64,000 nt of DNA from Bacteroidales bacterium (GCA_014860585.1 JACZJL010000007.1:1-64000); one strand, 5' to 3'. Shown: positions 1 through 64,000, numbered from the stretch's first letter. The notes: generated by a model from the letters alone, not told the origin. Translations and numbers: made by a program.

Positions 1-1
1 C

Positions 2-2416
2 ACTGTTATGATGGCAGGGCTGTATTCGGTTGTAGTGACCGATGGTAACGGCTGTGAAGGTTATGCAGAGGTAACCACCTCTTACCTGGTGGTAACAATC
101 CCGGCTTGTCCGGCCAGCATGAATGTCCTGATCACTGACCCTGCATTCACCATCACCGGCGAAGACCCGATGGGTGGAATATACTCCGGCGCCGGTGTAG
201 TTGGAACAAACGTATTTGATCCCGCGTTGGCCGGACTTGGAGGTCATGTGATTACTTACACCATTCAGGACATCTGCGGACCACAAAGTTGTGAATTTTT
301 AATTACAGTTTCCGACGAGCCGATCACCTGCGAAGATGCCACAATAACCAATTTCCCGACAACAGCAGATGATGTTTGCGAAGGGGAAGCTTATGCTATT
401 GATTTTACGGGGGTGATAATCGAAAATGCAGTTGAGGAGATCTGGACGGTTGATCCGATAACAGCAGGTGAAGTCACGGCAAATGTGTTCAATCTGAATG
501 TTGGTTATGTTGGTGATGTCACCATCACGCTGTTGGCTGTTGCCGAAGATCTGTGCAATGATGCTTCAGCAAGTGTTGGTTTTACAGTTCATCCGCTTCC
601 ACTAATAGAAATTACCGGCGATCTGGAATTCTGCGAAGGAGAAGAAACCACCCTGACCGCTACAGAAGGAGTATCTTATTTGTGGAGTACCGGCGAGATC
701 ACCCAAAGCATTACTGTATCTGTTTCTGGTGATTATTCTGTAACAGTAACTGATGAAAATGGTTGTGAGGGTTTTACAGAAGTCACCGTCATTGTTCACC
801 CACTACCGTTGGTCGAAATAACTGGCGATCTGGAATTCTGCGAAGGAGAAGAAACCACCCTGACCGCTACAGAAGGAGTATCTTATTTGTGGAGTACCGG
901 CGAGATCACCCAAAGCATTACTGTTTCTGTTTCTGGTGATTATTCTGTAACGGTAACTGATGAAAATGGTTGTGAGGGTTTTGCCGAGGTTACTGTAATT
1001 GTGCTACCGGCTCCCATCCCCGAATGTCCCGGACTACTTGAAATTTATGTTAATGATCCATTATTACTCCTCGATATGGCAACACCTTTGGGAGGTGCTT
1101 ATTCCGGTGTTGGAGTGACTTTCGATGGGGTTGATTACTATTTTGATCCTTCAGCAGGAGCTGGCTTGTATGATATTGATTATTGCTATTCCGATCCTGT
1201 AACGGGATGCGAAGGCTGCTGCCAATTCACAATTAAGGTATTATCAATCCCCGGCGAAGGTCAGGTGATTTGTATGCAGACAGGTTGGAGTATTATTTCA
1301 AGTTACTTCCAGCCGGATAATCCTCAATTGGATGATATTTTTGCCGGCCTGAATGCTGAAAACAAAGTAACCATCATGCTTGGTCAAAATGGAATCTACT
1401 GGCCCGGACAAAATATAAACACGTTGGGCAGTTGGAATGTATTCAATGGCTATAAAATCAAAATGAATCAACCCGGATGCATTGATATTACCGGTGAGAT
1501 GCCTGCAGATAAAACTGTTTCTTTGCCTTCAGGCGCCAGCTTCGTGCCGATGCTCTGTGACCAGCCTATACCGGCCGATGAAATATTTGATCAACCTGGT
1601 AATGGCCTGCTGTTTGCTTTTGATCTCCAGAATCAATTGCTATACTGGCCGCAGGGAGGTATTTATACACTTCAGACACTTGAGCCGGGAATCGGTTATC
1701 TTGTGAATATGATTCAGCCCGGCCAGGTTACATTTAACTGCGCGAAAAACAGTGTTTCCGGCTACGTCAAAGCACAACCGAAAGTATATCCGGATGCTCC
1801 ATGGAGTTACGATATGACCGGTTCTGCTCATCTTATTTCCATAAGTAGCGCAGCCCTGGGAGAACTTTCGAAAGGTGATTATGTTGGTGTATTTACTGAC
1901 GACGGCGTTTGTGCAGGATTCACCCAATACAACGAAGAAAAGGGGAATATCCTTCTCGTTGCTTACGGTGATGATTTCACTACAGAATCTCTTGATGGAC
2001 TGACTGATAATGAAACCATGTCATTCAGAACCTATCACACAGCTTCAAAAGTTGAAGAACCAACTGAGGTAACATTTAGTGATTTGATGACCGATGCCGG
2101 CCAGTTTACCGAAATGGGCAGGTCAATGATTGTGAAGATGAGTGCAGGTTCCACATCAATTGTTGAAGGCAAACTCAGTTCCATCAGTCTGCATCCCAAC
2201 CCCAGCGATGGCTTGATTAACCTTACGATCCCGGCTATGAATGAAGTCCTCAGTATTGAAGTCACCAATTCATCGGGTCAGTTGGTTCATTCAGAAACAA
2301 TAGAAAGTAAAGCTGTTTCTCATCAACTCGATCTGACCGGAGTAAACCCGGGTGTTTACTTTGTCAGGATTACCGGCAACGGCCAGACTGTGGTGAAGAA
2401 AGTGGTCATCCAATAG
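2..2416 (+). CDS. T9SS-secreted repeat adhesin, 5' end outside window
   Basis: The frame is open from base 2, so the gene begins upstream and only about 804 C-terminal residues are visible. The visible part is a series of Ig/PKD-like surface repeats. Two adjacent 69-aa copies (about 591-797 and 798-1004) are nearly identical in DNA as well as protein, with the recurring pattern CEGEETTL...YLWSTG...YSVTVTDENGCEGF. A Trp/Gly-rich segment follows (residues about 420-580), then a beta-rich domain containing GDYVGVFTDDGVCAG. The last 80 residues form a T9SS type A sorting domain (LHPNPSDG, then GVYFVRITGNGQ and a basic VVKKVVIQ end), so the protein should be exported by T9SS and anchored at the cell surface or released. 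A strong hairpin follows. The ligand is unknown. Confidence 0.85.
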   Translation, partial: TVMMAGLYSVVVTDGNGCEGYAEVTTSYLVVTIPACPASMNVLITDPAFTITGEDPMGGIYSGAGVVGTNVFDPALAGLGGHVITYTIQDICGPQSCEFLITVSDEPITCEDATITNFPTTADDVCEGEAYAIDFTGVIIENAVEEIWTVDPITAGEVTANVFNLNVGYVGDVTITLLAVAEDLCNDASASVGFTVHPLPLIEITGDLEFCEGEETTLTATEGVSYLWSTGEITQSITVSVSGDYSVTVTDENGCEGFTEVTVIVHPLPLVEITGDLEFCEGEETTLTATEGVSYLWSTGEITQSITVSVSGDYSVTVTDENGCEGFAEVTVIVLPAPIPECPGLLEIYVNDPLLLLDMATPLGGAYSGVGVTFDGVDYYFDPSAGAGLYDIDYCYSDPVTGCEGCCQFTIKVLSIPGEGQVICMQTGWSIISSYFQPDNPQLDDIFAGLNAENKVTIMLGQNGIYWPGQNINTLGSWNVFNGYKIKMNQPGCIDITGEMPADKTVSLPSGASFVPMLCDQPIPADEIFDQPGNGLLFAFDLQNQLLYWPQGGIYTLQTLEPGIGYLVNMIQPGQVTFNCAKNSVSGYVKAQPKVYPDAPWSYDMTGSAHLISISSAALGELSKGDYVGVFTDDGVCAGFTQYNEEKGNILLVAYGDDFTTESLDGLTDNETMSFRTYHTASKVEEPTEVTFSDLMTDAGQFTEMGRSMIVKMSAGSTSIVEGKLSSISLHPNPSDGLINLTIPAMNEVLSIEVTNSSGQLVHSETIESKAVSHQLDLTGVNPGVYFVRITGNGQTVVKKVVIQ
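596..1004 (+). repeat. tandem 207-bp in-gene duplication
   Basis: Two consecutive 207-bp units encode the same 69-aa Ig-like repeat. The shared block starting GGCGATCTGGAATTCTGCG lies at 617 and again at 824. Only scattered substitutions separate the copies, so the duplication is recent or kept homogeneous by recombination. Confidence 0.85.
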
Positions 2417-2469
2417 CTGGCTGCCAACATCCTGAAAGTGGCCCAAACCCTTTCAGCGCAGAATAAATA

Positions 2470-2499
2470 AAACAGCCGGAGCTAAAACTCCGGCTGTTT
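2470..2499. terminator. bidirectional rho-independent terminator
   Basis: A 12-bp stem (AAACAGCCGGAG with CTCCGGCTGTTT, loop CTAAAA) sits between two convergent genes. T-rich tracts follow on both strands, so it can end the adhesin (+) and the giant protein (-). Confidence 0.8.
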
Positions 2500-2510
2500 G
2501 TTTACAAACC

Positions 2511-2564
2511 TAACCCTGACAGGGTTTCTTCCAGAGGCATCCATTGGAAAACCCTGTCAGGGTT
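2511..2564. repeat. inverted repeat between convergent genes
   Basis: The 17-bp arms TAACCCTGACAGGGTTT (2511-2527) and its complement (2548-2564) surround 20 bases. Each arm is itself nearly palindromic (CCCTGACAGGG). It lies just past the stop of the minus-strand giant gene and may help termination or be a small dispersed intergenic repeat. Confidence 0.7.
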
Positions 2565-2573
2565 AAGATAAAT

Positions 2574-5500
2574 TTACATCACCACCAGCCTCCTGGTAAA
2601 GATTTCTCCGTTGATCTCCATCCTGATTACATACAATCCAAGCCTGAATCCGCTCACATCGAGCACGGCCTCGCTGCCGGTAAAACTGGATTGTTCGATC
2701 ACCCGTCCATCCAGGTCAGTGATGGAATAGTTGACTTTACCTTCATTTTCAGGGATCGAAATAGTGACCAGGTCTTCAGCCGGGTTGGGGTAAATATCTA
2801 CCCGGAATTGTCCTTCACCAGGCTCATTGGTTTCTGTGCCTGCAAACTCATCTCCGGACTTGAGGATGTTGACCACCTCCACATTGTCGAACCATGCAAT
2901 GGAAGTTCGTGTAGCCAGCACACTCTCGGTAAAAATTCCGGTCTGGATGCAACTGCCCATGTTGATAGTTCCACTGTAACGTTGTTGCCAGGTGGTTCCG
3001 TTGTAGGAGGTAAATACCTTGAAGTTATTGACGTTGCGCTGAATTTTCATCCAGCGGATCAGTTGTGCTACCTGGCTGAGGTTACGCATGGCGCTGCCAG
3101 TGGTTGTGCGATAACTGATGATTACATTCGGATTGTAAAGCCGTGTTTTGAATAAGATGGTTTTTGCTCCGGGTAAGTTGCTTTCGCGCATCATTACACC
3201 GCCCCAGCCGCCATTCTCCACTTCATCGAGGCGGGCGATCACCGTTCCATTGCCGCAGAGTTCCTTGTTGACAAAGTGGAATACATCATTGGTTGTGGTG
3301 GATTTGCCGGTGGCGGAGAGTTTGTAGGACAATCCTGGTTCACATGGATAGTAAACAGAGGTTCCGTTGGCACTTGAATGGGTATTGCAGGAATACCAGG
3401 GCTCCTCAATTGGTTCCTCGCCAAGAATGTAAATTTTTACGGCATCAGTGATGGCTGCAGTTGCCCAGTCATCAGTTACACAGGTTACCCTTGCTAAGCG
3501 GCGGAACCAGGTAGTTGTAGTGAGATTACCGGGACTATATGAAGCAGCATCGCTATTTGCAATGTTGTTAAAACCTGCAAGGGCGCTGGTGGTTGACCAC
3601 TGCCATTTGTATTCAAGGATGCCGGTGAGGCCTGAGGGTGTTATTTCATTTTCAATGGTTTCGGGTGCAGTTCCTGAGCAAATGTTTTGGTTCTCAGAAA
3701 TAGAACCAGCATTGTTGGGGTTTGTGCAACAAAGCTCTGTTTCCCATGTTATAGTTACAACGCCTGAATCTTCACACGAAGTGGCCTCACGCCAGGTGTG
3801 GATTTGAACTTCCATAGTGCCGCTCGTACTGATTTCTAAACCTGATATGTAATTTTCCCAGTCCGACCATTGGTTGCCATCATGTGAACGGTATTCGATC
3901 ACATCTGTGCCATTGCCGCCCAAACCGGCAGTTAAAGTTGCTGAGACCACGCTACCCTGACAAATGACATCTTCGGGCGGTGATTTGGATAAACTGCCGC
4001 CTGCAGGGATTTGCTCAATTGTGATCGTCCAGGTTCCCAGTGATACTTCCGATGAAGTATTGCAAGTCCCATCTTTTGCATACCTGCGAAAAGCTGTGTT
4101 GACAGTTAATAGACCTTCAGGTGTATATGTTTGACCTATAGCTCCCGGGATTGCATTGGCAAAATTATCTACCGATGATCTCCAGGAGTAGGTGATATTT
4201 TCATCTCCGCCACTTGCATCTATTGCACTGCCAATCATTTGTTGTGGACTGGTGTTGTAACAGATCGTTTCTCCGGTAGTTGCAATTTCACCCGAATTGA
4301 ACTCGTTCTGAACGGTTACAGTCCAGGTTCCCACTGATTCTTCCGGTGTTGTATTACAGGTGCCATTATTTGCAAACCTGCGATAGGCCGTGGTGGTAAT
4401 TAGCGGGTCTTCCGGTGTATAAGTCTGACTTACAGCTCCGGGAATTTCATTGGCAAAATTATCTACTGATGATCTCCATGAATAGGTGAAGTTTTCATCG
4501 CCGCCGCTGGCCTCTGCTGCGTTCCCAATTATATCCTGTGGCAAAGTATTGAAGCAGATGGTTTCTCCGATGGTTTGGATGGCTCCGGCTGTGAAATCAA
4601 CATCTTTGGCAACTGTCCAGCCCACCATAACAATAGCAGCATTATTGCAATCATCATCATCGCGCCAGGTTTGAATTTCGATAGCTTCAAAGCCCATTGT
4701 GGGAATATCTTCTGCAGATGAATAATTTTGCCAGATTGTCCATTCATCCCCATCATAAGTCCTCATTTGAATTACATCCGTTCCATTTCCACCAAAGCCT
4801 GGAGAGAGGATAGAGGACACTAGGTCTCCTTCGCAGACATAATTCGCATTGGGAGTTTTAGAAAGATCTCCAGTTATAGGAGTGTTCTTTACTTCCCAAC
4901 TGGCATAAGTCGCTTCCGCATCATCGCAATAATCGGCTTCACGCCAGGATTGTATTTCAATTTCAACAAGGGTATCAGTAGAAATGGGTTCTCCCGGCAT
5001 ATAATCCATCCATTCCGACCATCCATTTCCATTATTTATTCTTACCTGTTGAATATCGGTTCCATTACCGCCGGAGCCTGCAGAGAAGGTTGCAGATACC
5101 AGGTCTCCTTCACAAACAGTTGCATTATCCGGAATTTTCGTGATTGTGCCAGACGTTGGAGTTTGTTCTATGACCCATGTACTACTTACAACACTTGATT
5201 CACTGCACAGATCGGCATCCCTCCATGTTTGAATTTCAATTGCTGTAATCTCTTCAGTTGGGACAGGAGTACCCGAGATATAACTTTCCCATTCTGACCA
5301 TGAGGTTCCATCGAAAATCCTGGATTGTAATATGTCGTTATTGTTACCACCTGAACCGGGGATCAAAGTTGCGGATACCAATGTCCCTTCGCAGACGGTA
5401 TCCACATTGGGTTCTTTGGTAAGATTACCTGCTAGGGCACTTTGCTCAATATATAATTCGACCACATTGGAAGGAGTGGCGTTGATCCAGCCATTGGGGT

Positions 5501-8500
5501 CGCAATCAACACGCACAAGGCGGCGGAACCAGGTTGTTGTAAAAACGTTATCCTCATGGGTGTAATTTTCGCCGGTGGCATCCTGGATGTCCTCAAATAA
5601 AATATTATCTGCAGACCATTGCCACTGGTACTCCAGGTCGCCGGAATATCCTGCCGGTGATAATACAGCCGTGAAGACGATGGTTTCCTGGCTGATACAC
5701 ATGGAGGACGGAGTTGCAGCGATTTCACCACCAGAAGTAGGATTGATGCAGGGGGCTTTAGGATCGGTTGCAAAGTTAAACTCATAGGCACCCATATCAA
5801 TGGTTCCTGCCTGGTTTTCGTTTTTCCTGTATAATTTTCTGCCAAAACCCTTACCGCGAATGTCCGTAGCTAATGAATTAAAAGCGTTTTTTCCAACATC
5901 AACACAGGGAGAATTGTTATAAAGACGATAATCGCTGGTATCCGGGTATCCAAATTTTGGATTTTCTGTTATAACAGTTGGATCAGGGATTAAAAAGCCA
6001 ATTAATGTATCAACATCTCCCACCTCATCTGAATAGCATGAATAACTCAGCGTACTTACTCCAAATTTGATGTAAAACTGCTTGCCTCCAACGGAAGAAG
6101 AATTACCCCAGATGATCGAGTTTCTGATTTGAGTCGTTGATGTGACATTGTACATTCCGCCCCCAGACTGGTCAGCCGTATTGCCACTGATTGTCGCGTT
6201 GATAAGGTTTGAGAATGAAAGGTTGTCGTACATTCCGCCTCCATCGCGGCTAGCTACATTATCAGTAACCAGAACATTAATAAACTGTGGGGAGGAGATC
6301 AGATTATAAATACCTCCGCCGTCTTTTGTAGCGATATTGTCACTGATTTGAACGTTGGAAAGAACAGGTGAAGAAATATAATTGTACATGCCACCCCCAT
6401 TCTCAGCAGCCGTATTTCCTGAAATTTTCAAGTTGGAAAGTGTAGGTGATGAATTAATATTAATCATCCCGCCTCCTGTATTGTTTATAAAAGGGTCGTT
6501 TGCATTGCCACCGCTGATGGTGAAGCCGTCGAGCATAGCTGTGCTGTTGACAGTGGTTCCGGAGGTGTGATTGAAGACGTGATAGGCATCATTATTATCG
6601 GCGCCATTGTCGTTCAGGTCACCGCTGAGAATCGTTTCATTTAAAATAAAGTCACGGTCATCCAGATCAAAGCTTGCCGGGTTTTCCGAACCTGAAAAAC
6701 CACCATATATTGCAATCCTGTTTTTCATTTTAAATGCTTTATACCTGTCTCCAAAGCCACCTATTGCAGTTTCCGGTTTATATGTTCCCGCAGCTACCCA
6801 CATCTGATCGCCACTTTGTGCATTATCGAGTGCAACCTGTAGCGATGTATAGGCATCACTCCAGCTTGTACCGTCATTATTTCCGATTGCATCGTGTTTA
6901 ACAAAAATTGTATCGGGATCGTAAAGACCAAGCGAGGTTCCTCCCACGGCAAACTGGCTAAAATCGGTAACTCCGGAGAGTTTGAAGGTATGATTTACCT
7001 GATCATGAACAGCCGTCGAGGTAATGTCCTGCCAGGGTGAAATTGCGTTATCGCGTTTTATAAGCTTGAGATCAGCACTATTACTAAGGGCTAGTCCGGA
7101 ATAATCGAATGTCAGGTCAGCATCTGTGGAACCAAATTCTTGCGCACCCCAGAACAGGTTTCTACGTTGTGTCACACCACTGCTGCCAAAATCTTCATCC
7201 GTTACCAGGTTAGTGCCTTCGCCAGTAGCATAAATTCCAAGGAAATCATCATCGTTAAGGTGATCGCTACTGGCAGTGATAGTCTTACTATCTGCGCCTG
7301 CAGTTATGGGTATCAGGGTCGTACGTACTGATTTGCCATAATCGCCGAAAGGTGCAAGGGATCTTACCCAATCTGCATCGGTCATATTATGCAAGATACA
7401 GTTATGTAAATTGTTTAACTCATCATAAAACACATCACCCCGAAACTCATCTACCCTGTAATAGGCCAACAAGCTGAGATAATCAAGTGGGTCCCCGGTT
7501 GGGGTGATAGTTTTAAACATATTGTCTTCAATCTTGGTAATAGTCCGTACACCATTCCAAATCCTGAACTCATCTATCTTTCCGTTCAGAAAATAAGACA
7601 GACCATCTGAAGACCCTATATAAAGCGTTGATCCCGGATCAACCCATGAATTATCGGTGACTACGTTGATCAACGTACCGTTCAGGTATAATGAAAAGTT
7701 AACAGTATTAATAGTTCTTTGCCATGTAACAGCCACGTGGTACCATCTGTTAGCCGATAAAGTTGAAGTCGTGGCTATAGAAGATTGACCAATGCGACAT
7801 TGAAAGCCACTATAAGCAGTGTAAAGCATCAGCCAGGAATTATTTCCCCCACTCCACAAACAGTATGTACTATATACACTGTTAAGATAAAACCAAAACT
7901 CAATTGTTCCGGAAGATGGAAGTGTTAATGAGGTGGAAGCGTAATCGTTTTCACCGTCAAATTCGAGGCAACGGCCCGGAGGTTCAGCAACTGTGGCAGT
8001 AAAACGCCATATTGAACTGCTTTGGATTCCTGAATATGTATCACCCACAATATCATAAAATGCACCTTCATCAATCAAAACATAATATTCAGTATTACTG
8101 GTAAATGAATCGTCGGGAGTGATGTATATCTGGTTACCGGAAATGGTGACCCGTGGATCTGCAACAGGTATTTCTTCGAATAGAATGTTGGCATTATTAT
8201 AAATGGAAATTTTTTTCCCGTCTACAGCCCAAACATCTTCATTAAATGTAAGACCCAGTTGTGGTCGAAGATAACAATGCTCACTGTTACCAGGCGAATA
8301 TGAAGTAACATAAGGATTGATCTCATTATCACCAAGACCGCTGACGGAGAAAATATATGGGTTATCATCTGCATCATTATTTGCGATCGTTATCACTGCA
8401 TTACGATGTCCGTTTCCCGTTGGCTGAAACTTAATCTGAAAATTGCTAGTGCCGGTAAATGGTATAACAGATGAATCCGGCATTGTGCTAATAATAAAAT

Positions 8501-10253
8501 CAGATGGATTGTCTCCGGAAACGGCGATCCTGGGTGAATTTGTCAGATTAAGTGTTCCGTTACCGGTATTTTTTATAGTAAAGACCTGTATATAGCTGCT
8601 TTCGGTGGCTATTGTCCCAAAATCTGTACCATCAGTTGAGGAAGGTGTATCATCACCATTATCAATCAGGGTATTATTAGCCCAGACGGTCATATCAGGA
8701 TAACCAATACCCATTCCGTTTATATTCAATACATAAGGATTTTCATTCCGGTCATTATTTGCTATCGAAATTATGGCAGATTTGCTGCCTTCGGAGGTAG
8801 GTACAAACCGGACAGTAAAAGTTGTATTGCTTCCTGCTGGTATTGATGATGATGGCTGGGTGATGATATTAAACTGATCTGCATTTGTACCCGAAACAGA
8901 CAAAGGTACCGTAATTGTAAGGTTGATCGTAGATTCCCCCTGGTTTTCAATTGTAATAACCGCATCTGTTTGCGCACCTAAATCTGTATTACTGAAGTTA
9001 AAGGTACCATTATTGGGAATATCGGTGGTTGATTGTTTCAGGTTGATTTCATAATCCTGCCCCTTTCCAAGCAGATTAAAAATGTAAGGATTGTCATCAT
9101 CGGTGTTATTGGCAATACTAATCCAGGCAGTTTTATTGCCTGCACTTGTTGGTGTAAACCTAACCCAGAAAGATGTAACTGTGTTACCAGGTAACAGTTC
9201 TCCATCCGGATTCGTAATTAATCTGAACTCATTGGCATTAACTCCACCCAGTTGAGGTTGTGAAATGGTAAGCAGTGCCGAACCAAAGTTTTTAATATAA
9301 AATTGGAACTGTTGATATGAGTATAGATTGATACCACCGTAATCACAAGTGCCGCCGTTTGGGATGAGAACAGAACTAGTATAACTTAAAGCTTTTCTGA
9401 TTTCTATATCCGGATATCCCCCTGAACCATTGAAAGTGATATTAAACGGATTTTCGTCGGGGTCATTATTTGCTATTGCCAGTAATGCTGTTTTTGAAGC
9501 TGCAGAACCTGGAGAAAAGCGGATTGTAAACGTGGTAGATTCGTTCTTCTGAAGTGTAGTCGCAGCAGGTTGAGTCACAATCGTAAATTCAGGATCGTAG
9601 CCTGATTGAAAAGCGATTGGTGTGGAAAGGGTTAGCGGCCGTGCTGATGAATTAGAAATGGTAAAGGTCAGATCCCGGATTGTACCAACTTTAATCCCAT
9701 GAAAGTCAAAAGTACCGCCATCCGGAATATTCGTACTTCCTTGCTTTATTTCAATTTCAGTTTTTGGCTCAGTTTCATCAATTTGTACCTCGAACACTAG
9801 ATCTATCGACCCGCTGCCATTGCATCCGCCCCATGTTGCTCCTCCACCTGTGTAATGATTACCTGTGGATTGATCAAATCCAAGGTCCTGGCTACAGGAA
9901 AACTCGAAGACATACATAGAATTACCTTCCACTACAGGAAAGGAATTTAATGCAATATTTGAAGTCCCGTTTAGTGTTATACCGGATTGCTGGTAAATAA
10001 CACTGCAATTGCTAGCCTTGAAAATTTTAAGTGTAACATTGGATCTTGTTATGTATGAGACTACCTTGACATGAGTGATTGCACCGAAGTTGCGCGTAGT
10101 AAATGACTGTCCTATTTTCTTATATTGGGAACCTCCGCTTCTGTTGGTTTGCTTAATGACATAGACCTGGGCGTTCAGTACCGGAGTTGCAAGAAAGGAT
10201 AGAATGATCAAAGGTATTCTAACCATGTTTAAAATGTAGCTTTTTGTTTTCAT
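2574..10253 (-). CDS. giant T9SS-secreted multidomain surface protein (cassette 1)
   Basis: A 2,559-aa protein that begins MKTKSYILNMVR with a clear signal peptide ending LNAQ. Domains in order, approximate residues: four ASH/choice-of-anchor-D-like repeats (165-285, 283-398, 400-517, 518-640) with the recurring ANNDxDxNP; a SbsA-type Ig domain (648-755); a LamG/concanavalin-like domain starting LEFDGENDYAS (760-930); a right-handed beta-helix of the polymorphic-outer-membrane-repeat type with GGGMYN turns (1113-1500); Cys-containing Ig-like repeats of about 100 aa (VCEGxLVSAT...GGNGTD...IEIQTWR, four copies) and a second repeat type (GETIC...YSWRSSVDNFAN, two copies); a DUF1349-like lectin-fold domain (about 2280-2460); and a T9SS type A sorting domain (last 80 aa, VDIYPNPAEDLV). 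It is a surface adhesin or glycan-binding protein; substrate unknown. Its last ~170 codons are almost identical in DNA to those of the second giant. Confidence 0.9.
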   Translation of the reverse strand: MKTKSYILNMVRIPLIILSFLATPVLNAQVYVIKQTNRSGGSQYKKIGQSFTTRNFGAITHVKVVSYITRSNVTLKIFKASNCSVIYQQSGITLNGTSNIALNSFPVVEGNSMYVFEFSCSQDLGFDQSTGNHYTGGGATWGGCNGSGSIDLVFEVQIDETEPKTEIEIKQGSTNIPDGGTFDFHGIKVGTIRDLTFTISNSSARPLTLSTPIAFQSGYDPEFTIVTQPAATTLQKNESTTFTIRFSPGSAASKTALLAIANNDPDENPFNITFNGSGGYPDIEIRKALSYTSSVLIPNGGTCDYGGINLYSYQQFQFYIKNFGSALLTISQPQLGGVNANEFRLITNPDGELLPGNTVTSFWVRFTPTSAGNKTAWISIANNTDDDNPYIFNLLGKGQDYEINLKQSTTDIPNNGTFNFSNTDLGAQTDAVITIENQGESTINLTITVPLSVSGTNADQFNIITQPSSSIPAGSNTTFTVRFVPTSEGSKSAIISIANNDRNENPYVLNINGMGIGYPDMTVWANNTLIDNGDDTPSSTDGTDFGTIATESSYIQVFTIKNTGNGTLNLTNSPRIAVSGDNPSDFIISTMPDSSVIPFTGTSNFQIKFQPTGNGHRNAVITIANNDADDNPYIFSVSGLGDNEINPYVTSYSPGNSEHCYLRPQLGLTFNEDVWAVDGKKISIYNNANILFEEIPVADPRVTISGNQIYITPDDSFTSNTEYYVLIDEGAFYDIVGDTYSGIQSSSIWRFTATVAEPPGRCLEFDGENDYASTSLTLPSSGTIEFWFYLNSVYSTYCLWSGGNNSWLMLYTAYSGFQCRIGQSSIATTSTLSANRWYHVAVTWQRTINTVNFSLYLNGTLINVVTDNSWVDPGSTLYIGSSDGLSYFLNGKIDEFRIWNGVRTITKIEDNMFKTITPTGDPLDYLSLLAYYRVDEFRGDVFYDELNNLHNCILHNMTDADWVRSLAPFGDYGKSVRTTLIPITAGADSKTITASSDHLNDDDFLGIYATGEGTNLVTDEDFGSSGVTQRRNLFWGAQEFGSTDADLTFDYSGLALSNSADLKLIKRDNAISPWQDITSTAVHDQVNHTFKLSGVTDFSQFAVGGTSLGLYDPDTIFVKHDAIGNNDGTSWSDAYTSLQVALDNAQSGDQMWVAAGTYKPETAIGGFGDRYKAFKMKNRIAIYGGFSGSENPASFDLDDRDFILNETILSGDLNDNGADNNDAYHVFNHTSGTTVNSTAMLDGFTISGGNANDPFINNTGGGMININSSPTLSNLKISGNTAAENGGGMYNYISSPVLSNVQISDNIATKDGGGIYNLISSPQFINVLVTDNVASRDGGGMYDNLSFSNLINATISGNTADQSGGGMYNVTSTTQIRNSIIWGNSSSVGGKQFYIKFGVSTLSYSCYSDEVGDVDTLIGFLIPDPTVITENPKFGYPDTSDYRLYNNSPCVDVGKNAFNSLATDIRGKGFGRKLYRKNENQAGTIDMGAYEFNFATDPKAPCINPTSGGEIAATPSSMCISQETIVFTAVLSPAGYSGDLEYQWQWSADNILFEDIQDATGENYTHEDNVFTTTWFRRLVRVDCDPNGWINATPSNVVELYIEQSALAGNLTKEPNVDTVCEGTLVSATLIPGSGGNNNDILQSRIFDGTSWSEWESYISGTPVPTEEITAIEIQTWRDADLCSESSVVSSTWVIEQTPTSGTITKIPDNATVCEGDLVSATFSAGSGGNGTDIQQVRINNGNGWSEWMDYMPGEPISTDTLVEIEIQSWREADYCDDAEATYASWEVKNTPITGDLSKTPNANYVCEGDLVSSILSPGFGGNGTDVIQMRTYDGDEWTIWQNYSSAEDIPTMGFEAIEIQTWRDDDDCNNAAIVMVGWTVAKDVDFTAGAIQTIGETICFNTLPQDIIGNAAEASGGDENFTYSWRSSVDNFANEIPGAVSQTYTPEDPLITTTAYRRFANNGTCNTTPEESVGTWTVTVQNEFNSGEIATTGETICYNTSPQQMIGSAIDASGGDENITYSWRSSVDNFANAIPGAIGQTYTPEGLLTVNTAFRRYAKDGTCNTSSEVSLGTWTITIEQIPAGGSLSKSPPEDVICQGSVVSATLTAGLGGNGTDVIEYRSHDGNQWSDWENYISGLEISTSGTMEVQIHTWREATSCEDSGVVTITWETELCCTNPNNAGSISENQNICSGTAPETIENEITPSGLTGILEYKWQWSTTSALAGFNNIANSDAASYSPGNLTTTTWFRRLARVTCVTDDWATAAITDAVKIYILGEEPIEEPWYSCNTHSSANGTSVYYPCEPGLSYKLSATGKSTTTNDVFHFVNKELCGNGTVIARLDEVENGGWGGVMMRESNLPGAKTILFKTRLYNPNVIISYRTTTGSAMRNLSQVAQLIRWMKIQRNVNNFKVFTSYNGTTWQQRYSGTINMGSCIQTGIFTESVLATRTSIAWFDNVEVVNILKSGDEFAGTETNEPGEGQFRVDIYPNPAEDLVTISIPENEGKVNYSITDLDGRVIEQSSFTGSEAVLDVSGFRLGLYVIRMEINGEIFTRRLVVM

Positions 10254-10284
10254 AACATCAGGATTTGATTAATTATTAATATTT

Positions 10285-10533
10285 TTAATTTAGCATTTTA
10301 AAACAAGAAGGTGATAAAACATTGAGATGATGGGTACTCCAGGGCTGGATATTGTGAAATACCCAAACCTCAATGGTTATTGCTGTTAGGCTTGTACTGA
10401 TTCCCTTAGTTCCGGAAACATAGTCGTAGGTTCCGTCGAAACTCAGGGATGTGCCGGGGATAACCTGAGCCTGAAGCCCCACTGTGGCTGCCATAAGCAG
10501 GCATAGTATATAAATTTTGAAAATCTTTTTCAT
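10285..10533 (-). pseudogene. truncated LamG-type secreted protein remnant
   Basis: About 82 aa. A good signal peptide (MKKIFKIYILCLLMAATVGLQAQ) leads into the first strands of a LamG/concanavalin domain (SLSFDGTYDYVSG...TIEVWVF), then the frame ends after about 25 unrelated residues (HLNVLSPSCFKMLN). A LamG domain needs about 150-200 aa, so this is probably the 5' stump of a larger T9SS protein lost by deletion. The giant begins 32 bp downstream on the same strand and carries its own LamG domain with a similar start (LEFDGENDYAS). An upstream Met at 10557 would overlap the preceding gene by 14 bp. A short functional secreted peptide cannot be excluded. Confidence 0.55.
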
Positions 10534-10543
10534 TGCTGGAGTT

Positions 10544-10861
10544 TTAATGTTCATCATTAGTAATCATCATGTCCAAATCATTCTCAGTTTTATCATCCTC
10601 CACTTCGAAGGATGAAAACTCTTCGGGAGGGACCTCCATAACTTCCATTTGATTAATCCGAAAAAAGCGGTTTCCTGGACTGCAACATTCAACAAAACTT
10701 TTTAGGTTTTCCTTCGTTCCTGATGCTGTTATCCCTACCGAATTTTCATTTTCATAATACACCCTACCTGTTATTCCCAATGATGAGGCTTTAGCTTTCA
10801 GGAAATACCTGAAGCCTGTTTTGAACACAGCGCCGGTGATATGGATAGTATAGCAATGCAT
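10544..10861 (-). CDS. acylphosphatase-fold small protein, catalytic Asn missing
   Basis: 105 aa and cytosolic, with no signal peptide. The sequence follows the acylphosphatase family from the first strand: IHITGAVFKTGFRYFL aligns with the phosphate-binding loop GxVQGVGFRxF and keeps the catalytic Arg (R18). The next helix and strand (AKASSLGITGRVYYENENSVGITASG) also fit, but the position of the catalytic Asn in GWVRN is Tyr36. The loop VQGV is changed to VFKT, and the C-terminus has an extra acidic tail (DDKTENDLDMM). Enzyme activity is doubtful; a binding or regulatory role is possible. It lies between a TPR-AraC regulator and the giant surface gene, mirrored at 20.9 kb. A -7 box ends 5 bases before the ATG, so the mRNA may be leaderless. 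Confidence 0.7.
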   Translation of the reverse strand: MHCYTIHITGAVFKTGFRYFLKAKASSLGITGRVYYENENSVGITASGTKENLKSFVECCSPGNRFFRINQMEVMEVPPEEFSSFEVEDDKTENDLDMMITNDEH

Positions 10862-10865
10862 GGGA

Positions 10866-10873
10866 CAAAAGTA
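10866..10873 (-). promoter_or_regulatory. -7 promoter box for cassette 1 operon
   Basis: The minus strand reads TACTTTTG, matching the Bacteroidota TAnnTTTG box. It is followed by GTCCC and then the ATG of the acylphosphatase-fold gene, so transcription would start at or very near that ATG. Confidence 0.45.
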
Positions 10874-10902
10874 AGCTGCCGTTGAGCGAAATACTATACC
10901 CC

Positions 10903-11027
10903 TGCGTAAATAGGTTTGTCTGTGGGTAAATTAATATTCAACACATTGATAAGCAATAGGTTATAATTGCAAATTTACAGGTAAACGCCGGACTGTCTCT
11001 GCGTAAAAAATCCTGTCAATGCGTAAA
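10903..11027. promoter_or_regulatory. array of TGCGTAAA direct repeats, likely operator
   Basis: The octamer TGCGTAAA occurs at 10903, 11000 and 11020, with near copies TGGGTAAA at 10923 and CAGGTAAA at 10978. Start-to-start distances are 20 (10903/10923), 22 (10978/11000) and 20 (11000/11020), two helical turns, as is typical of direct repeats bound by AraC-type proteins. The array fills the gap between a TPR-AraC regulator gene and the operon it probably controls. Confidence 0.5.
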
Positions 11028-11069
11028 AATTCGGATGTAACAACCTGAAAGGGTGGGAATTAATAAATT

Positions 11070-12752
11070 TTATGCCAGAGGTTGTTTTTCGAGCTTCTGC
11101 GCCATTTCCCTAAATTGATGTGGGGTCATCCCGATTGAATGTCTAAATCTTTTGTAAAAATTTGAATTGGATTTAAAACCGGCCATTTCACCAATACCTT
11201 CAACTGAAAGGTGGCTTAACTGTGGATTGTTCAGGCATTCGATGGCTGTCTTCACGCGATATTCAAACAACAGGTCGTAAAAACCCATCTGATACTTGTC
11301 GTTGATGAGTTTTGAAAGGTAGGTACGGTTGGTGTTTAGTTTTTTACAGCATTCTTCCAAACTTATGTCGCACCAGAGGTAAGGTTTTTCCTCGGCCATA
11401 AATTTCTCCAACCTCAGCGCCAGCTCAGCATTGCGGTCTTCGGCGCCAAGCTTATGCATAATGTCATTTTCCGAAAGATTCCTGAGGCAGAATTCAACCT
11501 GCTTTTCAAGTTTCATGGCCTTCAGGTTTTGTTCAACCAGCTTTTTATAGGCTCTGTTCTTAAATCTGAAAAAAACTACCAGAACCATCAGCAGGCTTAC
11601 AGCTATCAGTGAAATCACCATGAAGTATCTTAATTGTAAGCGGTAGCCTCTTATTTTTTGAGCTTCTTCTTTTATTTTAGTTTCTTTTTCCTGAAGGTCA
11701 TACCTGGCCGACATTTCGTTGATCTGGCGCTGAATCCGATCATCAAAAAACCGGGTCATCAAACTGTATGAAACCTTCAGGTACTCATAAGCAGACGGGT
11801 AATCGCCTAACCTGAAACTTATGTCGGCAAGGTAATAATAAGCATACTTGAATAAATTCCGGTTTTCTTCGATGGTTCCTAATTCAAGCGCTTTGAGCAA
11901 AATATTCTTCGCTTTTTCCGGTTCCCCCAAATTTATGTAGATACGTGACAGATTAAGATAGGTGTTGATTGTTTGCGGAAATTTTTGAATGCTCAGAAAA
12001 TTGTTGGCAGCCTTGGTAATTAAATACAATGCTGAATCAGGTATTTTAAGCCTGAGGTAATTATTCCCGAGTTCGTTTTGCGATAATCCCAAATATTCTG
12101 TCAGTTGATATTTTTCCGAAATTTCGATGCAAAGCCTTGAGTACTTATCAACTGAGTCGGCTCTGTTTCCGTCAAAAGGTTTCTTTTCATTCATCAGCGC
12201 AGCCATCCTGCTCAGGGCAAACGCCCTGTTTTTTACATTGATATTTTGACTACCCAATATCCCATAAATCATTGCGATTCCTTTGTTGTATTCCTTCTTT
12301 TGCCGGTAAGCTTCTGCCAGGTAAATTTTTGCATAGATTGTGGAATCGTTTTGGCCTTCCACTTTATTGATAAATTCGAGGATAAGCGGTATTCCTTCAT
12401 CCGGCCTGGACTGAATAATTAGATTTTGTGCCCTTTCCAATAAATTGCCCGGATTGGAAATTGTGTCGAAAGGAAGGACTTCGTAATTCGCTGATAAGGA
12501 GAAGATTTCATCCAGTATCTGAAACTTTGACCGCATTAAATCGAGCTTTGCCCGTTGGATTTCCGTCAGATGTTCATTGTTGTTCAATTGAGCAAGAAGC
12601 AGTTTCAGGGAATCACAGGTTTGGCCGATTAAGTGTTCGGCATGTTCGTACTGTTCGTCAAACTTCTTCGTGCTTGCCGGTTGAGGTATGGAAGCCTGAG
12701 AAGCCACAGCCAGAAGGATTATGACAACTATCTTTTTAGCTTTTGCGAACAT
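11070..12752 (-). CDS. membrane TPR regulator with C-terminal AraC-type HTH
   Basis: 560 aa. It has an N-terminal signal/anchor (MFAKAKKIVVIILLAVASQAS), a TPR region to about residue 350, a single membrane segment (about 371-395, YFMVISLIAVSLLMVLVVFF), a short coiled coil, then an AraC/XylS double helix-turn-helix (about 448-555: LEECCKKLNTNRTYLSKLIN...GIGEMAGFKSNSNFYKRFRHSIGMTPHQFR). The layout places the TPRs in the periplasm and the DNA-binding domain in the cytoplasm, a known Bacteroidota one-component design. It is transcribed in the same direction as, and immediately upstream of, the acylphosphatase-fold/giant operon, with a repeat array between them that is a plausible target. The signal sensed is unknown. 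Confidence 0.85.
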   Translation of the reverse strand: MFAKAKKIVVIILLAVASQASIPQPASTKKFDEQYEHAEHLIGQTCDSLKLLLAQLNNNEHLTEIQRAKLDLMRSKFQILDEIFSLSANYEVLPFDTISNPGNLLERAQNLIIQSRPDEGIPLILEFINKVEGQNDSTIYAKIYLAEAYRQKKEYNKGIAMIYGILGSQNINVKNRAFALSRMAALMNEKKPFDGNRADSVDKYSRLCIEISEKYQLTEYLGLSQNELGNNYLRLKIPDSALYLITKAANNFLSIQKFPQTINTYLNLSRIYINLGEPEKAKNILLKALELGTIEENRNLFKYAYYYLADISFRLGDYPSAYEYLKVSYSLMTRFFDDRIQRQINEMSARYDLQEKETKIKEEAQKIRGYRLQLRYFMVISLIAVSLLMVLVVFFRFKNRAYKKLVEQNLKAMKLEKQVEFCLRNLSENDIMHKLGAEDRNAELALRLEKFMAEEKPYLWCDISLEECCKKLNTNRTYLSKLINDKYQMGFYDLLFEYRVKTAIECLNNPQLSHLSVEGIGEMAGFKSNSNFYKRFRHSIGMTPHQFREMAQKLEKQPLA

Positions 12753-12781
12753 ATAAGTTGTGATATGACTGATTGAAAATA

Positions 12782-12789
12782 CAAAGATA
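12782..12789 (-). promoter_or_regulatory. -7 promoter box of TPR-AraC regulator
   Basis: TATCTTTG on the minus strand lies 30 bases before the regulator ATG and matches TAnnTTTG. Confidence 0.45.
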
Positions 12790-13012
12790 GTATGTTTTCA
12801 GCCAAAGTGTATCCCCCGTATTATAACATCAAACATTTCATCAAAAATGTATCTGTCGAAAAATGATCGTTTCAGAGTGTCAGAAGATAATTGATCAACA
12901 TCACTTTAGCAGAAACCCCCCGATAGCATCGCTTCAAGCGATCCTATCGTTACTCAGGGATTGATCTGGCAGGACGGAGCTTGCTATAGTAGTCCAGACG
13001 AAGCTTTGCCTG

Positions 13013-13049
13013 AAAAACCTGTCAGTCCCGCACGTGCGGGACTGACAGG
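13013..13049 (-). terminator. terminator of the second giant gene
   Basis: A perfect 32-nt palindrome (13018-13049) begins CCTGTCAGTCCCGCA and has the self-complementary centre CACGTG. On the minus strand it is followed by TTTTTC, giving a rho-independent terminator 12 bases after the giant gene's stop. Confidence 0.75.
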
Positions 13050-13060
13050 GATACAACAGA

Positions 13061-16000
13061 TTACATCACCACAATCCTCTTCGTCACAACCGCTCTTCCA
13101 ATCTCCATCCTGATTACATACAATCCAGGCCTGAATCCGCTCACATCGAGCACGGCATCGCTGCCGGTAAAACTGGATTGTTCGATCACCCGTCCATCCA
13201 GGTTAGTGATTGAATAATTGACTTTTTCTTCATTTTCAGGGATCGAAATAGTGACCAGGTCTTCAGCCGGGTTGGGGTAAATATCTACCCGGAATTGTCC
13301 TTCAACGGATTTGATGGTTTCTATGTCTGCGAATTCATCTCCGGACTTAAGAAAATCAACCACCTCCACATGGTCGAACCACGCAACGGAAGTTCGGGTA
13401 GCCAGCACACTCTCGGTAAAGATTCCGGCCTGGATGCAACTGTTCATGTTAATAGTTCCGCTGTACCGCTGTTGCCAGGTTGTTCCGTTGTAGGAGGTCA
13501 ACACCTTGAAGTTGCTGCCGTTGCGTTGGATTTTCATCCAGCGGATCAACTGCGCTACCTGGCTGAGGTTACGCATGGCCTTGTTTTCGATGGTACGGTA
13601 ACCAATGATCACATTGGGATTGTAAAGCCTGGTTTTGAACAGGACGCATCTGGATGCCGGTCCGCAGTTTTCGCGCATCATCACACCGGCCCATCCGCCG
13701 TTTTTCACATCATCGAGGCGGGCGATGACCGTAGATTTTGGTTCACAAATATCCCGGTAAACGAAATGATACACATCTTTCAGGGTGGTGGACTTGCCGG
13801 TGGCTGTGAGCATAAACGTGCCGTCACTGTTACACGGTTCAAAGATTGATGTACCTGCAGCAGCCGGGTCGGTATCGCATTTGAACCAGGGTGGCAGGAT
13901 TGTGCTGCCTTCAGGTACAGTGACCTGAGAATAAACCGTTGCCTGGTTTCCACATAAATCACTCACCACAACCTTAACTTCCACTATCGTGCCCGAATGA
14001 ATACAGGTTAGTGTTGCGGGGGTGATGTTTACAGAGGCGATGCCGGTTTCATTGTCATCATATTCAGCTAACACATCATCGGGCGTAAGAGGGTAAGTTC
14101 CGTCCGGGTTCAGTTCAATTTGACTGTTAACGGGTATGGCAACCGGAGAGTAGAGATCAACTTTCCAGTTCACTGTAAACCAGGCTGAAGGTTCATAGTA
14201 ACCGGCCAGACGGCGGGTTCTGATTTCAATATCTGTGAAGCCATTGACAGGTAAAAGTGTTTCGGGGAAATAAACAGTCCAGTCTGTCCAAACACCGTCT
14301 GTTTTTACTCTGATCTGCAACTCATCGCTACCATTGCCACCGCTTCCGGGAATCAGTTGGGCAGAAACCTCATCATCATTGCAAACAAATTCCTCGATTG
14401 GCGTTTTTATAAGCGAACCTCCAACCGGCGGTGATTCAATGGTCCAGGTGACACTGACGATTTGCGAATCATTGCAATAGCTGGCTTCACGCCAGGTTTG
14501 AATTTCCACAGCCTGAATGACATCCAGCGTGATTTCCATACCAGAAATATATGTTTCCCAATCACTCCAGCTTCCGCCTGTTTGCGTTCTGAATCGTAGT
14601 ATATCAGTTCCATTACCTCCACTCCCTTCAGTAAATGTAGCTGAAACTGTTGTGCCTGATACAACAAGGATTTCATCAGGGAACTTCGTAAATGTTCCGG
14701 CAACCGGCAAAGGTTCCACAGCAATTTTCACCACATTGGATACTGCTGCTCCTGACCAGTCGCTCATGCATTCAACGCGCGCCAGACGACGGAACCAGGT
14801 TTCGGATACAATTCCGGTTTCTGGTGTAAAATCTTTTCCGTTCGCCCCGGATATGTTGAAGAATGTTGGACTCACCGTTGATGCCTGCCATTGATATTCG
14901 AGTGTCCCACTGTAAGTTCCGGCATCGGTGACACTGGCGATTATTCCGGGTATCTCCCCATAGCAGACGTTGGTGACCGTTGCTACAATTTCCCCTGAAA
15001 CAGCAGGGTTGTTGCAAGGATAGAGAGGATCGGTGTTGTAGTTGTATTCGTATGCACCTAGGTCAATCACCGGATCATCCTTTGTTCCGGTTTTGGGCAT
15101 AATGCGCGGGAACCCTTCTCCACGAATATCAAATTCCTCATTGTTGGCTTCACTCAAACCTTTATCAACACATGGAGATGAGCCGGCAATGCGGAAATCC
15201 TTTTCCCAGGAATTGGCAAAATGGGGATAATGGTGGATGTTGTTATCGCCAAAATTGAAGGTTGTATTTCCATCTGACAGGATATCATCTGCACCATCGG
15301 GGAAACAACTGAAATCAATGGTTAATGTTCCGGAGACCGTGGCGATCTGGTGGCCGTAAAAATCGTTATCCTTCTCTCCGAATGGGAATGGTTCAACCTG
15401 GTTTTCCCAAATAATCGAATTTTCCAGGATAGTGGTGCTTTCTACACTGGCAATTCCACCCCCGGCAATGGATGAATTACCTGTTAATGTGCTGTTTATT
15501 GATTCGAAATGCCCCATGATATTCGCACAAGCACCTCCGGCAAACGCGCTGTTGTTGCTTAGAAGACAATTCTCGGTCTTAAGGCTGGAAACCAGGTTCA
15601 GGATACCTCCACCCAGCCGAAGTATATTTAATTGTTCCGGCAGAGTTTCCTGATCCCAGTCAGAAGGCCAGATAGCGTGATTATTCTGTACAATCGAGTT
15701 TTTGATTTTAAATGCTGGCAACTCTTCGTCTTTGAATTCAGGCCGGTTTGTAAGCCGAATAATAAGAGCATTTTGGTTAATTGTGGTCAATGCCCCCTGC
15801 AATTCCCCCAACAGGTAGTTCAAGCCTGAATATTGATTCTTGCCAAAAGGTAACTCTATGTTTCCTTCAAGAAAGTTTTCAAGAAAAGCGATATCCAGCA
15901 AATTAGCCACTGCGCCGCCCATTAGCGCAGTGTTACCTTCATATTCACTGTGATCAATTTCAGCAAGACTTAATAAGCTACCAATTGCACCACCTATCAT

Positions 16001-19000
16001 GCCTTTGTTTCCGAAATATTCGCTTTGAGTAATCATCAGATTGCTCAGCAATGTGAAAATTGCACCACCTCCAAGATCAAGATTTATTGGCATTTCATCA
16101 TTTTTCCCTTCGGGTAAAATGCTTGCAAGGTCAATGGAAATACCTAAGGTTTGATTATTTTCGAAACGGCACTCGGCAAGAGAGGCCGGAACCTGTTCAT
16201 TCAATAGCCCTGAAGCAATCATTGCCAATCCACCTCCGGCCAGCCAAGCTGTGTTATCTTGAAAAAAGCAACGGTTAAAAACGGGTGAAGTTAAAATTGA
16301 AAATATACTTCCCCCAACGACAGATTTATTGTTTAAAAAGTCACTGTCTTCATTCAGGTGAGAGGCAATCAGGTTAGTTACCGCACCCCCAAGCAATGAT
16401 GAATTGCTGTCGAATTTGCATTCTTCCATTTTCATTTCCGCAATAATATTGAAGATTGCTCCACCTGAAATGCCAGCAGGAAAATCCTCAGGCAATTCAA
16501 TTCCCTCAGGCAGTTCTTGGATAAACTCATTAGTAAAATCATACGTTGTATGGTTCTGAGTGAAATCAGAATTTTTAATCAATAATGTCGGGAAATCATC
16601 TTCCTTTTGAACCTTAACTGGTTGGTTGAAGAGGTATCCAACCCACTTTACGGGATTGAATCCGTTTGATTCTTCCGTATTGTTTTGAAAGATCTTTTCG
16701 AATCCTGATACGTTATTTTTATCGTCTGGCAAGAACTCCTCAATGCCCAAAACAGAGACGTTTACGATGGCACCACCAAATGATGATGCATTGTTTTGAA
16801 GAAAACTACAGGTTTCTATTTCCATTCCGGCTTCAATATTTACGATAGCGCCTCCTGCTGCAAGCAGCATCAGCAAGTCAGGTTCTACCTGCTCCGGCCA
16901 TTCAGCATGGTTGTTACTAAAGATCGTATTTGCAATGGTTATGTTAAATTCATCAACTTTGTTTTTATGGATCATCTGGGTATCATGCCAAAATTTTTTA
17001 AGCACTTTGAAAATTGATGGGACCATGTTATACTCCCCGGGTAGCGTTGGTGGTGGAGAAAAGTTGGATTTACCATTACCATTGAGGATCAAATTGAGAA
17101 AATCCTCCGCGAATTCTGCGTTCAATACGTTTAGGATTGCACCCCCGATCAGGGCAGTGTTTTCAATGAAGCCGCAATCTGCAATCTGAGATGAATAATT
17201 AAATATGCTAAGAACTGAACCGCCTGCTGCAGCAATGTTTCCAGATAAATCCACTTTTGAAACTTGCACATTGCTTAGTGTTGAAAATATTGCAGCACCA
17301 CCCATTGCATTGTTGAACTTAAAAGAGCAATCATCCAGAGTGAGCGTGGAGGAAACAGTTGCCAATCCCCCTCCCATGAAAGCCACATTATTCATTATGC
17401 TGCAGTTGGCAATTTGATAATCTCCTCCCATCAACAGCATCCCTGCTCCTGCTACTCCGAACAGGTCCTCGTCTTCTTTTCCTCCTGTATCAAGATCAGC
17501 ACAACCATCACTGATAATGAATCCATCAATAATCACAGAATTTTGTAGGACAGCGGCGGAAGGATCACCACTGATCACTACATGATAGCATTTGCCGGCT
17601 TCCCCGAGATCGCCGCTCAGAATAGTTTCATTATTCTGAAAATTACGTTGTGAAAGGTTATAATCTTCTGGTTCATCTCCGTAAAATCCACCATAAATGG
17701 CTAACCCTTCTTTTACCCGAAAATGCTTGTGACGCGAGGTTGGATTTAATATCTCATGAGATGAGGTCGGTGTATATGTACCTGCTGCAACCCATATTTC
17801 CGTTACATATGGAAGAAGAATTGCCGATTGAAGCTGTGTTCCGTCGAAAGCATTTTCCCAGTTTCGCCCATTTTTAGCACCTCCTCCTTGCGGACTTACA
17901 TAGGCATGTAACAGGGGTGGCAGAACTTCCAGGGTTCCATTGTGCAATGGATGGCTGCTTCCGGACGGGATAATACCATGCCCTGAAAATTCAGCCCTGA
18001 TGACGTGGTTACCGGTAGAGAAATTATCCGGATTGATATTCAGTGTAGCCAAACCGGTACTTGTTACTACTCCGACACTTCCTTTAAAAACATCATCCAC
18101 ATAAAAATCAACTACACCACCATTTGGTGTGGGTATTACGGTCGCTGTCAAATCAAGAGAAGTTGTTCCAAAATCAATGGATTTGTCATCAACTTCCACC
18201 ACTGTCGGGCTTACTGTTCCCAAGCCGAAACTGCTCATTGAATCAAAAGCATCCACATTGGTGTATTCTGGTTGTCCTGACGCATGGGCTGTGATATTGG
18301 CTTCATGCTTCTTCAATACGACCACACCGTAAGATCCCGGATCATACCCTGTAGCATCAAGTGTAATGAAATATTTGTAGTCAACCGCACCGGACTGGGT
18401 GACTTCCCAGTGTCGGTTTGTTGTTAGCAAAGAAGTATTTGGGGGAAGTGTTCCTGTCAGGCCGGTTTCAAATTGTTCTGCCAAAACAATACTGGCAGCA
18501 TCAAGTGCCGTGTATTCAAAAGAAAGCGGCCGATAATAGCCGTCTTTTCCAATTGGAAAAATTTTAATCCCCGTTGCATCAAATCCCCGCGCCAGCTTAC
18601 CATTAATGTGGGCAGTTGGAGAACTGGCTGTAATGGCGCCGGATGACAACAAGGTTAAAACCTGATTTCCGGTAGTAACAACACCATTTTCCAGCGCTAG
18701 TTGATGATCAACGGTTATATTTTGCTCCAAAAGAAATCCACCTGGATTATCCAAAATCAGGTTATAAAATGAAGTTTCTGATGTTCCTTCTATGATTTGC
18801 TGGGTTGAGCCATTGAGTGTTACGGTTGCGGCGCCGGAGGCATAATCACCGTTGTTGGTCCAATCTCCGCCAACACTCAGATTGTGGTTCCCGGATACAT
18901 AAGTTCCATTGGAAATATTCAGGTTCCCGGTGATGTTCAATGGAACGGATGAAGTGACGGTATTTCCCGGGTTGTCAATCATTAAACTGGCAGGTTGGTT

Positions 19001-20821
19001 TTGTGATGGACCATCACCTGTTATCTGGCTGGTAACGCCCGAGTATTTGAAATGTGCGCCACTTTCGTAATCTCGAACTGCATGTCTGATGTTGCCGCTT
19101 ACATCATTTATTGAAACCCCGTTAGCTGAACCCACATGAATCTGTGCACCCGATCGCAGATGGAAATTGCCGGAACCCTCAATGATGGTTTCACCCTGAA
19201 GGATCAAAACCCCTCCACTGAGTATATCAAGGTCATGGAAAGTTAGTGTGGGTGTAACTGTCAGTTTACCGCCAGACTCAACTAATACATTATCGAAAGT
19301 GACGGTTGATCCGGCCGTAACTTCATTGAATACAGTGGCGAAATTATAGCAATAACCGGGCAGTTCACCGGGATATTCTCCAGCCGCAATCCAGTCGACA
19401 CCATTAAAAAATTCCCAGATATTTTTATCTGTCCAGTTCCCGTCTGATTTTGTGCGATAAATCAGGTCATAATTCCTGGTAATGGTAGCGTCCGGGTCGG
19501 TGATGTCTGTTGTACGTATCAGGTTGTTTCCGTCGGTAATTGAAGTCAGGGTGTAATTTGTGGTAACTGTGGGATTGGGAACGGCATTAAAGGCTATGCC
19601 GCTTTGTATGTCTGTATAAGTAACGCCATTAATAATTAAAGTAAACGGGTTGCTTCCTTCTGTTGCTGTAAAGGTAAGCTGACCTGTTTCTCCTTCACAG
19701 ATGCTGTTTCCTTGAAGGCTTCCCTGGGGAGGGAGTAAAAGTGTAATCTGTGCGGTATGGTTTGCACTGAACGCATTGCCTACTTCATCGGTTTCAATTT
19801 TCGTGATGGTTATTGTGGTAGATTTACTGATAGGAACAGTTTCAAAAATAATTTCTTTGATTGACCCGGAGTAGGTAATCGTTGCTGAAGTGCTATAATT
19901 CCCTGGTGTATGATCCGACAATGTGTAAAATACATTCACCTCCCCATAGGGCAGCCCGACCGAATTGGAACGAAGGGTAACTGTTGAAGTTTCACCCGGG
20001 TTGTAAAGTGGCGAAATGGCCTGGGTTGATTGTAAATTGAAATTTGAGTGTGTTATCTTCACCTTACCGTCGCCGCCATCACCACCTTTGGCAAAACCAC
20101 TGGAGGATCTCCAGCCGCCGCCACCACCGCCACCAGGAGCTGAAGCGTTAGAGCCATAATTTCCTGCGGTCATAGCTCCATCCCCACCATCACCGCCTTC
20201 CCAGGGAGCAATTCCCTTATTATAAGGGAGAGGGGAACCTGCATTGACACCATTACTGCCTGAACCTGAAGATGAACCTCCTCCTCCGGCCCGGTAATCT
20301 CCCTGATCAGATCCCCACATTCCGGAACCTCCAGAGTATGTCACTACATTTCCAATTCCGGCTACCGCGCCTGCCCCTCCTGTAAAGCTACCCAAAGCCA
20401 CACCTTTCCCCCCATAGGCTAATACCGTGGCTGCTGAATGGAACCAGGATGGGCCTCCATCTGATGCATATTCACCTGTGTATTTTCCTCCAGCTCCCAC
20501 TGTAACGGTTCGCCAACCTGATGGTATCCCGGTGAGAATGCTTTTGGAATAACCTCCTCCGCCCCCTCCGCCGGCTCCCCTATCAATATGCGTACTCAGA
20601 GAAACAGATCCACCGTTTCCTCCTGCGCCCCAAACCTCAACTTTGAGTTTGGTAACGCTAGCGGGTAGGTAGTAACCATAAGTTCCGGCAGCAGTGTAAG
20701 TAGATATTTCATTTTGCGCATTTACATCTATCCCTGGAATGGCAACCAGTAAAAGAATGATGAATGTCAGGTTAAGCATTGTACTGAAAAACTTGGGCTG
20801 ATTCGTCATTTTTGTTTTCAT
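13061..20821 (-). CDS. giant T9SS-secreted beta-helix surface protein (cassette 2)
   Basis: About 2,586 aa from MKTKMTNQPKFF. This start is chosen because it gives a normal signal peptide (ending VNAQ) and matches the MKTK start of the first giant. An upstream ATG at 20881 overlaps the stop of the preceding gene as ATGA and could allow translational coupling. Order, approximate residues from 20881: Gly-rich domain (75-275, runs of up to eight Gly); Ig-like segments; a second region of beta-sandwich repeats (about 500-985); a very long right-handed beta-helix (about 990-1944) with repeated (A)GGAxxN(I/L) turns and the closing IDLGAYEYNYNTDP; two VSATxxxGSGGNGTD repeats like those of the first giant; a DUF1349-like domain; and a T9SS type A sorting domain (VDIYPNPAEDLV). 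Probably a cell-surface adhesin. Confidence 0.9.
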   Translation of the reverse strand: MKTKMTNQPKFFSTMLNLTFIILLLVAIPGIDVNAQNEISTYTAAGTYGYYLPASVTKLKVEVWGAGGNGGSVSLSTHIDRGAGGGGGGGYSKSILTGIPSGWRTVTVGAGGKYTGEYASDGGPSWFHSAATVLAYGGKGVALGSFTGGAGAVAGIGNVVTYSGGSGMWGSDQGDYRAGGGGSSSGSGSNGVNAGSPLPYNKGIAPWEGGDGGDGAMTAGNYGSNASAPGGGGGGGWRSSSGFAKGGDGGDGKVKITHSNFNLQSTQAISPLYNPGETSTVTLRSNSVGLPYGEVNVFYTLSDHTPGNYSTSATITYSGSIKEIIFETVPISKSTTITITKIETDEVGNAFSANHTAQITLLLPPQGSLQGNSICEGETGQLTFTATEGSNPFTLIINGVTYTDIQSGIAFNAVPNPTVTTNYTLTSITDGNNLIRTTDITDPDATITRNYDLIYRTKSDGNWTDKNIWEFFNGVDWIAAGEYPGELPGYCYNFATVFNEVTAGSTVTFDNVLVESGGKLTVTPTLTFHDLDILSGGVLILQGETIIEGSGNFHLRSGAQIHVGSANGVSINDVSGNIRHAVRDYESGAHFKYSGVTSQITGDGPSQNQPASLMIDNPGNTVTSSVPLNITGNLNISNGTYVSGNHNLSVGGDWTNNGDYASGAATVTLNGSTQQIIEGTSETSFYNLILDNPGGFLLEQNITVDHQLALENGVVTTGNQVLTLLSSGAITASSPTAHINGKLARGFDATGIKIFPIGKDGYYRPLSFEYTALDAASIVLAEQFETGLTGTLPPNTSLLTTNRHWEVTQSGAVDYKYFITLDATGYDPGSYGVVVLKKHEANITAHASGQPEYTNVDAFDSMSSFGLGTVSPTVVEVDDKSIDFGTTSLDLTATVIPTPNGGVVDFYVDDVFKGSVGVVTSTGLATLNINPDNFSTGNHVIRAEFSGHGIIPSGSSHPLHNGTLEVLPPLLHAYVSPQGGGAKNGRNWENAFDGTQLQSAILLPYVTEIWVAAGTYTPTSSHEILNPTSRHKHFRVKEGLAIYGGFYGDEPEDYNLSQRNFQNNETILSGDLGEAGKCYHVVISGDPSAAVLQNSVIIDGFIISDGCADLDTGGKEDEDLFGVAGAGMLLMGGDYQIANCSIMNNVAFMGGGLATVSSTLTLDDCSFKFNNAMGGAAIFSTLSNVQVSKVDLSGNIAAAGGSVLSIFNYSSQIADCGFIENTALIGGAILNVLNAEFAEDFLNLILNGNGKSNFSPPPTLPGEYNMVPSIFKVLKKFWHDTQMIHKNKVDEFNITIANTIFSNNHAEWPEQVEPDLLMLLAAGGAIVNIEAGMEIETCSFLQNNASSFGGAIVNVSVLGIEEFLPDDKNNVSGFEKIFQNNTEESNGFNPVKWVGYLFNQPVKVQKEDDFPTLLIKNSDFTQNHTTYDFTNEFIQELPEGIELPEDFPAGISGGAIFNIIAEMKMEECKFDSNSSLLGGAVTNLIASHLNEDSDFLNNKSVVGGSIFSILTSPVFNRCFFQDNTAWLAGGGLAMIASGLLNEQVPASLAECRFENNQTLGISIDLASILPEGKNDEMPINLDLGGGAIFTLLSNLMITQSEYFGNKGMIGGAIGSLLSLAEIDHSEYEGNTALMGGAVANLLDIAFLENFLEGNIELPFGKNQYSGLNYLLGELQGALTTINQNALIIRLTNRPEFKDEELPAFKIKNSIVQNNHAIWPSDWDQETLPEQLNILRLGGGILNLVSSLKTENCLLSNNSAFAGGACANIMGHFESINSTLTGNSSIAGGGIASVESTTILENSIIWENQVEPFPFGEKDNDFYGHQIATVSGTLTIDFSCFPDGADDILSDGNTTFNFGDNNIHHYPHFANSWEKDFRIAGSSPCVDKGLSEANNEEFDIRGEGFPRIMPKTGTKDDPVIDLGAYEYNYNTDPLYPCNNPAVSGEIVATVTNVCYGEIPGIIASVTDAGTYSGTLEYQWQASTVSPTFFNISGANGKDFTPETGIVSETWFRRLARVECMSDWSGAAVSNVVKIAVEPLPVAGTFTKFPDEILVVSGTTVSATFTEGSGGNGTDILRFRTQTGGSWSDWETYISGMEITLDVIQAVEIQTWREASYCNDSQIVSVTWTIESPPVGGSLIKTPIEEFVCNDDEVSAQLIPGSGGNGSDELQIRVKTDGVWTDWTVYFPETLLPVNGFTDIEIRTRRLAGYYEPSAWFTVNWKVDLYSPVAIPVNSQIELNPDGTYPLTPDDVLAEYDDNETGIASVNITPATLTCIHSGTIVEVKVVVSDLCGNQATVYSQVTVPEGSTILPPWFKCDTDPAAAGTSIFEPCNSDGTFMLTATGKSTTLKDVYHFVYRDICEPKSTVIARLDDVKNGGWAGVMMRENCGPASRCVLFKTRLYNPNVIIGYRTIENKAMRNLSQVAQLIRWMKIQRNGSNFKVLTSYNGTTWQQRYSGTINMNSCIQAGIFTESVLATRTSVAWFDHVEVVDFLKSGDEFADIETIKSVEGQFRVDIYPNPAEDLVTISIPENEEKVNYSITNLDGRVIEQSSFTGSDAVLDVSGFRPGLYVIRMEIGRAVVTKRIVVM

Positions 20822-20877
20822 AGCTAAAGTTTGTTTGGTTAAGAAAATTTCATTTGATTTCGATGAATATATTTGGA

Positions 20878-21207
20878 TCATCGGAGATTGATAATTCTGA
20901 ATTCGTTATAGTTCAGCAATTGCTTATTTTTCGAAACACTTAATATAATTTCGTTTTCCCCGGTGAGGAGTTTGAGCTGTTGCAGGAATTTTTCCAACAG
21001 ATTTGACTGTACCTCGATTTCAATAAGAATAATATTGGCGCCGGATCTTTTTACGAATCCGTTGATCCGCATTTCTAAAGCAAGCCGGTAGATTTGAAAA
21101 ACATAGTTGACCTTGCTGCTGAAATTGCCGGAAAGAGAAATTGAGATCCTTTTTTTGACAGCAGCGTCCTGAAGATTTTCCCCGGAAAAATTCACTGACG
21201 TTTTCAT
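20878..21207 (-). CDS. catalytically dead acylphosphatase-fold small protein
   Basis: About 109 aa from MKTSVNFSG. A frame start at 21261 exists, but the -7 box at 21248-21255 lies inside it, which favours 21207. ISISLSGNFSSKVNYVFQIYR aligns with the acylphosphatase loop GxVQGVGFRYF, and LALEMRINGFVKRSG with the strand bearing the catalytic Asn. The catalytic Arg position is Tyr and the Asn position (GWVRN) is Arg, so both key residues are lost. Length and predicted strand order still suit the fold. It sits directly before the second giant, as its relative at 10544 does before the first. The alignment is by eye and weaker than for the first copy. Confidence 0.55.
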   Translation of the reverse strand: MKTSVNFSGENLQDAAVKKRISISLSGNFSSKVNYVFQIYRLALEMRINGFVKRSGANIILIEIEVQSNLLEKFLQQLKLLTGENEIILSVSKNKQLLNYNEFRIINLR

Positions 21208-21247
21208 TTCATTTTGCCCAAAGGTGAATGTACCCGATTGAGCCTGA

Positions 21248-21275
21248 CAAATGTACAACATAAAGCCGCCTCAAA
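21248..21275 (-). promoter_or_regulatory. promoter of cassette 2 operon
   Basis: The minus strand has TTTG (21275-21272), 16 bases, then TACATTTG (21255-21248). This is a good Bacteroidota -33/-7 pair, with the predicted start near 21241. Confidence 0.55.
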
Positions 21276-21286
21276 GCAAATTTTAG

Positions 21287-21306
21287 GGTTGGACAAAGGT
21301 TGGACA
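21287..21306. promoter_or_regulatory. GGTTGGACA direct repeat, likely operator
   Basis: Two exact copies of GGTTGGACA at 21287 and 21298, with an 11-bp period (one helical turn). They lie just upstream of the -33 box of the cassette 2 operon and beside the LuxR-type regulator gene. Confidence 0.45.
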
Positions 21307-21409
21307 GGGTGAAAAAAATGGATCCGGTTTGCTGAATTGTGATCTGATGGATGTCCCTATGAACCGGTTCGATCCTCTCTCAGATATTACCTTCAGCCTT
21401 CAGCAGTTC

Positions 21410-23338
21410 TTAAAACCGGTTCAGGAATTCGTGCATTTCCATGTCGGAAGGGATATTCATTTTTTTGCGGAGGCGATGGCGACTTTTTTGAACGCCGGCA
21501 GGAGTTACACTGAGCATGCGGGCAATTTCCTTGGTGTCGAGGTTAATGCGGTAATAAGCACATAATTTCAGCTCTGCGGCGGTTAGGTCCTGAAAATTGG
21601 CCTGAAGTTGGGCGAAAAAACCGGGGTTTACTTCATCAAAATGTAGTTTGAATTGCTCCCACTCCCCATCAAGATGTATATTTTCACTCACGAGCTTGTT
21701 TATTTTCGAAAAGCACTGTTCAACCCCCTGAGGGTTCTCTGATTTCATTTGGTCAACTTCTTCAAGAATGCGGTTCATGATGTCGTTCTTGTTGAGCACA
21801 TGCAATATACGGGAAGACAACTCCCGGTTTTTCTGATCCAGCTTTTCGTTTTGCAGCCGGTTGATCTCCTGCTCGGCAAACAACTGATCTTCGAGGCGCG
21901 CATGTTCAAGTGCTCTCAATTTTGTTTCCTGTTCATAAAGTGTAGTTTTCTGCTTCAGTGTTTTGTTTTTCAACCGGTAGAAGTAAGACAGGAAGATCAC
22001 CATAATGATTAATGCTGTAATGCTGACGAAGAGTAATAACTTGGTTCGCTTCTGAAATGTAATGCTTTGACGTAGCCATTGATTCTCCTGTTCCTTTTTT
22101 TCGCTCTCGTAACGGGTTTCCATATCTGCGATCTGCTTCGACTTTTCTTCAGTAAATATGCTGTCTTTGAGCGATACATAATCACTGAAGAGATCGAAGG
22201 CTTTTGGGTAATCTCCCAATTTTTCATAAACCTTTACAAGCGTTTCATAGTTTTTCAGCAGGTAGGTCTTTAATCCTGATGATTTTGAGGCTTCTATTCC
22301 TTTCTCTGAAAAATGGATCGCACTATCCGGCATTCCTTTATCCATGTATATCTTTCCCAAATTGGCACAGGTATTGGCGATCCCAATGGTATATCCCAAC
22401 CGAAGGCTGATCCGTAGCGATTTCAGGTAATAATTAAGTGACTGCTGCTGTTCTCCAAGGCGTTCATAAATTAGCCCCAGGTTATTGTAAATTCCTCCAA
22501 TCCCAATACTGTCATTTAACGATTTTCCAATTTCCAGCGCTTCCAGGTAAGTTGTCAGCGCCTCATGGTAAGCGGTTTCGTCAATCTGTATCAGCCCGAT
22601 GTTGTTGAGGGTAATAACCAGGATTTCAGGTTGACTGGCACTGCGACTTAATGCGAGTGCCTCGTTGAGCAAGGCTTTTGCTTTGTTTGTTTGTTTTAAA
22701 TACCAATATAGGACAGCGATATTGTTAATTGTAGTCACTCTTGACGGAAGATTTCCCGGATTGTCCGGTTGAAGAATTGCCAGCGTATCAACAATCCTTA
22801 ATGCATTCAAATGCATTTCGAGTGCTTTTTCCAATTCACCGATGTTCTGATAAATGTTTCCTGCATTTGAACACATCGACTGAAGACGTTTTAACAACAG
22901 ATGATTGGTAGGGTCATTGTTTATTGCCTGACGCAAATAGGCAACCGCTTCGGTCATGTAACTCAATGCAACTTCATTTTTACCCAGGTAATAATTTGGA
23001 ATGGCCAGTCCATTGAGGGCATTTGAAATGAGCAGGGGGTCATCAGTACGCCTGGCAATATGAAGTGCTTCCTCCGACAACAATAGGCTGACTGAAGGAT
23101 TGCTCAGGCTGAAATTACGACTGTAATCCAGCAAAGCGGCAACCTTTTCTCTATCAGGTAGCGTTGAAGTTTGCCGTACCAGGCTGTCGAAAATTATGCT
23201 CACTTTGACCTGTAAGGAAGTTGAACTATCTCCTCCATGTGGTATATTTTCGACCGAACCAGTCTGAATTGCAGGAACTGCAGATTTGATTGCAGTAATA
23301 AAAAGTAAAGTAAATAAAACGGCTACAAATACTTTCAT
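21410..23338 (-). CDS. membrane TPR regulator with C-terminal LuxR-type HTH
   Basis: About 642 aa from MKVFVAVLFTLLFITAIKSAV, a signal/anchor sequence; the frame extends to 23410 but that would place 24 extra residues before the signal. A run of TPRs (about 60-400: ALEMHLNALRIVD, ALTTYLEALEIGK, SLNYYLKSLRISL) should lie in the periplasm. A single membrane segment follows (about 431-455), then a coiled coil rich in E, Q and R, then a GerE/LuxR helix-turn-helix at the end (LTAAELKLCAYYRINLDTKEIARMLSVTPAGVQKSRHRLRKKM). It sits immediately upstream of the acylphosphatase-fold/giant operon, paralleling the AraC version at 11-12.7 kb, and is its likely regulator. Confidence 0.85.
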   Translation of the reverse strand: MKVFVAVLFTLLFITAIKSAVPAIQTGSVENIPHGGDSSTSLQVKVSIIFDSLVRQTSTLPDREKVAALLDYSRNFSLSNPSVSLLLSEEALHIARRTDDPLLISNALNGLAIPNYYLGKNEVALSYMTEAVAYLRQAINNDPTNHLLLKRLQSMCSNAGNIYQNIGELEKALEMHLNALRIVDTLAILQPDNPGNLPSRVTTINNIAVLYWYLKQTNKAKALLNEALALSRSASQPEILVITLNNIGLIQIDETAYHEALTTYLEALEIGKSLNDSIGIGGIYNNLGLIYERLGEQQQSLNYYLKSLRISLRLGYTIGIANTCANLGKIYMDKGMPDSAIHFSEKGIEASKSSGLKTYLLKNYETLVKVYEKLGDYPKAFDLFSDYVSLKDSIFTEEKSKQIADMETRYESEKKEQENQWLRQSITFQKRTKLLLFVSITALIIMVIFLSYFYRLKNKTLKQKTTLYEQETKLRALEHARLEDQLFAEQEINRLQNEKLDQKNRELSSRILHVLNKNDIMNRILEEVDQMKSENPQGVEQCFSKINKLVSENIHLDGEWEQFKLHFDEVNPGFFAQLQANFQDLTAAELKLCAYYRINLDTKEIARMLSVTPAGVQKSRHRLRKKMNIPSDMEMHEFLNRF

Positions 23339-23387
23339 TTCAATAGGTTTTGATGCCTGGAACAGGTAAAGGTTTTCTTTTTTTGGA

Positions 23388-23395
23388 CAAATGTA
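23388..23395 (-). promoter_or_regulatory. -7 promoter box of TPR-LuxR regulator
   Basis: TACATTTG on the minus strand, 50 bases before the chosen ATG at 23338. It falls inside the longer 23410 frame, which supports the internal start. Confidence 0.45.
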
Positions 23396-23450
23396 AACAT
23401 TTGAATTCAAAATGAAACAGAATTCCTAATTTTACCAAAATCTTTTTGCC

Positions 23451-25121
23451 ATGAAACGAATAGCAGTTTTTCTTTCATTTTTTCTGTTCATCCAAATTGC
23501 ATCAGCACAGGAAATCCCATTCAACCTCGCTCCCGACTGGCAATCCACGCCACTGTCGCATGTTGCTACCGGACTTGCCCTGGCCGACATCAATGGCGAC
23601 GGTTGGAAAGACCTCGTGGTGGCCAACGGCAACGACATCTCCATTCAGAACCTGGTGGTGTATTACAACAGTGGTGATGGAACTTTTCCGCTTATCCCCT
23701 CATGGAGCTCCGCTGATTCCGATTATCACGGTCATTGTGCCGTCGGCGACATCAACAAAGATGGGTGGTTGGATGTGGCTGTTTCGGTTTACATTGGAAA
23801 AGCCGGCTTTTCACAACCCGGCAGGGTGAAAGTTTATTACAACAATGGGGGTGAACTGGAATCTGTGCCATCCTTTGAATCTGTGGAGTTTTATACGTTC
23901 AGTTGCGCACTGGGCGATGCCAACGGCGATGGCTGGCTTGACCTGGCAGCAGCCACCAGCGAATCTTACGGAAGTATCTGGGATAAAGGAAAAATCTTCT
24001 TCAACAACGACGGGCAGTTTAACACTACAGCCGATTGGGAAACAGCCAGCCTTGCCGGTTTTATGGATGTGGAGTTCGGGGATATGGACAGTAACGGTTT
24101 CCTCGATTTAGTCTTTATCGGGAATCAATACCCCAACGCGATGTATCTTTCTGATGATCTCGGGCTAATCAGCAATGCCCCTTCATGGCAATCAGCCGAA
24201 GCAGTCACATTCAATAATTCAATCGACATCGGCTTTTTTGGAGAAAACGATGTTCCGGGATTTGTAACCACCGGCAATAACCAGCTGGGTGGCGACGGGA
24301 AAGTGAGGTTTTATGATTTTTCTGCCGGAGTTCCTGTAAACAGCAGTGCATCATGGGTTTCCCCTCCGGTTGGGTATGGATCGGGTGTCATCTTGGCTGA
24401 TGTAACTGCGGATGGCGACCTTGACTTAATTTATGGCGGCTGGTGGCTGCCAATGCGGATCATTCGTGGAACAGGGACTTCCTTTGAAAATACAGTGGCT
24501 TATACTTCTTCGACAAATTCGGTGGTTGAAGCCATCCAACTGGCCGACCTGGGGCGGGAATCGGTTTATACCAAGGTTGAAACAATTTCGGGCAGACCCG
24601 ACCAATCCAACGCCATCCGGTTGCAACATCAGTTGGTTGAAAATGTGCTCGAGATTTATAAGAACGGAGAATTATTGCCATCAACTCATTATTGCTATGT
24701 CCCCAATAAAAACTGGATTTCTTTTACCCAAAAGCTGATCCCTGCTGATGTGATCATGGTAGTTTACGAAATCAGCCACGATCCCGACATCGTAATCACC
24801 AACTGGGACAGCCAGAAAGGGAATTACATTTTTTACAATACCAACATCCCGACTGGAAACGGTCAATACATTGAGCGTGAGCCTTCATTCGATATTTATC
24901 CAAATCCTGCCCATTCAGATTTTACAATTAGTTTGAAAAATGCAATTCACGGAGTTAAGAACCTCAAAGTCTACGATATTTGGGGAAAAATGATTTTTCA
25001 AGCATCGTTTGAAACATCAACTGAACAGCTGAATATTAAACAGACAGGCAGGGGATTTTATTCGGTTGAAGTGGAGTGTCAGGGTGAGAGCCTTGGGTTC
25101 ATGAAATTAATTATTCATTGA
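23451..25121 (+). CDS. FG-GAP/VCBS repeat T9SS-secreted protein
   Basis: 556 aa with signal peptide MKRIAVFLSFFLFIQIASAQ. Residues about 35-340 carry FG-GAP/VCBS-type beta-propeller repeats with Ca-binding-like loops (ADINGDGWKDLVVANG, GDINKDGWLDVAV, GDANGDGWLDLAAA, GDMDSNGFLDLVFIG, ADVTADGDLDLIYGG). After a linker domain the last 75 aa form a T9SS sorting domain (FDIYPNPAHSDFTIS...GFYSVEVECQGES). It is probably an extracellular ligand-binding propeller. It runs divergently from the TPR-LuxR regulator. Confidence 0.9.
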   Translation: MKRIAVFLSFFLFIQIASAQEIPFNLAPDWQSTPLSHVATGLALADINGDGWKDLVVANGNDISIQNLVVYYNSGDGTFPLIPSWSSADSDYHGHCAVGDINKDGWLDVAVSVYIGKAGFSQPGRVKVYYNNGGELESVPSFESVEFYTFSCALGDANGDGWLDLAAATSESYGSIWDKGKIFFNNDGQFNTTADWETASLAGFMDVEFGDMDSNGFLDLVFIGNQYPNAMYLSDDLGLISNAPSWQSAEAVTFNNSIDIGFFGENDVPGFVTTGNNQLGGDGKVRFYDFSAGVPVNSSASWVSPPVGYGSGVILADVTADGDLDLIYGGWWLPMRIIRGTGTSFENTVAYTSSTNSVVEAIQLADLGRESVYTKVETISGRPDQSNAIRLQHQLVENVLEIYKNGELLPSTHYCYVPNKNWISFTQKLIPADVIMVVYEISHDPDIVITNWDSQKGNYIFYNTNIPTGNGQYIEREPSFDIYPNPAHSDFTISLKNAIHGVKNLKVYDIWGKMIFQASFETSTEQLNIKQTGRGFYSVEVECQGESLGFMKLIIH

Positions 25122-25155
25122 GCAAGTTTACTATCTAACCTAAAAATAAATAACC

Positions 25156-25863
25156 ATGGGGAAAAATGCCGACCGGTTTTTAACCACTTTCAATGCAATG
25201 GAGCGCCACCTGCAATACCATTACAACAACGGCAGTCACGGTCCTTTCAGGATGCTGGTAAAAACTGCCGCCAACAAAGATGCACTGTATCGCAGGTTTC
25301 AGGAAGATTTGTTCATCATCGGCGACCTGCGCAACGTGATTGTTCATAACGATCGGTACGAAGGGCGAACCATTGCCGAGCCGGCCGATGAAATTGTCGG
25401 ATTGTTTGAATACATCTGGCACACGATCGAACATCCTGAAAAAGTTACCATTTTCGAAAAAAAAGTACTCTATTGTTTTGCCGATGATAAGCTGGAAAAG
25501 GCTTTAAACATCATGCTGAAACATAAGATCACGCTGATCCCCGTCCTGCAGAATGGAGAAATCATTGATGTGCTGAACGGTAACCATATCACCTGGTGGC
25601 TGGCAAAGCAAATCCTGGTTTCGACCGAAGAAACCACTATTCTTGAAGTGCTTGAGGATGCCGAATACCGTCGCAATTTCAGATTGATCCCGCGGTACCT
25701 TTCAGTGTTTGATGCAGCCGAAATGTTCAGGAATTCTTACAAAGAGGAACCAAAGAACCGCTATTATGATGCATTGATCATCACCGAAAAAGGGAGAAAA
25801 GAAGAAAAAATGACCGGAATCATCGTGTTAAAGGATATTGCTCAATACATTATTGCAGAATAG
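25156..25863 (+). CDS. HEPN-like N-domain plus CBS-pair protein
   Basis: 235 aa, cytosolic. Residues 1-90 are helical and hold LRNVIVHNDRYEG, an R-x4-H arrangement (R59, H64) like the HEPN RNase motif. Residues about 100-235 look like a CBS pair (ALNIMLKHKITLIPVLQNGEIIDVLNGNHITWWL; later SVFDAAEMFRN and YYDALIITEKGRKEEKMTGIIVLKDIAQYI). CBS pairs usually bind adenine nucleotides, so the protein may be a nucleotide-gated HEPN effector or simply a sensor. The HEPN reading rests on one motif in a helical context. It starts 34 bp after the FG-GAP gene, possibly co-transcribed. Confidence 0.7.
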   Translation: MGKNADRFLTTFNAMERHLQYHYNNGSHGPFRMLVKTAANKDALYRRFQEDLFIIGDLRNVIVHNDRYEGRTIAEPADEIVGLFEYIWHTIEHPEKVTIFEKKVLYCFADDKLEKALNIMLKHKITLIPVLQNGEIIDVLNGNHITWWLAKQILVSTEETTILEVLEDAEYRRNFRLIPRYLSVFDAAEMFRNSYKEEPKNRYYDALIITEKGRKEEKMTGIIVLKDIAQYIIAE

Positions 25864-25931
25864 CTTCACCTCTTTATGCTATTAAGTCCCTGATTACAAT
25901 CGAAGCGCAAAATCCGCCAGAAATGTTATTT

Positions 25932-26159
25932 AGTGCTTGCCAGAAAACCCCTTGAATGTGATTTTCAACGATTTATTTACCCCGCCCTTCCCACAGGTCC
26001 GAAGGACTCTCCAAAGGAGTTCATTGAACCTTTGGAGGATCCCTATGGGAAAAGGTAGTAAATCGATGAAAATCATTGCTCCCGGAATTTATCCCGAGAC
26101 TTCGGGAGGGATGGGGGCAAACAAGGATTTTCAACATTAAGAGTTTTCTGGCAAGCACT
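25932..26159. mobile_element. 228-bp MITE-like element with ATTT target duplication
   Basis: Terminal inverted repeats of 17 bp (AGTGCTTGCCAGAAAAC at 25932-25948, complement at 26143-26159) are flanked by a direct ATTT on both sides (25928-25931 and 26160-26163). The interior can fold into several hairpins, including a perfect 9-bp stem CTCCAAAGG (26009-26017 with 26029-26037) and TCCCGA/TTCGGGA near 26090. No transposase is encoded. A 67-codon open frame inside has no recognisable content. The size and ends suit a non-autonomous DNA transposon. Confidence 0.65.
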
Positions 26160-26239
26160 ATTTAGCTTTTGTAGCATTTACCAAAACATTTTAAACTGAT
26201 TTTTATCACTGGATTCAAGAGATTAGGTTAAATCGTATG

Positions 26240-27280
26240 TTATTGGTGACGACCTTCCCATCGTAATCGGTTATCTCTAAGCGCTTTTGTAAGATGTTCC
26301 CTGAGTATGTTTTTATCGGGCAGTTCGGTGAGGTATTTGGCTACATTTATTCCTGAATTTTTGAGTTGTAATAGCTCGATTTGTTCATAACCTCCTTCTG
26401 CACATAGAATTAGTCCCAGTGGAGTTTCTTCTCCTTTTTGTTTTTCGTATTTGTCGAGCCAGCGCAAGTATAACTCCATTTGTCCTTTGTAAGCAGCTCT
26501 GAAACGGTCAATTTTCAGTTCAATGGCAATCAATCGTTTTAGCTTTCGGTGATAAAACAGCAAATCGAGGTAATGATCTTCATCATCAATGATCATACGC
26601 TTTTGCCGTTCGACAAATGTAAAACCTGCTCCTAACTCCATGATGAACTGCTCAAGTGATGTAACCAGACAGTCTTCAAGGCTTTTCTCACTGTACATTC
26701 CTCTTAGGCCGGTGAATTCGAGGAAATAGGGATTTTTAAATATAAGATCGGGTGAAAAGGCTTCACCTGAGGCCAGTTTGCCAATTTCCTGCTGAATGAC
26801 TAGTTCTGGTTTTTCGCTAATCGCCGTTCTTTCAAACAACATTCCATCTATTTTTGTGCGGAGTATTTTAGTGCTCCATCGCTCATAAACGCACATCCTT
26901 GTATAAAACATCCGCTGGAGACCGTCTTTGAGTACGAGTAGCTCAATAAAATGCGACCAACTCAATTGTGTCGCCAGTTCCGACACAATTTCAAGATCGG
27001 AGAATTGTCCTGCAAACTGCATCATTCGCCTGATGTTGCGTGTTTCAAACCCTTTTTTACCATAGGTTTGCTGCAATTGTGCCGCCAGCTCCGACACAAT
27101 TTTTTCACCGTAGGCAGCTCGCTTGCCTGCAAGTAGTTCGGTGTTAATTCTGTTGCCAATTTTCCAATAAAGTAGCGTCATAACTTTGTTGGCAGTCAGC
27201 GCAACTTGCGTTCTTGCTTCTTCAATCAAACGGCAAATGTCGGAGAAGAGAGCGTTATTCATGCTTTCTATTTTTCCCAT
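26240..27280 (-). CDS. DUF1016 (YhcG-type) PD-(D/E)XK nuclease
   Basis: 346 aa. The N-terminal half is the DUF1016 N-domain, a winged-helix-like region with YWKIGNRINTELL, AAYGEKIVSELAAQL, GFETRNIRRMMQFAGQF and LSWSHFIELL. The C-terminal half is a PD-(D/E)XK fold: D in DHYLDLLFYHR, E-x-K in LIAIELKIDRF, then QMELYLRWLDKYE. YhcG-family proteins are implicated in DNA processing or in mobile-element and defence loci. No restriction or toxin partner is adjacent. Two palindromes are embedded in the coding sequence at 26964 and 27075. Confidence 0.88.
   Translation of the reverse strand: MGKIESMNNALFSDICRLIEEARTQVALTANKVMTLLYWKIGNRINTELLAGKRAAYGEKIVSELAAQLQQTYGKKGFETRNIRRMMQFAGQFSDLEIVSELATQLSWSHFIELLVLKDGLQRMFYTRMCVYERWSTKILRTKIDGMLFERTAISEKPELVIQQEIGKLASGEAFSPDLIFKNPYFLEFTGLRGMYSEKSLEDCLVTSLEQFIMELGAGFTFVERQKRMIIDDEDHYLDLLFYHRKLKRLIAIELKIDRFRAAYKGQMELYLRWLDKYEKQKGEETPLGLILCAEGGYEQIELLQLKNSGINVAKYLTELPDKNILREHLTKALRDNRLRWEGRHQ
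26964..27101. repeat. pair of palindromes inside the DUF1016 gene
   Basis: AATTGTGTCG-(7)-CGACACAATT at 26964-26990 is perfect. A second copy at 27075-27101 has one mismatch. They lie 111 bp apart and both encode the IVSELA(A/T)QL motif of the protein. Confidence 0.6.
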
Positions 27281-27299
27281 ATGGAATATGTTCTAAATG

Positions 27300-27307
27300 C
27301 AAATATA
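27300..27307 (-). promoter_or_regulatory. -7 promoter box of DUF1016 gene
   Basis: TATATTTG on the minus strand, 19 bases upstream of the ATG at 27280. Confidence 0.45.
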
Positions 27308-27416
27308 GGAAAAATGACAGGAAGTATTCACCCATAACAGGAATGATGAAGTTTTGATGGCTTATGTTCAAACCTGGCAGTTAAATTCTTTTTATCTTTA
27401 GAAAAACACAGTTAGA

Positions 27417-28145
27417 TCATTCAATTATTCCCCTGATCACCACTGAAGCGCAAAAGCATCCGAAAATGGCAGGCATATAGGAGATGGTGCCGACAGTTGA
27501 TTTTTTATTTTCAACACTTCCACCAATTACGAGGCGATCTTTGTCAATCGCTTCCGGCGAAAAAACCACTTTGAAACCCGATCGGATTCCACGTTTGTGT
27601 AATCGTTTCCGGATGATATGTGCCAGCCGGCAACCGTGCGACTCAGAAATGTCTCCTGTGGAAACAAGCAGAGGGTCAAGTTTACCTCCGGAACCCATCG
27701 AACTCACCAGTGGTAATTTCTTTTCGAGGCATCTGATAATGAAAAAAAGTTTTGGAGAGGGGGTATCGATGGCATCCACCACGTAATCGAAAGGGGAGGA
27801 GAGGAGTTCGTCAATTTTTTCGTTTTTCAGGTAATCATCAATGGCGATCAATTCCAGTTTAGGATTGATATCGAGCAGCCGCTGCGCCATCACTTCTGCT
27901 TTGCGAAGGCCTATGGTATTGCCCAGTGCCGGCAACTGCCGGTTTTTGTTGCTTTCGGTAATGATATCGCCATCAACAATGGTCATTTTTCCGATGCCTG
28001 CCCGGCAAAGTTGTTCGGCAGCATAGGCGCCTACCCCGCCAAGTCCGGCTACGAGCACATTTGACCGGATCAGTTTACTGAGTTTTTCTTCTCCCAGCAA
28101 CAGTTCCGTACGGCTCATCCACGGCTGAATTTGGCTTTCTATCAT
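27417..28145 (-). CDS. tcdA: tRNA threonylcarbamoyladenosine dehydratase
   Basis: 242 aa ThiF/E1-like enzyme that activates t6A37 in tRNA with ATP to form the cyclic ct6A. The Rossmann motif is LVAGLGGVGAYAAEQLCRAG (GxGGVG at 34-39), followed by the acidic strand IVDGDIITESNKNRQ with the Asn/Arg adenylation residues. GCRLAHIIRKRL and GTISYMPAIFGCFCAS match the TcdA/CsdL C-terminal pattern. The length suits the family. Its ATG overlaps the upstream TatD stop as ATGA (28145-28142), so the two are translationally coupled. Confidence 0.88.
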   Translation of the reverse strand: MIESQIQPWMSRTELLLGEEKLSKLIRSNVLVAGLGGVGAYAAEQLCRAGIGKMTIVDGDIITESNKNRQLPALGNTIGLRKAEVMAQRLLDINPKLELIAIDDYLKNEKIDELLSSPFDYVVDAIDTPSPKLFFIIRCLEKKLPLVSSMGSGGKLDPLLVSTGDISESHGCRLAHIIRKRLHKRGIRSGFKVVFSPEAIDKDRLVIGGSVENKKSTVGTISYMPAIFGCFCASVVIRGIIE

Positions 28146-28807
28146 CCGAAGCAGTGTTTAAAATTATTGGCAATCAATGTTTTCAAGTTATTAGTGTCGA
28201 TATTTCTGAGGTGGGCTGCCTTTTCGAAAATAGGTTCAATGTCGATTTCCGAATCATCGGTTTCCAGAAAAAACCTATCAGCGGGAAAAGTTCCTAAGAT
28301 TTGTGCAGCGTTTGATTTCGGGTTTAGTAGGGCTTTCCCAAACGAAAGGAAGAAGCCGTTTTTCAGCAGTTCACCTGCATTCTGGCGGTTGTTGTTAAAC
28401 CCGTGAAAGATCACCGGCATCTCAAATCTGGCTTGTTTGATCATTTTACTGATTTCCGCGTGTGCTTTCACATTGTGGATGATCAACGGTTTACTGAGAT
28501 TGGCGGCAATTTTTATGTGACGCTCAAAAACTGCTTTTTGTAAAGTCATTGATACGTTGATCAGGCGGTCGAGGCCGGTCTCTCCTATAGCCAGGCAGTT
28601 CTTTTTTTTTGCAAGACCTTCAATGTCGGAAAAATGTTCTTCCAGTTTTGCTTCTTCGATGTGCCAGGGATGCAGACCAACAGAAAATAATTGATCGTCA
28701 GCGGGTTGATTGCTAACCGTTTTTCCTGCAAGAAGATTTAAAATAGCAACAACCCCGGCTCTTAATTCCGGTTGGTGTGTATGAATATCAATGTAAGTCA
28801 ACCCCAT
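28142..28807 (-). CDS. TatD-family metal-dependent hydrolase
   Basis: 221 aa from MGLTYIDIHTHQ; the start at 28807 is preferred because the -7 box lies at 28823-28830, inside the longer frame. TatD-type residues are visible: the HxH pair (IDIHTH), the Glu of CLAIGETGLDRL, His in LIIHNVKAHAEI, FHGFNNN, and the metal Asp in FFLETDDSE. At 221 aa it is shorter than the usual ~260. These enzymes are metal-dependent DNases or hydrolases. Coupled to tcdA by an ATGA overlap. Confidence 0.85.
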   Translation of the reverse strand: MGLTYIDIHTHQPELRAGVVAILNLLAGKTVSNQPADDQLFSVGLHPWHIEEAKLEEHFSDIEGLAKKKNCLAIGETGLDRLINVSMTLQKAVFERHIKIAANLSKPLIIHNVKAHAEISKMIKQARFEMPVIFHGFNNNRQNAGELLKNGFFLSFGKALLNPKSNAAQILGTFPADRFFLETDDSEIDIEPIFEKAAHLRNIDTNNLKTLIANNFKHCFG

Positions 28808-28822
28808 AGCCGCTTTTTGCGG

Positions 28823-28830
28823 CAAATTTA
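28823..28830 (-). promoter_or_regulatory. -7 promoter box of tatD-tcdA operon
   Basis: TAAATTTG on the minus strand, 15 bases before the ATG at 28807. The leader contains the small hairpin GCCGC-AAAAA-GCGGC. Confidence 0.5.
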
Positions 28831-28992
28831 CATGAAACTGCCGACTTACACACAGACCGATGAAAATCTATTTACAGGAGAAATTCAAAAAAGTATCAGC
28901 TTTAAATTGCAAAGTGAACTGTCACGGATACACATATTTTCTTTCTTATTTTATGATAGTTCTTCAATTACTAATTTCAAATTTATCAAATT

Positions 28993-29691
28993 ATGAAAAA
29001 GTTCATTTTCTATTCGGTTATCGCAAGCATCTTAATGTTTGTGATTGTTTCATGTAACCCAGGTAAAAGTGTCAGGGAGACAAGATCAGATCGTTCCGGG
29101 TCGGATGGGAATTATGGTGTCTCACAGACAAGATCGGATGATTCTGGGTCGGGTGGAAATTTTAATTTACCAACTCCTCCTCCACCTAACTCAATTCCTG
29201 GAAGTATAAGTATTTATATTCCATGTCAAAAGGAGTCATTAGACACTGAAGAGTTTTTAGTTGGATTAGGAATAAGTGAAAAAATGGATCTCGACGACTC
29301 AAAAACAGGCTCTTTTGCTTCTGCAAAGGCTGAATTATTAAACAAATACATGGGTGCATTTAAAAACGGTTTGAGGCAATATTTCAATGACACTCATGTA
29401 CCAGATGGCAAAAAAAGAGACATGTCAAAAATTGAGATGGGGGCAGAGTCTGCTGCAGCATCAGCGATTAACCAGTACAGTTTTACTTATTGCCGTGAAT
29501 TTATGCAACTTACAAGCAGCGCATACATGACTTTTACTGTTTTACGAGTTCGCAAAGAAGATGTCAACTCAAAAGTAGCTTCAAGACTTAAAGCTATGGA
29601 AGTTGATTACAACGAAGATCGTTTTTTCAAATGGATGAATGAGGAACTTGAAAAACAAAGTGAACAACCTATTGACAAACAAAATCCGTAG
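28993..29691 (+). CDS. secreted lipoprotein, LPP20-like
   Basis: 232 aa. A lipoprotein signal (FVIVSCNPGK, lipobox Cys about residue 20) is followed by a low-complexity spacer with a repeated SGSDGN/SGSGGN and QTRSDDSGSG, then a Pro run. The folded part (about 75-210) begins ISIYIPCQKESLDTEEFLVGLGISEKMD and has spaced Ala residues (FASAKAELLNKYM), a pattern seen in LPP20-like lipoproteins. It is followed 35 bp later by another secreted protein with a related N-domain. The function is not known; assignment to the family is by pattern only. Confidence 0.7.
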   Translation: MKKFIFYSVIASILMFVIVSCNPGKSVRETRSDRSGSDGNYGVSQTRSDDSGSGGNFNLPTPPPPNSIPGSISIYIPCQKESLDTEEFLVGLGISEKMDLDDSKTGSFASAKAELLNKYMGAFKNGLRQYFNDTHVPDGKKRDMSKIEMGAESAAASAINQYSFTYCREFMQLTSSAYMTFTVLRVRKEDVNSKVASRLKAMEVDYNEDRFFKWMNEELEKQSEQPIDKQNP

Positions 29692-29726
29692 TTAAGATTT
29701 GAACTAATACAAAAAACAATAAAGAG

Positions 29727-30734
29727 ATGAAAACAATAATTTACATTATTTGTCTCATTGCTATAGCTCATTCAGGTTACTCACAACCTGAATGGGTTTT
29801 TGGAAAACTTCCTGAAGCTGCAAATGACTCTTATTACTATTCCGTTGGAATGGGTTCTGATAGGGGTAAAAGCCACAAAGAAGCCAGAATAGATGCCATT
29901 ACATCAGTCTATGCTGATGCAGCAATGAGACTCGGAATGGAATTTAAACTTGCAGATATACGCCAATCCATCCTTTTGGGGAACAAAAATCCCATTAAGA
30001 CACAGGTTTATATTGTGTGCGAGTACTTTAAAGAACAAAATGACATGATAACAGTATGGGTATTGTGTCAGGTTTCAAAGGCTGGAAACGTGGCTGCTGA
30101 ATTTACAACATATGATTGCACGCAGGCAAAAATCCTAAATTCAAAGGAGGCAAAAGAAGAGAGAAGAAAAACCAATGAATCTGATATTTTCTACATGCAA
30201 CTGGGTCTATTACTTAATCGCTATCAAAGTGATGATTTTGAACATAATAACCTCGATGCTTATGGTATTAGCGTAACCTTTGGAGCATACCCTGATTATG
30301 GGTTAGGCTTTAGTTTATCATTAAGTGGGTCAGTTGATCCGGATTTGAGCAATTACGAGTTTGGGGCCAGCAGTTCAGTTGGACTAGGTAGCAATCAATT
30401 TAGTACGGATATTGGAATAGGATTAGGCTACAATTTTAATTACGGAATGCATACAGATTTGCCCATTTCAGTCAGGTACAGAAATTTAACCATCGGTTAC
30501 AAAATTTGCTGGTACAACACCCCGAAACAACCAAAAAACAAATTTGAAAAAGCAGGTTCTTTCAATGAAATTGATAACTATAATGAGGCTTTGGAATGTT
30601 TTGAAAATGGGGGATTTAGAAAAAATATCGGAGGAGTAGTGGAGGACAGAACGCTTGATTCTGGATGGCGACCTAGCTATTTAGTTAACCTATCACATGT
30701 CTTTTCTCTTTCTTTCACCATTAAGGGATGGTAA
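29727..30734 (+). CDS. secreted LPP20-like protein with beta-rich C-domain
   Basis: 335 aa, signal peptide MKTIIYIICLIAIAHSGYSQ. PEWVFGKLPEAANDSYYYSVGMGSDRGKSHKEARIDAITSV fits the LPP20 pattern (PxW ... YYxVGxG ... spaced Ala). After a charged linker (KEAKEERRKTNESD), residues about 160-275 are alternating aromatic/Gly strands (YGISVTFGAYPDYGLGFSLSLSGSV ... IGIGLGYNFNYGM) that suggest a small beta-barrel or beta-sandwich in the outer membrane. It probably forms an operon with the lipoprotein 35 bp upstream and ends before a strong terminator. Confidence 0.7.
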   Translation: MKTIIYIICLIAIAHSGYSQPEWVFGKLPEAANDSYYYSVGMGSDRGKSHKEARIDAITSVYADAAMRLGMEFKLADIRQSILLGNKNPIKTQVYIVCEYFKEQNDMITVWVLCQVSKAGNVAAEFTTYDCTQAKILNSKEAKEERRKTNESDIFYMQLGLLLNRYQSDDFEHNNLDAYGISVTFGAYPDYGLGFSLSLSGSVDPDLSNYEFGASSSVGLGSNQFSTDIGIGLGYNFNYGMHTDLPISVRYRNLTIGYKICWYNTPKQPKNKFEKAGSFNEIDNYNEALECFENGGFRKNIGGVVEDRTLDSGWRPSYLVNLSHVFSLSFTIKGW

Positions 30735-30766
30735 ACTGACGCTCAATTGATTAATCAAATTTCTTA

Positions 30767-30795
30767 CAAGGGTTCCATTATGAGCCCTTGTTTTT
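30767..30795 (+). terminator. rho-independent terminator
   Basis: Stem CAAGGGTTC/GAGCCCTTG (one G-U pair), loop CATTAT, then TTTTT; 33 bases after the LPP20-like gene. Confidence 0.75.
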
Positions 30796-30962
30796 CTTTA
30801 ATCGGTTACAATCTGAAAATGATAGCCATTGGCAAACTAATTAAAAGTAAGTCCATCGAACTTGGTTCTTCAGGGATTATTAAAGCACTGCTACAAACAA
30901 CTGTCACAACCAGCCAGTATATCCCTTTTATGTTATGATGTTAAACTTAAAATTTTACGACA

Positions 30963-31580
30963 ATGAAAACATTTATTCAAATCATCCTGGTAATAGCGAG
31001 CATCGCTGGATGTGGTTATGCAAATGCACAATCAAATGCAAAGGAAGAATCACTCGATTTTTCAGAATTGCTGTGTGACACTCCAAACACTGACAGCATT
31101 TTTCAATATCACTTGCTGCTTACAGAAAGTGATGTTTTAACAAATTCCGTTGGTGAATTAATTACACGTAGCCTTCCTGCCGGCAAATTTAGTGCGGGAC
31201 AAGGTTGTAAGGCTGACATTACCAATTTAAAGTCAATCTCAAAAGGACTAAAGCCAATCACTCCGGTAATTTATCTTGAGTACGATGATAACGGTATTGC
31301 TTTGCAATATTTTAAAAATTCGAAAAGAGATAAAAACATCATTGCTGTAACAATGAATAGTGATGGAAAGTGTAGATTTATCAATCCTGACCTTTCCAGT
31401 CTTGCCTTTTCAGGGTATGAAGGCGAGTATGACTATTATGATGATAGCATGAACGATCTTGTTCGACTTCTTATGCTCTACAGCCTAATGAATGATGATG
31501 AACCTGCTGAAGATTGGTGGGAGGAAGATGGCGAAACTCCAGATACTGAAAATATTGAAACCACCCCCTTTTGGAGATAA
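30963..31580 (+). CDS. secreted protein of unknown function
   Basis: 205 aa with signal peptide MKTFIQIILVIASIAGCGYANAQ. I do not recognise a family. The mature part has LCDTPNTDSIFQYHLL, a block FSAGQGCKADITNLKSISKG, a beta-rich middle (PVIYLEYDDNGIALQYF), and a strongly acidic C-terminus (DDSMNDL...MNDDEPAEDWWEEDGETPDTEN). A terminator follows at 31600. It is transcribed alone between two terminators. Confidence 0.7.
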   Translation: MKTFIQIILVIASIAGCGYANAQSNAKEESLDFSELLCDTPNTDSIFQYHLLLTESDVLTNSVGELITRSLPAGKFSAGQGCKADITNLKSISKGLKPITPVIYLEYDDNGIALQYFKNSKRDKNIIAVTMNSDGKCRFINPDLSSLAFSGYEGEYDYYDDSMNDLVRLLMLYSLMNDDEPAEDWWEEDGETPDTENIETTPFWR

Positions 31581-31599
31581 GACTGAAGATTTTGCGCAG

Positions 31600-31630
31600 A
31601 ATCCGGCTTGAATGTCAGGCCGGATTTTTT
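31600..31630 (+). terminator. rho-independent terminator
   Basis: AATCCGGC / GCCGGATT, 8-bp stem with an 11-base loop and a run of Ts. It separates the secreted protein from the next gene and argues for a start of that gene after 31630. Confidence 0.8.
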
Positions 31631-31654
31631 ATGATAATAGTTAAAACATTAATT

Positions 31655-32314
31655 ATGAATAGGTTATCATCATTATTTGATTCATGCCCCGAATTAAACA
31701 TTCTGCATTCCGAATTTGAAAGGAGTGGATCCATTAAAAAAAGTGTTGAAAGGTATTGGCACATCAAGAACAAATTTACCATTGTTGTTGGAAAGATTTT
31801 TTATCTTTGCCTAACCAAAATGTTCAATGCTATGAAAAATGCTGTGAAATTTAAACAAATCATTCAATCTCTGATAGCAGATAACACTGACCCAGGAAAA
31901 ATTGAAAAGGCAAAACAGGAACTATCCATTTTGATTCAAACCAATTTTTCTCAATCATTTAATAAAGCCTGTAGTGACGAAGGAATGCTTTTTCGCATAA
32001 GACTCATTGAGCAGGATGATTGCGAAAAATGGAGAAAAGTGTTGCCTATTTTCCATAATGAAAGAGCTACTTTTAATCTTGATCAGATTGAAAGAATCCT
32101 CAAACGCTCGCTCGAAAAGATTTATGACGACTTAATTCAAGTAGAGTTGAAGAATGACTTCGGGTTACATGGAAATTCGTTCAATTCAAAATGGTTTGGA
32201 TCATTCATTAGTGACATTGTTAAAAATCATCTCAATGATTCACTTTCAGCACTATTCCACGATAGAATAGCTTCGTTTAATGAAGCAGTTAAAAAAGAGT
32301 TTTCGATAAATTAA
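31655..32314 (+). CDS. unrecognised soluble helical protein
   Basis: 219 aa from MNRLSSLFDSC; the frame is open from 31571, but a terminator at 31600-31630 makes 31655 (or Met 31820) more likely. No signal peptide is visible. It is mostly helical, with QELSILIQTNFSQSFNKAC, EQDDCEKWRKVLPIFHNER and SKWFGSFISDIVKNHLNDSLSALFHD. It is followed 17 bp later by another unrecognised gene and then an anti-sigma-like gene, so it is probably the first of a three-gene operon facing the CHAT protease. Confidence 0.6.
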   Translation: MNRLSSLFDSCPELNILHSEFERSGSIKKSVERYWHIKNKFTIVVGKIFYLCLTKMFNAMKNAVKFKQIIQSLIADNTDPGKIEKAKQELSILIQTNFSQSFNKACSDEGMLFRIRLIEQDDCEKWRKVLPIFHNERATFNLDQIERILKRSLEKIYDDLIQVELKNDFGLHGNSFNSKWFGSFISDIVKNHLNDSLSALFHDRIASFNEAVKKEFSIN

Positions 32315-32331
32315 TCTTTAACACTACTGAA

Positions 32332-33588
32332 ATGCCAGATATTAATCAATGCACGATTGAATACCGGAATTGGATCAAAAGTAACCTGAAGGAATGGCAG
32401 GGTAAGCTTTCAAAATACTTTGACGGGATGCAACCGGAGAAAACATTTGCCAATGAGATCCATATTTTCTGCAAAAATTCATCGGAGATGATTGATGAAC
32501 TGATGGATTACAGCCTTTGTTTAAGGAAAAGTGTGCAGGAAATTGACATTAGCACTAAGCTATTTGAAGAAGACTTCCGTTATTTTTCTCGCGCTAAGTA
32601 TTGTGAAGCAGAGTTCTTCCCAGAGTTCAAAAAAACCATTGTTTCGCTTGAAAACGGTAATGTTAGCAATAAAGATTGGAAAATCATCGAATCAATAATA
32701 GAGACGATGGTTGATAATGAGAACCTTTCGAAAAAAGGCCCTCCGTTGGACAAAAAGGATTTAGAAGACATTAAGGATTTAGAAGACATTATTGGAGAAA
32801 TTAGGTTATCTATTTTGGAGAAAGAGTTCATTGTTGAATCAGATTTTACCCATTACGACCCTTACTATTTTTTCAAAAAGTACCTTTACGGGAGGATTGC
32901 TGATCTTTTTTATCAAGTATGGCATAAAAATGAAAAAGTTGAAATTCCGCTCAACGAAAATCTTGCAGACAAACTGAAAGCAGAAGACACTGCGAAACCA
33001 GCATTATGGGACATTAGATTGGAGGCAGCATTAATAAAACTGACATCATCCCTGGCTGATCCGGAAATATTTAAAACCATTATTGACGATTTTTGCCCTT
33101 TTGGCAGCAAGGTAGATAAACGTACAAAACAGATAGTACTTTTCCTTTACCGTGAAGTTGATCTTTATCATCACAAATCCAAAGCTATGGCTAAGGATAA
33201 GGATGATACAAAGGTATATGATAAAATCATCGCAGAAGTAATCAATGATGAAGACTTCGAATTACCTCAGATCAGGGATTGGTTTTTAACCTATGAAGAT
33301 AAGAAAAAACTTAACGAAAATCTTCGCCAAATAAGATCTCGCTATACAGCTATACCCGCCATTGGGCTTTTCCGTTATCATAAAACTATGCATGGTACGC
33401 CTGATGAAAAGCTGATCAGGGTTATTGGCGAAGAGAATTTTGATTTTCTGTATCGTAAAGAAATGATCTCAACCGAAGATATTGATAATCATTTTGTCAA
33501 CGAAATAAAATTCAATGACACCCTTAAAAGTTGTTTTTCCGTAGTATTTGATATTCAACACAAAATTAATCATGAATACAATTCATAA
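32332..33588 (+). CDS. unrecognised charged helical protein
   Basis: 418 aa, soluble, highly charged, no membrane segment. It includes a short tandem (KKDLEDIKDLEDIIGEI), an aromatic stretch DFTHYDPYYFFKKYLYGRI, and near the C-terminus TAIPAIGLFRYHKTMHGTPDEKLIRVIGEENFDFLY. I looked for ECF sigma-factor regions, because the next gene resembles an anti-sigma factor, and found none. The last 17 bases overlap the ATG of that gene at 33572, implying translational coupling. Confidence 0.65.
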   Translation: MPDINQCTIEYRNWIKSNLKEWQGKLSKYFDGMQPEKTFANEIHIFCKNSSEMIDELMDYSLCLRKSVQEIDISTKLFEEDFRYFSRAKYCEAEFFPEFKKTIVSLENGNVSNKDWKIIESIIETMVDNENLSKKGPPLDKKDLEDIKDLEDIIGEIRLSILEKEFIVESDFTHYDPYYFFKKYLYGRIADLFYQVWHKNEKVEIPLNENLADKLKAEDTAKPALWDIRLEAALIKLTSSLADPEIFKTIIDDFCPFGSKVDKRTKQIVLFLYREVDLYHHKSKAMAKDKDDTKVYDKIIAEVINDEDFELPQIRDWFLTYEDKKKLNENLRQIRSRYTAIPAIGLFRYHKTMHGTPDEKLIRVIGEENFDFLYRKEMISTEDIDNHFVNEIKFNDTLKSCFSVVFDIQHKINHEYNS

Positions 33589-34486
33589 TAACATTAAACT
33601 CCTTCAAAAGTACGTCCTTTTTCAATTGGACGAAGACAAGGAATTTGAAATCCAGGAGCACCTGGCCGGATGCGACGAGTGTTCTGCACTGGTGCACCAG
33701 CTCAGATTGGTTGCACAGGAAAACAGACGGCTGCATGAGGAGTGGAAAAACGCTTCCATCCCTGCAACAAAGCCTGATGATAAAAACGATTCTCCTAATG
33801 CACGTGAATCAGGCAAAGTTATCCCATTGCGTTTGGTTTTGCGCTATGCTGCTGTGCTGCTTCCAATATTATTTCTTATCGGAGGAGGTTCAGGTTATCT
33901 GCTGAATGAAAAAAGACTAACTGAATTACCTTCAACTAATGAAGTTCCTTCAGATGATAACCAGATAGAGATCGTGGAAGTTAGGAAGCAGTTCGAGGAT
34001 TCAATAAAAGCATACGCTTATATGGTCGTTGACAAAGATAGTATAATTTCCTCACAAAATTCGGAGATTGTAGAATTGAATTCCAAGAAAAACGAGATTG
34101 AAACTAAATTTGATGTGTTAACCAATTCTCTTGTATCGGGAGATTACGTTCCTAAGATCAATGCGAATACAGACCAAATAATCAAGGGACCGGAACGTGC
34201 ATCTGGTGCAGGCAAAAGTGATATTGATAAAAGTCTTGTCGGAGGAATTGCGAATCGTGTTTATTGGCAAAATGAAGGAGTGAGAATAATTAATTCGACA
34301 AATCGGAAAATTAAAATAAGAATCTATTCAAATTCCAATTTAGAAAGTCCAAACAAAGAATTTACTTTATCAAAAGACACTTCAATAGTGAATTTGTCAT
34401 TGGGAATCAAATATTTTAGTTTATATGATGATGTCAACGCCTTCATTTCAGGTGGAATATTTTGGGTGTTACCCAAACCCGAATAA
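33572..34486 (+). CDS. zinc-finger anti-sigma-like membrane protein
   Basis: 304 aa from MNTIHNNIKLLQKY. Residues about 20-45 carry a zf-HC2-like motif (EIQEHLAGCDECSALVHQL: H-x3-C-x2-C), typical of anti-sigma factors. A single membrane helix follows (about 85-108, LRYAAVLLPILFLIGGGSGYLL), then a periplasmic coiled coil (SQNSEIVELNSKKNEIETKFDVL) and a small beta domain (INSTNRKIKIRIYSNSN). No sigma factor gene is adjacent. It ends 14 bp from the convergent CHAT protease gene. Confidence 0.75.
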   Translation: MNTIHNNIKLLQKYVLFQLDEDKEFEIQEHLAGCDECSALVHQLRLVAQENRRLHEEWKNASIPATKPDDKNDSPNARESGKVIPLRLVLRYAAVLLPILFLIGGGSGYLLNEKRLTELPSTNEVPSDDNQIEIVEVRKQFEDSIKAYAYMVVDKDSIISSQNSEIVELNSKKNEIETKFDVLTNSLVSGDYVPKINANTDQIIKGPERASGAGKSDIDKSLVGGIANRVYWQNEGVRIINSTNRKIKIRIYSNSNLESPNKEFTLSKDTSIVNLSLGIKYFSLYDDVNAFISGGIFWVLPKPE

Positions 34487-34500
34487 GCACGTTTTGCTAA

Positions 34501-37500
34501 TCATCTAAACAAGTCATAAGCCGCCCAGTAAAATGGATTTTCTTCGTAGTACTCATCTTTTCTCATTTCGAGCAAAGCTTTTCTGTATGATTTATGGATA
34601 TCTGAAGAATCGCCAAGGTAATCTTTTAAAAATATCGAAAGAAACTTATTTGATGCATCAATATCAACTTTCCATAATGAACTCATCACATATTTTGCTC
34701 CGGCGTTTTTAAAGGCGCGTTGAAAACCAAAAACCCCTTCCGATCCAAGATTATCACCCAAACCACTTTCGCAGGCGGCCAAAATAGTCAACTCGTTGCC
34801 TGGTAAAGCCAAATTCGATATTTCAGCGCCATTTATGATGTAATCCTCAGATGGTAAGGATTTTATGTTGGCATTGGCAAAGACCAATCCAATTTTTGAT
34901 AGTGGGTCAATAAACTGATTGTTGTCTTTTTCTTGAATCGCCACATTGTTAATACTGTCTATTTCCGGACAATTGTAATAATAGCCGTGCGTAGCAATCA
35001 ATAGAAGTTGTAGATGACGATTTTGAGCTATAGATTTTACAAAGTTTTCTTTTGTTGCATCTTGAGCTGTCAACGATTTCTTAAATAAATTGCCCAGTGA
35101 ATCAGTTTGATAATCATTGTAATCTTTGAACTTGTATGGAGGAAAACCGCAAATATTTTCTATACCTGCCTGGCCTCTGCCCTTATCAATTTTTGCAATA
35201 TCATTCATATCGCTTGATTCACCATAATCAATGTCCCTGAATGCAAGCATTTCATTTATTTCCATTTTCTTGTGCTCATCTTGCTTAAGAGCAATAATAT
35301 CCGCAGTGCTGCTTACTCTGATCAGATGATAATCGTCAACCAGAAAGCGATTAGACCCATCCTGCCTTTTAATGGCATTAAAAGTAATACTGTTAAGATC
35401 GCCATATGGTGAAAAATAAATAATGGTATCGTCCTCAGAAAGATATTCTAACAATGGCTCCCACAGGAGTGAGAATAAACTATGCTTTGTGAATTTCTCA
35501 ATACCGGTGTAACGCTCATTTATAATTTGAGGAAGATACTGGCTAATGGTTCCATCAATTTTTTTTAAACTGTCAATCGCAGCTATATATTCAATTCCAG
35601 CCAGATTGCTCAATATCCTTTCAACCTTATCATGCAAATGATAGGAGATCAAATATTCAAAACGCCATAAATCAACCTTTCTACATAATGGAATAAAATG
35701 GGGCGACTCCCATTCCTTTTTTGTTAATACAGCATAAATTGTATCATTGGTAAATACATCAGCAAGGTTATTTAAACTTGCATTGTTTCTAAAATCAATA
35801 GTATTCCAATTAGCAATTTCCTGATCACTTAAGGTGAAATCTACAAATTCGATGGCAACCTCATTTTCTTCTAAAACATTCCTTAACTGATTGAAGTCGG
35901 GCGTTTTAAATTTCTCATTCAGCCCTGTCTCCATGAGTCTTTTTAACAAAAGATTTTCATTTTGTGCGAGTGAATCCAAATATTGTTCTTTCATATTTCT
36001 AGTTTCGAGCCCAATGGCAGCAAATTTCCTCTTAACTTCATTGAAAGTCTGAATATTATCAAAATTCCTCAAGTTATAGGCATCAGCTCCAAGTTGAAGG
36101 TACTTATAAAAGTTGACTTCCGCATTCCGATAATCCTCATAAATTTTTACCAATTCCTCATCACCCGACTCAAATATGACTTGTTTTAACCGATATGATC
36201 TATCAGAAGTGGTTTTCTTCATCAATAAAACATTCTTATAAACAAGTTCATTAATCACTTTAGAAACAGAATCCTTCTGCTCATAGTCCAAATCATCTAT
36301 TAACATCATATTTAGCACAAGCAGCAAGCTTTTTTGCATCATATTCTCAAAAGAATAACCTTCTGAGCCATAATTTAAACCAAAATTCTCATCAGAAATA
36401 TTATGTAGTTTTGAATTCAAAATGATATCTTGTTCCAAGATGCGATTATTAATAGTTATTTTGTAGTTTAGGAATTTATCTAACCCTAAGCTGTCTTTTA
36501 GAGCATCATTCAACTTATCATCGGTAATATATTTTATCTCGAATTGCATCAAATCGGATAGTTTAAATTTCATGAAATCAATTCCAAATAAAGTCCATTT
36601 TAGACCATTACTTCGTGAAACCAGCGGTAGTGAGTCATAAATATCCTTCGCAAGTTGCAAGTAATGGGAACTTTTGGCAAGCGATTCACGTCTTTCATCA
36701 ATATCAATATTTCCATCATTAATACTCCAATACTCAAAAATGGCGGCTAAAGTTTCCAATTTTTCAGCGCGGTCTATCACATTATCAAAAGTAATGCTAT
36801 CAAAATACTTTTGCAGCGAGTCTCGGGAATCTTTGTATGATTCATAAGGACCGATCTCAGCAAATAGATTGCATTTATTCCACATAAGGTGAAATTTGAC
36901 AGATTCGTCTTTGTTGGCAAAAACAATTGCACGATCTCTATAATAAATTGCACTATCATAGTAAATTGCATTATAAATGTGTCCAAGCGATTCGCATTGT
37001 TCTGCAAGTTTTTCATAAGTGTAAGCAATATTCCAGCCGGTCGTGTCAATTTCTTTTGCCAGTTGATTAGCCATTCTATAAGTTTGAATTGCTTCATCAT
37101 ATTTTCTTAAATTATTTAGTGCAAGTCCCATCGAAATGTAACTGAAGTAGAGTTCTTCTTTTGATTCTGATAAACTGGCGAACTGAACTCCTTTATTATG
37201 ACATTCAATTGAAGTCTCATAATCTTCAAGATTATAGTATGCTCTGGCTAGCCTTACATAAGATTTTGAAAGCTTTAGATAAATATTTAAAGAATCCTGT
37301 CTGTTCAAATAGGTTTCATGGTTAAATAAACTGTCTCTTACATATGCTTCCAATACATTTTGCTGCTTCACAACCTCGTTAAAATTGTTGACGCCCATAA
37401 AATAATAAATTTTTAATTCCAAAGGAATTAAACGAACTCCAAGATTTTTATAGTTTCTTCTCCTTTCATTGTGGTTATCCTCATAATAACCAATGTTTTG

Positions 37501-40500
37501 CAATGCATTATCAAATTTCTCAATTGCATCTTCAATTAGAACAATATAATCCCACAATTTCTTATAATCATCATTTACATCATAATACCGGGCAATTAGA
37601 TCGTAGTAATCAATAAATCCAAATGTTCTTTGATTATAAAGGTCAGGGTATTCTGACACATACTTATCATGAAAGAATTTGAAGTTACCAAGATATTTGT
37701 TTGCAATTTGCTTATCTATTTCGTTATTAGTACTCAAATATTTTCTAAAGCACGTATCAAACAAACGAAAATTAGAACTTAATTCTAAAAAGTAATAAAA
37801 TACCAGTTCCATATCAGTTTTCACTGTTTGCAATACTTGTTGTAAATGTTCTGTGTCCGGTTGTTCTGTAAGTAGATCAATGTAAAAGGAATAAAATAAA
37901 CCTTTATCAGCTAAACAATGATCGCCAAAATTTTGATCTTTTAGCTTCAAAATAAGCTGATATGCGGTATCGCATTCATTCATAGCATTTGCAAAGCAGG
38001 TTTGGTAATTTTCACTTATCAGTTCTGGATTTTCAATTTTAATGCGATAGTGATCAGCTCTATTAAAATGGTAGTGTAACCAAATGCAATCACTGTTCAA
38101 CTTTTCAGCTATCTGCCGGGCAGAATCAAGAAAAACACCAGATTGCAAGAAAAGGCCATCAAAATACTTTGAATCATACGTTTGCTGGTACATTGCATCT
38201 ACAAACTCAATACGCTTGGTGAATGCTTTTTTAATATTTAGACCAAATTTTTGTTCTAACAAGCAATTCAAACTTTGTTCATCTTTCGCAATTGAAAACT
38301 TATGGAGGAGAGCATTATTTTTAGATAAAAGACCATCAATTATTTCATATACTGGATTCCAATCACTATTTAAAGATGCCTTTATCGTATTACTTTTTAA
38401 TCCTAAATCATTTAATTCCGACTCCTGCTGTATTAACATACACGTATTTACGCCAAAATTTTCTGCAATCAGAGTCAGGGTTTTTATTGCTTTGCCTGAA
38501 TAAAGTAATGCGCTATCAATAGCAATTAGACTAAAGGCTTTTTTCTTCTCTTCGCTCATTTTATTGGCTTCTTCTGAGGAGGTATTTAAATTAAATGATT
38601 TAGCCATGTCTTTAAATAAATTCATTTCATTTATCAACTTCTGCTCAGTTTGTGGTGATACCTTTGTTATAATTGTTAAGGCCTTATAGTATTCATTCCT
38701 TGCCAAATTCAGTTCATCCATCTTAAATACCATTTTTTTATGAAAATTAAGGTAAATATTACCACGGGTATTATACGTAAAGGCAAGATGCTGATAAAGG
38801 TCATTATCTGACAAAATATTATTGGGATTCGATAAAAGCAATTCCTCTATCTCCCTGTTTTTTTGTAATGCATCATCCCATTCCCAAATATTTCCATAGC
38901 ATTTAGTGAGTTCTCCAAGAATGTTAAGCGTTTCGATAAAAATTTGGTCGTTAAGGCCAATCTCATTGATTGCTATCTCAAGCAGCTTTAATGCATGAGT
39001 GTAATTATCTATTGCTAAACGGTTTGCTGTATCCGAGCCAATTGCTGCATAGCAAAGACCAAGAAATTTGTATATTCTAAATCTTTGATCCAAATTCTTT
39101 ATCTTCTCAGCATTATTATTATAGATATTGTTTTGGTTTAACTCAAGCGCATTTGTTGCTATATTAATTGCAGTGTCGAAATAGTTATTGTTAAAGTGAT
39201 TATTAGCTTCATTGAGGTATTGCTCTATTTTAAAGTGCTGTTGATAATATGTTCTGCACAATAGTAAATCTTTTCTCTGGTATAAAAGATTTTCTATTTG
39301 AGACTTCTCGCTAATTAAAGGTTCAATCAGTTGGTTCACCATGATTGCTTCATCCAGGTATTTTATGATTGAGTCAGGATTAGAAAAAGAAACGTAATAT
39401 AATGCAATATCACCATAAATGTTCTGACGTTGATTAAAGGTCTCAATTCTTTCGTTTACGTTAGATGGATTCAGTTTCAAATTTGATACTAGTGCACTAT
39501 CATAATAACCTAAGATTTGATCATATTTAATATTTTTTATTGCAAAATACGCATGTGCATGAAAAATCTGTGCCCGCTGGTAGAAGATTCTATTTTCTAA
39601 TTGTGGTGTTGGTTTAACTTCTTGATTAAATTTTAATGCATCATGCAATAGCTTGTCATTATTTTGTTCTGTAATGTTAAATAGCTCAATATGAAGGTCA
39701 GCGCAATTAAGCAATGAATTTGAAATTATAGTTTGATCATTTTCCAACTCAAAGTACTTTTTGTAGCTTACAATAGCGTTTTCAATACTTAGTATTTGGG
39801 CTTTTGAATCACCTTTGCTTGAACTAATGAATTTTTTCAGATAATGCAAATCAATTTCCAGAGAAATAATATTTATTATTAAATCCTCATTATCTCTGCT
39901 GCATAAATTCAAATACTGTAGGCTTACACTATGATAATAATCAGCGCTATCAATTAATGATGCATTTAATGATAACCTACTCATCTCAAAAATAACAAGA
40001 CTTCTAACCCAATTTGATGAATCTATGTCCTTATTGGAGGGGATAGTGTTCATCGATGAATTAAGTAAACTATTGATTTGTTCTCTTGTTTTATATTGAT
40101 TTCCTTTGAAATATTCATTTGCTAAATGTCTTCCCCAAAGATAATAAGTCTCATAAAGGTGCATCGAATCATTTAAGTTTCGCTCTGCATTGATTGCTTG
40201 ATTAAAGATGGCTTCAGTAAGTGTCAAATCTTCAGAATTGGTGTTCATCTGTTGTAATTTTGAGAGGTAATACATAGATTTTACCTTTTCGTCTGAACAG
40301 CCTTTTACAAACACAGCAAGCCATTTGTCAATTTCGATAGCTTGTTCATTATTGTCTTTCTGAAGGTTTTCCCATAGAAAGTAATAAACTGAATTCTTTA
40401 AAGAGTCCCTCTCGTAGGATAAATGATTTGAATTTGTAAAGAGGTATTTAACTTGTTTAAAGTCATTTCTTTTCATAGCATCAAACAGATCATTCTGGCT

Positions 40501-40554
40501 GAATAAGAGGGTTGATATCCAGGAGAGAAAGAGCATGAGGAATAACTTTTTCAT
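34501..40554 (-). CDS. exported TPR-CHAT caspase-like protease
   Basis: 2,017 aa. Signal peptide MKKLFLMLFLSWISTLLFSQ, then about 1,400 residues of degenerate TPR-type helices (for example DYETSIECHNKGVQFASLSES, KYDEAIQTYRMANQLAKEID), then a C-terminal CHAT domain (about 1690-2017). The caspase-like dyad is present: His1856 in LLIATHGYYY and Cys1928 in LAACESGLGDNLGSEG, with the family's GVFGFQRAFKNAGAKYVMSSLWKVD and PFYWAAYDLF end. CHAT proteases cleave a partner after activation through their repeats; here the signal peptide places it outside the cytoplasm. The gene follows a J-domain gene by 57 bp on the same strand. Noticeably A+T-rich. Confidence 0.92.
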   Translation of the reverse strand: MKKLFLMLFLSWISTLLFSQNDLFDAMKRNDFKQVKYLFTNSNHLSYERDSLKNSVYYFLWENLQKDNNEQAIEIDKWLAVFVKGCSDEKVKSMYYLSKLQQMNTNSEDLTLTEAIFNQAINAERNLNDSMHLYETYYLWGRHLANEYFKGNQYKTREQINSLLNSSMNTIPSNKDIDSSNWVRSLVIFEMSRLSLNASLIDSADYYHSVSLQYLNLCSRDNEDLIINIISLEIDLHYLKKFISSSKGDSKAQILSIENAIVSYKKYFELENDQTIISNSLLNCADLHIELFNITEQNNDKLLHDALKFNQEVKPTPQLENRIFYQRAQIFHAHAYFAIKNIKYDQILGYYDSALVSNLKLNPSNVNERIETFNQRQNIYGDIALYYVSFSNPDSIIKYLDEAIMVNQLIEPLISEKSQIENLLYQRKDLLLCRTYYQQHFKIEQYLNEANNHFNNNYFDTAINIATNALELNQNNIYNNNAEKIKNLDQRFRIYKFLGLCYAAIGSDTANRLAIDNYTHALKLLEIAINEIGLNDQIFIETLNILGELTKCYGNIWEWDDALQKNREIEELLLSNPNNILSDNDLYQHLAFTYNTRGNIYLNFHKKMVFKMDELNLARNEYYKALTIITKVSPQTEQKLINEMNLFKDMAKSFNLNTSSEEANKMSEEKKKAFSLIAIDSALLYSGKAIKTLTLIAENFGVNTCMLIQQESELNDLGLKSNTIKASLNSDWNPVYEIIDGLLSKNNALLHKFSIAKDEQSLNCLLEQKFGLNIKKAFTKRIEFVDAMYQQTYDSKYFDGLFLQSGVFLDSARQIAEKLNSDCIWLHYHFNRADHYRIKIENPELISENYQTCFANAMNECDTAYQLILKLKDQNFGDHCLADKGLFYSFYIDLLTEQPDTEHLQQVLQTVKTDMELVFYYFLELSSNFRLFDTCFRKYLSTNNEIDKQIANKYLGNFKFFHDKYVSEYPDLYNQRTFGFIDYYDLIARYYDVNDDYKKLWDYIVLIEDAIEKFDNALQNIGYYEDNHNERRRNYKNLGVRLIPLELKIYYFMGVNNFNEVVKQQNVLEAYVRDSLFNHETYLNRQDSLNIYLKLSKSYVRLARAYYNLEDYETSIECHNKGVQFASLSESKEELYFSYISMGLALNNLRKYDEAIQTYRMANQLAKEIDTTGWNIAYTYEKLAEQCESLGHIYNAIYYDSAIYYRDRAIVFANKDESVKFHLMWNKCNLFAEIGPYESYKDSRDSLQKYFDSITFDNVIDRAEKLETLAAIFEYWSINDGNIDIDERRESLAKSSHYLQLAKDIYDSLPLVSRSNGLKWTLFGIDFMKFKLSDLMQFEIKYITDDKLNDALKDSLGLDKFLNYKITINNRILEQDIILNSKLHNISDENFGLNYGSEGYSFENMMQKSLLLVLNMMLIDDLDYEQKDSVSKVINELVYKNVLLMKKTTSDRSYRLKQVIFESGDEELVKIYEDYRNAEVNFYKYLQLGADAYNLRNFDNIQTFNEVKRKFAAIGLETRNMKEQYLDSLAQNENLLLKRLMETGLNEKFKTPDFNQLRNVLEENEVAIEFVDFTLSDQEIANWNTIDFRNNASLNNLADVFTNDTIYAVLTKKEWESPHFIPLCRKVDLWRFEYLISYHLHDKVERILSNLAGIEYIAAIDSLKKIDGTISQYLPQIINERYTGIEKFTKHSLFSLLWEPLLEYLSEDDTIIYFSPYGDLNSITFNAIKRQDGSNRFLVDDYHLIRVSSTADIIALKQDEHKKMEINEMLAFRDIDYGESSDMNDIAKIDKGRGQAGIENICGFPPYKFKDYNDYQTDSLGNLFKKSLTAQDATKENFVKSIAQNRHLQLLLIATHGYYYNCPEIDSINNVAIQEKDNNQFIDPLSKIGLVFANANIKSLPSEDYIINGAEISNLALPGNELTILAACESGLGDNLGSEGVFGFQRAFKNAGAKYVMSSLWKVDIDASNKFLSIFLKDYLGDSSDIHKSYRKALLEMRKDEYYEENPFYWAAYDLFR

Positions 40555-40611
40555 TGTTTTGGGGATTTGTTGTTTATGAATAAATGAATTTCATGTTTAA
40601 TTCTTTGATTT

Positions 40612-41256
40612 TTAGCCATTCAGCCTCAACAGTGTTTTTGCTTTTACGGCAGCCATCAGGTCAGGGTAGTCAACCTGCACCGCTTTGCCTTCGATCAGCA
40701 CCTGGGTAGCATAACCGAGTATCTTGCTGAAGAGCCACATCATTATAATTTCCAGTGAATCATTTTCAGTGAAAGTCAGGTACATTTTAATGCTTTCGGT
40801 AAAACCGATGCTGCGGTTGGCATAGTTTGCGTCAATCACAATGCTGGCATCGGTTCCCTTAATTCGGTAGCTGTCGCCTCTTTCGAGCCAGCGGTAGTGC
40901 GTACCAAACAGGTAATACTTCAGATCTTTTTCGCGGGTAATGATCTCAATTTTCAGCCTGTTGTAGGCATACTTTTCGTTGGCATTATTAACAGGTACCG
41001 AAGTACTGATTGGATCTTTTTTACTTTTCAGGTGGGTGCGGATTTTATCGGCCAGGAGTTCAATTTCCTTGTATTTGTCTGTGGCCAGCAGCCGCACAGT
41101 TTCGTCGCCGAATTTTTCAAATTTATCGGGGTGCCAGGTTGCCCTTAGCTCTCTGAGCCGCTGTTCGAATTCATGGTCCAGTAACTCCTCAGGCAATTTG
41201 CCAAAGTACTCTTTTACTTTGTCTCTTTCGGAATTGGAAAAGTGTAACGAATTCAT
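40612..41256 (-). CDS. J-domain-like cytosolic protein
   Basis: 214 aa from MNSLHFSNSERDKVKEYFG (the frame extends to 41325). The first 80 residues resemble a DnaJ J-domain: helix II LDHEFEQRLRELRATW, the diagnostic HPD at 42-44 (WHPDKFEKFG) and helix III LLATDKYKEIELLADKI. The remaining ~130 aa form an unrecognised beta-rich domain (YLFGTHYRWLERGDSYRIKGTDASIVIDANY) with no Gly/Phe or zinc region. J-domains stimulate Hsp70 ATPase. The position directly upstream of the CHAT protease on the same strand suggests a two-gene operon. Confidence 0.75.
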   Translation of the reverse strand: MNSLHFSNSERDKVKEYFGKLPEELLDHEFEQRLRELRATWHPDKFEKFGDETVRLLATDKYKEIELLADKIRTHLKSKKDPISTSVPVNNANEKYAYNRLKIEIITREKDLKYYLFGTHYRWLERGDSYRIKGTDASIVIDANYANRSIGFTESIKMYLTFTENDSLEIIMMWLFSKILGYATQVLIEGKAVQVDYPDLMAAVKAKTLLRLNG

Positions 41257-41382
41257 AAACAATTGATTAGAAGAAGTGTTGAGAAAGAGTTTGCAAGTGT
41301 AAAAATAGAAATTTTTCAGATACAACTGTATCAGTTTACTTTTTTATTATCACAAAAATTGGAAGGATTCCTTATGATACTG

Positions 41383-41717
41383 ATGGAGAGAAATAAAATC
41401 GGCGTCCGGGGCACTGATGGAGTTCAATGTATCTCAAAGGCAGTTGAATTCGCTGTCACAAAATGGAGATCAATTCCTTTTAACAGCAAACAACATCACC
41501 ATGCAGACAAACTTTGAAATCATTATCGGACTTGTGGCGCTCGCAGGCAGCATCGCGACGGCAGCATTGGCAGCCTGGGCCGAAAAGAAACTTGGCAACC
41601 AAGAAACAGTGCAAAAAGAAATGGGGAAGCATGAATAAATATCCGCCTGAGTGCATCTCCATCCAAAAGGCTATGTAATTACATATTAAATGATTAACAA
41701 TAAAATGTACAATTATG
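41383..41717 (+). repeat. duplicated unit, copy A
   Basis: About 335 bp repeated with divergence at 42666-43013. Both copies contain the start of a frame MERxK...RGTDG, then CGCTGTCACAAA and AGATCAATTCCTTTT, the 45-codon membrane-peptide gene, and a near-identical 3' leader (AATTACATATTAAA ... ATTAACAATAAAA) ending at the ATG of the next gene. Confidence 0.75.
41501..41638 (+). CDS. 45-aa single-pass membrane peptide, copy A
   Basis: MQTNFEIIIGLVALAGSIATAALAAWAEKKL begins with one hydrophobic helix (residues 6-26), followed by a charged tail ending MGKHE. A second copy of the same length at 42797 keeps the frame and stop despite many base changes, mostly conservative in protein, which supports a real gene. 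It precedes a CPBP membrane protease by 76 bp. It resembles no toxin I can name; the role is unknown. Confidence 0.6.
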   Translation: MQTNFEIIIGLVALAGSIATAALAAWAEKKLGNQETVQKEMGKHE

Positions 41718-42539
41718 AACCTGAAAAATCCCACTACAATCCGTTCGTTCATCATCCTCCTGACTTTCCTGGCAGCTTATTGTGGCTTTGACTTTTATCC
41801 GGGGGAATTTAGGTTTGCTATCACAGGTAATTATGCACTCAGGCTGCTCTGGATTTTTGCCTGGTGGGCGGCGCCAACCCTATTGATTACAGGCCTGCTG
41901 TTTGGATTCAGGAATCTGCCCGCAGTGCTGGGACTCAATCGCAACCCGATGAAAGGACTGGCGTTTGCAGCTATAACTGGGTGGGCTATGCTGATGAGTT
42001 TAGGGATAATTGCCGGGTTTAAGATGAAAACCGAATGGATGGACCATTTAAGAATACTGCCTTTTGGATGGCTTATGGAGGAATATTTATTCAGAGGCTT
42101 TCTGTTTGGGATTTTATTTCGAAAAGTCGGATGGGGATTCATCCCGGCGGGAATCCTGGGAGCGATTTTTTTTGGCATGATACATACTTACCAGGGAAGC
42201 ACCATTACTCAGCAGCTCATAATATTCCTGGTAACCACCCTGGTAGCGCTCTGGTTATCCTGGCTTTACATCGAGTGGAACACCAACCTTTGGGTTCCCA
42301 TATTTATGCACATCCTTATGAACCTGCCGGGGCGCCTCTTTGACTTTATAGGAGTTGACTTTTTAGATTTTTATACTATTTTCTTCAAATCATTGACCAT
42401 TGCTATTTCAGTATTTCTGACGATAAGGCGGGGTAAGCGGAGCGGATTCAGGATAAATGTAAGCAACCTGTGGACGAATGCTGCTAATCGTCAGCCGGGT
42501 AACATTTATTATCGTATCAATTACAAATTTCGGAGCTGA
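41715..42539 (+). CDS. CPBP-family intramembrane glutamic protease
   Basis: 274 aa, polytopic, with about eight hydrophobic segments. The CPBP/Abi motifs are intact: E122-E123-x3-R127 (WLMEEYLFRGFLFG), F-x2-x-H157 (FFGMIHTYQG), and H199-x3-N203 (FMHILMNLPG). These are the catalytic Glu and His residues of Rce1-type proteases. Family roles include prenyl-protein processing and self-immunity to bacteriocin-like peptides. It lies between two copies of a small membrane-peptide unit, which makes a peptide-processing or immunity role attractive but unproven. Confidence 0.88.
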   Translation: MNLKNPTTIRSFIILLTFLAAYCGFDFYPGEFRFAITGNYALRLLWIFAWWAAPTLLITGLLFGFRNLPAVLGLNRNPMKGLAFAAITGWAMLMSLGIIAGFKMKTEWMDHLRILPFGWLMEEYLFRGFLFGILFRKVGWGFIPAGILGAIFFGMIHTYQGSTITQQLIIFLVTTLVALWLSWLYIEWNTNLWVPIFMHILMNLPGRLFDFIGVDFLDFYTIFFKSLTIAISVFLTIRRGKRSGFRINVSNLWTNAANRQPGNIYYRINYKFRS

Positions 42540-42665
42540 TAAGGCTGTATCAAAATCCGGATCAGACCCAAAGCATTGCAAAAATGTGAAGCGCTTTTTT
42601 GGATGCAATTTACCTGGATAAATGAAGGCATTATGAATAACAACCACGCAATAAATGAAAGGATT

Positions 42666-43013
42666 ATGGAACGGGCTAAAGGCGATAAAAAAAGTAGCAC
42701 ACGAGGAACTGATGGGATACTAAATATCAGAAAGCCAAATGTCGCCTGCTGTCACAAATGCAAGATCAATTCCTTTTTATAGCAAACAACAACACCATGC
42801 AGACAAATTTTGAAATCATTATCGGACTTATGGCACTCGCAGGCAGCATCACTATAGCAGCATTGGCTGCATGGGTTGAAAAGAGACTTGACAACAATCA
42901 ATCACCACAAAAAGAAAGGAGGAAGCATGAATAAAGACCCGCCTGAATGCATCTCAATCCAAAAAGCTATCTAATTACATATTAAACAATTAACAATAAA
43001 ACGTAGAATTATG
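42666..43013 (+). repeat. duplicated unit, copy B
   Basis: Second copy of the unit at 41383-41717. Again it contains MERxK...RGTDG, the membrane-peptide gene, and the leader AATTACATATTAAA...AACAATAAAA, and it ends at the ATG of the next gene, a secreted YEWRV protein. Confidence 0.75.
42797..42934 (+). CDS. 45-aa single-pass membrane peptide, copy B
   Basis: MQTNFEIIIGLMALAGSITIAALAAWVEKRL then an Asn/Gln-rich basic tail ending RRKHE. It is identical in length to copy A, with about two thirds of residues shared, the hydrophobic helix conserved and the tail diverged. It is followed 76 bp later by the secreted YEWRV protein. Confidence 0.6.
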   Translation: MQTNFEIIIGLMALAGSITIAALAAWVEKRLDNNQSPQKERRKHE

Positions 43014-43469
43014 AAAAAGTTATTAATGTTCATCTTTTTAGGATTTCTTTTTATGGCCATGGCAGGCAATAACCTGATGGCGCAATCCCTCCAGAAGCAG
43101 CCAGATGGCGTTAATTACGAAGTTGTAGGAACCCGGTACGAGTGGCGAGTACTTTCTGTTTGCGGTTACAATGATGTGAGTGACCCCAATCATAGAAAAT
43201 TTGACTTTGTGGCTTTTTATGATGACTTTCGGCTTGGGTATATGGATGGTTATTTTATTGGCAATCAAATTGATTGTAGTATTGATCCATACAAATACTG
43301 TGATAAATTATCGTTAACAAATTTATCCTCACAGTATTTATCTGGCTATCTTGAGGGAATAAAGCAAGGGCAAAAAGACAAATGCGAACAAAAAATTAAC
43401 AATGAAATTCTTGATGGTAGTTTTACTGATTCTTACTTGAAAGGAGGTATGTCAATGAAATTCATTTGA
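43011..43469 (+). CDS. small secreted YEWRV-motif protein
   Basis: 152 aa with signal peptide MKKLLMFIFLGFLFMAMAGNNLMAQ. The mature N-terminus PDGVNYEVVGTRYEWRVLSVCG shares DGVxYxxxxTxYEWRVxxxC with the protein at 47027. The rest has four further Cys and aromatic repeats (GYMDGYFIGNQIDC, SGYLEGIKQGQKDKC) that may form disulfides. No known family recognised. It is preceded by copy B of the duplicated unit. Confidence 0.65.
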   Translation: MKKLLMFIFLGFLFMAMAGNNLMAQSLQKQPDGVNYEVVGTRYEWRVLSVCGYNDVSDPNHRKFDFVAFYDDFRLGYMDGYFIGNQIDCSIDPYKYCDKLSLTNLSSQYLSGYLEGIKQGQKDKCEQKINNEILDGSFTDSYLKGGMSMKFI

Positions 43470-43589
43470 CTTAACATAGCGGGAGTTGGCAACCAAGGGT
43501 TACCTTCTACCGGGCTTCAACTAAAGGCCGTTGCCAAAAAAGGGCTGAAAAGGAAATAATTTATCTAAGTTTTTAAAAAGGAAATTTTT

Positions 43590-44108
43590 ATGAAAACAAT
43601 TGCATTAGTATTTATTTTTTCTATTCTTTATGTAACCCATTTAGCAGCTCAAAGCAATAAACAATCATCTGATAAGAAGTGTGATACCTGGGTGGATAAA
43701 GTTCTTGAACCAGCCTCCAGAGCGAGAGAAACAACCAGATCAGTCCACAGCGATCGTAGTAATGGTGAGTTAGATTATTCAAATCGTGTTTTGGATGTTT
43801 ATGATGCTTCAAGGGCAGCAAGAGATTGTGATAGCAAATCGTCAGGCTCGTCAAAAGACAAGTATACTAATACACCGAGTTCTAACAATAATGGGAAAAC
43901 ATCTGCCTCGAGTGGCGAGAAATCGGATGGCAAATCGTCAGGCTCGTCAAAAGACAAGGGTACTAATACACCGAGTTCTAACAATAATGGGAAAACATCT
44001 GCCTCGAGTGTCGAGAAATCGGATGGCAAATCCAGTAGTAAAAGTAGCGGCAGTAGTGGTTCTAGTGGCAGTAGTAGTTGGGATAGATTCAATAGTCGAG
44101 GAAGATAG
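43590..44108 (+). CDS. secreted Ser-rich low-complexity repeat protein
   Basis: 172 aa. Signal peptide MKTIALVFIFSILYVTHLAAQ, a short region with two Cys (KKCDTWVDKVLEPASRARETTR ... ARDC), then two 32-aa tandem repeats (SSGSSKDKGTNTPSSNN and NGKTSASS(G/V)EKSDGK) and a Ser/Gly tail. Composition suggests an extended, possibly surface-exposed linker or a cell-wall-interacting stalk. A purine-rich AAAAAGGAAA precedes the ATG. A terminator follows. Confidence 0.65.
   Translation: MKTIALVFIFSILYVTHLAAQSNKQSSDKKCDTWVDKVLEPASRARETTRSVHSDRSNGELDYSNRVLDVYDASRAARDCDSKSSGSSKDKYTNTPSSNNNGKTSASSGEKSDGKSSGSSKDKGTNTPSSNNNGKTSASSVEKSDGKSSSKSSGSSGSSGSSSWDRFNSRGR
43835..44026 (+). repeat. two 96-bp tandem repeats in the Ser-rich gene
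   Basis: Copies at 43835-43930 and 43931-44026 differ at only a few bases (for example TAT/GGT and GGC/GTC). This marks a recent expansion and a possible copy-number-variable locus. Confidence 0.85.
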
Positions 44109-44140
44109 TTCCATCAATTTAATACTTCAAATTACAATGA

Positions 44141-44172
44141 AGAGGCTGTCTCAAAAGGTCAGCCTCTTTTTA
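44141..44172 (+). terminator. rho-independent terminator
   Basis: AGAGGCTG/CAGCCTCT stem with an 11-base loop and TTTTT, 32 bases after the Ser-rich gene. Confidence 0.75.
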
Positions 44173-44237
44173 CCGCTTTGCTAATTGAACTAATAATAAC
44201 CAGTCTAATAACAACATTCAACTAAAACACAATAAGT

Positions 44238-44702
44238 ATGACTTTAAAACAACTAATTTGCAGCAATCAATGGGATGAAGTAAAGGATCAGCTTCTTAAG
44301 TACTATCCCGACGTGATTGATGCGATTCAAACCTATGAAGAACTGTTTTATCAACTCCATTTCTGGAAAGAATATGAATCTGATTGGAAAATTTTCTTTG
44401 AAAAAAGAGAAAAAAATGATTTTGTTGACGTGAAAGGTAAAGTTGAAGTTATCTCAGAAGATGGAACCCCAGAAACCCGCTATACTATAATGGAGTTTAC
44501 CCGCTGGGCTGTTTGGCTGGGCTGTGAAATTGATCCTGACACTTTGAAAGATTATTCTGAGCCACAAATCATTGCTCATTGTATGTGGGAGATGACTTTT
44601 ATGGGTTGGGATGAAGAAGAAATTGGCTCAAAAATGGACGAGTTGGCCGCTATCTTAAATACCATGTCGGCTGAGGATCAAAAACCATCAGAAGAGGTTT
44701 GA
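44238..44702 (+). CDS. small soluble protein, DUF6557-like
   Basis: 154 aa, acidic, no signal. It begins MTLKQLICSNQWDEVKDQLLKYYPD and contains TIMEFTRWAVWLGCEIDPDTL and ALxxMWEMTFMGWDEEEIGSKMDEL-type helices. I associate this pattern with a small uncharacterised family (DUF6557), from memory and without a search. It is probably monocistronic after a terminator. Role unknown. Confidence 0.65.
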   Translation: MTLKQLICSNQWDEVKDQLLKYYPDVIDAIQTYEELFYQLHFWKEYESDWKIFFEKREKNDFVDVKGKVEVISEDGTPETRYTIMEFTRWAVWLGCEIDPDTLKDYSEPQIIAHCMWEMTFMGWDEEEIGSKMDELAAILNTMSAEDQKPSEEV

Positions 44703-44797
44703 TGCTCTATGGCAAATAATCATTGCAAGCGACAGGATTGGAAGTTTCAAGTAAATTTGCAAACATCAACTGATTTTTCAAATTTTAGTTTACGCAC

Positions 44798-44971
44798 ATG
44801 GAAAAAGCATCTTTAGGTCTCGCAGTTTTATTTATGGCATTTGCAATTCTGAATTTGATCGGCGCTTATCGCTCGTACCAAAAGCATCTGCTGAACAAAG
44901 AGCGTAAAAATTCCAAAGATTTTCCCGGAAATAATTTGAAAATGGCAGATAGCGATGACTCTATTCAATAA
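44798..44971 (+). CDS. 57-aa membrane peptide, possibly 5' part of a broken gene
   Basis: MEKASLGLAVLFMAFAILNLIGAYRSYQKHLL: one membrane helix (residues 5-24) and a basic/polar tail, ending at TAA (44969-44971). The same frame stays open past this stop and encodes a two-Cys-pair zinc ribbon up to 45097. The gene is therefore either a short peptide or the front half of a membrane/zinc-ribbon protein interrupted by one nonsense codon. Confidence 0.45.
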   Translation: MEKASLGLAVLFMAFAILNLIGAYRSYQKHLLNKERKNSKDFPGNNLKMADSDDSIQ

Positions 44972-45097
44972 GAAAAACCCAGTGAGTCTCCCGAAAACGA
45001 AGTGCGTTATGTTACCTACACTGAATGCCCCGCCTGTGGACAGAAGTTAGATGAAAATTACAAAACCTGTCCCGAATGTGGGTTATTCCTTCGTTGA
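44972..45097 (+). pseudogene. zinc-ribbon tail in frame after a stop codon
   Basis: 41 codons read in the same frame as the preceding membrane peptide: ...RYVTYTECPACGQKL...KTCPECGLFLR then TGA. The two CPxCG knuckles are intact, so this coding capacity was recently, or still is, under selection. No ATG starts it separately. Readthrough of TAA or a recent inactivating mutation are both possible. Confidence 0.45.
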
Positions 45098-45219
45098 TGA
45101 CCAAATTTAGTAAATTCAACCGGCTTGAAGCTCTTTTGAAGTTGAAAGCATAAAAAAAAAGTTTTATGTAATGTCCTGAAATTACTCATTGTTTATTTAT
45201 TAGTAAGTCTCCATTCTCC

Positions 45220-45253
45220 AAGCTGTCACAAACCGTGAGGCTTTTTCTTTTTT
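45220..45253 (+). terminator. weak terminator before the peptide transporter
   Basis: AAGCT-bulge-TCAC, loop AAACC, GTGA-GGCTT, then TTTCTTTTTT. Imperfect stem but a long T tract. Confidence 0.5.
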
Positions 45254-45313
45254 AGGGTGTAGCTGCACTTGCAACTTTAACATTAACACTAACTAAAAAG
45301 AAAGGAGAATCAG

Positions 45314-46855
45314 ATGTCAACATTTTCAAAACACCCGAAAGAGCTCTGGATCCTCGGCTTAACCGAGATGGCTGAACGTTTCGCGTTCTATCTCATGCTG
45401 GGCATCCTGATGCTTTACATGATCGCGCCCGAGAATGCCAAATTCCCCGGATTTGGCTTTTCCAACGCCAATGCATCCGATATCATGGGCACCTACCTCG
45501 CTCTTCTTTACCTTACGCCATTCATTGGTGGTATGCTGGCAGACAGGGTGCTGGGTTATCGCAGGTCCATCACCATTGGCGGTATCCTTATGGGACTGGG
45601 TTACTTTGGCCTGGCTGCCCACAACCAAACCTTCTTTTACTTGTCATTGCTGCTCATCATTTTGGGAAATGGCTTTTTTAAACCAAACATTTCAACATTG
45701 GTTGGCAGGCTTTACGAAAAAGCACAATACAAGCATCTGAAGGATGACGGCTTCAATATCTTCTATCTGTTCATCAACATCGGAGCCTTTCTATGCAACT
45801 TTTTTGCAGCCTATCTGAGGATCAATTATGGCTGGGGATGGGCATTCATGGCAGCAGGCGCCGGTATGTTTGCCGGACTGGCTTTCCTTTGGTCAAGCCA
45901 GTTGTTTACCACGGAATTAAAGCGTGTTGATACCATCCAGCGCGACGTAAATGGGAATGGAGAATTGATCAGATTACTTGGCAAGATGCTTCTGCCTGCA
46001 TTTGCCCTGGCGGCTGTAGGTTGGTTTGTTCCGCCATTATTAATTGGCGGCCCTTTTTTAGGAACATCTTCAACCGATGCCTTTTTGTTTTTCTGCTTCC
46101 CGGTGGTTTTCTTCTTCTATAGTCTTTACAAAAACGCACCTCTATTCAAAGAGCAAAGACAGATTAGAGCATTGATGACCATTTTTGTGGTGGTCATTAT
46201 CTTCTGGGCTGTTTTTCATCAAAACGCCTCAGCGTTAACATTGTGGGCAGAAGACTTCACCAATCGCACCGTACCTGCGCTTTTGACTGGGATTACAGAC
46301 GCGCTCTCATTAAGTCAATCTGATGGAAGCCAAAAGTTCTTCAGCGCTGAACTCTTCCAAAGCGTCAATCCGGGCTTTGTTGTCTTTCTCACCCCTTTGA
46401 TTGTAGGATTCTTCAGAATTCTGAGAAAAAGGGATAAAGAACCTTCTACACCGGTAAAAATTGCATGGGGTCTGGGGATTACAGCTATTTCGGCTCTGGT
46501 TATGATGGTGGCAGTAATAGTAAGCAACAATGGCGCGACAAAAGCCAGTCCTTTGTGGCTCATCTCTACCTATGGCATCATCACAGTCGGCGAACTGTTC
46601 TTAAGCCCAATGGGCTTGTCTTTGGTTTCAAAACTCAGTCCTGCGCGGTACACATCTCTTTTGATGGGGGGCTGGTTCCTTTCAACTTCAATCGGAAATA
46701 AGCTTTCCGGTGTAATGGCAAGTATGTGGGATGGTTACACCAACAAGGCCTTCTATTTCCTGACCAATGCCGGCCTGGCAATGGTTGCGGTCATCATTCT
46801 GATAATTCTCCTTCCTGGTCTTAAGAAGGTCGTCTCCGAAGATCAAAATGGTTAA
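45314..46855 (+). CDS. POT/PTR2-family proton-coupled oligopeptide transporter
   Basis: 513 aa with about 12-14 membrane helices, normal for the family. It imports di- and tripeptides with protons. Motifs: ELWILGLTEMAERFAFYLMLGIL (the ExxERF-type start on helix 1), GGMLADRVLGYRR in the first loop, GNGFFKPNISTLVGRLYE and FNIFYLFINIGAFLCNFFAAY (PTR2 signatures), and ELFLSPMGLSLVSKLSP near the C-terminus. An unusually clear ribosome binding site, AAAGGAGAATCAG, precedes the ATG. A terminator follows. Peptide supply fits the M16 and M14 peptidases further along, but they are not linked in an operon. Confidence 0.93.
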   Translation: MSTFSKHPKELWILGLTEMAERFAFYLMLGILMLYMIAPENAKFPGFGFSNANASDIMGTYLALLYLTPFIGGMLADRVLGYRRSITIGGILMGLGYFGLAAHNQTFFYLSLLLIILGNGFFKPNISTLVGRLYEKAQYKHLKDDGFNIFYLFINIGAFLCNFFAAYLRINYGWGWAFMAAGAGMFAGLAFLWSSQLFTTELKRVDTIQRDVNGNGELIRLLGKMLLPAFALAAVGWFVPPLLIGGPFLGTSSTDAFLFFCFPVVFFFYSLYKNAPLFKEQRQIRALMTIFVVVIIFWAVFHQNASALTLWAEDFTNRTVPALLTGITDALSLSQSDGSQKFFSAELFQSVNPGFVVFLTPLIVGFFRILRKRDKEPSTPVKIAWGLGITAISALVMMVAVIVSNNGATKASPLWLISTYGIITVGELFLSPMGLSLVSKLSPARYTSLLMGGWFLSTSIGNKLSGVMASMWDGYTNKAFYFLTNAGLAMVAVIILIILLPGLKKVVSEDQNG

Positions 46856-46874
46856 CTCCCACCCCTTCTCACCT

Positions 46875-46915
46875 GAATGTTCCCTGCGGGTTTCGGCTCG
46901 CGGGGGCATTCTTTT
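46875..46915 (+). terminator. terminator of peptide transporter
   Basis: GAATG...CCCTGCG / CGCGGGGGCATTC stem with G-U pairs and loop GGTTTCGGCT, followed by TTTT, 20 bases past the stop. Confidence 0.7.
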
Positions 46916-47026
46916 AATTTCCCCAACAGTCACAAATAGCATGAAAATGCCTGATATAATAGCAATACAGTTGATAATGAACTTCACCTATTTAATAAAA
47001 ATGATACACTTTAAAATTTACAAATC

Positions 47027-47341
47027 ATGAAAATCATCGCAAAAATTTCGACAATCGCCTTAATAATCCTGGCATTTGCAAATTTCAGTGTGAAACCACA
47101 AACAAATGACCTTAGAATTGATGGCGTGCATTATGACCTTTTAAGAACCCACTACGAGTGGAGGGTAAATCCACCTTGCACGGTAAATAGCAAAGCCGGT
47201 GAAAATGAAGGAAAATTCAAGATCGAAACAAGGTATTACCGCCGTTTCGAAGCTGGAGTAACAGTCGAATCCTGGATTGAAGATGTTGAATGTGGCTGGA
47301 CTGGGGAATGCAGGGAGGTTCAAAATCACATGTCACAATAG
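47027..47341 (+). CDS. small secreted YEWRV-motif protein, second member
   Basis: 104 aa, signal peptide MKIIAKISTIALIILAFANFSVKPQ. Mature start LRIDGVHYDLLRTHYEWRVNPPC matches the 43011 protein in DGVxYxxxxTxYEWRVxxxC. The remaining 60 aa are different (RYYRRFEAGVTVESWIEDVECGWTGECREV, three more Cys). The shared N-module joined to unrelated C-parts suggests a small modular family. Function unknown. Confidence 0.65.
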   Translation: MKIIAKISTIALIILAFANFSVKPQTNDLRIDGVHYDLLRTHYEWRVNPPCTVNSKAGENEGKFKIETRYYRRFEAGVTVESWIEDVECGWTGECREVQNHMSQ

Positions 47342-47582
47342 TTCAGATCAGAAATCGAAGAAATTTTGTTCAAAGCCAGAAAAATTATTAGATCAATTCC
47401 GTTTTGATGTTAAAAGAATAGTTCTTTGAAATTGTTGTATAGTACGGGTTGTGGCGCTTTTTAGAGTTCAAACGATTTGAATTTAGTTTTGCCAACAAAC
47501 AAATCTAAGTTATGAATCAAGGAAAATACGTTTTTGCACAGCTATTTTATTTTTGACATAGAAACTTTAAACCAGCTATTTA
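47342..47582. other. gene-free interval left of the MITE
   Basis: AT-rich and without a coding frame. It contains GTTCTTTGAAATT at 47421-47433, whose exact complement lies at 47908-47920 on the other side of the MITE, so the element appears to have landed inside an older inverted repeat. Confidence 0.5.
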
Positions 47583-47884
47583 GGGGCTGCTGATAAACCC
47601 CAAATGCCCATTCTGAAAGAAAATATTACGGTGCTCTGCACCTATTGAACTTCATTGCAATCCTTTGTTCTACCAATATTTCGCCACGCTGTGGCTATTG
47701 CGTCAGGTGCAGCGCACCTAAATCTTTGTAGAAATATCAAACAAAAATTGATAAAAGGTGCAGCGCACCGCAATATTAAATGCAAGGTTTATTCAGCCTT
47801 TTCCTTGATTTCCTTGCATTTGTTTTTGAAAAATGATTAGTATCTTTTTAGTTTTCATAAAGTTAGATGTTTATCAGCAGCCCC
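47583..47884. mobile_element. 302-bp MITE-like element with TATTTA target duplication
   Basis: 16-bp terminal inverted repeats (GGGGCTGCTGATAAAC at 47583-47598, complement at 47869-47884) are flanked by TATTTA on each side (47577-47582 and 47885-47890). Inside are three 13-bp near-palindromes: GGTGCTCTGCACC (47630-47642) and GGTGCAGCGCACC (47706-47718, 47757-47769). No transposase is present. Non-autonomous; different ends from the 25.9-kb element. Confidence 0.65.
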
Positions 47885-48004
47885 TATTTAACAACCAAAA
47901 CTTACAAAATTTCAAAGAACAGAATTGTAACCATTTGAAAATGTTCTAATTATAACGAAAGCTATTGATAACTAATGTATGTTCCATAAATCAAAACATC
48001 AGTA

Positions 48005-49141
48005 ATGCATAGAATATTCAACCCAATAGAAGAAGACCCTGAATTCGTAATTATAAACTTCCTGAATCATTTACACTTTATGACACCAAGGGAAATGTAC
48101 GAAATCATTGATAAAAATGGATACATAGGTCAGGAAAAAGCCAGGAAATCAATTTGTTTAATGGCTTATCGTCACATTAACAGGCTAAAAAAACTGTATC
48201 TTGACAGAGTTCCTGCGGATGAATTACCGTCGAAGGAGAATACTCTTTTAATTGGGCCAACAGGTTGTGGGAAGACTTATTTGATTGACTTACTGTTTAA
48301 CAAAGTGATTGGCTTGCCCCATGTTAGCATTGATATTACATCCTACTCAGAAACAGGTTACGTTGGACAAGATTTAAACACCATAATCACCAGGCTTATC
48401 CATACCGCCGGAAGTCCGGCATTAGCCTCGATAGGCGTTATTTGCATTGATGAGTTCGATAAGTTAAGTTCATCAAAGAACACTGCAGTCTTTGCCGGGG
48501 CGGGTACCACTAAGGATGTAACAGGTATTGGTGTTCAAAGGGAACTACTGAAAATACTGGAGTCAACAGTTCTTGATGTTCCACTTGAAACAACCTACAT
48601 GTCCTCTGGCCCCAGACTTACTTTTAGTACTCAAAACATTCCTGTTATTGCCTGTGGTGCATTTTCAGGTTTCAAACGCTCTATAAATCAACTAAATCAA
48701 CGTATTGGCTTTCTGAATAAAGTATCTAAAACAACCGCAAAGACAAATATCGCAGTGAGTTATTCAAGAACAGATTTTGATGCAGTAGCAAATTTTGAGA
48801 ATTATGGATTCATGCCAGAATTAATTGGACGTTTTTCAAGGATACTCCCATTTGAAGCATTGGGTAAATCGGACTTGAAACAGATTTTTCTTTACAATAC
48901 AATCAAGAAATACGAGAAAGAACTTCGGATTCAGAACTTAACTTTAAATATTGATGAGAGGGTGGTTGATAAAACAGTAAGTGATGCCTTTAAGTTAGAA
49001 ACAGGCGCCCGCGGATTGAAAAGCGCGTTATTGGTACTTATTGAAGATGCATGCTTTGAAGCATATTCCAATCATGGCAAAATGCGTAAGATCAGTTTGT
49101 CCCTTGAAACCCCGGAAAGCATTATCTGGAGGCTCGAATGA
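48005..49141 (+). CDS. ClpX-like AAA+ unfoldase lacking the zinc domain
   Basis: 378 aa. AAA+ core: Walker A GPTGCGKTY (84-92), ClpX pore loop GYVG (118-121), Walker B VICIDEFDK (145-153), GRFSRILPFEAL with the Arg-finger region, and sensor 2 TGARGLKSAL near the end. IGF at 234-236 falls where ClpX has its ClpP-docking IGF loop, so docking may be retained. The N-terminal Cys4 zinc domain of true ClpX is replaced by about 40 unrelated residues (MHRIFNPIEEDPEFVIINFLN), so substrate choice should differ. No clpP is near. It stands alone beside a MITE and is probably an accessory paralogue of the housekeeping clpX. Confidence 0.85.
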   Translation: MHRIFNPIEEDPEFVIINFLNHLHFMTPREMYEIIDKNGYIGQEKARKSICLMAYRHINRLKKLYLDRVPADELPSKENTLLIGPTGCGKTYLIDLLFNKVIGLPHVSIDITSYSETGYVGQDLNTIITRLIHTAGSPALASIGVICIDEFDKLSSSKNTAVFAGAGTTKDVTGIGVQRELLKILESTVLDVPLETTYMSSGPRLTFSTQNIPVIACGAFSGFKRSINQLNQRIGFLNKVSKTTAKTNIAVSYSRTDFDAVANFENYGFMPELIGRFSRILPFEALGKSDLKQIFLYNTIKKYEKELRIQNLTLNIDERVVDKTVSDAFKLETGARGLKSALLVLIEDACFEAYSNHGKMRKISLSLETPESIIWRLE

Positions 49142-49527
49142 TTGGAATGATACGGTAAGACAAAAATGTCTGTGTCATTTCACGTCGGAAAATTTGAGTC
49201 TCTTACTTTAAGAATCTTCCCGGCCGGGAGCAAACTGATTTCTTTAAATTTTGATTTTTTGGTTTAATCAAATTCACATGAAAGCCGGATAGTTGTTGCG
49301 AAAGTTTTTTCTAATACAGCTGAAAACCAATTGGATTGTCAATCAAATACAGATTTCAATGCTTTTTTCATACGGCATGAACAGCCCGATCTCCCTTGCG
49401 CAGCATACAGTACATACACCCATTGCTGTTCCTCTTCCATTTAGCCATTTGTCAACTGACAAAAATTTCTCAATCTTAAAGATGAATAATGCTTCTAAGC
49501 TGTAGTAATTTTATTCTGGCGATTTGC
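49142..49527. other. gene-free interval
   Basis: About 386 bp between the ClpX-like gene and the convergent DUF6266 gene. A GC-rich palindrome (CCCGGCCGGG, near 49218) without a T tract is the only structure I see. An open frame at 49293-49505 has no coding character. Confidence 0.5.
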
Positions 49528-50184
49528 CTAACCTGTTACCACTTTTCCAACCCACTGGCTGGGTGAAACGTTACGCCTGTCTTTTTTGCGAAGGCTGCCA
49601 TCAGCATCATGAAAATAGATAAAAAAGTGGAGTTCGTCTCCTGGTGTCGCATCAAGTAAGCTGAATGTAATTCCACCCTGATTCCTCAGCACTGACTGTT
49701 TTGGGGTAAAGCTGATGCGCTTTCCGGTGTTGTTTACTATTGCCAAAACCACGCGATCAGTGGCCGACCATTTTTTTCCTTCTTCAGGTTGCCCCCAGGT
49801 GATTTTAAAAGTTCCATCCTCAAACTGTTCCAATTGCACCTCTTGTGCGCCTGACCTGTCTCCTTCACTGATCTTCAGCCACTCTGCACTTGCTGGTTTT
49901 CCAGCCAGTCTGTATGCATTCAGATTGGCTGAAAGCGCCGAATGGAAAGCAAAACGGCCTTCGGTTACATCATAAAATCCTGTATTGACAACATCTTTCA
50001 ACCTCTGCATATATTTCATCACATGTGAAAAATCATCCCGGCTCTGCTGTTGCCCGGGCGTAGCCTTCTTTTTACTTCCCGAAGGCCTCATTCTCATCAC
50101 CGTTTTACCATTCAGCTTGTAAACCACAATGTTGCCTATCCGGCCGCTAAAATCACCCAAAATTCCAGTGTTTGCTCTTGCCAT
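49528..50184 (-). CDS. DUF6266-family protein
   Basis: 218 aa, soluble. The N-terminus MARANTGILGDFSGRIGNIVVYKLNGKTVMRMRPSGSKKKATPGQQQSR is the hallmark of the DUF6266 family, common in Bacteroidota, followed by NLNAYRLAGKPA and a beta-rich C-domain (FKITWGQPEEGKKW...LDATPGDELHFFIYFHDADGS). The family function is unknown. An inverted repeat lies 75 bp upstream. Confidence 0.8.
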   Translation of the reverse strand: MARANTGILGDFSGRIGNIVVYKLNGKTVMRMRPSGSKKKATPGQQQSRDDFSHVMKYMQRLKDVVNTGFYDVTEGRFAFHSALSANLNAYRLAGKPASAEWLKISEGDRSGAQEVQLEQFEDGTFKITWGQPEEGKKWSATDRVVLAIVNNTGKRISFTPKQSVLRNQGGITFSLLDATPGDELHFFIYFHDADGSLRKKDRRNVSPSQWVGKVVTG

Positions 50185-50259
50185 AATCGAATTATTTACT
50201 TTTTGTGCTTGTGAAAAACCTGGTTGAAATCCGGAGATAAAAGTAATATAATTTTAATT

Positions 50260-50314
50260 TAAAACGTAATTTAATTATATTTTATTCAATTTTAAATGTA
50301 ATAATTACGTTTTA
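50260..50314. promoter_or_regulatory. inverted repeat upstream of DUF6266 gene
   Basis: TAAAACGTAATT (50260-50271) and its exact complement (50303-50314) are separated by 31 AT-rich bases in the promoter region. Possible operator or mRNA hairpin. Confidence 0.35.
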
Positions 50315-50431
50315 CATACGAATTAACTTCGAAGAAACTATGTATTTAATTTATTTTTAAGCTAATTTTTCTCCCAGTCAAAGTGCAGCTTTGTTCAAAA
50401 TAAGAACCGAAAAGCATTGGCAGAAAAAATC

Positions 50432-50439
50432 TAATTTTG
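50432..50439 (+). promoter_or_regulatory. -7 promoter box of FKBP lipoprotein
   Basis: TAATTTTG, 30 bases before the ATG at 50470. Confidence 0.45.
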
Positions 50440-50469
50440 CCTGCAACTAAAATTTTACAACCTGAACCG

Positions 50470-50952
50470 ATGATGAATAAGATTAACCGTTCTGCAAAAT
50501 TAGCTTGGCTTTTCCTGGCAGGTATCCTGATTTTTACAGCCTGCAAAAAAGATGATGACACTGCTGCTAAACAGGCTGCAAAAGATGAACAGATCATTGC
50601 GGACTACCTTGCCGCAAACAGCATTGAAGCTCAGCGCCACGAATCCGGGTTGTATTATCTGATCACCGATGCAGGGACGGGAGAACAGCCAACCATTAAC
50701 TCGACGGTGGAAGTGTTTTACAAAGGCTACCTTACAAATGGGACAATTTTCGATCAGACAACCAATGGGTCGGTTACTTTTCCATTGAAGAATTTGATCG
50801 AAGGGTGGCAAATCGGGATACCTATGTTGAAAGAAGGAGGATCGGGGACATTTTTTCTTCCGTCTGCGCTTGGTTATGGTTCCTCAGCCACGGGATCAAT
50901 TCCTGCCAATTCAGTGCTGATCTTCGAAATTGACCTGGTGACGGTTTTGTAA
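50470..50952 (+). CDS. FKBP-type peptidyl-prolyl isomerase lipoprotein
   Basis: 160 aa from MMNKINRSAK. Lipoprotein signal with lipobox IFTAC (Cys25) and a charged spacer KKDDDT. The FKBP domain (about 65-160) shows VEVFYKGYLTNGTIFDQT, FPLKNLIEGWQIGIPMLKEGGSGTFFLPSALGYGS and IPANSVLIFEIDLVTV, including the conserved YxGxLxxGxxFD, IxGWxxG and ALGYG motifs. It is a periplasmic or outer-membrane-anchored folding catalyst. A 37-bp gap separates it from the convergent next gene. Confidence 0.92.
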   Translation: MMNKINRSAKLAWLFLAGILIFTACKKDDDTAAKQAAKDEQIIADYLAANSIEAQRHESGLYYLITDAGTGEQPTINSTVEVFYKGYLTNGTIFDQTTNGSVTFPLKNLIEGWQIGIPMLKEGGSGTFFLPSALGYGSSATGSIPANSVLIFEIDLVTVL

Positions 50953-50988
50953 TTTCTTTTGTTCCCGGATTTTTCATTCGGCCGGTAT

Positions 50989-51717
50989 TCAACCCACCTC
51001 AAACCTGAAGAACTCGCCATCGTTGTATTGATTTGTTCCAAACCACCAGCCAGCATTGCCTTTGCCTGGAATGAGCGCTCCTCCGTGTTTTACCAGGGCT
51101 TCGATATTAACCCCAAAAGGATGATACCCAAATACTTTTACTCCGCCGGGATTTCCCCAACGCTGGATGAAGGCGGATTTCAATGCTCCATCTTTTCCAA
51201 GGATCAGGTGCAAAGGTTGTTCCTCCCGGTGAATTAACCAGGATGCTGTTATCTCATTTTCTGAAATAACCTCCCATTTGATCGCCGGGTGAATCAGCAA
51301 ATGGGGAGCAAATAACGGTTCCATCCTCGCCCTGCCTTCGGCTGAGCGACTAACATCTTCGCCGATGGCTTTCATTACTGGGATAACATTAAAGAGCGAC
51401 CATTGCATCGCACCCTGTTCCCTGTGAAAATAATCAAAACCCTTCACAGGTAAAATTCCCATCATCACCCTGGCCTGCCATAAAAATCCCTCAAATGGAT
51501 GGGCATACAACGTTGAACTGAAATTGGCCCAGTTTACCAGTTTGATGATTCCTTTCAGTGGAACTCGGGCATGTGTTGAATCAGGAATACCTTCAGGCAG
51601 ATGATATCGGAAAAATCTTGCAACAGGATCGGGATATTGCTTCAATAAAAATTCTCTATCCATTTCATTAGTTGGTGCTGTGGTGATTTGGCGGATTATT
51701 TCTGTCGGGTTGATCAT
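50989..51717 (-). CDS. DUF6544/DUF6920-like protein
   Basis: 242 aa, soluble. The order RFFRYHLPEGIPDSTHARVPLKGIIKL, WANFSSTLYAHPFEGFLWQARVMMG, GEDVSRSAEGRARMEPLFAPHLL, and GYHPFGVNIEALVKHGGALIPGKGNAGWWFGT matches a conserved family I know as DUF6544 (formerly DUF6920). The biochemical role is unknown. It is transcribed toward the FKBP gene and lies 161 bp downstream of the M16 gene's stop. Confidence 0.75.
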   Translation of the reverse strand: MINPTEIIRQITTAPTNEMDREFLLKQYPDPVARFFRYHLPEGIPDSTHARVPLKGIIKLVNWANFSSTLYAHPFEGFLWQARVMMGILPVKGFDYFHREQGAMQWSLFNVIPVMKAIGEDVSRSAEGRARMEPLFAPHLLIHPAIKWEVISENEITASWLIHREEQPLHLILGKDGALKSAFIQRWGNPGGVKVFGYHPFGVNIEALVKHGGALIPGKGNAGWWFGTNQYNDGEFFRFEVG

Positions 51718-51736
51718 AGTTCGTGATTTAATCGGG

Positions 51737-51801
51737 GCTGTCTCAAAAGTCTTTCATTTGGATTTACAACGTTTCGGGTTAATACAGACTTTTCAGACAG
51801 C
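51737..51801. repeat. inverted repeat between M16 and DUF6544 genes
   Basis: GCTGTCTCAAAAGTCT (51737-51752) and AGACTTTTCAGACAGC (51786-51801), one mismatch, 33-base loop. It resembles the GGCTGTCTCAAAAGG stem of the terminator at 44141. It may end M16 transcription, although the minus strand lacks a clear T run. Confidence 0.5.
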
Positions 51802-51877
51802 ATCTTTTATTTAATTGTTTTTTCTTGTTTCTTACTTTATAAAAGACCTCAACTGTTGAAGAATCCCTGGCAGGTAG

Positions 51878-54811
51878 TTACCGGAAAATATCCTGCATCC
51901 TTACTTCAGTCACTTTACCAAAGTCGTTCATCCATTCAATGCCGATACGCTTTTTATTGCCGATGATAGTGGTAATGACCGGTTGTTGATAGAACTGATT
52001 TTTATGGAAATTGACAATATCCTCAAACGACATTGAATCATACTTTTTTACCCACTCTTTGCGCGGATCAGAATTGTATCCCTGTTTAGTCCATTGAGCC
52101 ACCGGATAAGATATTTGTCTGAACGGGGGCTTTTTACTGTTGATGGATTGCACAAGCGCACGGCGTAGCATGTCAATACGGTCGGATTGATCAGGTGGAT
52201 TGGTGATGATTTGGTGCATCACCTGGATAGCTTCCTGTGTCTTATCGGCCTGAGTCCCCACAAAACTGGTCAGTGTGGTTTCCTCATCAGGATAAAAAGG
52301 CTCATAAACACTGGCGCCGGTGGCATAGGCCAATGAACGAAATTCACGGATTTCCTGGAACATCACACTCGACATACCACCATCGAGGTATTCGTAATAA
52401 GCGTTCAGCAAAGGTTTGTCACTTTCAGTTACCTTATCGCCTTTGATAAAGAAATAATCCTTGCTCTGGATGGCGTTTTTGTCGTCGAGGAAAAACACCA
52501 TGGGCTCGCTAAAGTCACGGTAAACATTTCTGACCGGTGATTTGCTCTTTTGCTTAATTTGTTTAAAGTTTAAATGATCAGCAAGAATGGAGGCTACATC
52601 CTCAGCAGCATGGGTTCCGGAATAGTGAATTGCAGTTTCAAAGGTCATGGCGGTTTTTAATGCATCCGTAAGTTGCGAGGCCTGGAGACTTTTAATCTCC
52701 TTGGCTGTAAGGTCTTTCAGGAATTGTGAGTTATCCCCGAATACTGCAAAGGAATAGAGCGCATAACCGAGTGTTTCCGGGTCCTTTTTGTTGATCTTAT
52801 CTGATGTTTTTGCCGATTCGTAAAGATTTTTGATTTTTTCCTGGTCAATGTCAGGCTTATCCAAAAGTTTGGCCGCCAGATCGAGTATTTGTTTGGTGTT
52901 TTCTTTCGGGCCGCTGATTTCCACCGTGAAATCGTTTTTTGAAGCATAGAAAGACAGGGAGCCCCCTAATGACTGAAGCTCTTTTTTGAATTCCCCGAAA
53001 CTTAAACCTTCAGGCCCCACCAGGTACATATATTCGGCAACCTGATTCAGGATCGGCATTTCATACGTACCTATTCCATAATCGATGCTAATGTCGAAAA
53101 GGTCATTTACCTTGTTTTCGACATGGAAAAGATGGGTCAATGATGTAATGTCGGTCACAGTTACATCTTTCGTTTTTTGCTGCGGGCTCCCGAATTCGAT
53201 AAATTGTGGAACTGACAGAGGCACTTCCATCTCTTCAATCATTTTAGCATATGCCGATTTCTCTCCGGTATTCTTTGCCGGAATGTTTTCAAATGGAGGT
53301 TTGAGTTGCTGAGGCTTCTTTGGCAGGCCCGTTTTAGAATGAAAAGCAAGGTAATTTTCTCCAAACCAGTTGTTAGCAGCTGCCAGGACATCAGCTTTTG
53401 TGATTTGTTTGACTTTATTAGGGTAGTCAATCATATCCTCCCATTCACTTTCTGTCATGAAAGTTGTAATCATCATATAACCGCGATTGAACTGGTCTTC
53501 AAAATTTCGCTGATAATTAACAATGATTTCTGTTTTAATGGCTTCAAGGAGGGATTCATCAAAATTACCTGCTTTCAAATCGTTCAACTTGTTCCCGATA
53601 AGATCCTCCGCCTTTTTCAATGATTGCCCGACTACTTTTGGTACGAATAATATGTACTCGCCGCCGGCATCTGTGCGGCGATCACTGATCATCTGTGCCA
53701 TCATCAACTTATTATTCATCACCAGCTCGTCAAGTAAACCGGTTTGTGATTCATTGGACATCAAGGCATTTACAATATTAAGCACCACGCTCTCTTTACT
53801 GTTTTGAGGTACTGAGCGATAGGCCCTGATGCCGAACTTCACGGGTGTAAGTTTTTGCTCCACAAACTGTCTTCCCTCAAACGGTTCAATTTTCCATGCA
53901 GATGGTTTTTCAGGGATTTTTCCAGATTTCCATCTGCCAAAATAGTTGGAGATTAATGGTTTGATGGCATCGGTGTCAAAATTTCCCGAAAGCACCAATG
54001 CCATGTTGTTTGCCACATAATACGTCTCGAAATACTCGTGCATTTTTTTCATGGATGGGTATTTCAGGTGATTGGGATAACCAAGGATCGGCACCCCGTA
54101 AGGATGATCGGGGTAAAAAGCAGCGGTAAATTCCTCGAAAGCAGTGGCAAAGCGGTTGTCGCTGTACATGTTGTACTCTTCGTAAACGGTTTCGAGCTCA
54201 GACTGAAAAAGCCGGTAAACCGGATTGATAAAGCGATGTGAATAGATTTCGAGCCATTTTTCGACCTGGTTGGCAGGCAGCACATTGAAGTAGGCGATGC
54301 CATCATTTCCTGTGCCGGCATTCAGATAAGCACAGCCCATTTCGCCGAGGATTTTCTCAATTTCATTGGGGATGGCATATTCAGCCGCTTTGATCGAAAG
54401 GCGGTTGATTTCCCGCTGCATGTTGAGTTTGTCAGCTTCTTCGCTGGCATCAGCCAGTTCATCGTACAATGCAGCAATACTATCGAGATATACTTTTTCG
54501 GTGGCAAAGTCGAGTGTCCCAATCTGGTCGGTACCTTTAAACATGATGTGCTCGAAATAGTGCGCTATGCCTGTGGCTTCGGAGGGATCGCGCTTGCTGC
54601 CCCCTTTTACCACCACCGCTCCGAAAATATTTGGGAGCGAAGGGTCTTCGTTCAGATAAATGGTCAGCCCGTTGTCGAGTTTGTAAATCTCAGTTTTTAA
54701 GGCAGGTTTTTCGGTTTGTGAAAATCCGTTTTTGGTAAAGGGCAAAATCACGAGTAAAAACAGCATTGCTGCTGTAAAAATGCCTGACAGGGGGAGGTTA
54801 GCTTTTTTCAT
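51878..54811 (-). CDS. M16-family zinc metallopeptidase, two-domain
   Basis: 977 aa, exported (signal MKKANLPLSGIFTAAMLFLLVILPFTKNGFSQ). The inverted zinc motif is HYFEH (His84, Glu87, His88) in GIAHYFEHIMFKG, and the distal zinc ligand is in the segment LETVYEEYNMYSDNRF. A second M16 half (about 520-960) lacks HxxEH, as usual for the inactive partner, and has GGMSSVMFQEIREFRSLAYATGASV. Full-length pitrilysin-like enzymes form a chamber that degrades peptides; the export signal suggests the periplasm. An operator-like repeat array and a -7 box lie upstream. Confidence 0.92.
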   Translation of the reverse strand: MKKANLPLSGIFTAAMLFLLVILPFTKNGFSQTEKPALKTEIYKLDNGLTIYLNEDPSLPNIFGAVVVKGGSKRDPSEATGIAHYFEHIMFKGTDQIGTLDFATEKVYLDSIAALYDELADASEEADKLNMQREINRLSIKAAEYAIPNEIEKILGEMGCAYLNAGTGNDGIAYFNVLPANQVEKWLEIYSHRFINPVYRLFQSELETVYEEYNMYSDNRFATAFEEFTAAFYPDHPYGVPILGYPNHLKYPSMKKMHEYFETYYVANNMALVLSGNFDTDAIKPLISNYFGRWKSGKIPEKPSAWKIEPFEGRQFVEQKLTPVKFGIRAYRSVPQNSKESVVLNIVNALMSNESQTGLLDELVMNNKLMMAQMISDRRTDAGGEYILFVPKVVGQSLKKAEDLIGNKLNDLKAGNFDESLLEAIKTEIIVNYQRNFEDQFNRGYMMITTFMTESEWEDMIDYPNKVKQITKADVLAAANNWFGENYLAFHSKTGLPKKPQQLKPPFENIPAKNTGEKSAYAKMIEEMEVPLSVPQFIEFGSPQQKTKDVTVTDITSLTHLFHVENKVNDLFDISIDYGIGTYEMPILNQVAEYMYLVGPEGLSFGEFKKELQSLGGSLSFYASKNDFTVEISGPKENTKQILDLAAKLLDKPDIDQEKIKNLYESAKTSDKINKKDPETLGYALYSFAVFGDNSQFLKDLTAKEIKSLQASQLTDALKTAMTFETAIHYSGTHAAEDVASILADHLNFKQIKQKSKSPVRNVYRDFSEPMVFFLDDKNAIQSKDYFFIKGDKVTESDKPLLNAYYEYLDGGMSSVMFQEIREFRSLAYATGASVYEPFYPDEETTLTSFVGTQADKTQEAIQVMHQIITNPPDQSDRIDMLRRALVQSINSKKPPFRQISYPVAQWTKQGYNSDPRKEWVKKYDSMSFEDIVNFHKNQFYQQPVITTIIGNKKRIGIEWMNDFGKVTEVRMQDIFR

Positions 54812-54853
54812 TCAAAATGTTTTTTGATTGTTAAATGAGGAACTTCTGTAGTG

Positions 54854-54861
54854 CAAAGCTA
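54854..54861 (-). promoter_or_regulatory. -7 promoter box of M16 gene
   Basis: TAGCTTTG on the minus strand, 42 bases from the ATG. A palindrome ATACAA-TTG-TTGTAT (54874-54888) covers the expected -33 area. Confidence 0.45.
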
Positions 54862-54904
54862 ATCCTTTTCACAATACAATTGTTGTATCTGGTTTTTAGT
54901 AAAA

Positions 54905-54964
54905 CAGTTTTGTATTATACTGTTTTGTATTATACTGTTTTGTGTTATACAAATCTGTGTTATT
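54905..54964. repeat. 15-bp tandem repeats upstream of M16 gene
   Basis: Four consecutive 15-bp units, CAGTTTTGTATTATA, CTGTTTTGTATTATA, CTGTTTTGTGTTATA and a diverged fourth, lie just upstream of the M16 promoter. They share the GTAT/ATAC core with the palindrome at 54874. Likely a regulator-binding array or a slippage-prone spacer. Confidence 0.6.
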
Positions 54965-55014
54965 GGTAGATCTTCTCCCAACAAGTTCTCAAGGATTAAA
55001 AAAAACGGGATGCA

Positions 55015-56790
55015 CTACCTGGCCGGAAGTTGCTGCTTTTCCTTCACGCGCGCTACCGGGTACCTGCGTGTCACATTATCAGCCCATTCGGTGTTGTGGT
55101 AGATATAACCTAGTTGAGCGCGGTGACTCTTTTGAAGTGCAGTGTCATTTTTGATGGCTTCTTCCCATTGCTTTCTGAAATCAGGATGTTCGTCCAGGTA
55201 ACGGAGTGCATTTTCTTCAAACCCAAAAGAAGAGTAATATTCCCGTTCTTCGAGGATGGGATCGAAGAAGTTCCACCGGAAAAAAGAATCCTGTGCGTCA
55301 GGCTCGAGCATTTCCAGAATGTAGCGGTTGGCCGGCTGATCCATCGGGATCAGGTAATCGCCCTCCCACACCTGAACCTTTTCAGTTTTGACCTCATAAG
55401 TAACTTCATTATGATTTCGGTGCCAATTACTTTGGTAAGTATTGGTTTTCACCTCTTTGATCATGTATCTTTCGGCAGTGATCACTGTATCCTTTGTGAA
55501 GCAAAGCATTTTGACCCCGTTGTGTTGCAACCGCTGCGACACTTGTTCCCAGGCTTGTGGAAGGATATAATACTCCGGTGAGGTGATTATTTTTTCGGGC
55601 AAATGTCGATCGTAGTATGGAATAACGGTGTCGTAAGGCTTCGAGCGGTTGAACCCAAAACGAGGCATACCGGTAACAGGACTTATCCCTATTTCTCCTT
55701 CGTAACCTTTATACCGGATCATTCTGAAGTTGATGCTGTCAGCGGCCCATTTGACAACGAATTCTTTCTGGTCTTTGGTAAACTCGTTTGCATCTGTGAT
55801 CAATTTACCTATCTCGGTACTATTTGAATTGGTAAACGAAACCAGCGCTTTTTTAAAATGATACACCGACATCACACGGTCGGGGAAGTCAGCGTAAATC
55901 TGGTTTTCGGTCATAAAACTCATTGTATTGAACAGACCTGTGTACCCGGTTGAAAAACGCGGGGTTTGCGGGTTGAGTTTGATACCATCTTTTGGAGTAG
56001 TATTCCAATAGTCAACATAGGGGATCATCTCATAACCTGCTTCCGACATCTGCTCATAAAGGAATGGGATCATGTGGTCGTGATACAAATTCGCAAGATT
56101 TTCAGGTAAAGCATCGGGCTGGTATGGAATCAGGGTGATGACGTAAGGGTGGTCGGTACCGTTGGTGGTGTGGGTATCGAGAAAAACATCGGGCTGCCAG
56201 GTTCTAAAAATCTGAGCAAAAGCCCAGGCGTTTTGGGTGTCCATTTTGACAAAATCACGGTTGAGGTCAAGATTTTTGGCGTTTCCGCGATGACCTGCCT
56301 CTTTTGGCGTAGTTTGCCCGGTGCGGTGGTAAGCGCTTCGGTTTAACGCCCCCCCGATATTATAAACCGGGATAATACAAATTACAGTATGTTCCAGCAA
56401 TTGTCGCATTTCATCCTTATTTCGGAGTATGTCATCTGCAAACATCAGGCTGGCGTCAATCCCTTCCGGCTCTCCCGGGTGAATCCCGTTCATGATCAGT
56501 ACGATCCGTTTATCGGATTTTTTTGCTGATGCAGGATCAAATTTCCGGTCCTTGTCCATCACAAAAAGATGAAGCGGTTTACCAACATCTGTATTTTGGT
56601 AGGTCATCAATTTTGCTTCAGGATAATGGTCAGCCAGTTTTGTATAAAAAGTAATGGCTTCCTGGTAGGTAACCGATTCATTTTGCTCGTAGCGCAATTC
56701 AAAAAGAGATTGTCCTTGGCCTTCTGTTTGAAGGTTGCAGGCGGTCAGCAAAACCAGCATGGCAGTGGTTGCAAGTGTCAATAATTTCAT
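55015..56790 (-). CDS. M14-family zinc carboxypeptidase lipoprotein
   Basis: 591 aa. Lipoprotein signal with LLTAC (Cys18). The M14 zinc motif is His104-x2-Glu107 (LIMNGIHPGEPEGID) with the third ligand in DVFLDTHTTNGTDH; AKNLDLNRDFVKMDTQNAW supplies the substrate-binding Asn/Arg. The catalytic domain spans about 40-340; the C-terminal ~250 aa are a beta-rich extension of unknown role. It probably trims peptides at the cell envelope. On the same strand and 204 bp upstream of the M16 gene, so the two may be functionally linked. Confidence 0.9.
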   Translation of the reverse strand: MKLLTLATTAMLVLLTACNLQTEGQGQSLFELRYEQNESVTYQEAITFYTKLADHYPEAKLMTYQNTDVGKPLHLFVMDKDRKFDPASAKKSDKRIVLIMNGIHPGEPEGIDASLMFADDILRNKDEMRQLLEHTVICIIPVYNIGGALNRSAYHRTGQTTPKEAGHRGNAKNLDLNRDFVKMDTQNAWAFAQIFRTWQPDVFLDTHTTNGTDHPYVITLIPYQPDALPENLANLYHDHMIPFLYEQMSEAGYEMIPYVDYWNTTPKDGIKLNPQTPRFSTGYTGLFNTMSFMTENQIYADFPDRVMSVYHFKKALVSFTNSNSTEIGKLITDANEFTKDQKEFVVKWAADSINFRMIRYKGYEGEIGISPVTGMPRFGFNRSKPYDTVIPYYDRHLPEKIITSPEYYILPQAWEQVSQRLQHNGVKMLCFTKDTVITAERYMIKEVKTNTYQSNWHRNHNEVTYEVKTEKVQVWEGDYLIPMDQPANRYILEMLEPDAQDSFFRWNFFDPILEEREYYSSFGFEENALRYLDEHPDFRKQWEEAIKNDTALQKSHRAQLGYIYHNTEWADNVTRRYPVARVKEKQQLPAR

Positions 56791-56812
56791 TGGATGAAGA
56801 ATTTTGAGGCGC

Positions 56813-56820
56813 CAAAGATA
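56813..56820 (-). promoter_or_regulatory. -7 promoter box of M14 gene
   Basis: TATCTTTG on the minus strand, 22 bases before the ATG at 56790. Confidence 0.5.
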
Positions 56821-57199
56821 AAAAGGAAAGAGGAGAGAAGTAGTAAATGGAAAGTTTTAGGGTAAAAATGAAGCAGAAGAATTTTATCCCAAGGCAATTC
56901 CGTTCGGTTTTATGAATTTTCCTTGTTGACCATCAATGTTAAAATGATGGCTTTTGAAAATTAAAATTCTATTATTAAGGCTGAAAAACCGGATTTAACC
57001 TTCTTTATTCATAAACTTAGTGAATCTTTGTGTCTTTGAGCCTTTGTGGCAACTTTTTCTTTTTGCCACTCACCAAGTGATGCCTGTGGCACAAGACACC
57101 AAGACTCTAAGAATCAAAAAATTAAAGAATTTCATGAATTTACCAGGTTAAGACATCTTGGTTGGAAATATCGCAAAGATTGAATTTAGTAATTAAGAT
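56821..57199. other. gene-free interval with degenerate inverted repeat
   Basis: No coding frame. Two sequences of the type CTTAGTGAATCTTTGTGTC...CCTTTGTGGCA (about 57013-57050) and its degenerate complement (about 57080-57115) face each other. Similar CTTTGTG-rich repeats are common in Bacteroidota intergenic DNA. Confidence 0.4.
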
Positions 57200-59671
57200 T
57201 TAAAATTCATCTCCGCCCATTTCCATTTCTCCGTTGCCATTTTCACCGGTACGTTGACGCTTGTAATTGTTGATTTTGTAACTCAGACTCAGCATCACAA
57301 CCTGCGGTTCGTGGGTCATCAGATCGCTTGAGCTGAAACCTGGTCCTGAGGAGAAACTTTCCCACCTGGCTGTTTTGAAGACATCCTGTACAGAAACCGA
57401 AGCAGAGAGTTTGCGGTCAAGGAATTCTTTACGCAGTGCAAGACTTGTCATTAACGAGCCTTTTGTTTCCCCCTGAGCTGAAACTGAAGGTCCGTTGTAG
57501 CGGCTATTGATTTGGAAACGAAAGTCGTATGGCAATTTGAAGATGGCATTCAGCCTGCTGTTCCAGTTTATACTTTCTTTATCCACATCGGTATCGGAGA
57601 CTGATCCCTGCAGCCTGTAATGGAAAAGATTCCCAGTCAGGCTGAGTTCAAGCCAGTTAACAGGTGTTGTGTTAATCATCAACTCTGTACCCAGTGAATA
57701 ATCTTTATTGATGTTGTCAAATGTGTACAGGAAAGTCTCATCATCCTGGAGTGTCTGTATCCTGGTAATTTTGTCAGTAGAAATCCGGTAATATCCTTCG
57801 AGGGCGAATAATGATCCCCACATGCGTTTCTGGTAAGCCACTTCATAAGAATCGGTAAGTTCAGGCTCAAGATAAGGATTGCCCTGCCTGCGGCTGAATG
57901 CGTCAATATACATGATGAAGGGGTCGAGCGACCAACCCCTTGGTCTTTCGATGCGGCGGGTGTAGCTGGCTTGCAACTGGTCTTTGTTTTCGAATGTATA
58001 GGACGTGTGAATGGTAGGGAAAAAATCGAAACGATCAACTATGGCCGGGTCATCCGATTTGATGTTGGTGATTTCGCGATAGTTGTATTCACCCCTCAAA
58101 CCCAGCTGATAACCGAATTTTTTATAGGTGTTTGCAAACATTCCATAAATCGAATGGATATCATTTGAATAGGTCATTTCGTTGGAATAGAGCGGGTTTT
58201 CAATCCATTCACCGGATAATTGATCCCAATCGGTAAACTCGTAATCGTCGGTGCTCTTTTCCAATCTGCCCTGGTAACCTATCTCAAATTTTGCCGATTC
58301 GCTGAGTGGTTTTACATAATCCACCTTAAAACGAATTTCGCTCTCATCCCCCATTTCATTCGTCCGGATGCGGTAAGGGTCGGGATCAGTAATGATCCAG
58401 TCAGCATCTGTCTGATACTCCTGCTGATCATTAAATGAGGTTCCATCACGCTGCGAGAGATAGCCTAAAATTTCGATTTGCTCTCCTTTATCATCAAACT
58501 TATGCTGACCGGTGAAAGTCATCCGGTAATAGTCACGATCACGGTTGGAAACACTTAAAGTTCTGAGGTAATCGTAATAGGAAGCAGGTTCGGTAAAATC
58601 GCTCTGGTTAGCTGTCAGGCTTCGTTCAAATTCAAATTTACCCAGTTCGCCTGAAAAGGACAGCGTTGTCATGTCGGATAAATAATAGTCTGTTCCTGCC
58701 CTAAAACTGTAACCACCCCGGTTCATACCCCGGTCGCCCACAGAGGTAATAAATCGGGTGGTATCGTTACGGTAAGTTTCCTGGTTTGATTCACGGTCAC
58801 CACCTGAATTATGATCCCGATAGTCAGCACCACCAAAAATATTGAACTTTCCGGTACGGTAATTCAGCAGGAAATCTGTACTGAATTTGTCTTTAGTCCC
58901 CACTGAAAGGTTGACAATCCCGTTAACTCCTTCACTTTTACGATGTTTTAGTATCACGTTGATAATTCCTGCGACGCCGTCCGGATCGTACCTTGCTGAC
59001 GGGTTGGTAATGATTTCGATCCGATCGATGTTGCTTGCGGGAATTTGCTGCAAAGCATCGCTCCCCTGCAACACGCTTGGGCGGCCATCCACCAGAACGG
59101 TAAAACTGGAACTGCCGCGCAAACTTACATTACCTTCAATATCCACCTGAACTGATGGGGTATTTTCGAGTGCAGTTACGGCTGTACCTCCCTGTGCCAT
59201 AATATCCTGACTCACGTTTACTACTCTTTTGTCTATCTGGAATTCTATATGTTCCCGCTCGGCAACCACATCGATGGCTTCAAGGCTCTCTGATGATGGA
59301 TCAAGTATCATCTGACCCAGATTGACAACTTTACTGTTTGGGGTAATCCGGATGTCTTCGAGGGTAAGTTTATTGAAACCGATAAAATTGGCTACCATAT
59401 AAAATCTACCAAAGGGCACCTGACTGAGCGTAAAAGAACCATCTGCTGTTGTTACAGTTCCGGTGACCATGCTTGAGTCACGGTGACTGAAAAGTACCAC
59501 GTTGGCATATTCCATGGGTTTATTGGAATAAGAATCAATGATTTGTCCCTTGATAACTCCTTCAGCTGGCAAATTTGTCATTCCCGCACCTCCCCCGCCA
59601 CCTGGTCTTTGAGCATAATTATCAACATTTAGCAACAAAATAATCAGCAGGAAAAAAACATTTTTTGTCAT
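57200..59671 (-). CDS. TonB-dependent-receptor-like outer-membrane protein
   Basis: 823 aa from MTKNVFFLLIILLLNVDNYAQ; a Met at 59743 would put 24 residues before the signal peptide. Carboxypeptidase-regulatory-like domain (about 35-115: GVIKGQIIDSYSNKPMEYANVVLF...GSFTLSQVPFGRFYM), TonB plug (about 145-240: LENTPSVQVDIEGNVSLRGSSSFTVLVDGRPSVLQG...IPASNIDRIEIITNPSARYDPDGVAGIINVIL), then a long beta-barrel of the OMP_b-brl_3 type (YTRRIERPRGWSLDPFIMYIDAFSRRQGNPYLEPE). A Gly-rich stretch (RPGGGGGAG) follows the signal. The substrate is not predictable; no SusD-like partner is adjacent. Confidence 0.9.
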   Translation of the reverse strand: MTKNVFFLLIILLLNVDNYAQRPGGGGGAGMTNLPAEGVIKGQIIDSYSNKPMEYANVVLFSHRDSSMVTGTVTTADGSFTLSQVPFGRFYMVANFIGFNKLTLEDIRITPNSKVVNLGQMILDPSSESLEAIDVVAEREHIEFQIDKRVVNVSQDIMAQGGTAVTALENTPSVQVDIEGNVSLRGSSSFTVLVDGRPSVLQGSDALQQIPASNIDRIEIITNPSARYDPDGVAGIINVILKHRKSEGVNGIVNLSVGTKDKFSTDFLLNYRTGKFNIFGGADYRDHNSGGDRESNQETYRNDTTRFITSVGDRGMNRGGYSFRAGTDYYLSDMTTLSFSGELGKFEFERSLTANQSDFTEPASYYDYLRTLSVSNRDRDYYRMTFTGQHKFDDKGEQIEILGYLSQRDGTSFNDQQEYQTDADWIITDPDPYRIRTNEMGDESEIRFKVDYVKPLSESAKFEIGYQGRLEKSTDDYEFTDWDQLSGEWIENPLYSNEMTYSNDIHSIYGMFANTYKKFGYQLGLRGEYNYREITNIKSDDPAIVDRFDFFPTIHTSYTFENKDQLQASYTRRIERPRGWSLDPFIMYIDAFSRRQGNPYLEPELTDSYEVAYQKRMWGSLFALEGYYRISTDKITRIQTLQDDETFLYTFDNINKDYSLGTELMINTTPVNWLELSLTGNLFHYRLQGSVSDTDVDKESINWNSRLNAIFKLPYDFRFQINSRYNGPSVSAQGETKGSLMTSLALRKEFLDRKLSASVSVQDVFKTARWESFSSGPGFSSSDLMTHEPQVVMLSLSYKINNYKRQRTGENGNGEMEMGGDEF

Positions 59672-59853
59672 AGATAGAACATTAAATTTCGCTGTGCAAA
59701 TTAACAGGGTTTTGGCAGATTTGTTTTTTAGACACCTTTTCAAACTGGTTTATTCCGGTGTTGTAAGAAAATGTTTGCGTGCTTTGACGAAGACATTACT
59801 TATCTCCTGCAATTACAATTTCATTCGTCTGTGTGCGAGTATTAAGTTTCTTG

Positions 59854-59861
59854 TACATTTG
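59854..59861 (+). promoter_or_regulatory. -7 promoter box of Nramp-like/macro operon
   Basis: TACATTTG, 24 bases before the ATG at 59886. Confidence 0.5.
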
Positions 59862-59885
59862 CTTTAAAATTTCATTGTTGAGCAC

Positions 59886-61154
59886 ATGATCAGTCTTTCA
59901 AGATTAAATGCCTCCTGGAAGGTACTTGGCCCTGGGTTAGTTTTTGCCGGTGCTGCCGTCGGTGTTTCTCACCTGGTGCAATCAACAAGGGCGGGCGCAA
60001 GCTATGGATTCGGGCTGATCTGGGTACTGATCATTGCTAATATGCTGAAATATCCTTTTATGGAGTTTGGCCCCCGCTATGCCAATGTTACCGGCAAATC
60101 GCTGATTGACGGTTACAAAATCATCGGTAACTGGGCTTTAATACTGTACCTGATATTTACCTTCGGAACCATGTTTGCCATACAGGCAGCAGTTACAATT
60201 GTCACTGCAGGGATTTTTGCCAGCGTTTTCAATCTGACGCTCTCACCTGTGCTCATTTCAGCTTTCATATTATTTGTTTCGATGATCATACTTGGGTTTG
60301 GCCGGTATTCTACTTTGGACAAGATCATTAAAGTGGTTATTGTCACTTTAGCTCTTTCAACCATTATTGCAGTGATTCTTGCCTTGAAGCTTGACTTTTT
60401 CGATCATGAAACGGTTTCCGGGCATTTTAACTGGAGTAATCATCTTGATGTCCTTTTCCTCATTGCTTTCGTCGGATGGATGCCTGCACCGATTGACGTT
60501 TCGGTTTGGCATTCATTATGGTCAGTAGCTAAAGAGGACCAGATGGGACGCAGGCCAACCCTGCATCAGACACTGACTGATTTTAATATTGGTTACATCG
60601 GAGCGGCTCTGTTGGGTGTGGGTTTTCTATTGCTTGGCGCATTGGTGATGTTCGGAACGGGAGAAGAGCTCTCCTCCAATGGCGCAATGTTTTCCCGCCA
60701 GTTGATCAGCATGTATACTGCCAGTATTGGATCGTGGGCCTATCCTTTGATTGCCGTTGCTGCCCTCACTACAATGTTTAGCACGGTGATCACTTGTCTG
60801 GATGCTTACCCAAGGGTGCTCAGAAAATCAACAGAGTTGTTGTTCAGGCAAAAGTTGCCGATGGAGAAATATAGCCAGTTGTTATACTGGATTTGGATCA
60901 TGGTAGTGGTAACCGGTACGATAACGCTTCTGGGCTACCTCTCCGGTACCATGCGCTTTATGGTTGATCTGGCAACAACGATTTCGTTTGTTACTGCTCC
61001 AGTACTCGCTGTGATTAATTTTAAGGTCATCACGCACAAACATATACCGGATTTTGCCCGCCCAAAACCCTGGCTAAGGGTTTATGCCTGGCTGGGAATT
61101 ATCTTTCTTTCGGTGTTCAGTGTTGTGTTTATCGTCTGGCAGTTTATTTTGTAA
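59886..61154 (+). CDS. divergent Nramp-like membrane transporter
   Basis: 422 aa, about 11 membrane helices, Nramp/SLC11-like from the start ([38 protein letters not shown]). In metal-transporting Nramps helix 1 carries DPGN; here the aligned positions read GVSH. Helix 6 usually has MPH; here [14 protein letters not shown]. With both coordinating motifs replaced, classical Mn/Fe transport is unlikely. The substrate could be another ion or molecule. It is followed 20 bp later by a macro-domain gene, probably one transcript. Confidence 0.8.
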
Positions 61155-61174
61155 TCATCCGGGAATTGAAAAAC

Positions 61175-61681
61175 ATGGAAAGCAGAATAAAAGTAGTACT
61201 TGAAGACATCACCAAACTGGAGGTTGATGCCATAGTGAATGCCGCCAATCAGTCCCTCCTGGGAGGTGGTGGTGTGGACGGCGCCATTCACCGGGCCGCT
61301 GGTCCGAAACTCCTTGAGGAGTGTCGTGGATTGAACGGCTGCGAAACAGGCAATGCAAAAATTACCAAAGGATATTATTTGCCGGCAAAATTTGTGATCC
61401 ACACTGTCGGGCCAATATGGCGTGGGGGGAATAAAAATGAACATCAGTTGTTGGCAGCATGCTATTCTAAAAGCCTTGAAATTGCCAGTAAAAATGACTG
61501 TAACTCAGTTGCATTTCCCAACATCAGTACCGGAATTTACGGATATCCAAAAGAAGAGGCTGCAATCATCGCCGTTGAATCTGTAAAAAATTTCCTTGAA
61601 AATAACAGCATCCCTGTTACTGTTTATTTTTGCTGCTTTGATCATGAAAACTATTTGATTTATAAACGATTGATAGATTAA
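61175..61681 (+). CDS. macro-domain ADP-ribosyl hydrolase (MacroD-type)
   Basis: 168 aa from MESRIKVV; the frame opens at a TTG at 61166 but the ATG is preferred. Single macro domain with the MacroD signature: [28 protein letters not shown] (catalytic Asn/Asp loop), [27 protein letters not shown], and [20 protein letters not shown] (ribose-binding Gly loop). It should remove ADP-ribose from protein Asp/Glu or hydrolyse O-acetyl-ADP-ribose. The length is normal for YmdB/MacroD. Likely co-transcribed with the Nramp-like gene. Confidence 0.92.
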
Positions 61682-61693
61682 CTGAGCTGATCT

Positions 61694-64000
61694 GTGAAAC
61701 GACTACCCGCTTTACTTTTTTTATTTTACCTTATCAATTTTTTCAGTGCAAATACACTTTTTGGCCAAATTGAGAAAAAACAGGTAAAAGCTGTCAAAAT
61801 AGAAAAACCCCCACTGATAGATGGTATTTTAAATGATTCTGTCTGGATGATGGCCAACCCTGCTACAGGGTTTATGCAGTACGAGCCGGTGAATGGTGGT
61901 GAAGCCGGCCTTACTACTCAGGTTTATTTCCTTTATGACGATATCGCCATCTACATAGGTGCAATGATGTTCGACAGCAATCCTGACAGTATCCTCACCG
62001 AACTTGGTTTCAGGGATTCCTATGAATTGAACGCTGACTACATTTCATTTGAGATCAATCCTTTTAACGACGGAATCAACACGGTGATATTTGGACTATC
62101 TGCTTCAGGGATTCAATATGATCTTAAAGTGTCGGATGACGATGACGATATGAGCTGGAATGCCGTATGGAAAAGTGATGTGGCGATTGTTGAAAATGGC
62201 TGGTCGGCAGAGGTTATGATTCCTTATTCCGAGTTACGATTCCCTAAAGAGTCATCAGAAAACTGGGGGCTCAATATCTGGCGAAATGTCCGTCGCACCC
62301 GCGAAATTCAATCATGGAATTTTGTTGACAAGGAAATTGAAGGAACCACTAAACAGGCTGGTGAACTTACCGGTCTGATCAACATTAAACCACCGCTCCG
62401 GCTTTCCTTCACACCCTATGTTTCGGGTTACCTGGAAAAAAACGCTGCTGATCCTGACTGGGGTTACAAACTGAATTATGGCATGGATCTGAAATATGGC
62501 ATCACCGAAGCTTTCACCCTCGATATGACATTGATCCCCGACTTTGGCCAGGTGCAATCCGATGACCAGGTTTACAACCTCTCACCATTCGAGATTTATT
62601 ATGACGAAAGACGCCCCTTTTTTACCGAGGGCACTGAGCTTTTTGAAAAGGGGAATGTATTTTATTCAAGAAGAATTGGCAGCATGCCCGAAGGCTATTC
62701 ATCAGTGAATGATAGTTTGAATGAAGGAGAATACATCAAAGATAATCCGGCCAGTACAAACCTGATCAACGCCACGAAAATATCAGGCCGCACTAATAAA
62801 GGGCTGGGTATAGGAGTTTTCAATGCCATTTCGGCCACAACCTACGCAACCCTGAGCGACTCAATGGGAAATACACGCCGTGTGGAAACGCAACCATTTT
62901 CGAATTACAATATGTTAGTGCTGGATCAAAACCTGAAAAATAACTCCTACCTGAGTTTCTATAACACCAATGTTTACAAGGGAAAAGATCATTATACCGC
63001 CAATGTGAGTGGTACGCAGTTCCTGCTGTTCAATTCTTCTTCCTCTTATTCTGTTTATGGCCGTTTCAATTTGAGCCAGAAATACATACCGAAAGATGAT
63101 AATGAACTGGGTTTCATGTACAATGTGAAATTAAGTAAAACAAGCGGACAATTCAGGTTTACTTTTTCACAATTTGTTGAGGATGATAAATATGATCCGA
63201 ACGACTTGGGATACCTGCAGGCAAATAATGAAATCTCCAACAGCCTTGAACTGAACTATAACTTCTACAATCCATTCTGGAAATTGCTCAGGCTTAACAA
63301 TGAAGTAACTACCTTTTACAAGATGCTTTACAAGCCCCGCGAATACAGCGGGTTTGGTATCGAGGGTAACTCATGGGGTACTTTCCGCAACTACCTTACT
63401 CTTGGTATTGATTTTGAAATTAAACCTGTGGATCAATATGATTACTACGAAGCAAGAACTCCGGGACAGCCATTTATCATTCCTCCTCACTGGACCGCTG
63501 GGATTTTCCTCTCTCCCGATTACCGCAAACCTTTTATTGTAGATTTTAAATCCGAATATGCACGGGTACCCCAATTAGATTATACTTCATTATCCTTTTC
63601 ATTTTCCCCGCGATGGCGTGTGAATGACAGGCTTACTTTCAGGTTTACAAGTGAATGGGATAACCAGAATAATGATTATGGCTATGTGACCGATATTGTT
63701 AATGATGAAACCCCGGAAATCATTTTTGGCCGCAGGGATTTGGAAAATGTAGAAAATATCTTCCAGACCACCTACATTTTCACCAACAAGATAGCACTTG
63801 ATTTCCGTTTAAGGCATTACTGGCTCAAAGCCAATTATGAACAGTACTTTCAGCTCGACCCCGAAGGAAATCTCATTACAACCGATTACACCGGCAATAA
63901 CGATTTCAATTTCAATACCTTCAATATTGATATGATTTTGCGTTGGGAGTTTGCACCAGGAAGCGAAATGGCACTTGCCTGGAAAAATGCAATTCTCACA
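61694..64000 (+). CDS. DUF5916 outer-membrane protein, 3' end outside window
   Basis: Begins at a GTG (61694) 13 bp after the macro-domain stop and stays open to the window edge, about 769 codons. Signal peptide MKRLPALLFLFYLINFFSANTLFGQ. Next comes a family-9 carbohydrate-binding-like domain (about 35-215: KIEKPPLIDGILNDSVWMMANPATGFMQYEP...TTQVYFLYDDIAIYIGAMMFDSNPD...WSAEVMIPYSELRFP...WGLNIWRNVRRTREIQSWNF), then a beta-barrel-like DUF5916 region (SPFEIYYDERRPFFTEGTELFEKGN...ISGRTNKGLGIG). Family members are probably outer-membrane barrels of unknown substrate. It may share a transcript with the two genes upstream. Confidence 0.88.
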   Translation, partial: MKRLPALLFLFYLINFFSANTLFGQIEKKQVKAVKIEKPPLIDGILNDSVWMMANPATGFMQYEPVNGGEAGLTTQVYFLYDDIAIYIGAMMFDSNPDSILTELGFRDSYELNADYISFEINPFNDGINTVIFGLSASGIQYDLKVSDDDDDMSWNAVWKSDVAIVENGWSAEVMIPYSELRFPKESSENWGLNIWRNVRRTREIQSWNFVDKEIEGTTKQAGELTGLINIKPPLRLSFTPYVSGYLEKNAADPDWGYKLNYGMDLKYGITEAFTLDMTLIPDFGQVQSDDQVYNLSPFEIYYDERRPFFTEGTELFEKGNVFYSRRIGSMPEGYSSVNDSLNEGEYIKDNPASTNLINATKISGRTNKGLGIGVFNAISATTYATLSDSMGNTRRVETQPFSNYNMLVLDQNLKNNSYLSFYNTNVYKGKDHYTANVSGTQFLLFNSSSSYSVYGRFNLSQKYIPKDDNELGFMYNVKLSKTSGQFRFTFSQFVEDDKYDPNDLGYLQANNEISNSLELNYNFYNPFWKLLRLNNEVTTFYKMLYKPREYSGFGIEGNSWGTFRNYLTLGIDFEIKPVDQYDYYEARTPGQPFIIPPHWTAGIFLSPDYRKPFIVDFKSEYARVPQLDYTSLSFSFSPRWRVNDRLTFRFTSEWDNQNNDYGYVTDIVNDETPEIIFGRRDLENVENIFQTTYIFTNKIALDFRLRHYWLKANYEQYFQLDPEGNLITTDYTGNNDFNFNTFNIDMILRWEFAPGSEMALAWKNAILT

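Follow-up and report, generated by a model that had tools for sequence, protein, structure and literature searches.

A recurrent cassette of a TPR-HTH regulator, a predicted dead acylphosphatase and a type IX secretion cargo in Bacteroidales, and its possible role as an exchangeable surface-protein switch

Polysaccharide utilisation loci are surface operons of the Bacteroidota that are placed under local regulation by hybrid two-component regulators. Other regulators of this phylum combine TPR domains with a single membrane helix and a cytoplasmic output. The type A cargo of the type IX secretion system (T9SS; TIGR04183 / PF18962) is recognized by a signal peptide together with a C-terminal sorting domain. 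Acylphosphatase-family proteins (AcP, Pfam PF00708) include YccX, human AcP and the N-terminal domain of HypF, and the canonical acylphosphatases are found in a housekeeping context. The locus described here lies in a window of 64,000 nucleotides, the whole stretch of DNA that was analysed, from a Bacteroidales bacterium (GCA_014860585.1 JACZJL010000007.1:1-64000).

Two cassettes stand head to tail on the minus strand of the window, and in each a regulator is followed by a small AcP and then by a giant protein of about 2,560 to 2,610 residues. The gene order, strand and coordinates reported in the first-pass annotation hold for the regulators (11070-12752 and 21410-23338) and for the giants (2574-10253 and 13061-20881). 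Regulator 1 (560 aa) and regulator 2 (642 aa) are built alike, with a signal sequence, TPRs, a single membrane helix (judged by eye in both) and a coiled coil, and they had been described as ending in an AraC-type and a LuxR-type DNA-binding domain, respectively. The AraC-type end of regulator 1 is clear, as HTH_18 scores 52.6 bits (with TPR_12 at 37.8 and TPR_2 at 39.8) and, as in the AraC family, direct-repeat half-sites spaced by about 20 bp lie upstream of the target promoter. The LuxR-type end of regulator 2 is a weaker assignment since GerE scores 20.3 bits against a cut-off of 23.5; it gains support from close relatives that match GerE more strongly (L044, 30.6 bits; L086, 29.1 bits), and three other relatives (L092, L140 and L147) have no GerE domain at E 0.001.

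The small proteins of the two cassettes are AcP1 (10544-10861, minus strand, 105 aa) and AcP2 (20878-21207, minus strand, 109 aa). The start of AcP2 is most likely at 21207 rather than at the annotated 21261 because the latter sits upstream of the -7 box. Both proteins score above the PF00708 cut-off of 22.5 bits (54.3 for AcP1 and 26.0 for AcP2), which bears out the earlier assignment to this family, but the fold itself is modelled with confidence only for AcP1. The AF2 model of AcP1 (P0001; pLDDT 82), whose input consisted of window and genome_contigs sequences only, has acylphosphatases as its top PDB matches (E 9.4e-9), the best being the acylphosphatase of B. subtilis with TM 0.76/0.88, so that the possibility of an unrelated fold was checked and finds no support. 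The single-sequence model of AcP2 (P0002; pLDDT 61) also has an acylphosphatase as its best match, with an E value of only 4.7e-3. Loss of active-site residues had been claimed for both proteins. This is correct for AcP2, which lacks both the catalytic Arg and the catalytic Asn, and is half correct for AcP1, in which the Asn is replaced by Tyr while the Arg of the phosphate loop is retained. The full pair, Arg of the GFR loop and Asn of GxVxN, is present in no cassette AcP compared (set A1); types A and C keep the Arg of the GFR loop, and types B, D and E, at the same genomic position, have lost the loop residues. The small protein is thus predicted to be an acylphosphatase fold that is catalytically dead through residue loss. 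That the middle proteins are functionless relics was considered and rejected because their dN/dS of about 0.13 to 0.32 indicates purifying selection. A scan of long open frames for fusions of AcPs to regulators or cargo returned only HypF, canonical or spurious frames.

Profile searches place choice-of-anchor D repeats, LamG and a T9SS type A sorting domain in giant 1 (2559 aa), and a sorting domain of the same type behind a glycine-rich N-terminus in giant 2 (2606 aa), whose translation likely starts at 20821. The sharing of C-terminal modules by the two giants was recognized from the outset, and TIGR04183 scores 44.0 and 43.4 bits in them (cut-off 23). The genome encodes the sortase PorU (1345 bits) and has about 79 sorting-domain-like places. 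Cassette 1 also contains a fourth ORF (10285-10557, minus strand), absent from the first-pass annotation, between AcP1 and giant 1. By homology it is the beginning of a LamG giant, with the signal peptide and about 40 initial residues followed by a stop codon. Identity with the N-terminal part of the L134 LamG giant is 52% (2e-14), and the corresponding part of the L074 giant is similar too. The L134 giant, which belongs to another genome, comes after the same AcP type as AcP1. This ORF is best read as what remains of a previous cargo, a putative scar left when giant 1 took its place.

A promoter box and direct repeats had been noted ahead of each small gene, and both are present; the repeats, however, are of two kinds that match the regulator types. 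Upstream of AcP1, a repeat search finds the candidate distal operator 1, two copies of TTTACGCAnnGACAG spaced 20 bp apart (10993-11027, minus strand). Position comparison identifies a proximal pair of half-sites with the same spacing at -69/-49 from the AcP1 ATG (10896-10930, minus strand). The -7 box TACTTTTG (10866-10873, minus strand), 12 nt before that ATG, is of the Bacteroidetes type by match to the consensus taken from PMC8748976. The candidate operator 2 of the second cassette, TGTCCAACCTT/TGTCCAACC, is an 11-bp direct repeat (21287-21306, minus strand), and a -33 TTTG element just downstream of it (21277-21280) and the -7 box TACATTTG of the AcP2 operon (21248-21255), both on the minus strand, were located by position comparison.

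The same division is found across cassettes. AraC-type cassettes carry direct repeats spaced by 20 bp upstream of the AcP start, the extreme case being L141 with four perfect copies, and LuxR-type cassettes carry repeats spaced by 11 bp (TGTCCAACCTT twice, TTTGTCTATTG twice, and others), often immediately before the -33 TTTG. Scored by their best 14-base self-match, AraC cassettes average 11.5 at offset 20 and LuxR cassettes 10.6 at offset 11, where dinucleotide shuffles give about 7.8; 0 of 20,000 shuffled sets reach either score, although the sequences are related within types and the counts are not fully independent. Neither type of cassette shows the period of the other, and neither period appears upstream of 24 canonical AcPs. 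A common spacing is, however, kept by types whose repeat sequences differ. Proximal half-sites are fixed at -79/-59 or, as in cassette 1, at -69/-49, a shift of one helical turn. Since the -7 box of most AraC cassettes stands only 12 to 13 nt before the AcP ATG, the AcP transcript probably has next to no leader. Operator 1 has a single zero-mismatch match in the 4.7-Mb genome, at cassette 1, and each of the three operators of this genome is found once, at its own cassette; operator 2 is an exception in having additional three-mismatch matches, at control-level frequency. The type-specific repeats and the uniqueness of the operators provide good evidence that the neighbouring regulator would control the AcP-cargo unit and little else. 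The proposal that each regulator governs the unit beside it thus gains support from an operator geometry that tracks the type of DNA-binding domain, and a private operator with a dedicated regulator is a well supported prediction.

The trio is a recurrent cassette, as had been proposed, and a check for its absence elsewhere instead found it in this genome, in the family and in other families of Bacteroidales. PF00708 matches a total of three loci in the genome, the third of which (C76) has its AcP directly before a T9SS giant and a TPR-LuxR gene upstream, past two other genes; canonical AcP and HypF were not found in this incomplete assembly. Eleven of 12 genomes of the family contain 22 divergent AcPs, with several paralogous AcPs to a genome and one to each cassette. 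Twenty of the 22 are evaluable because the contig reaches the gene downstream, and in all 20 that gene is on the strand of the AcP and encodes an exported protein, export being assigned by visual inspection of the N-terminal signal. Many family cargos run off their contigs and the sorting domain was checked on complete cargos only: 8 of 10 complete relatives score above the TIGR04183 cut-off, L088 is slightly under it and L141 has none. Short cargos also occur, such as that of L136 (220 aa). A TPR-HTH gene is upstream on the same strand of 12 of the 18 family AcPs with enough contig, sometimes with genes between; the regulator is kilobases distant, past intervening genes, at L044, L077 and L089, and was not found nearby at L080, L085 and L091. 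Further trios occur in other families of Bacteroidales (L134, L136, L140, L141, L144, L146 and L147) and among named MAGs, those of Bacteroidales and one carrying the label Saprospiraceae (L161-L163 and L166); a close-alignment scan for further AcPs yielded 11 loci. The 30 best-scoring loci of a class-wide type A profile search are essentially canonical AcPs, and these served as the control; a T9SS-like neighbour is present at 1 of 36 canonical AcPs, 245 bp away. Beyond the family, other contexts account for about half of the divergent AcPs. L245, from a different family, was fetched after the rules had been fixed and has a TPR-LuxR gene, an AcP, a giant of 2,303 residues whose end is T9SS-like, and the type C 11-bp repeat TTGTCTATTA TTTGTCTATTG. 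All three predictions thus held out of sample, although the 14-base period score at 11 is not the highest in an upstream region where simple repeats also occur. L246 and L247, AcPs from other families fetched with L245, are not in cassettes. That the cassette is a dedicated unit of regulator, operator, AcP and cargo is very probable.

We propose that each cassette would control a single T9SS surface protein as a switch complete in itself. The membrane regulator would hold its TPR part outside the cytoplasm and its helix-turn-helix inside, and by binding the private direct repeats immediately ahead of the AcP gene it would turn on the AcP-cargo operon. Envelope sensing through the TPRs is a plausible, putative source of the signal, and activation is the presumed direction of regulation. 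The dead AcP, made together with the cargo, would partner the regulator in the cytoplasm and most likely provide feedback or gating, and regulator and AcP would form a conserved front end with an interchangeable giant behind it. The chances of this full model, including an action of the AcP on the regulator, are about even. Counting against it are the regulators that lie far off or were not found nearby at the six loci named above, and the other contexts of many divergent AcPs beyond the family.

The partner of the AcP is suggested by covariation among 21 cassettes. AcP similarity follows that of the cytoplasmic half of the regulator (210 residues) with rho 0.48 overall, 0.58 within AraC and 0.62 within LuxR. 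The partial Mantel value for this half controlling for the TPR half is 0.41 (p = 0.0003), and that for the TPR half controlling for the cytoplasmic half is 0.01. AcP divergence is independent of the N-terminus of the cargo (rho -0.02; 0.29 within LuxR only), and AraC-type and LuxR-type front ends are followed by like cargo in two pairs of loci (L163 with L089, L166 with L090). Linkage of neighbouring genes combined with easy exchange of cargo may be a source of the covariation. Linkage alone could produce part of it but hardly accounts for the closer match to the cytoplasmic half, although a noisier alignment of the TPR half might do so.

The main rival holds that the regulator controls the operon but makes no contact with the AcP, which would help the cargo instead, by binding the nascent giant or its mRNA in the cytoplasm and aiding translation, the unfolded state or feeding through Sec and then T9SS. 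The AcP is always directly upstream of an exported protein, with starts overlapping or closely spaced, the cargo is very large, and an AcP2 type devoid of all active-site residues is what would be expected of a binding protein. However, the independence of AcP and cargo divergence, the like cargos behind different AcP types, the paralogous AcPs dedicated to single cassettes and the existence of cargos as short as that of L136 speak against it, and it appears rather unlikely. The first-pass annotation similarly has the small protein assisting the synthesis or export of its giant, a suggestion that finds no support in the form given. Action of the AcP on the regulator is somewhat favoured by these comparisons, because AcP divergence tracks the cytoplasmic half but not the exchanged cargo.

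A different role for the AcP would be that of a metabolite sensor which, instead of a protein partner, binds an acyl phosphate or another small anion at its GFR loop. The retained phosphate-loop Arg of types A and C would fit this role, but the loop residues are lost in types B, D and E at the same position, which makes this role improbable. T9SS genes abound, as the many sorting-domain-like places of this genome illustrate, and TPR regulators and small ORFs are likewise common, so that the trio could be coincidental and its repeats due to chance or inheritance. This reading is already contradicted by the association with exported proteins (20/20 against 1/36), the split of repeat periods by regulator type, the confirmation at L245 in another family and the purifying selection on the AcP, and is extremely improbable. 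Returning to the AcP as a regulator partner, it is a possibility, somewhat short of even, that transmembrane TPR-HTH regulators have taken on dead acylphosphatases as their dedicated partners. The two would then make up an exchangeable sensor-switch module that places different T9SS surface proteins under the same control, and a new regulatory class in the Bacteroidota. If true, this would provide a testable control circuit, with predicted operator sites, for giant T9SS surface proteins of uncultured Bacteroidales, it would be a case of a metabolic-enzyme fold converted to a regulatory or export part, and it would explain how such bacteria exchange surface proteins while retaining the control apparatus.

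The open-access literature searched contains no report joining acylphosphatase with type IX secretion, an absence that is no proof of novelty, and, on TPR-HTH regulators of T9SS proteins, nothing on the regulator-AcP-cargo arrangement. The cassette AcPs share with the PF00708 family an above-cut-off match and, by the model of AcP1, the fold, but they differ from the enzymes in lacking the catalytic Asn or both catalytic residues and in belonging to a regulator-secretion cassette. The giants resemble usual T9SS type A cargo in signal peptide and sorting domain, with PorU in the genome, but stand behind a dedicated AcP-containing regulatory cassette. The regulators share TPRs, a single membrane helix and a cytoplasmic output with other TPR-transmembrane-HTH regulators, and in NCBIfam they are weakly similar to the BT3442 family (NF053779; regulator 2 scores 80 bits, far under the 940-bit cut-off) and to the sensor kinase FimS (NF053520); a recurrent AcP gene partner and private direct-repeat operators set them apart. 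The cassettes are like polysaccharide utilisation loci in that a local membrane regulator adjoins a surface-protein operon under its predicted control. They differ in that no SusC/D, kinase or receiver is seen, and the regulator is instead accompanied by a T9SS cargo and a predicted dead acylphosphatase.

The acylphosphatase-fold proteins (AcPs) of the cassettes possibly originated by duplication, as degenerate and canonical-looking AcP genes lie in tandem in other Bacteroidales genomes (locus L137, 10602-11195; L148, 10209-10946; L149, 10822-11611). Elsewhere, the type A AcP at L165 994-1293 is accompanied by the 20-bp repeats but lacks a regulator gene beside it, and may be controlled in trans by the regulator of another cassette.

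The window's own genome (G000) contains approximately 13 closely related C-terminal T9SS modules of the KSGDEF type, which form one family and are found on contigs C31, C11, C134, C56, C54, C79, and C184. Many of these modules are located at contig ends, and they are probably recombining repeats that break the assembly. Two PorU-type T9SS sortase genes lie side by side in the same genome (contig C28, 12345-19505; 1345 and 1262 bits).

Small exported proteins that end in a PID-CTERM-like motif (matches of 16-21 bits, below the cut-off) are encoded within or adjoining cassettes at L089 9939-10211, L136 7313-7603, and L144 3932-4174. At L145 1564-4815, an AraC regulator and an AcP are followed by a probable lipoprotein in place of the T9SS protein, possibly a cargo that uses another type of export. 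In two genomes, a divergent AcP (L139, 5999-6328; L142, 2607-2906) directly precedes a leucyl aminopeptidase-like gene (assigned by eye), a recurrent context that is distinct from the T9SS cassette.
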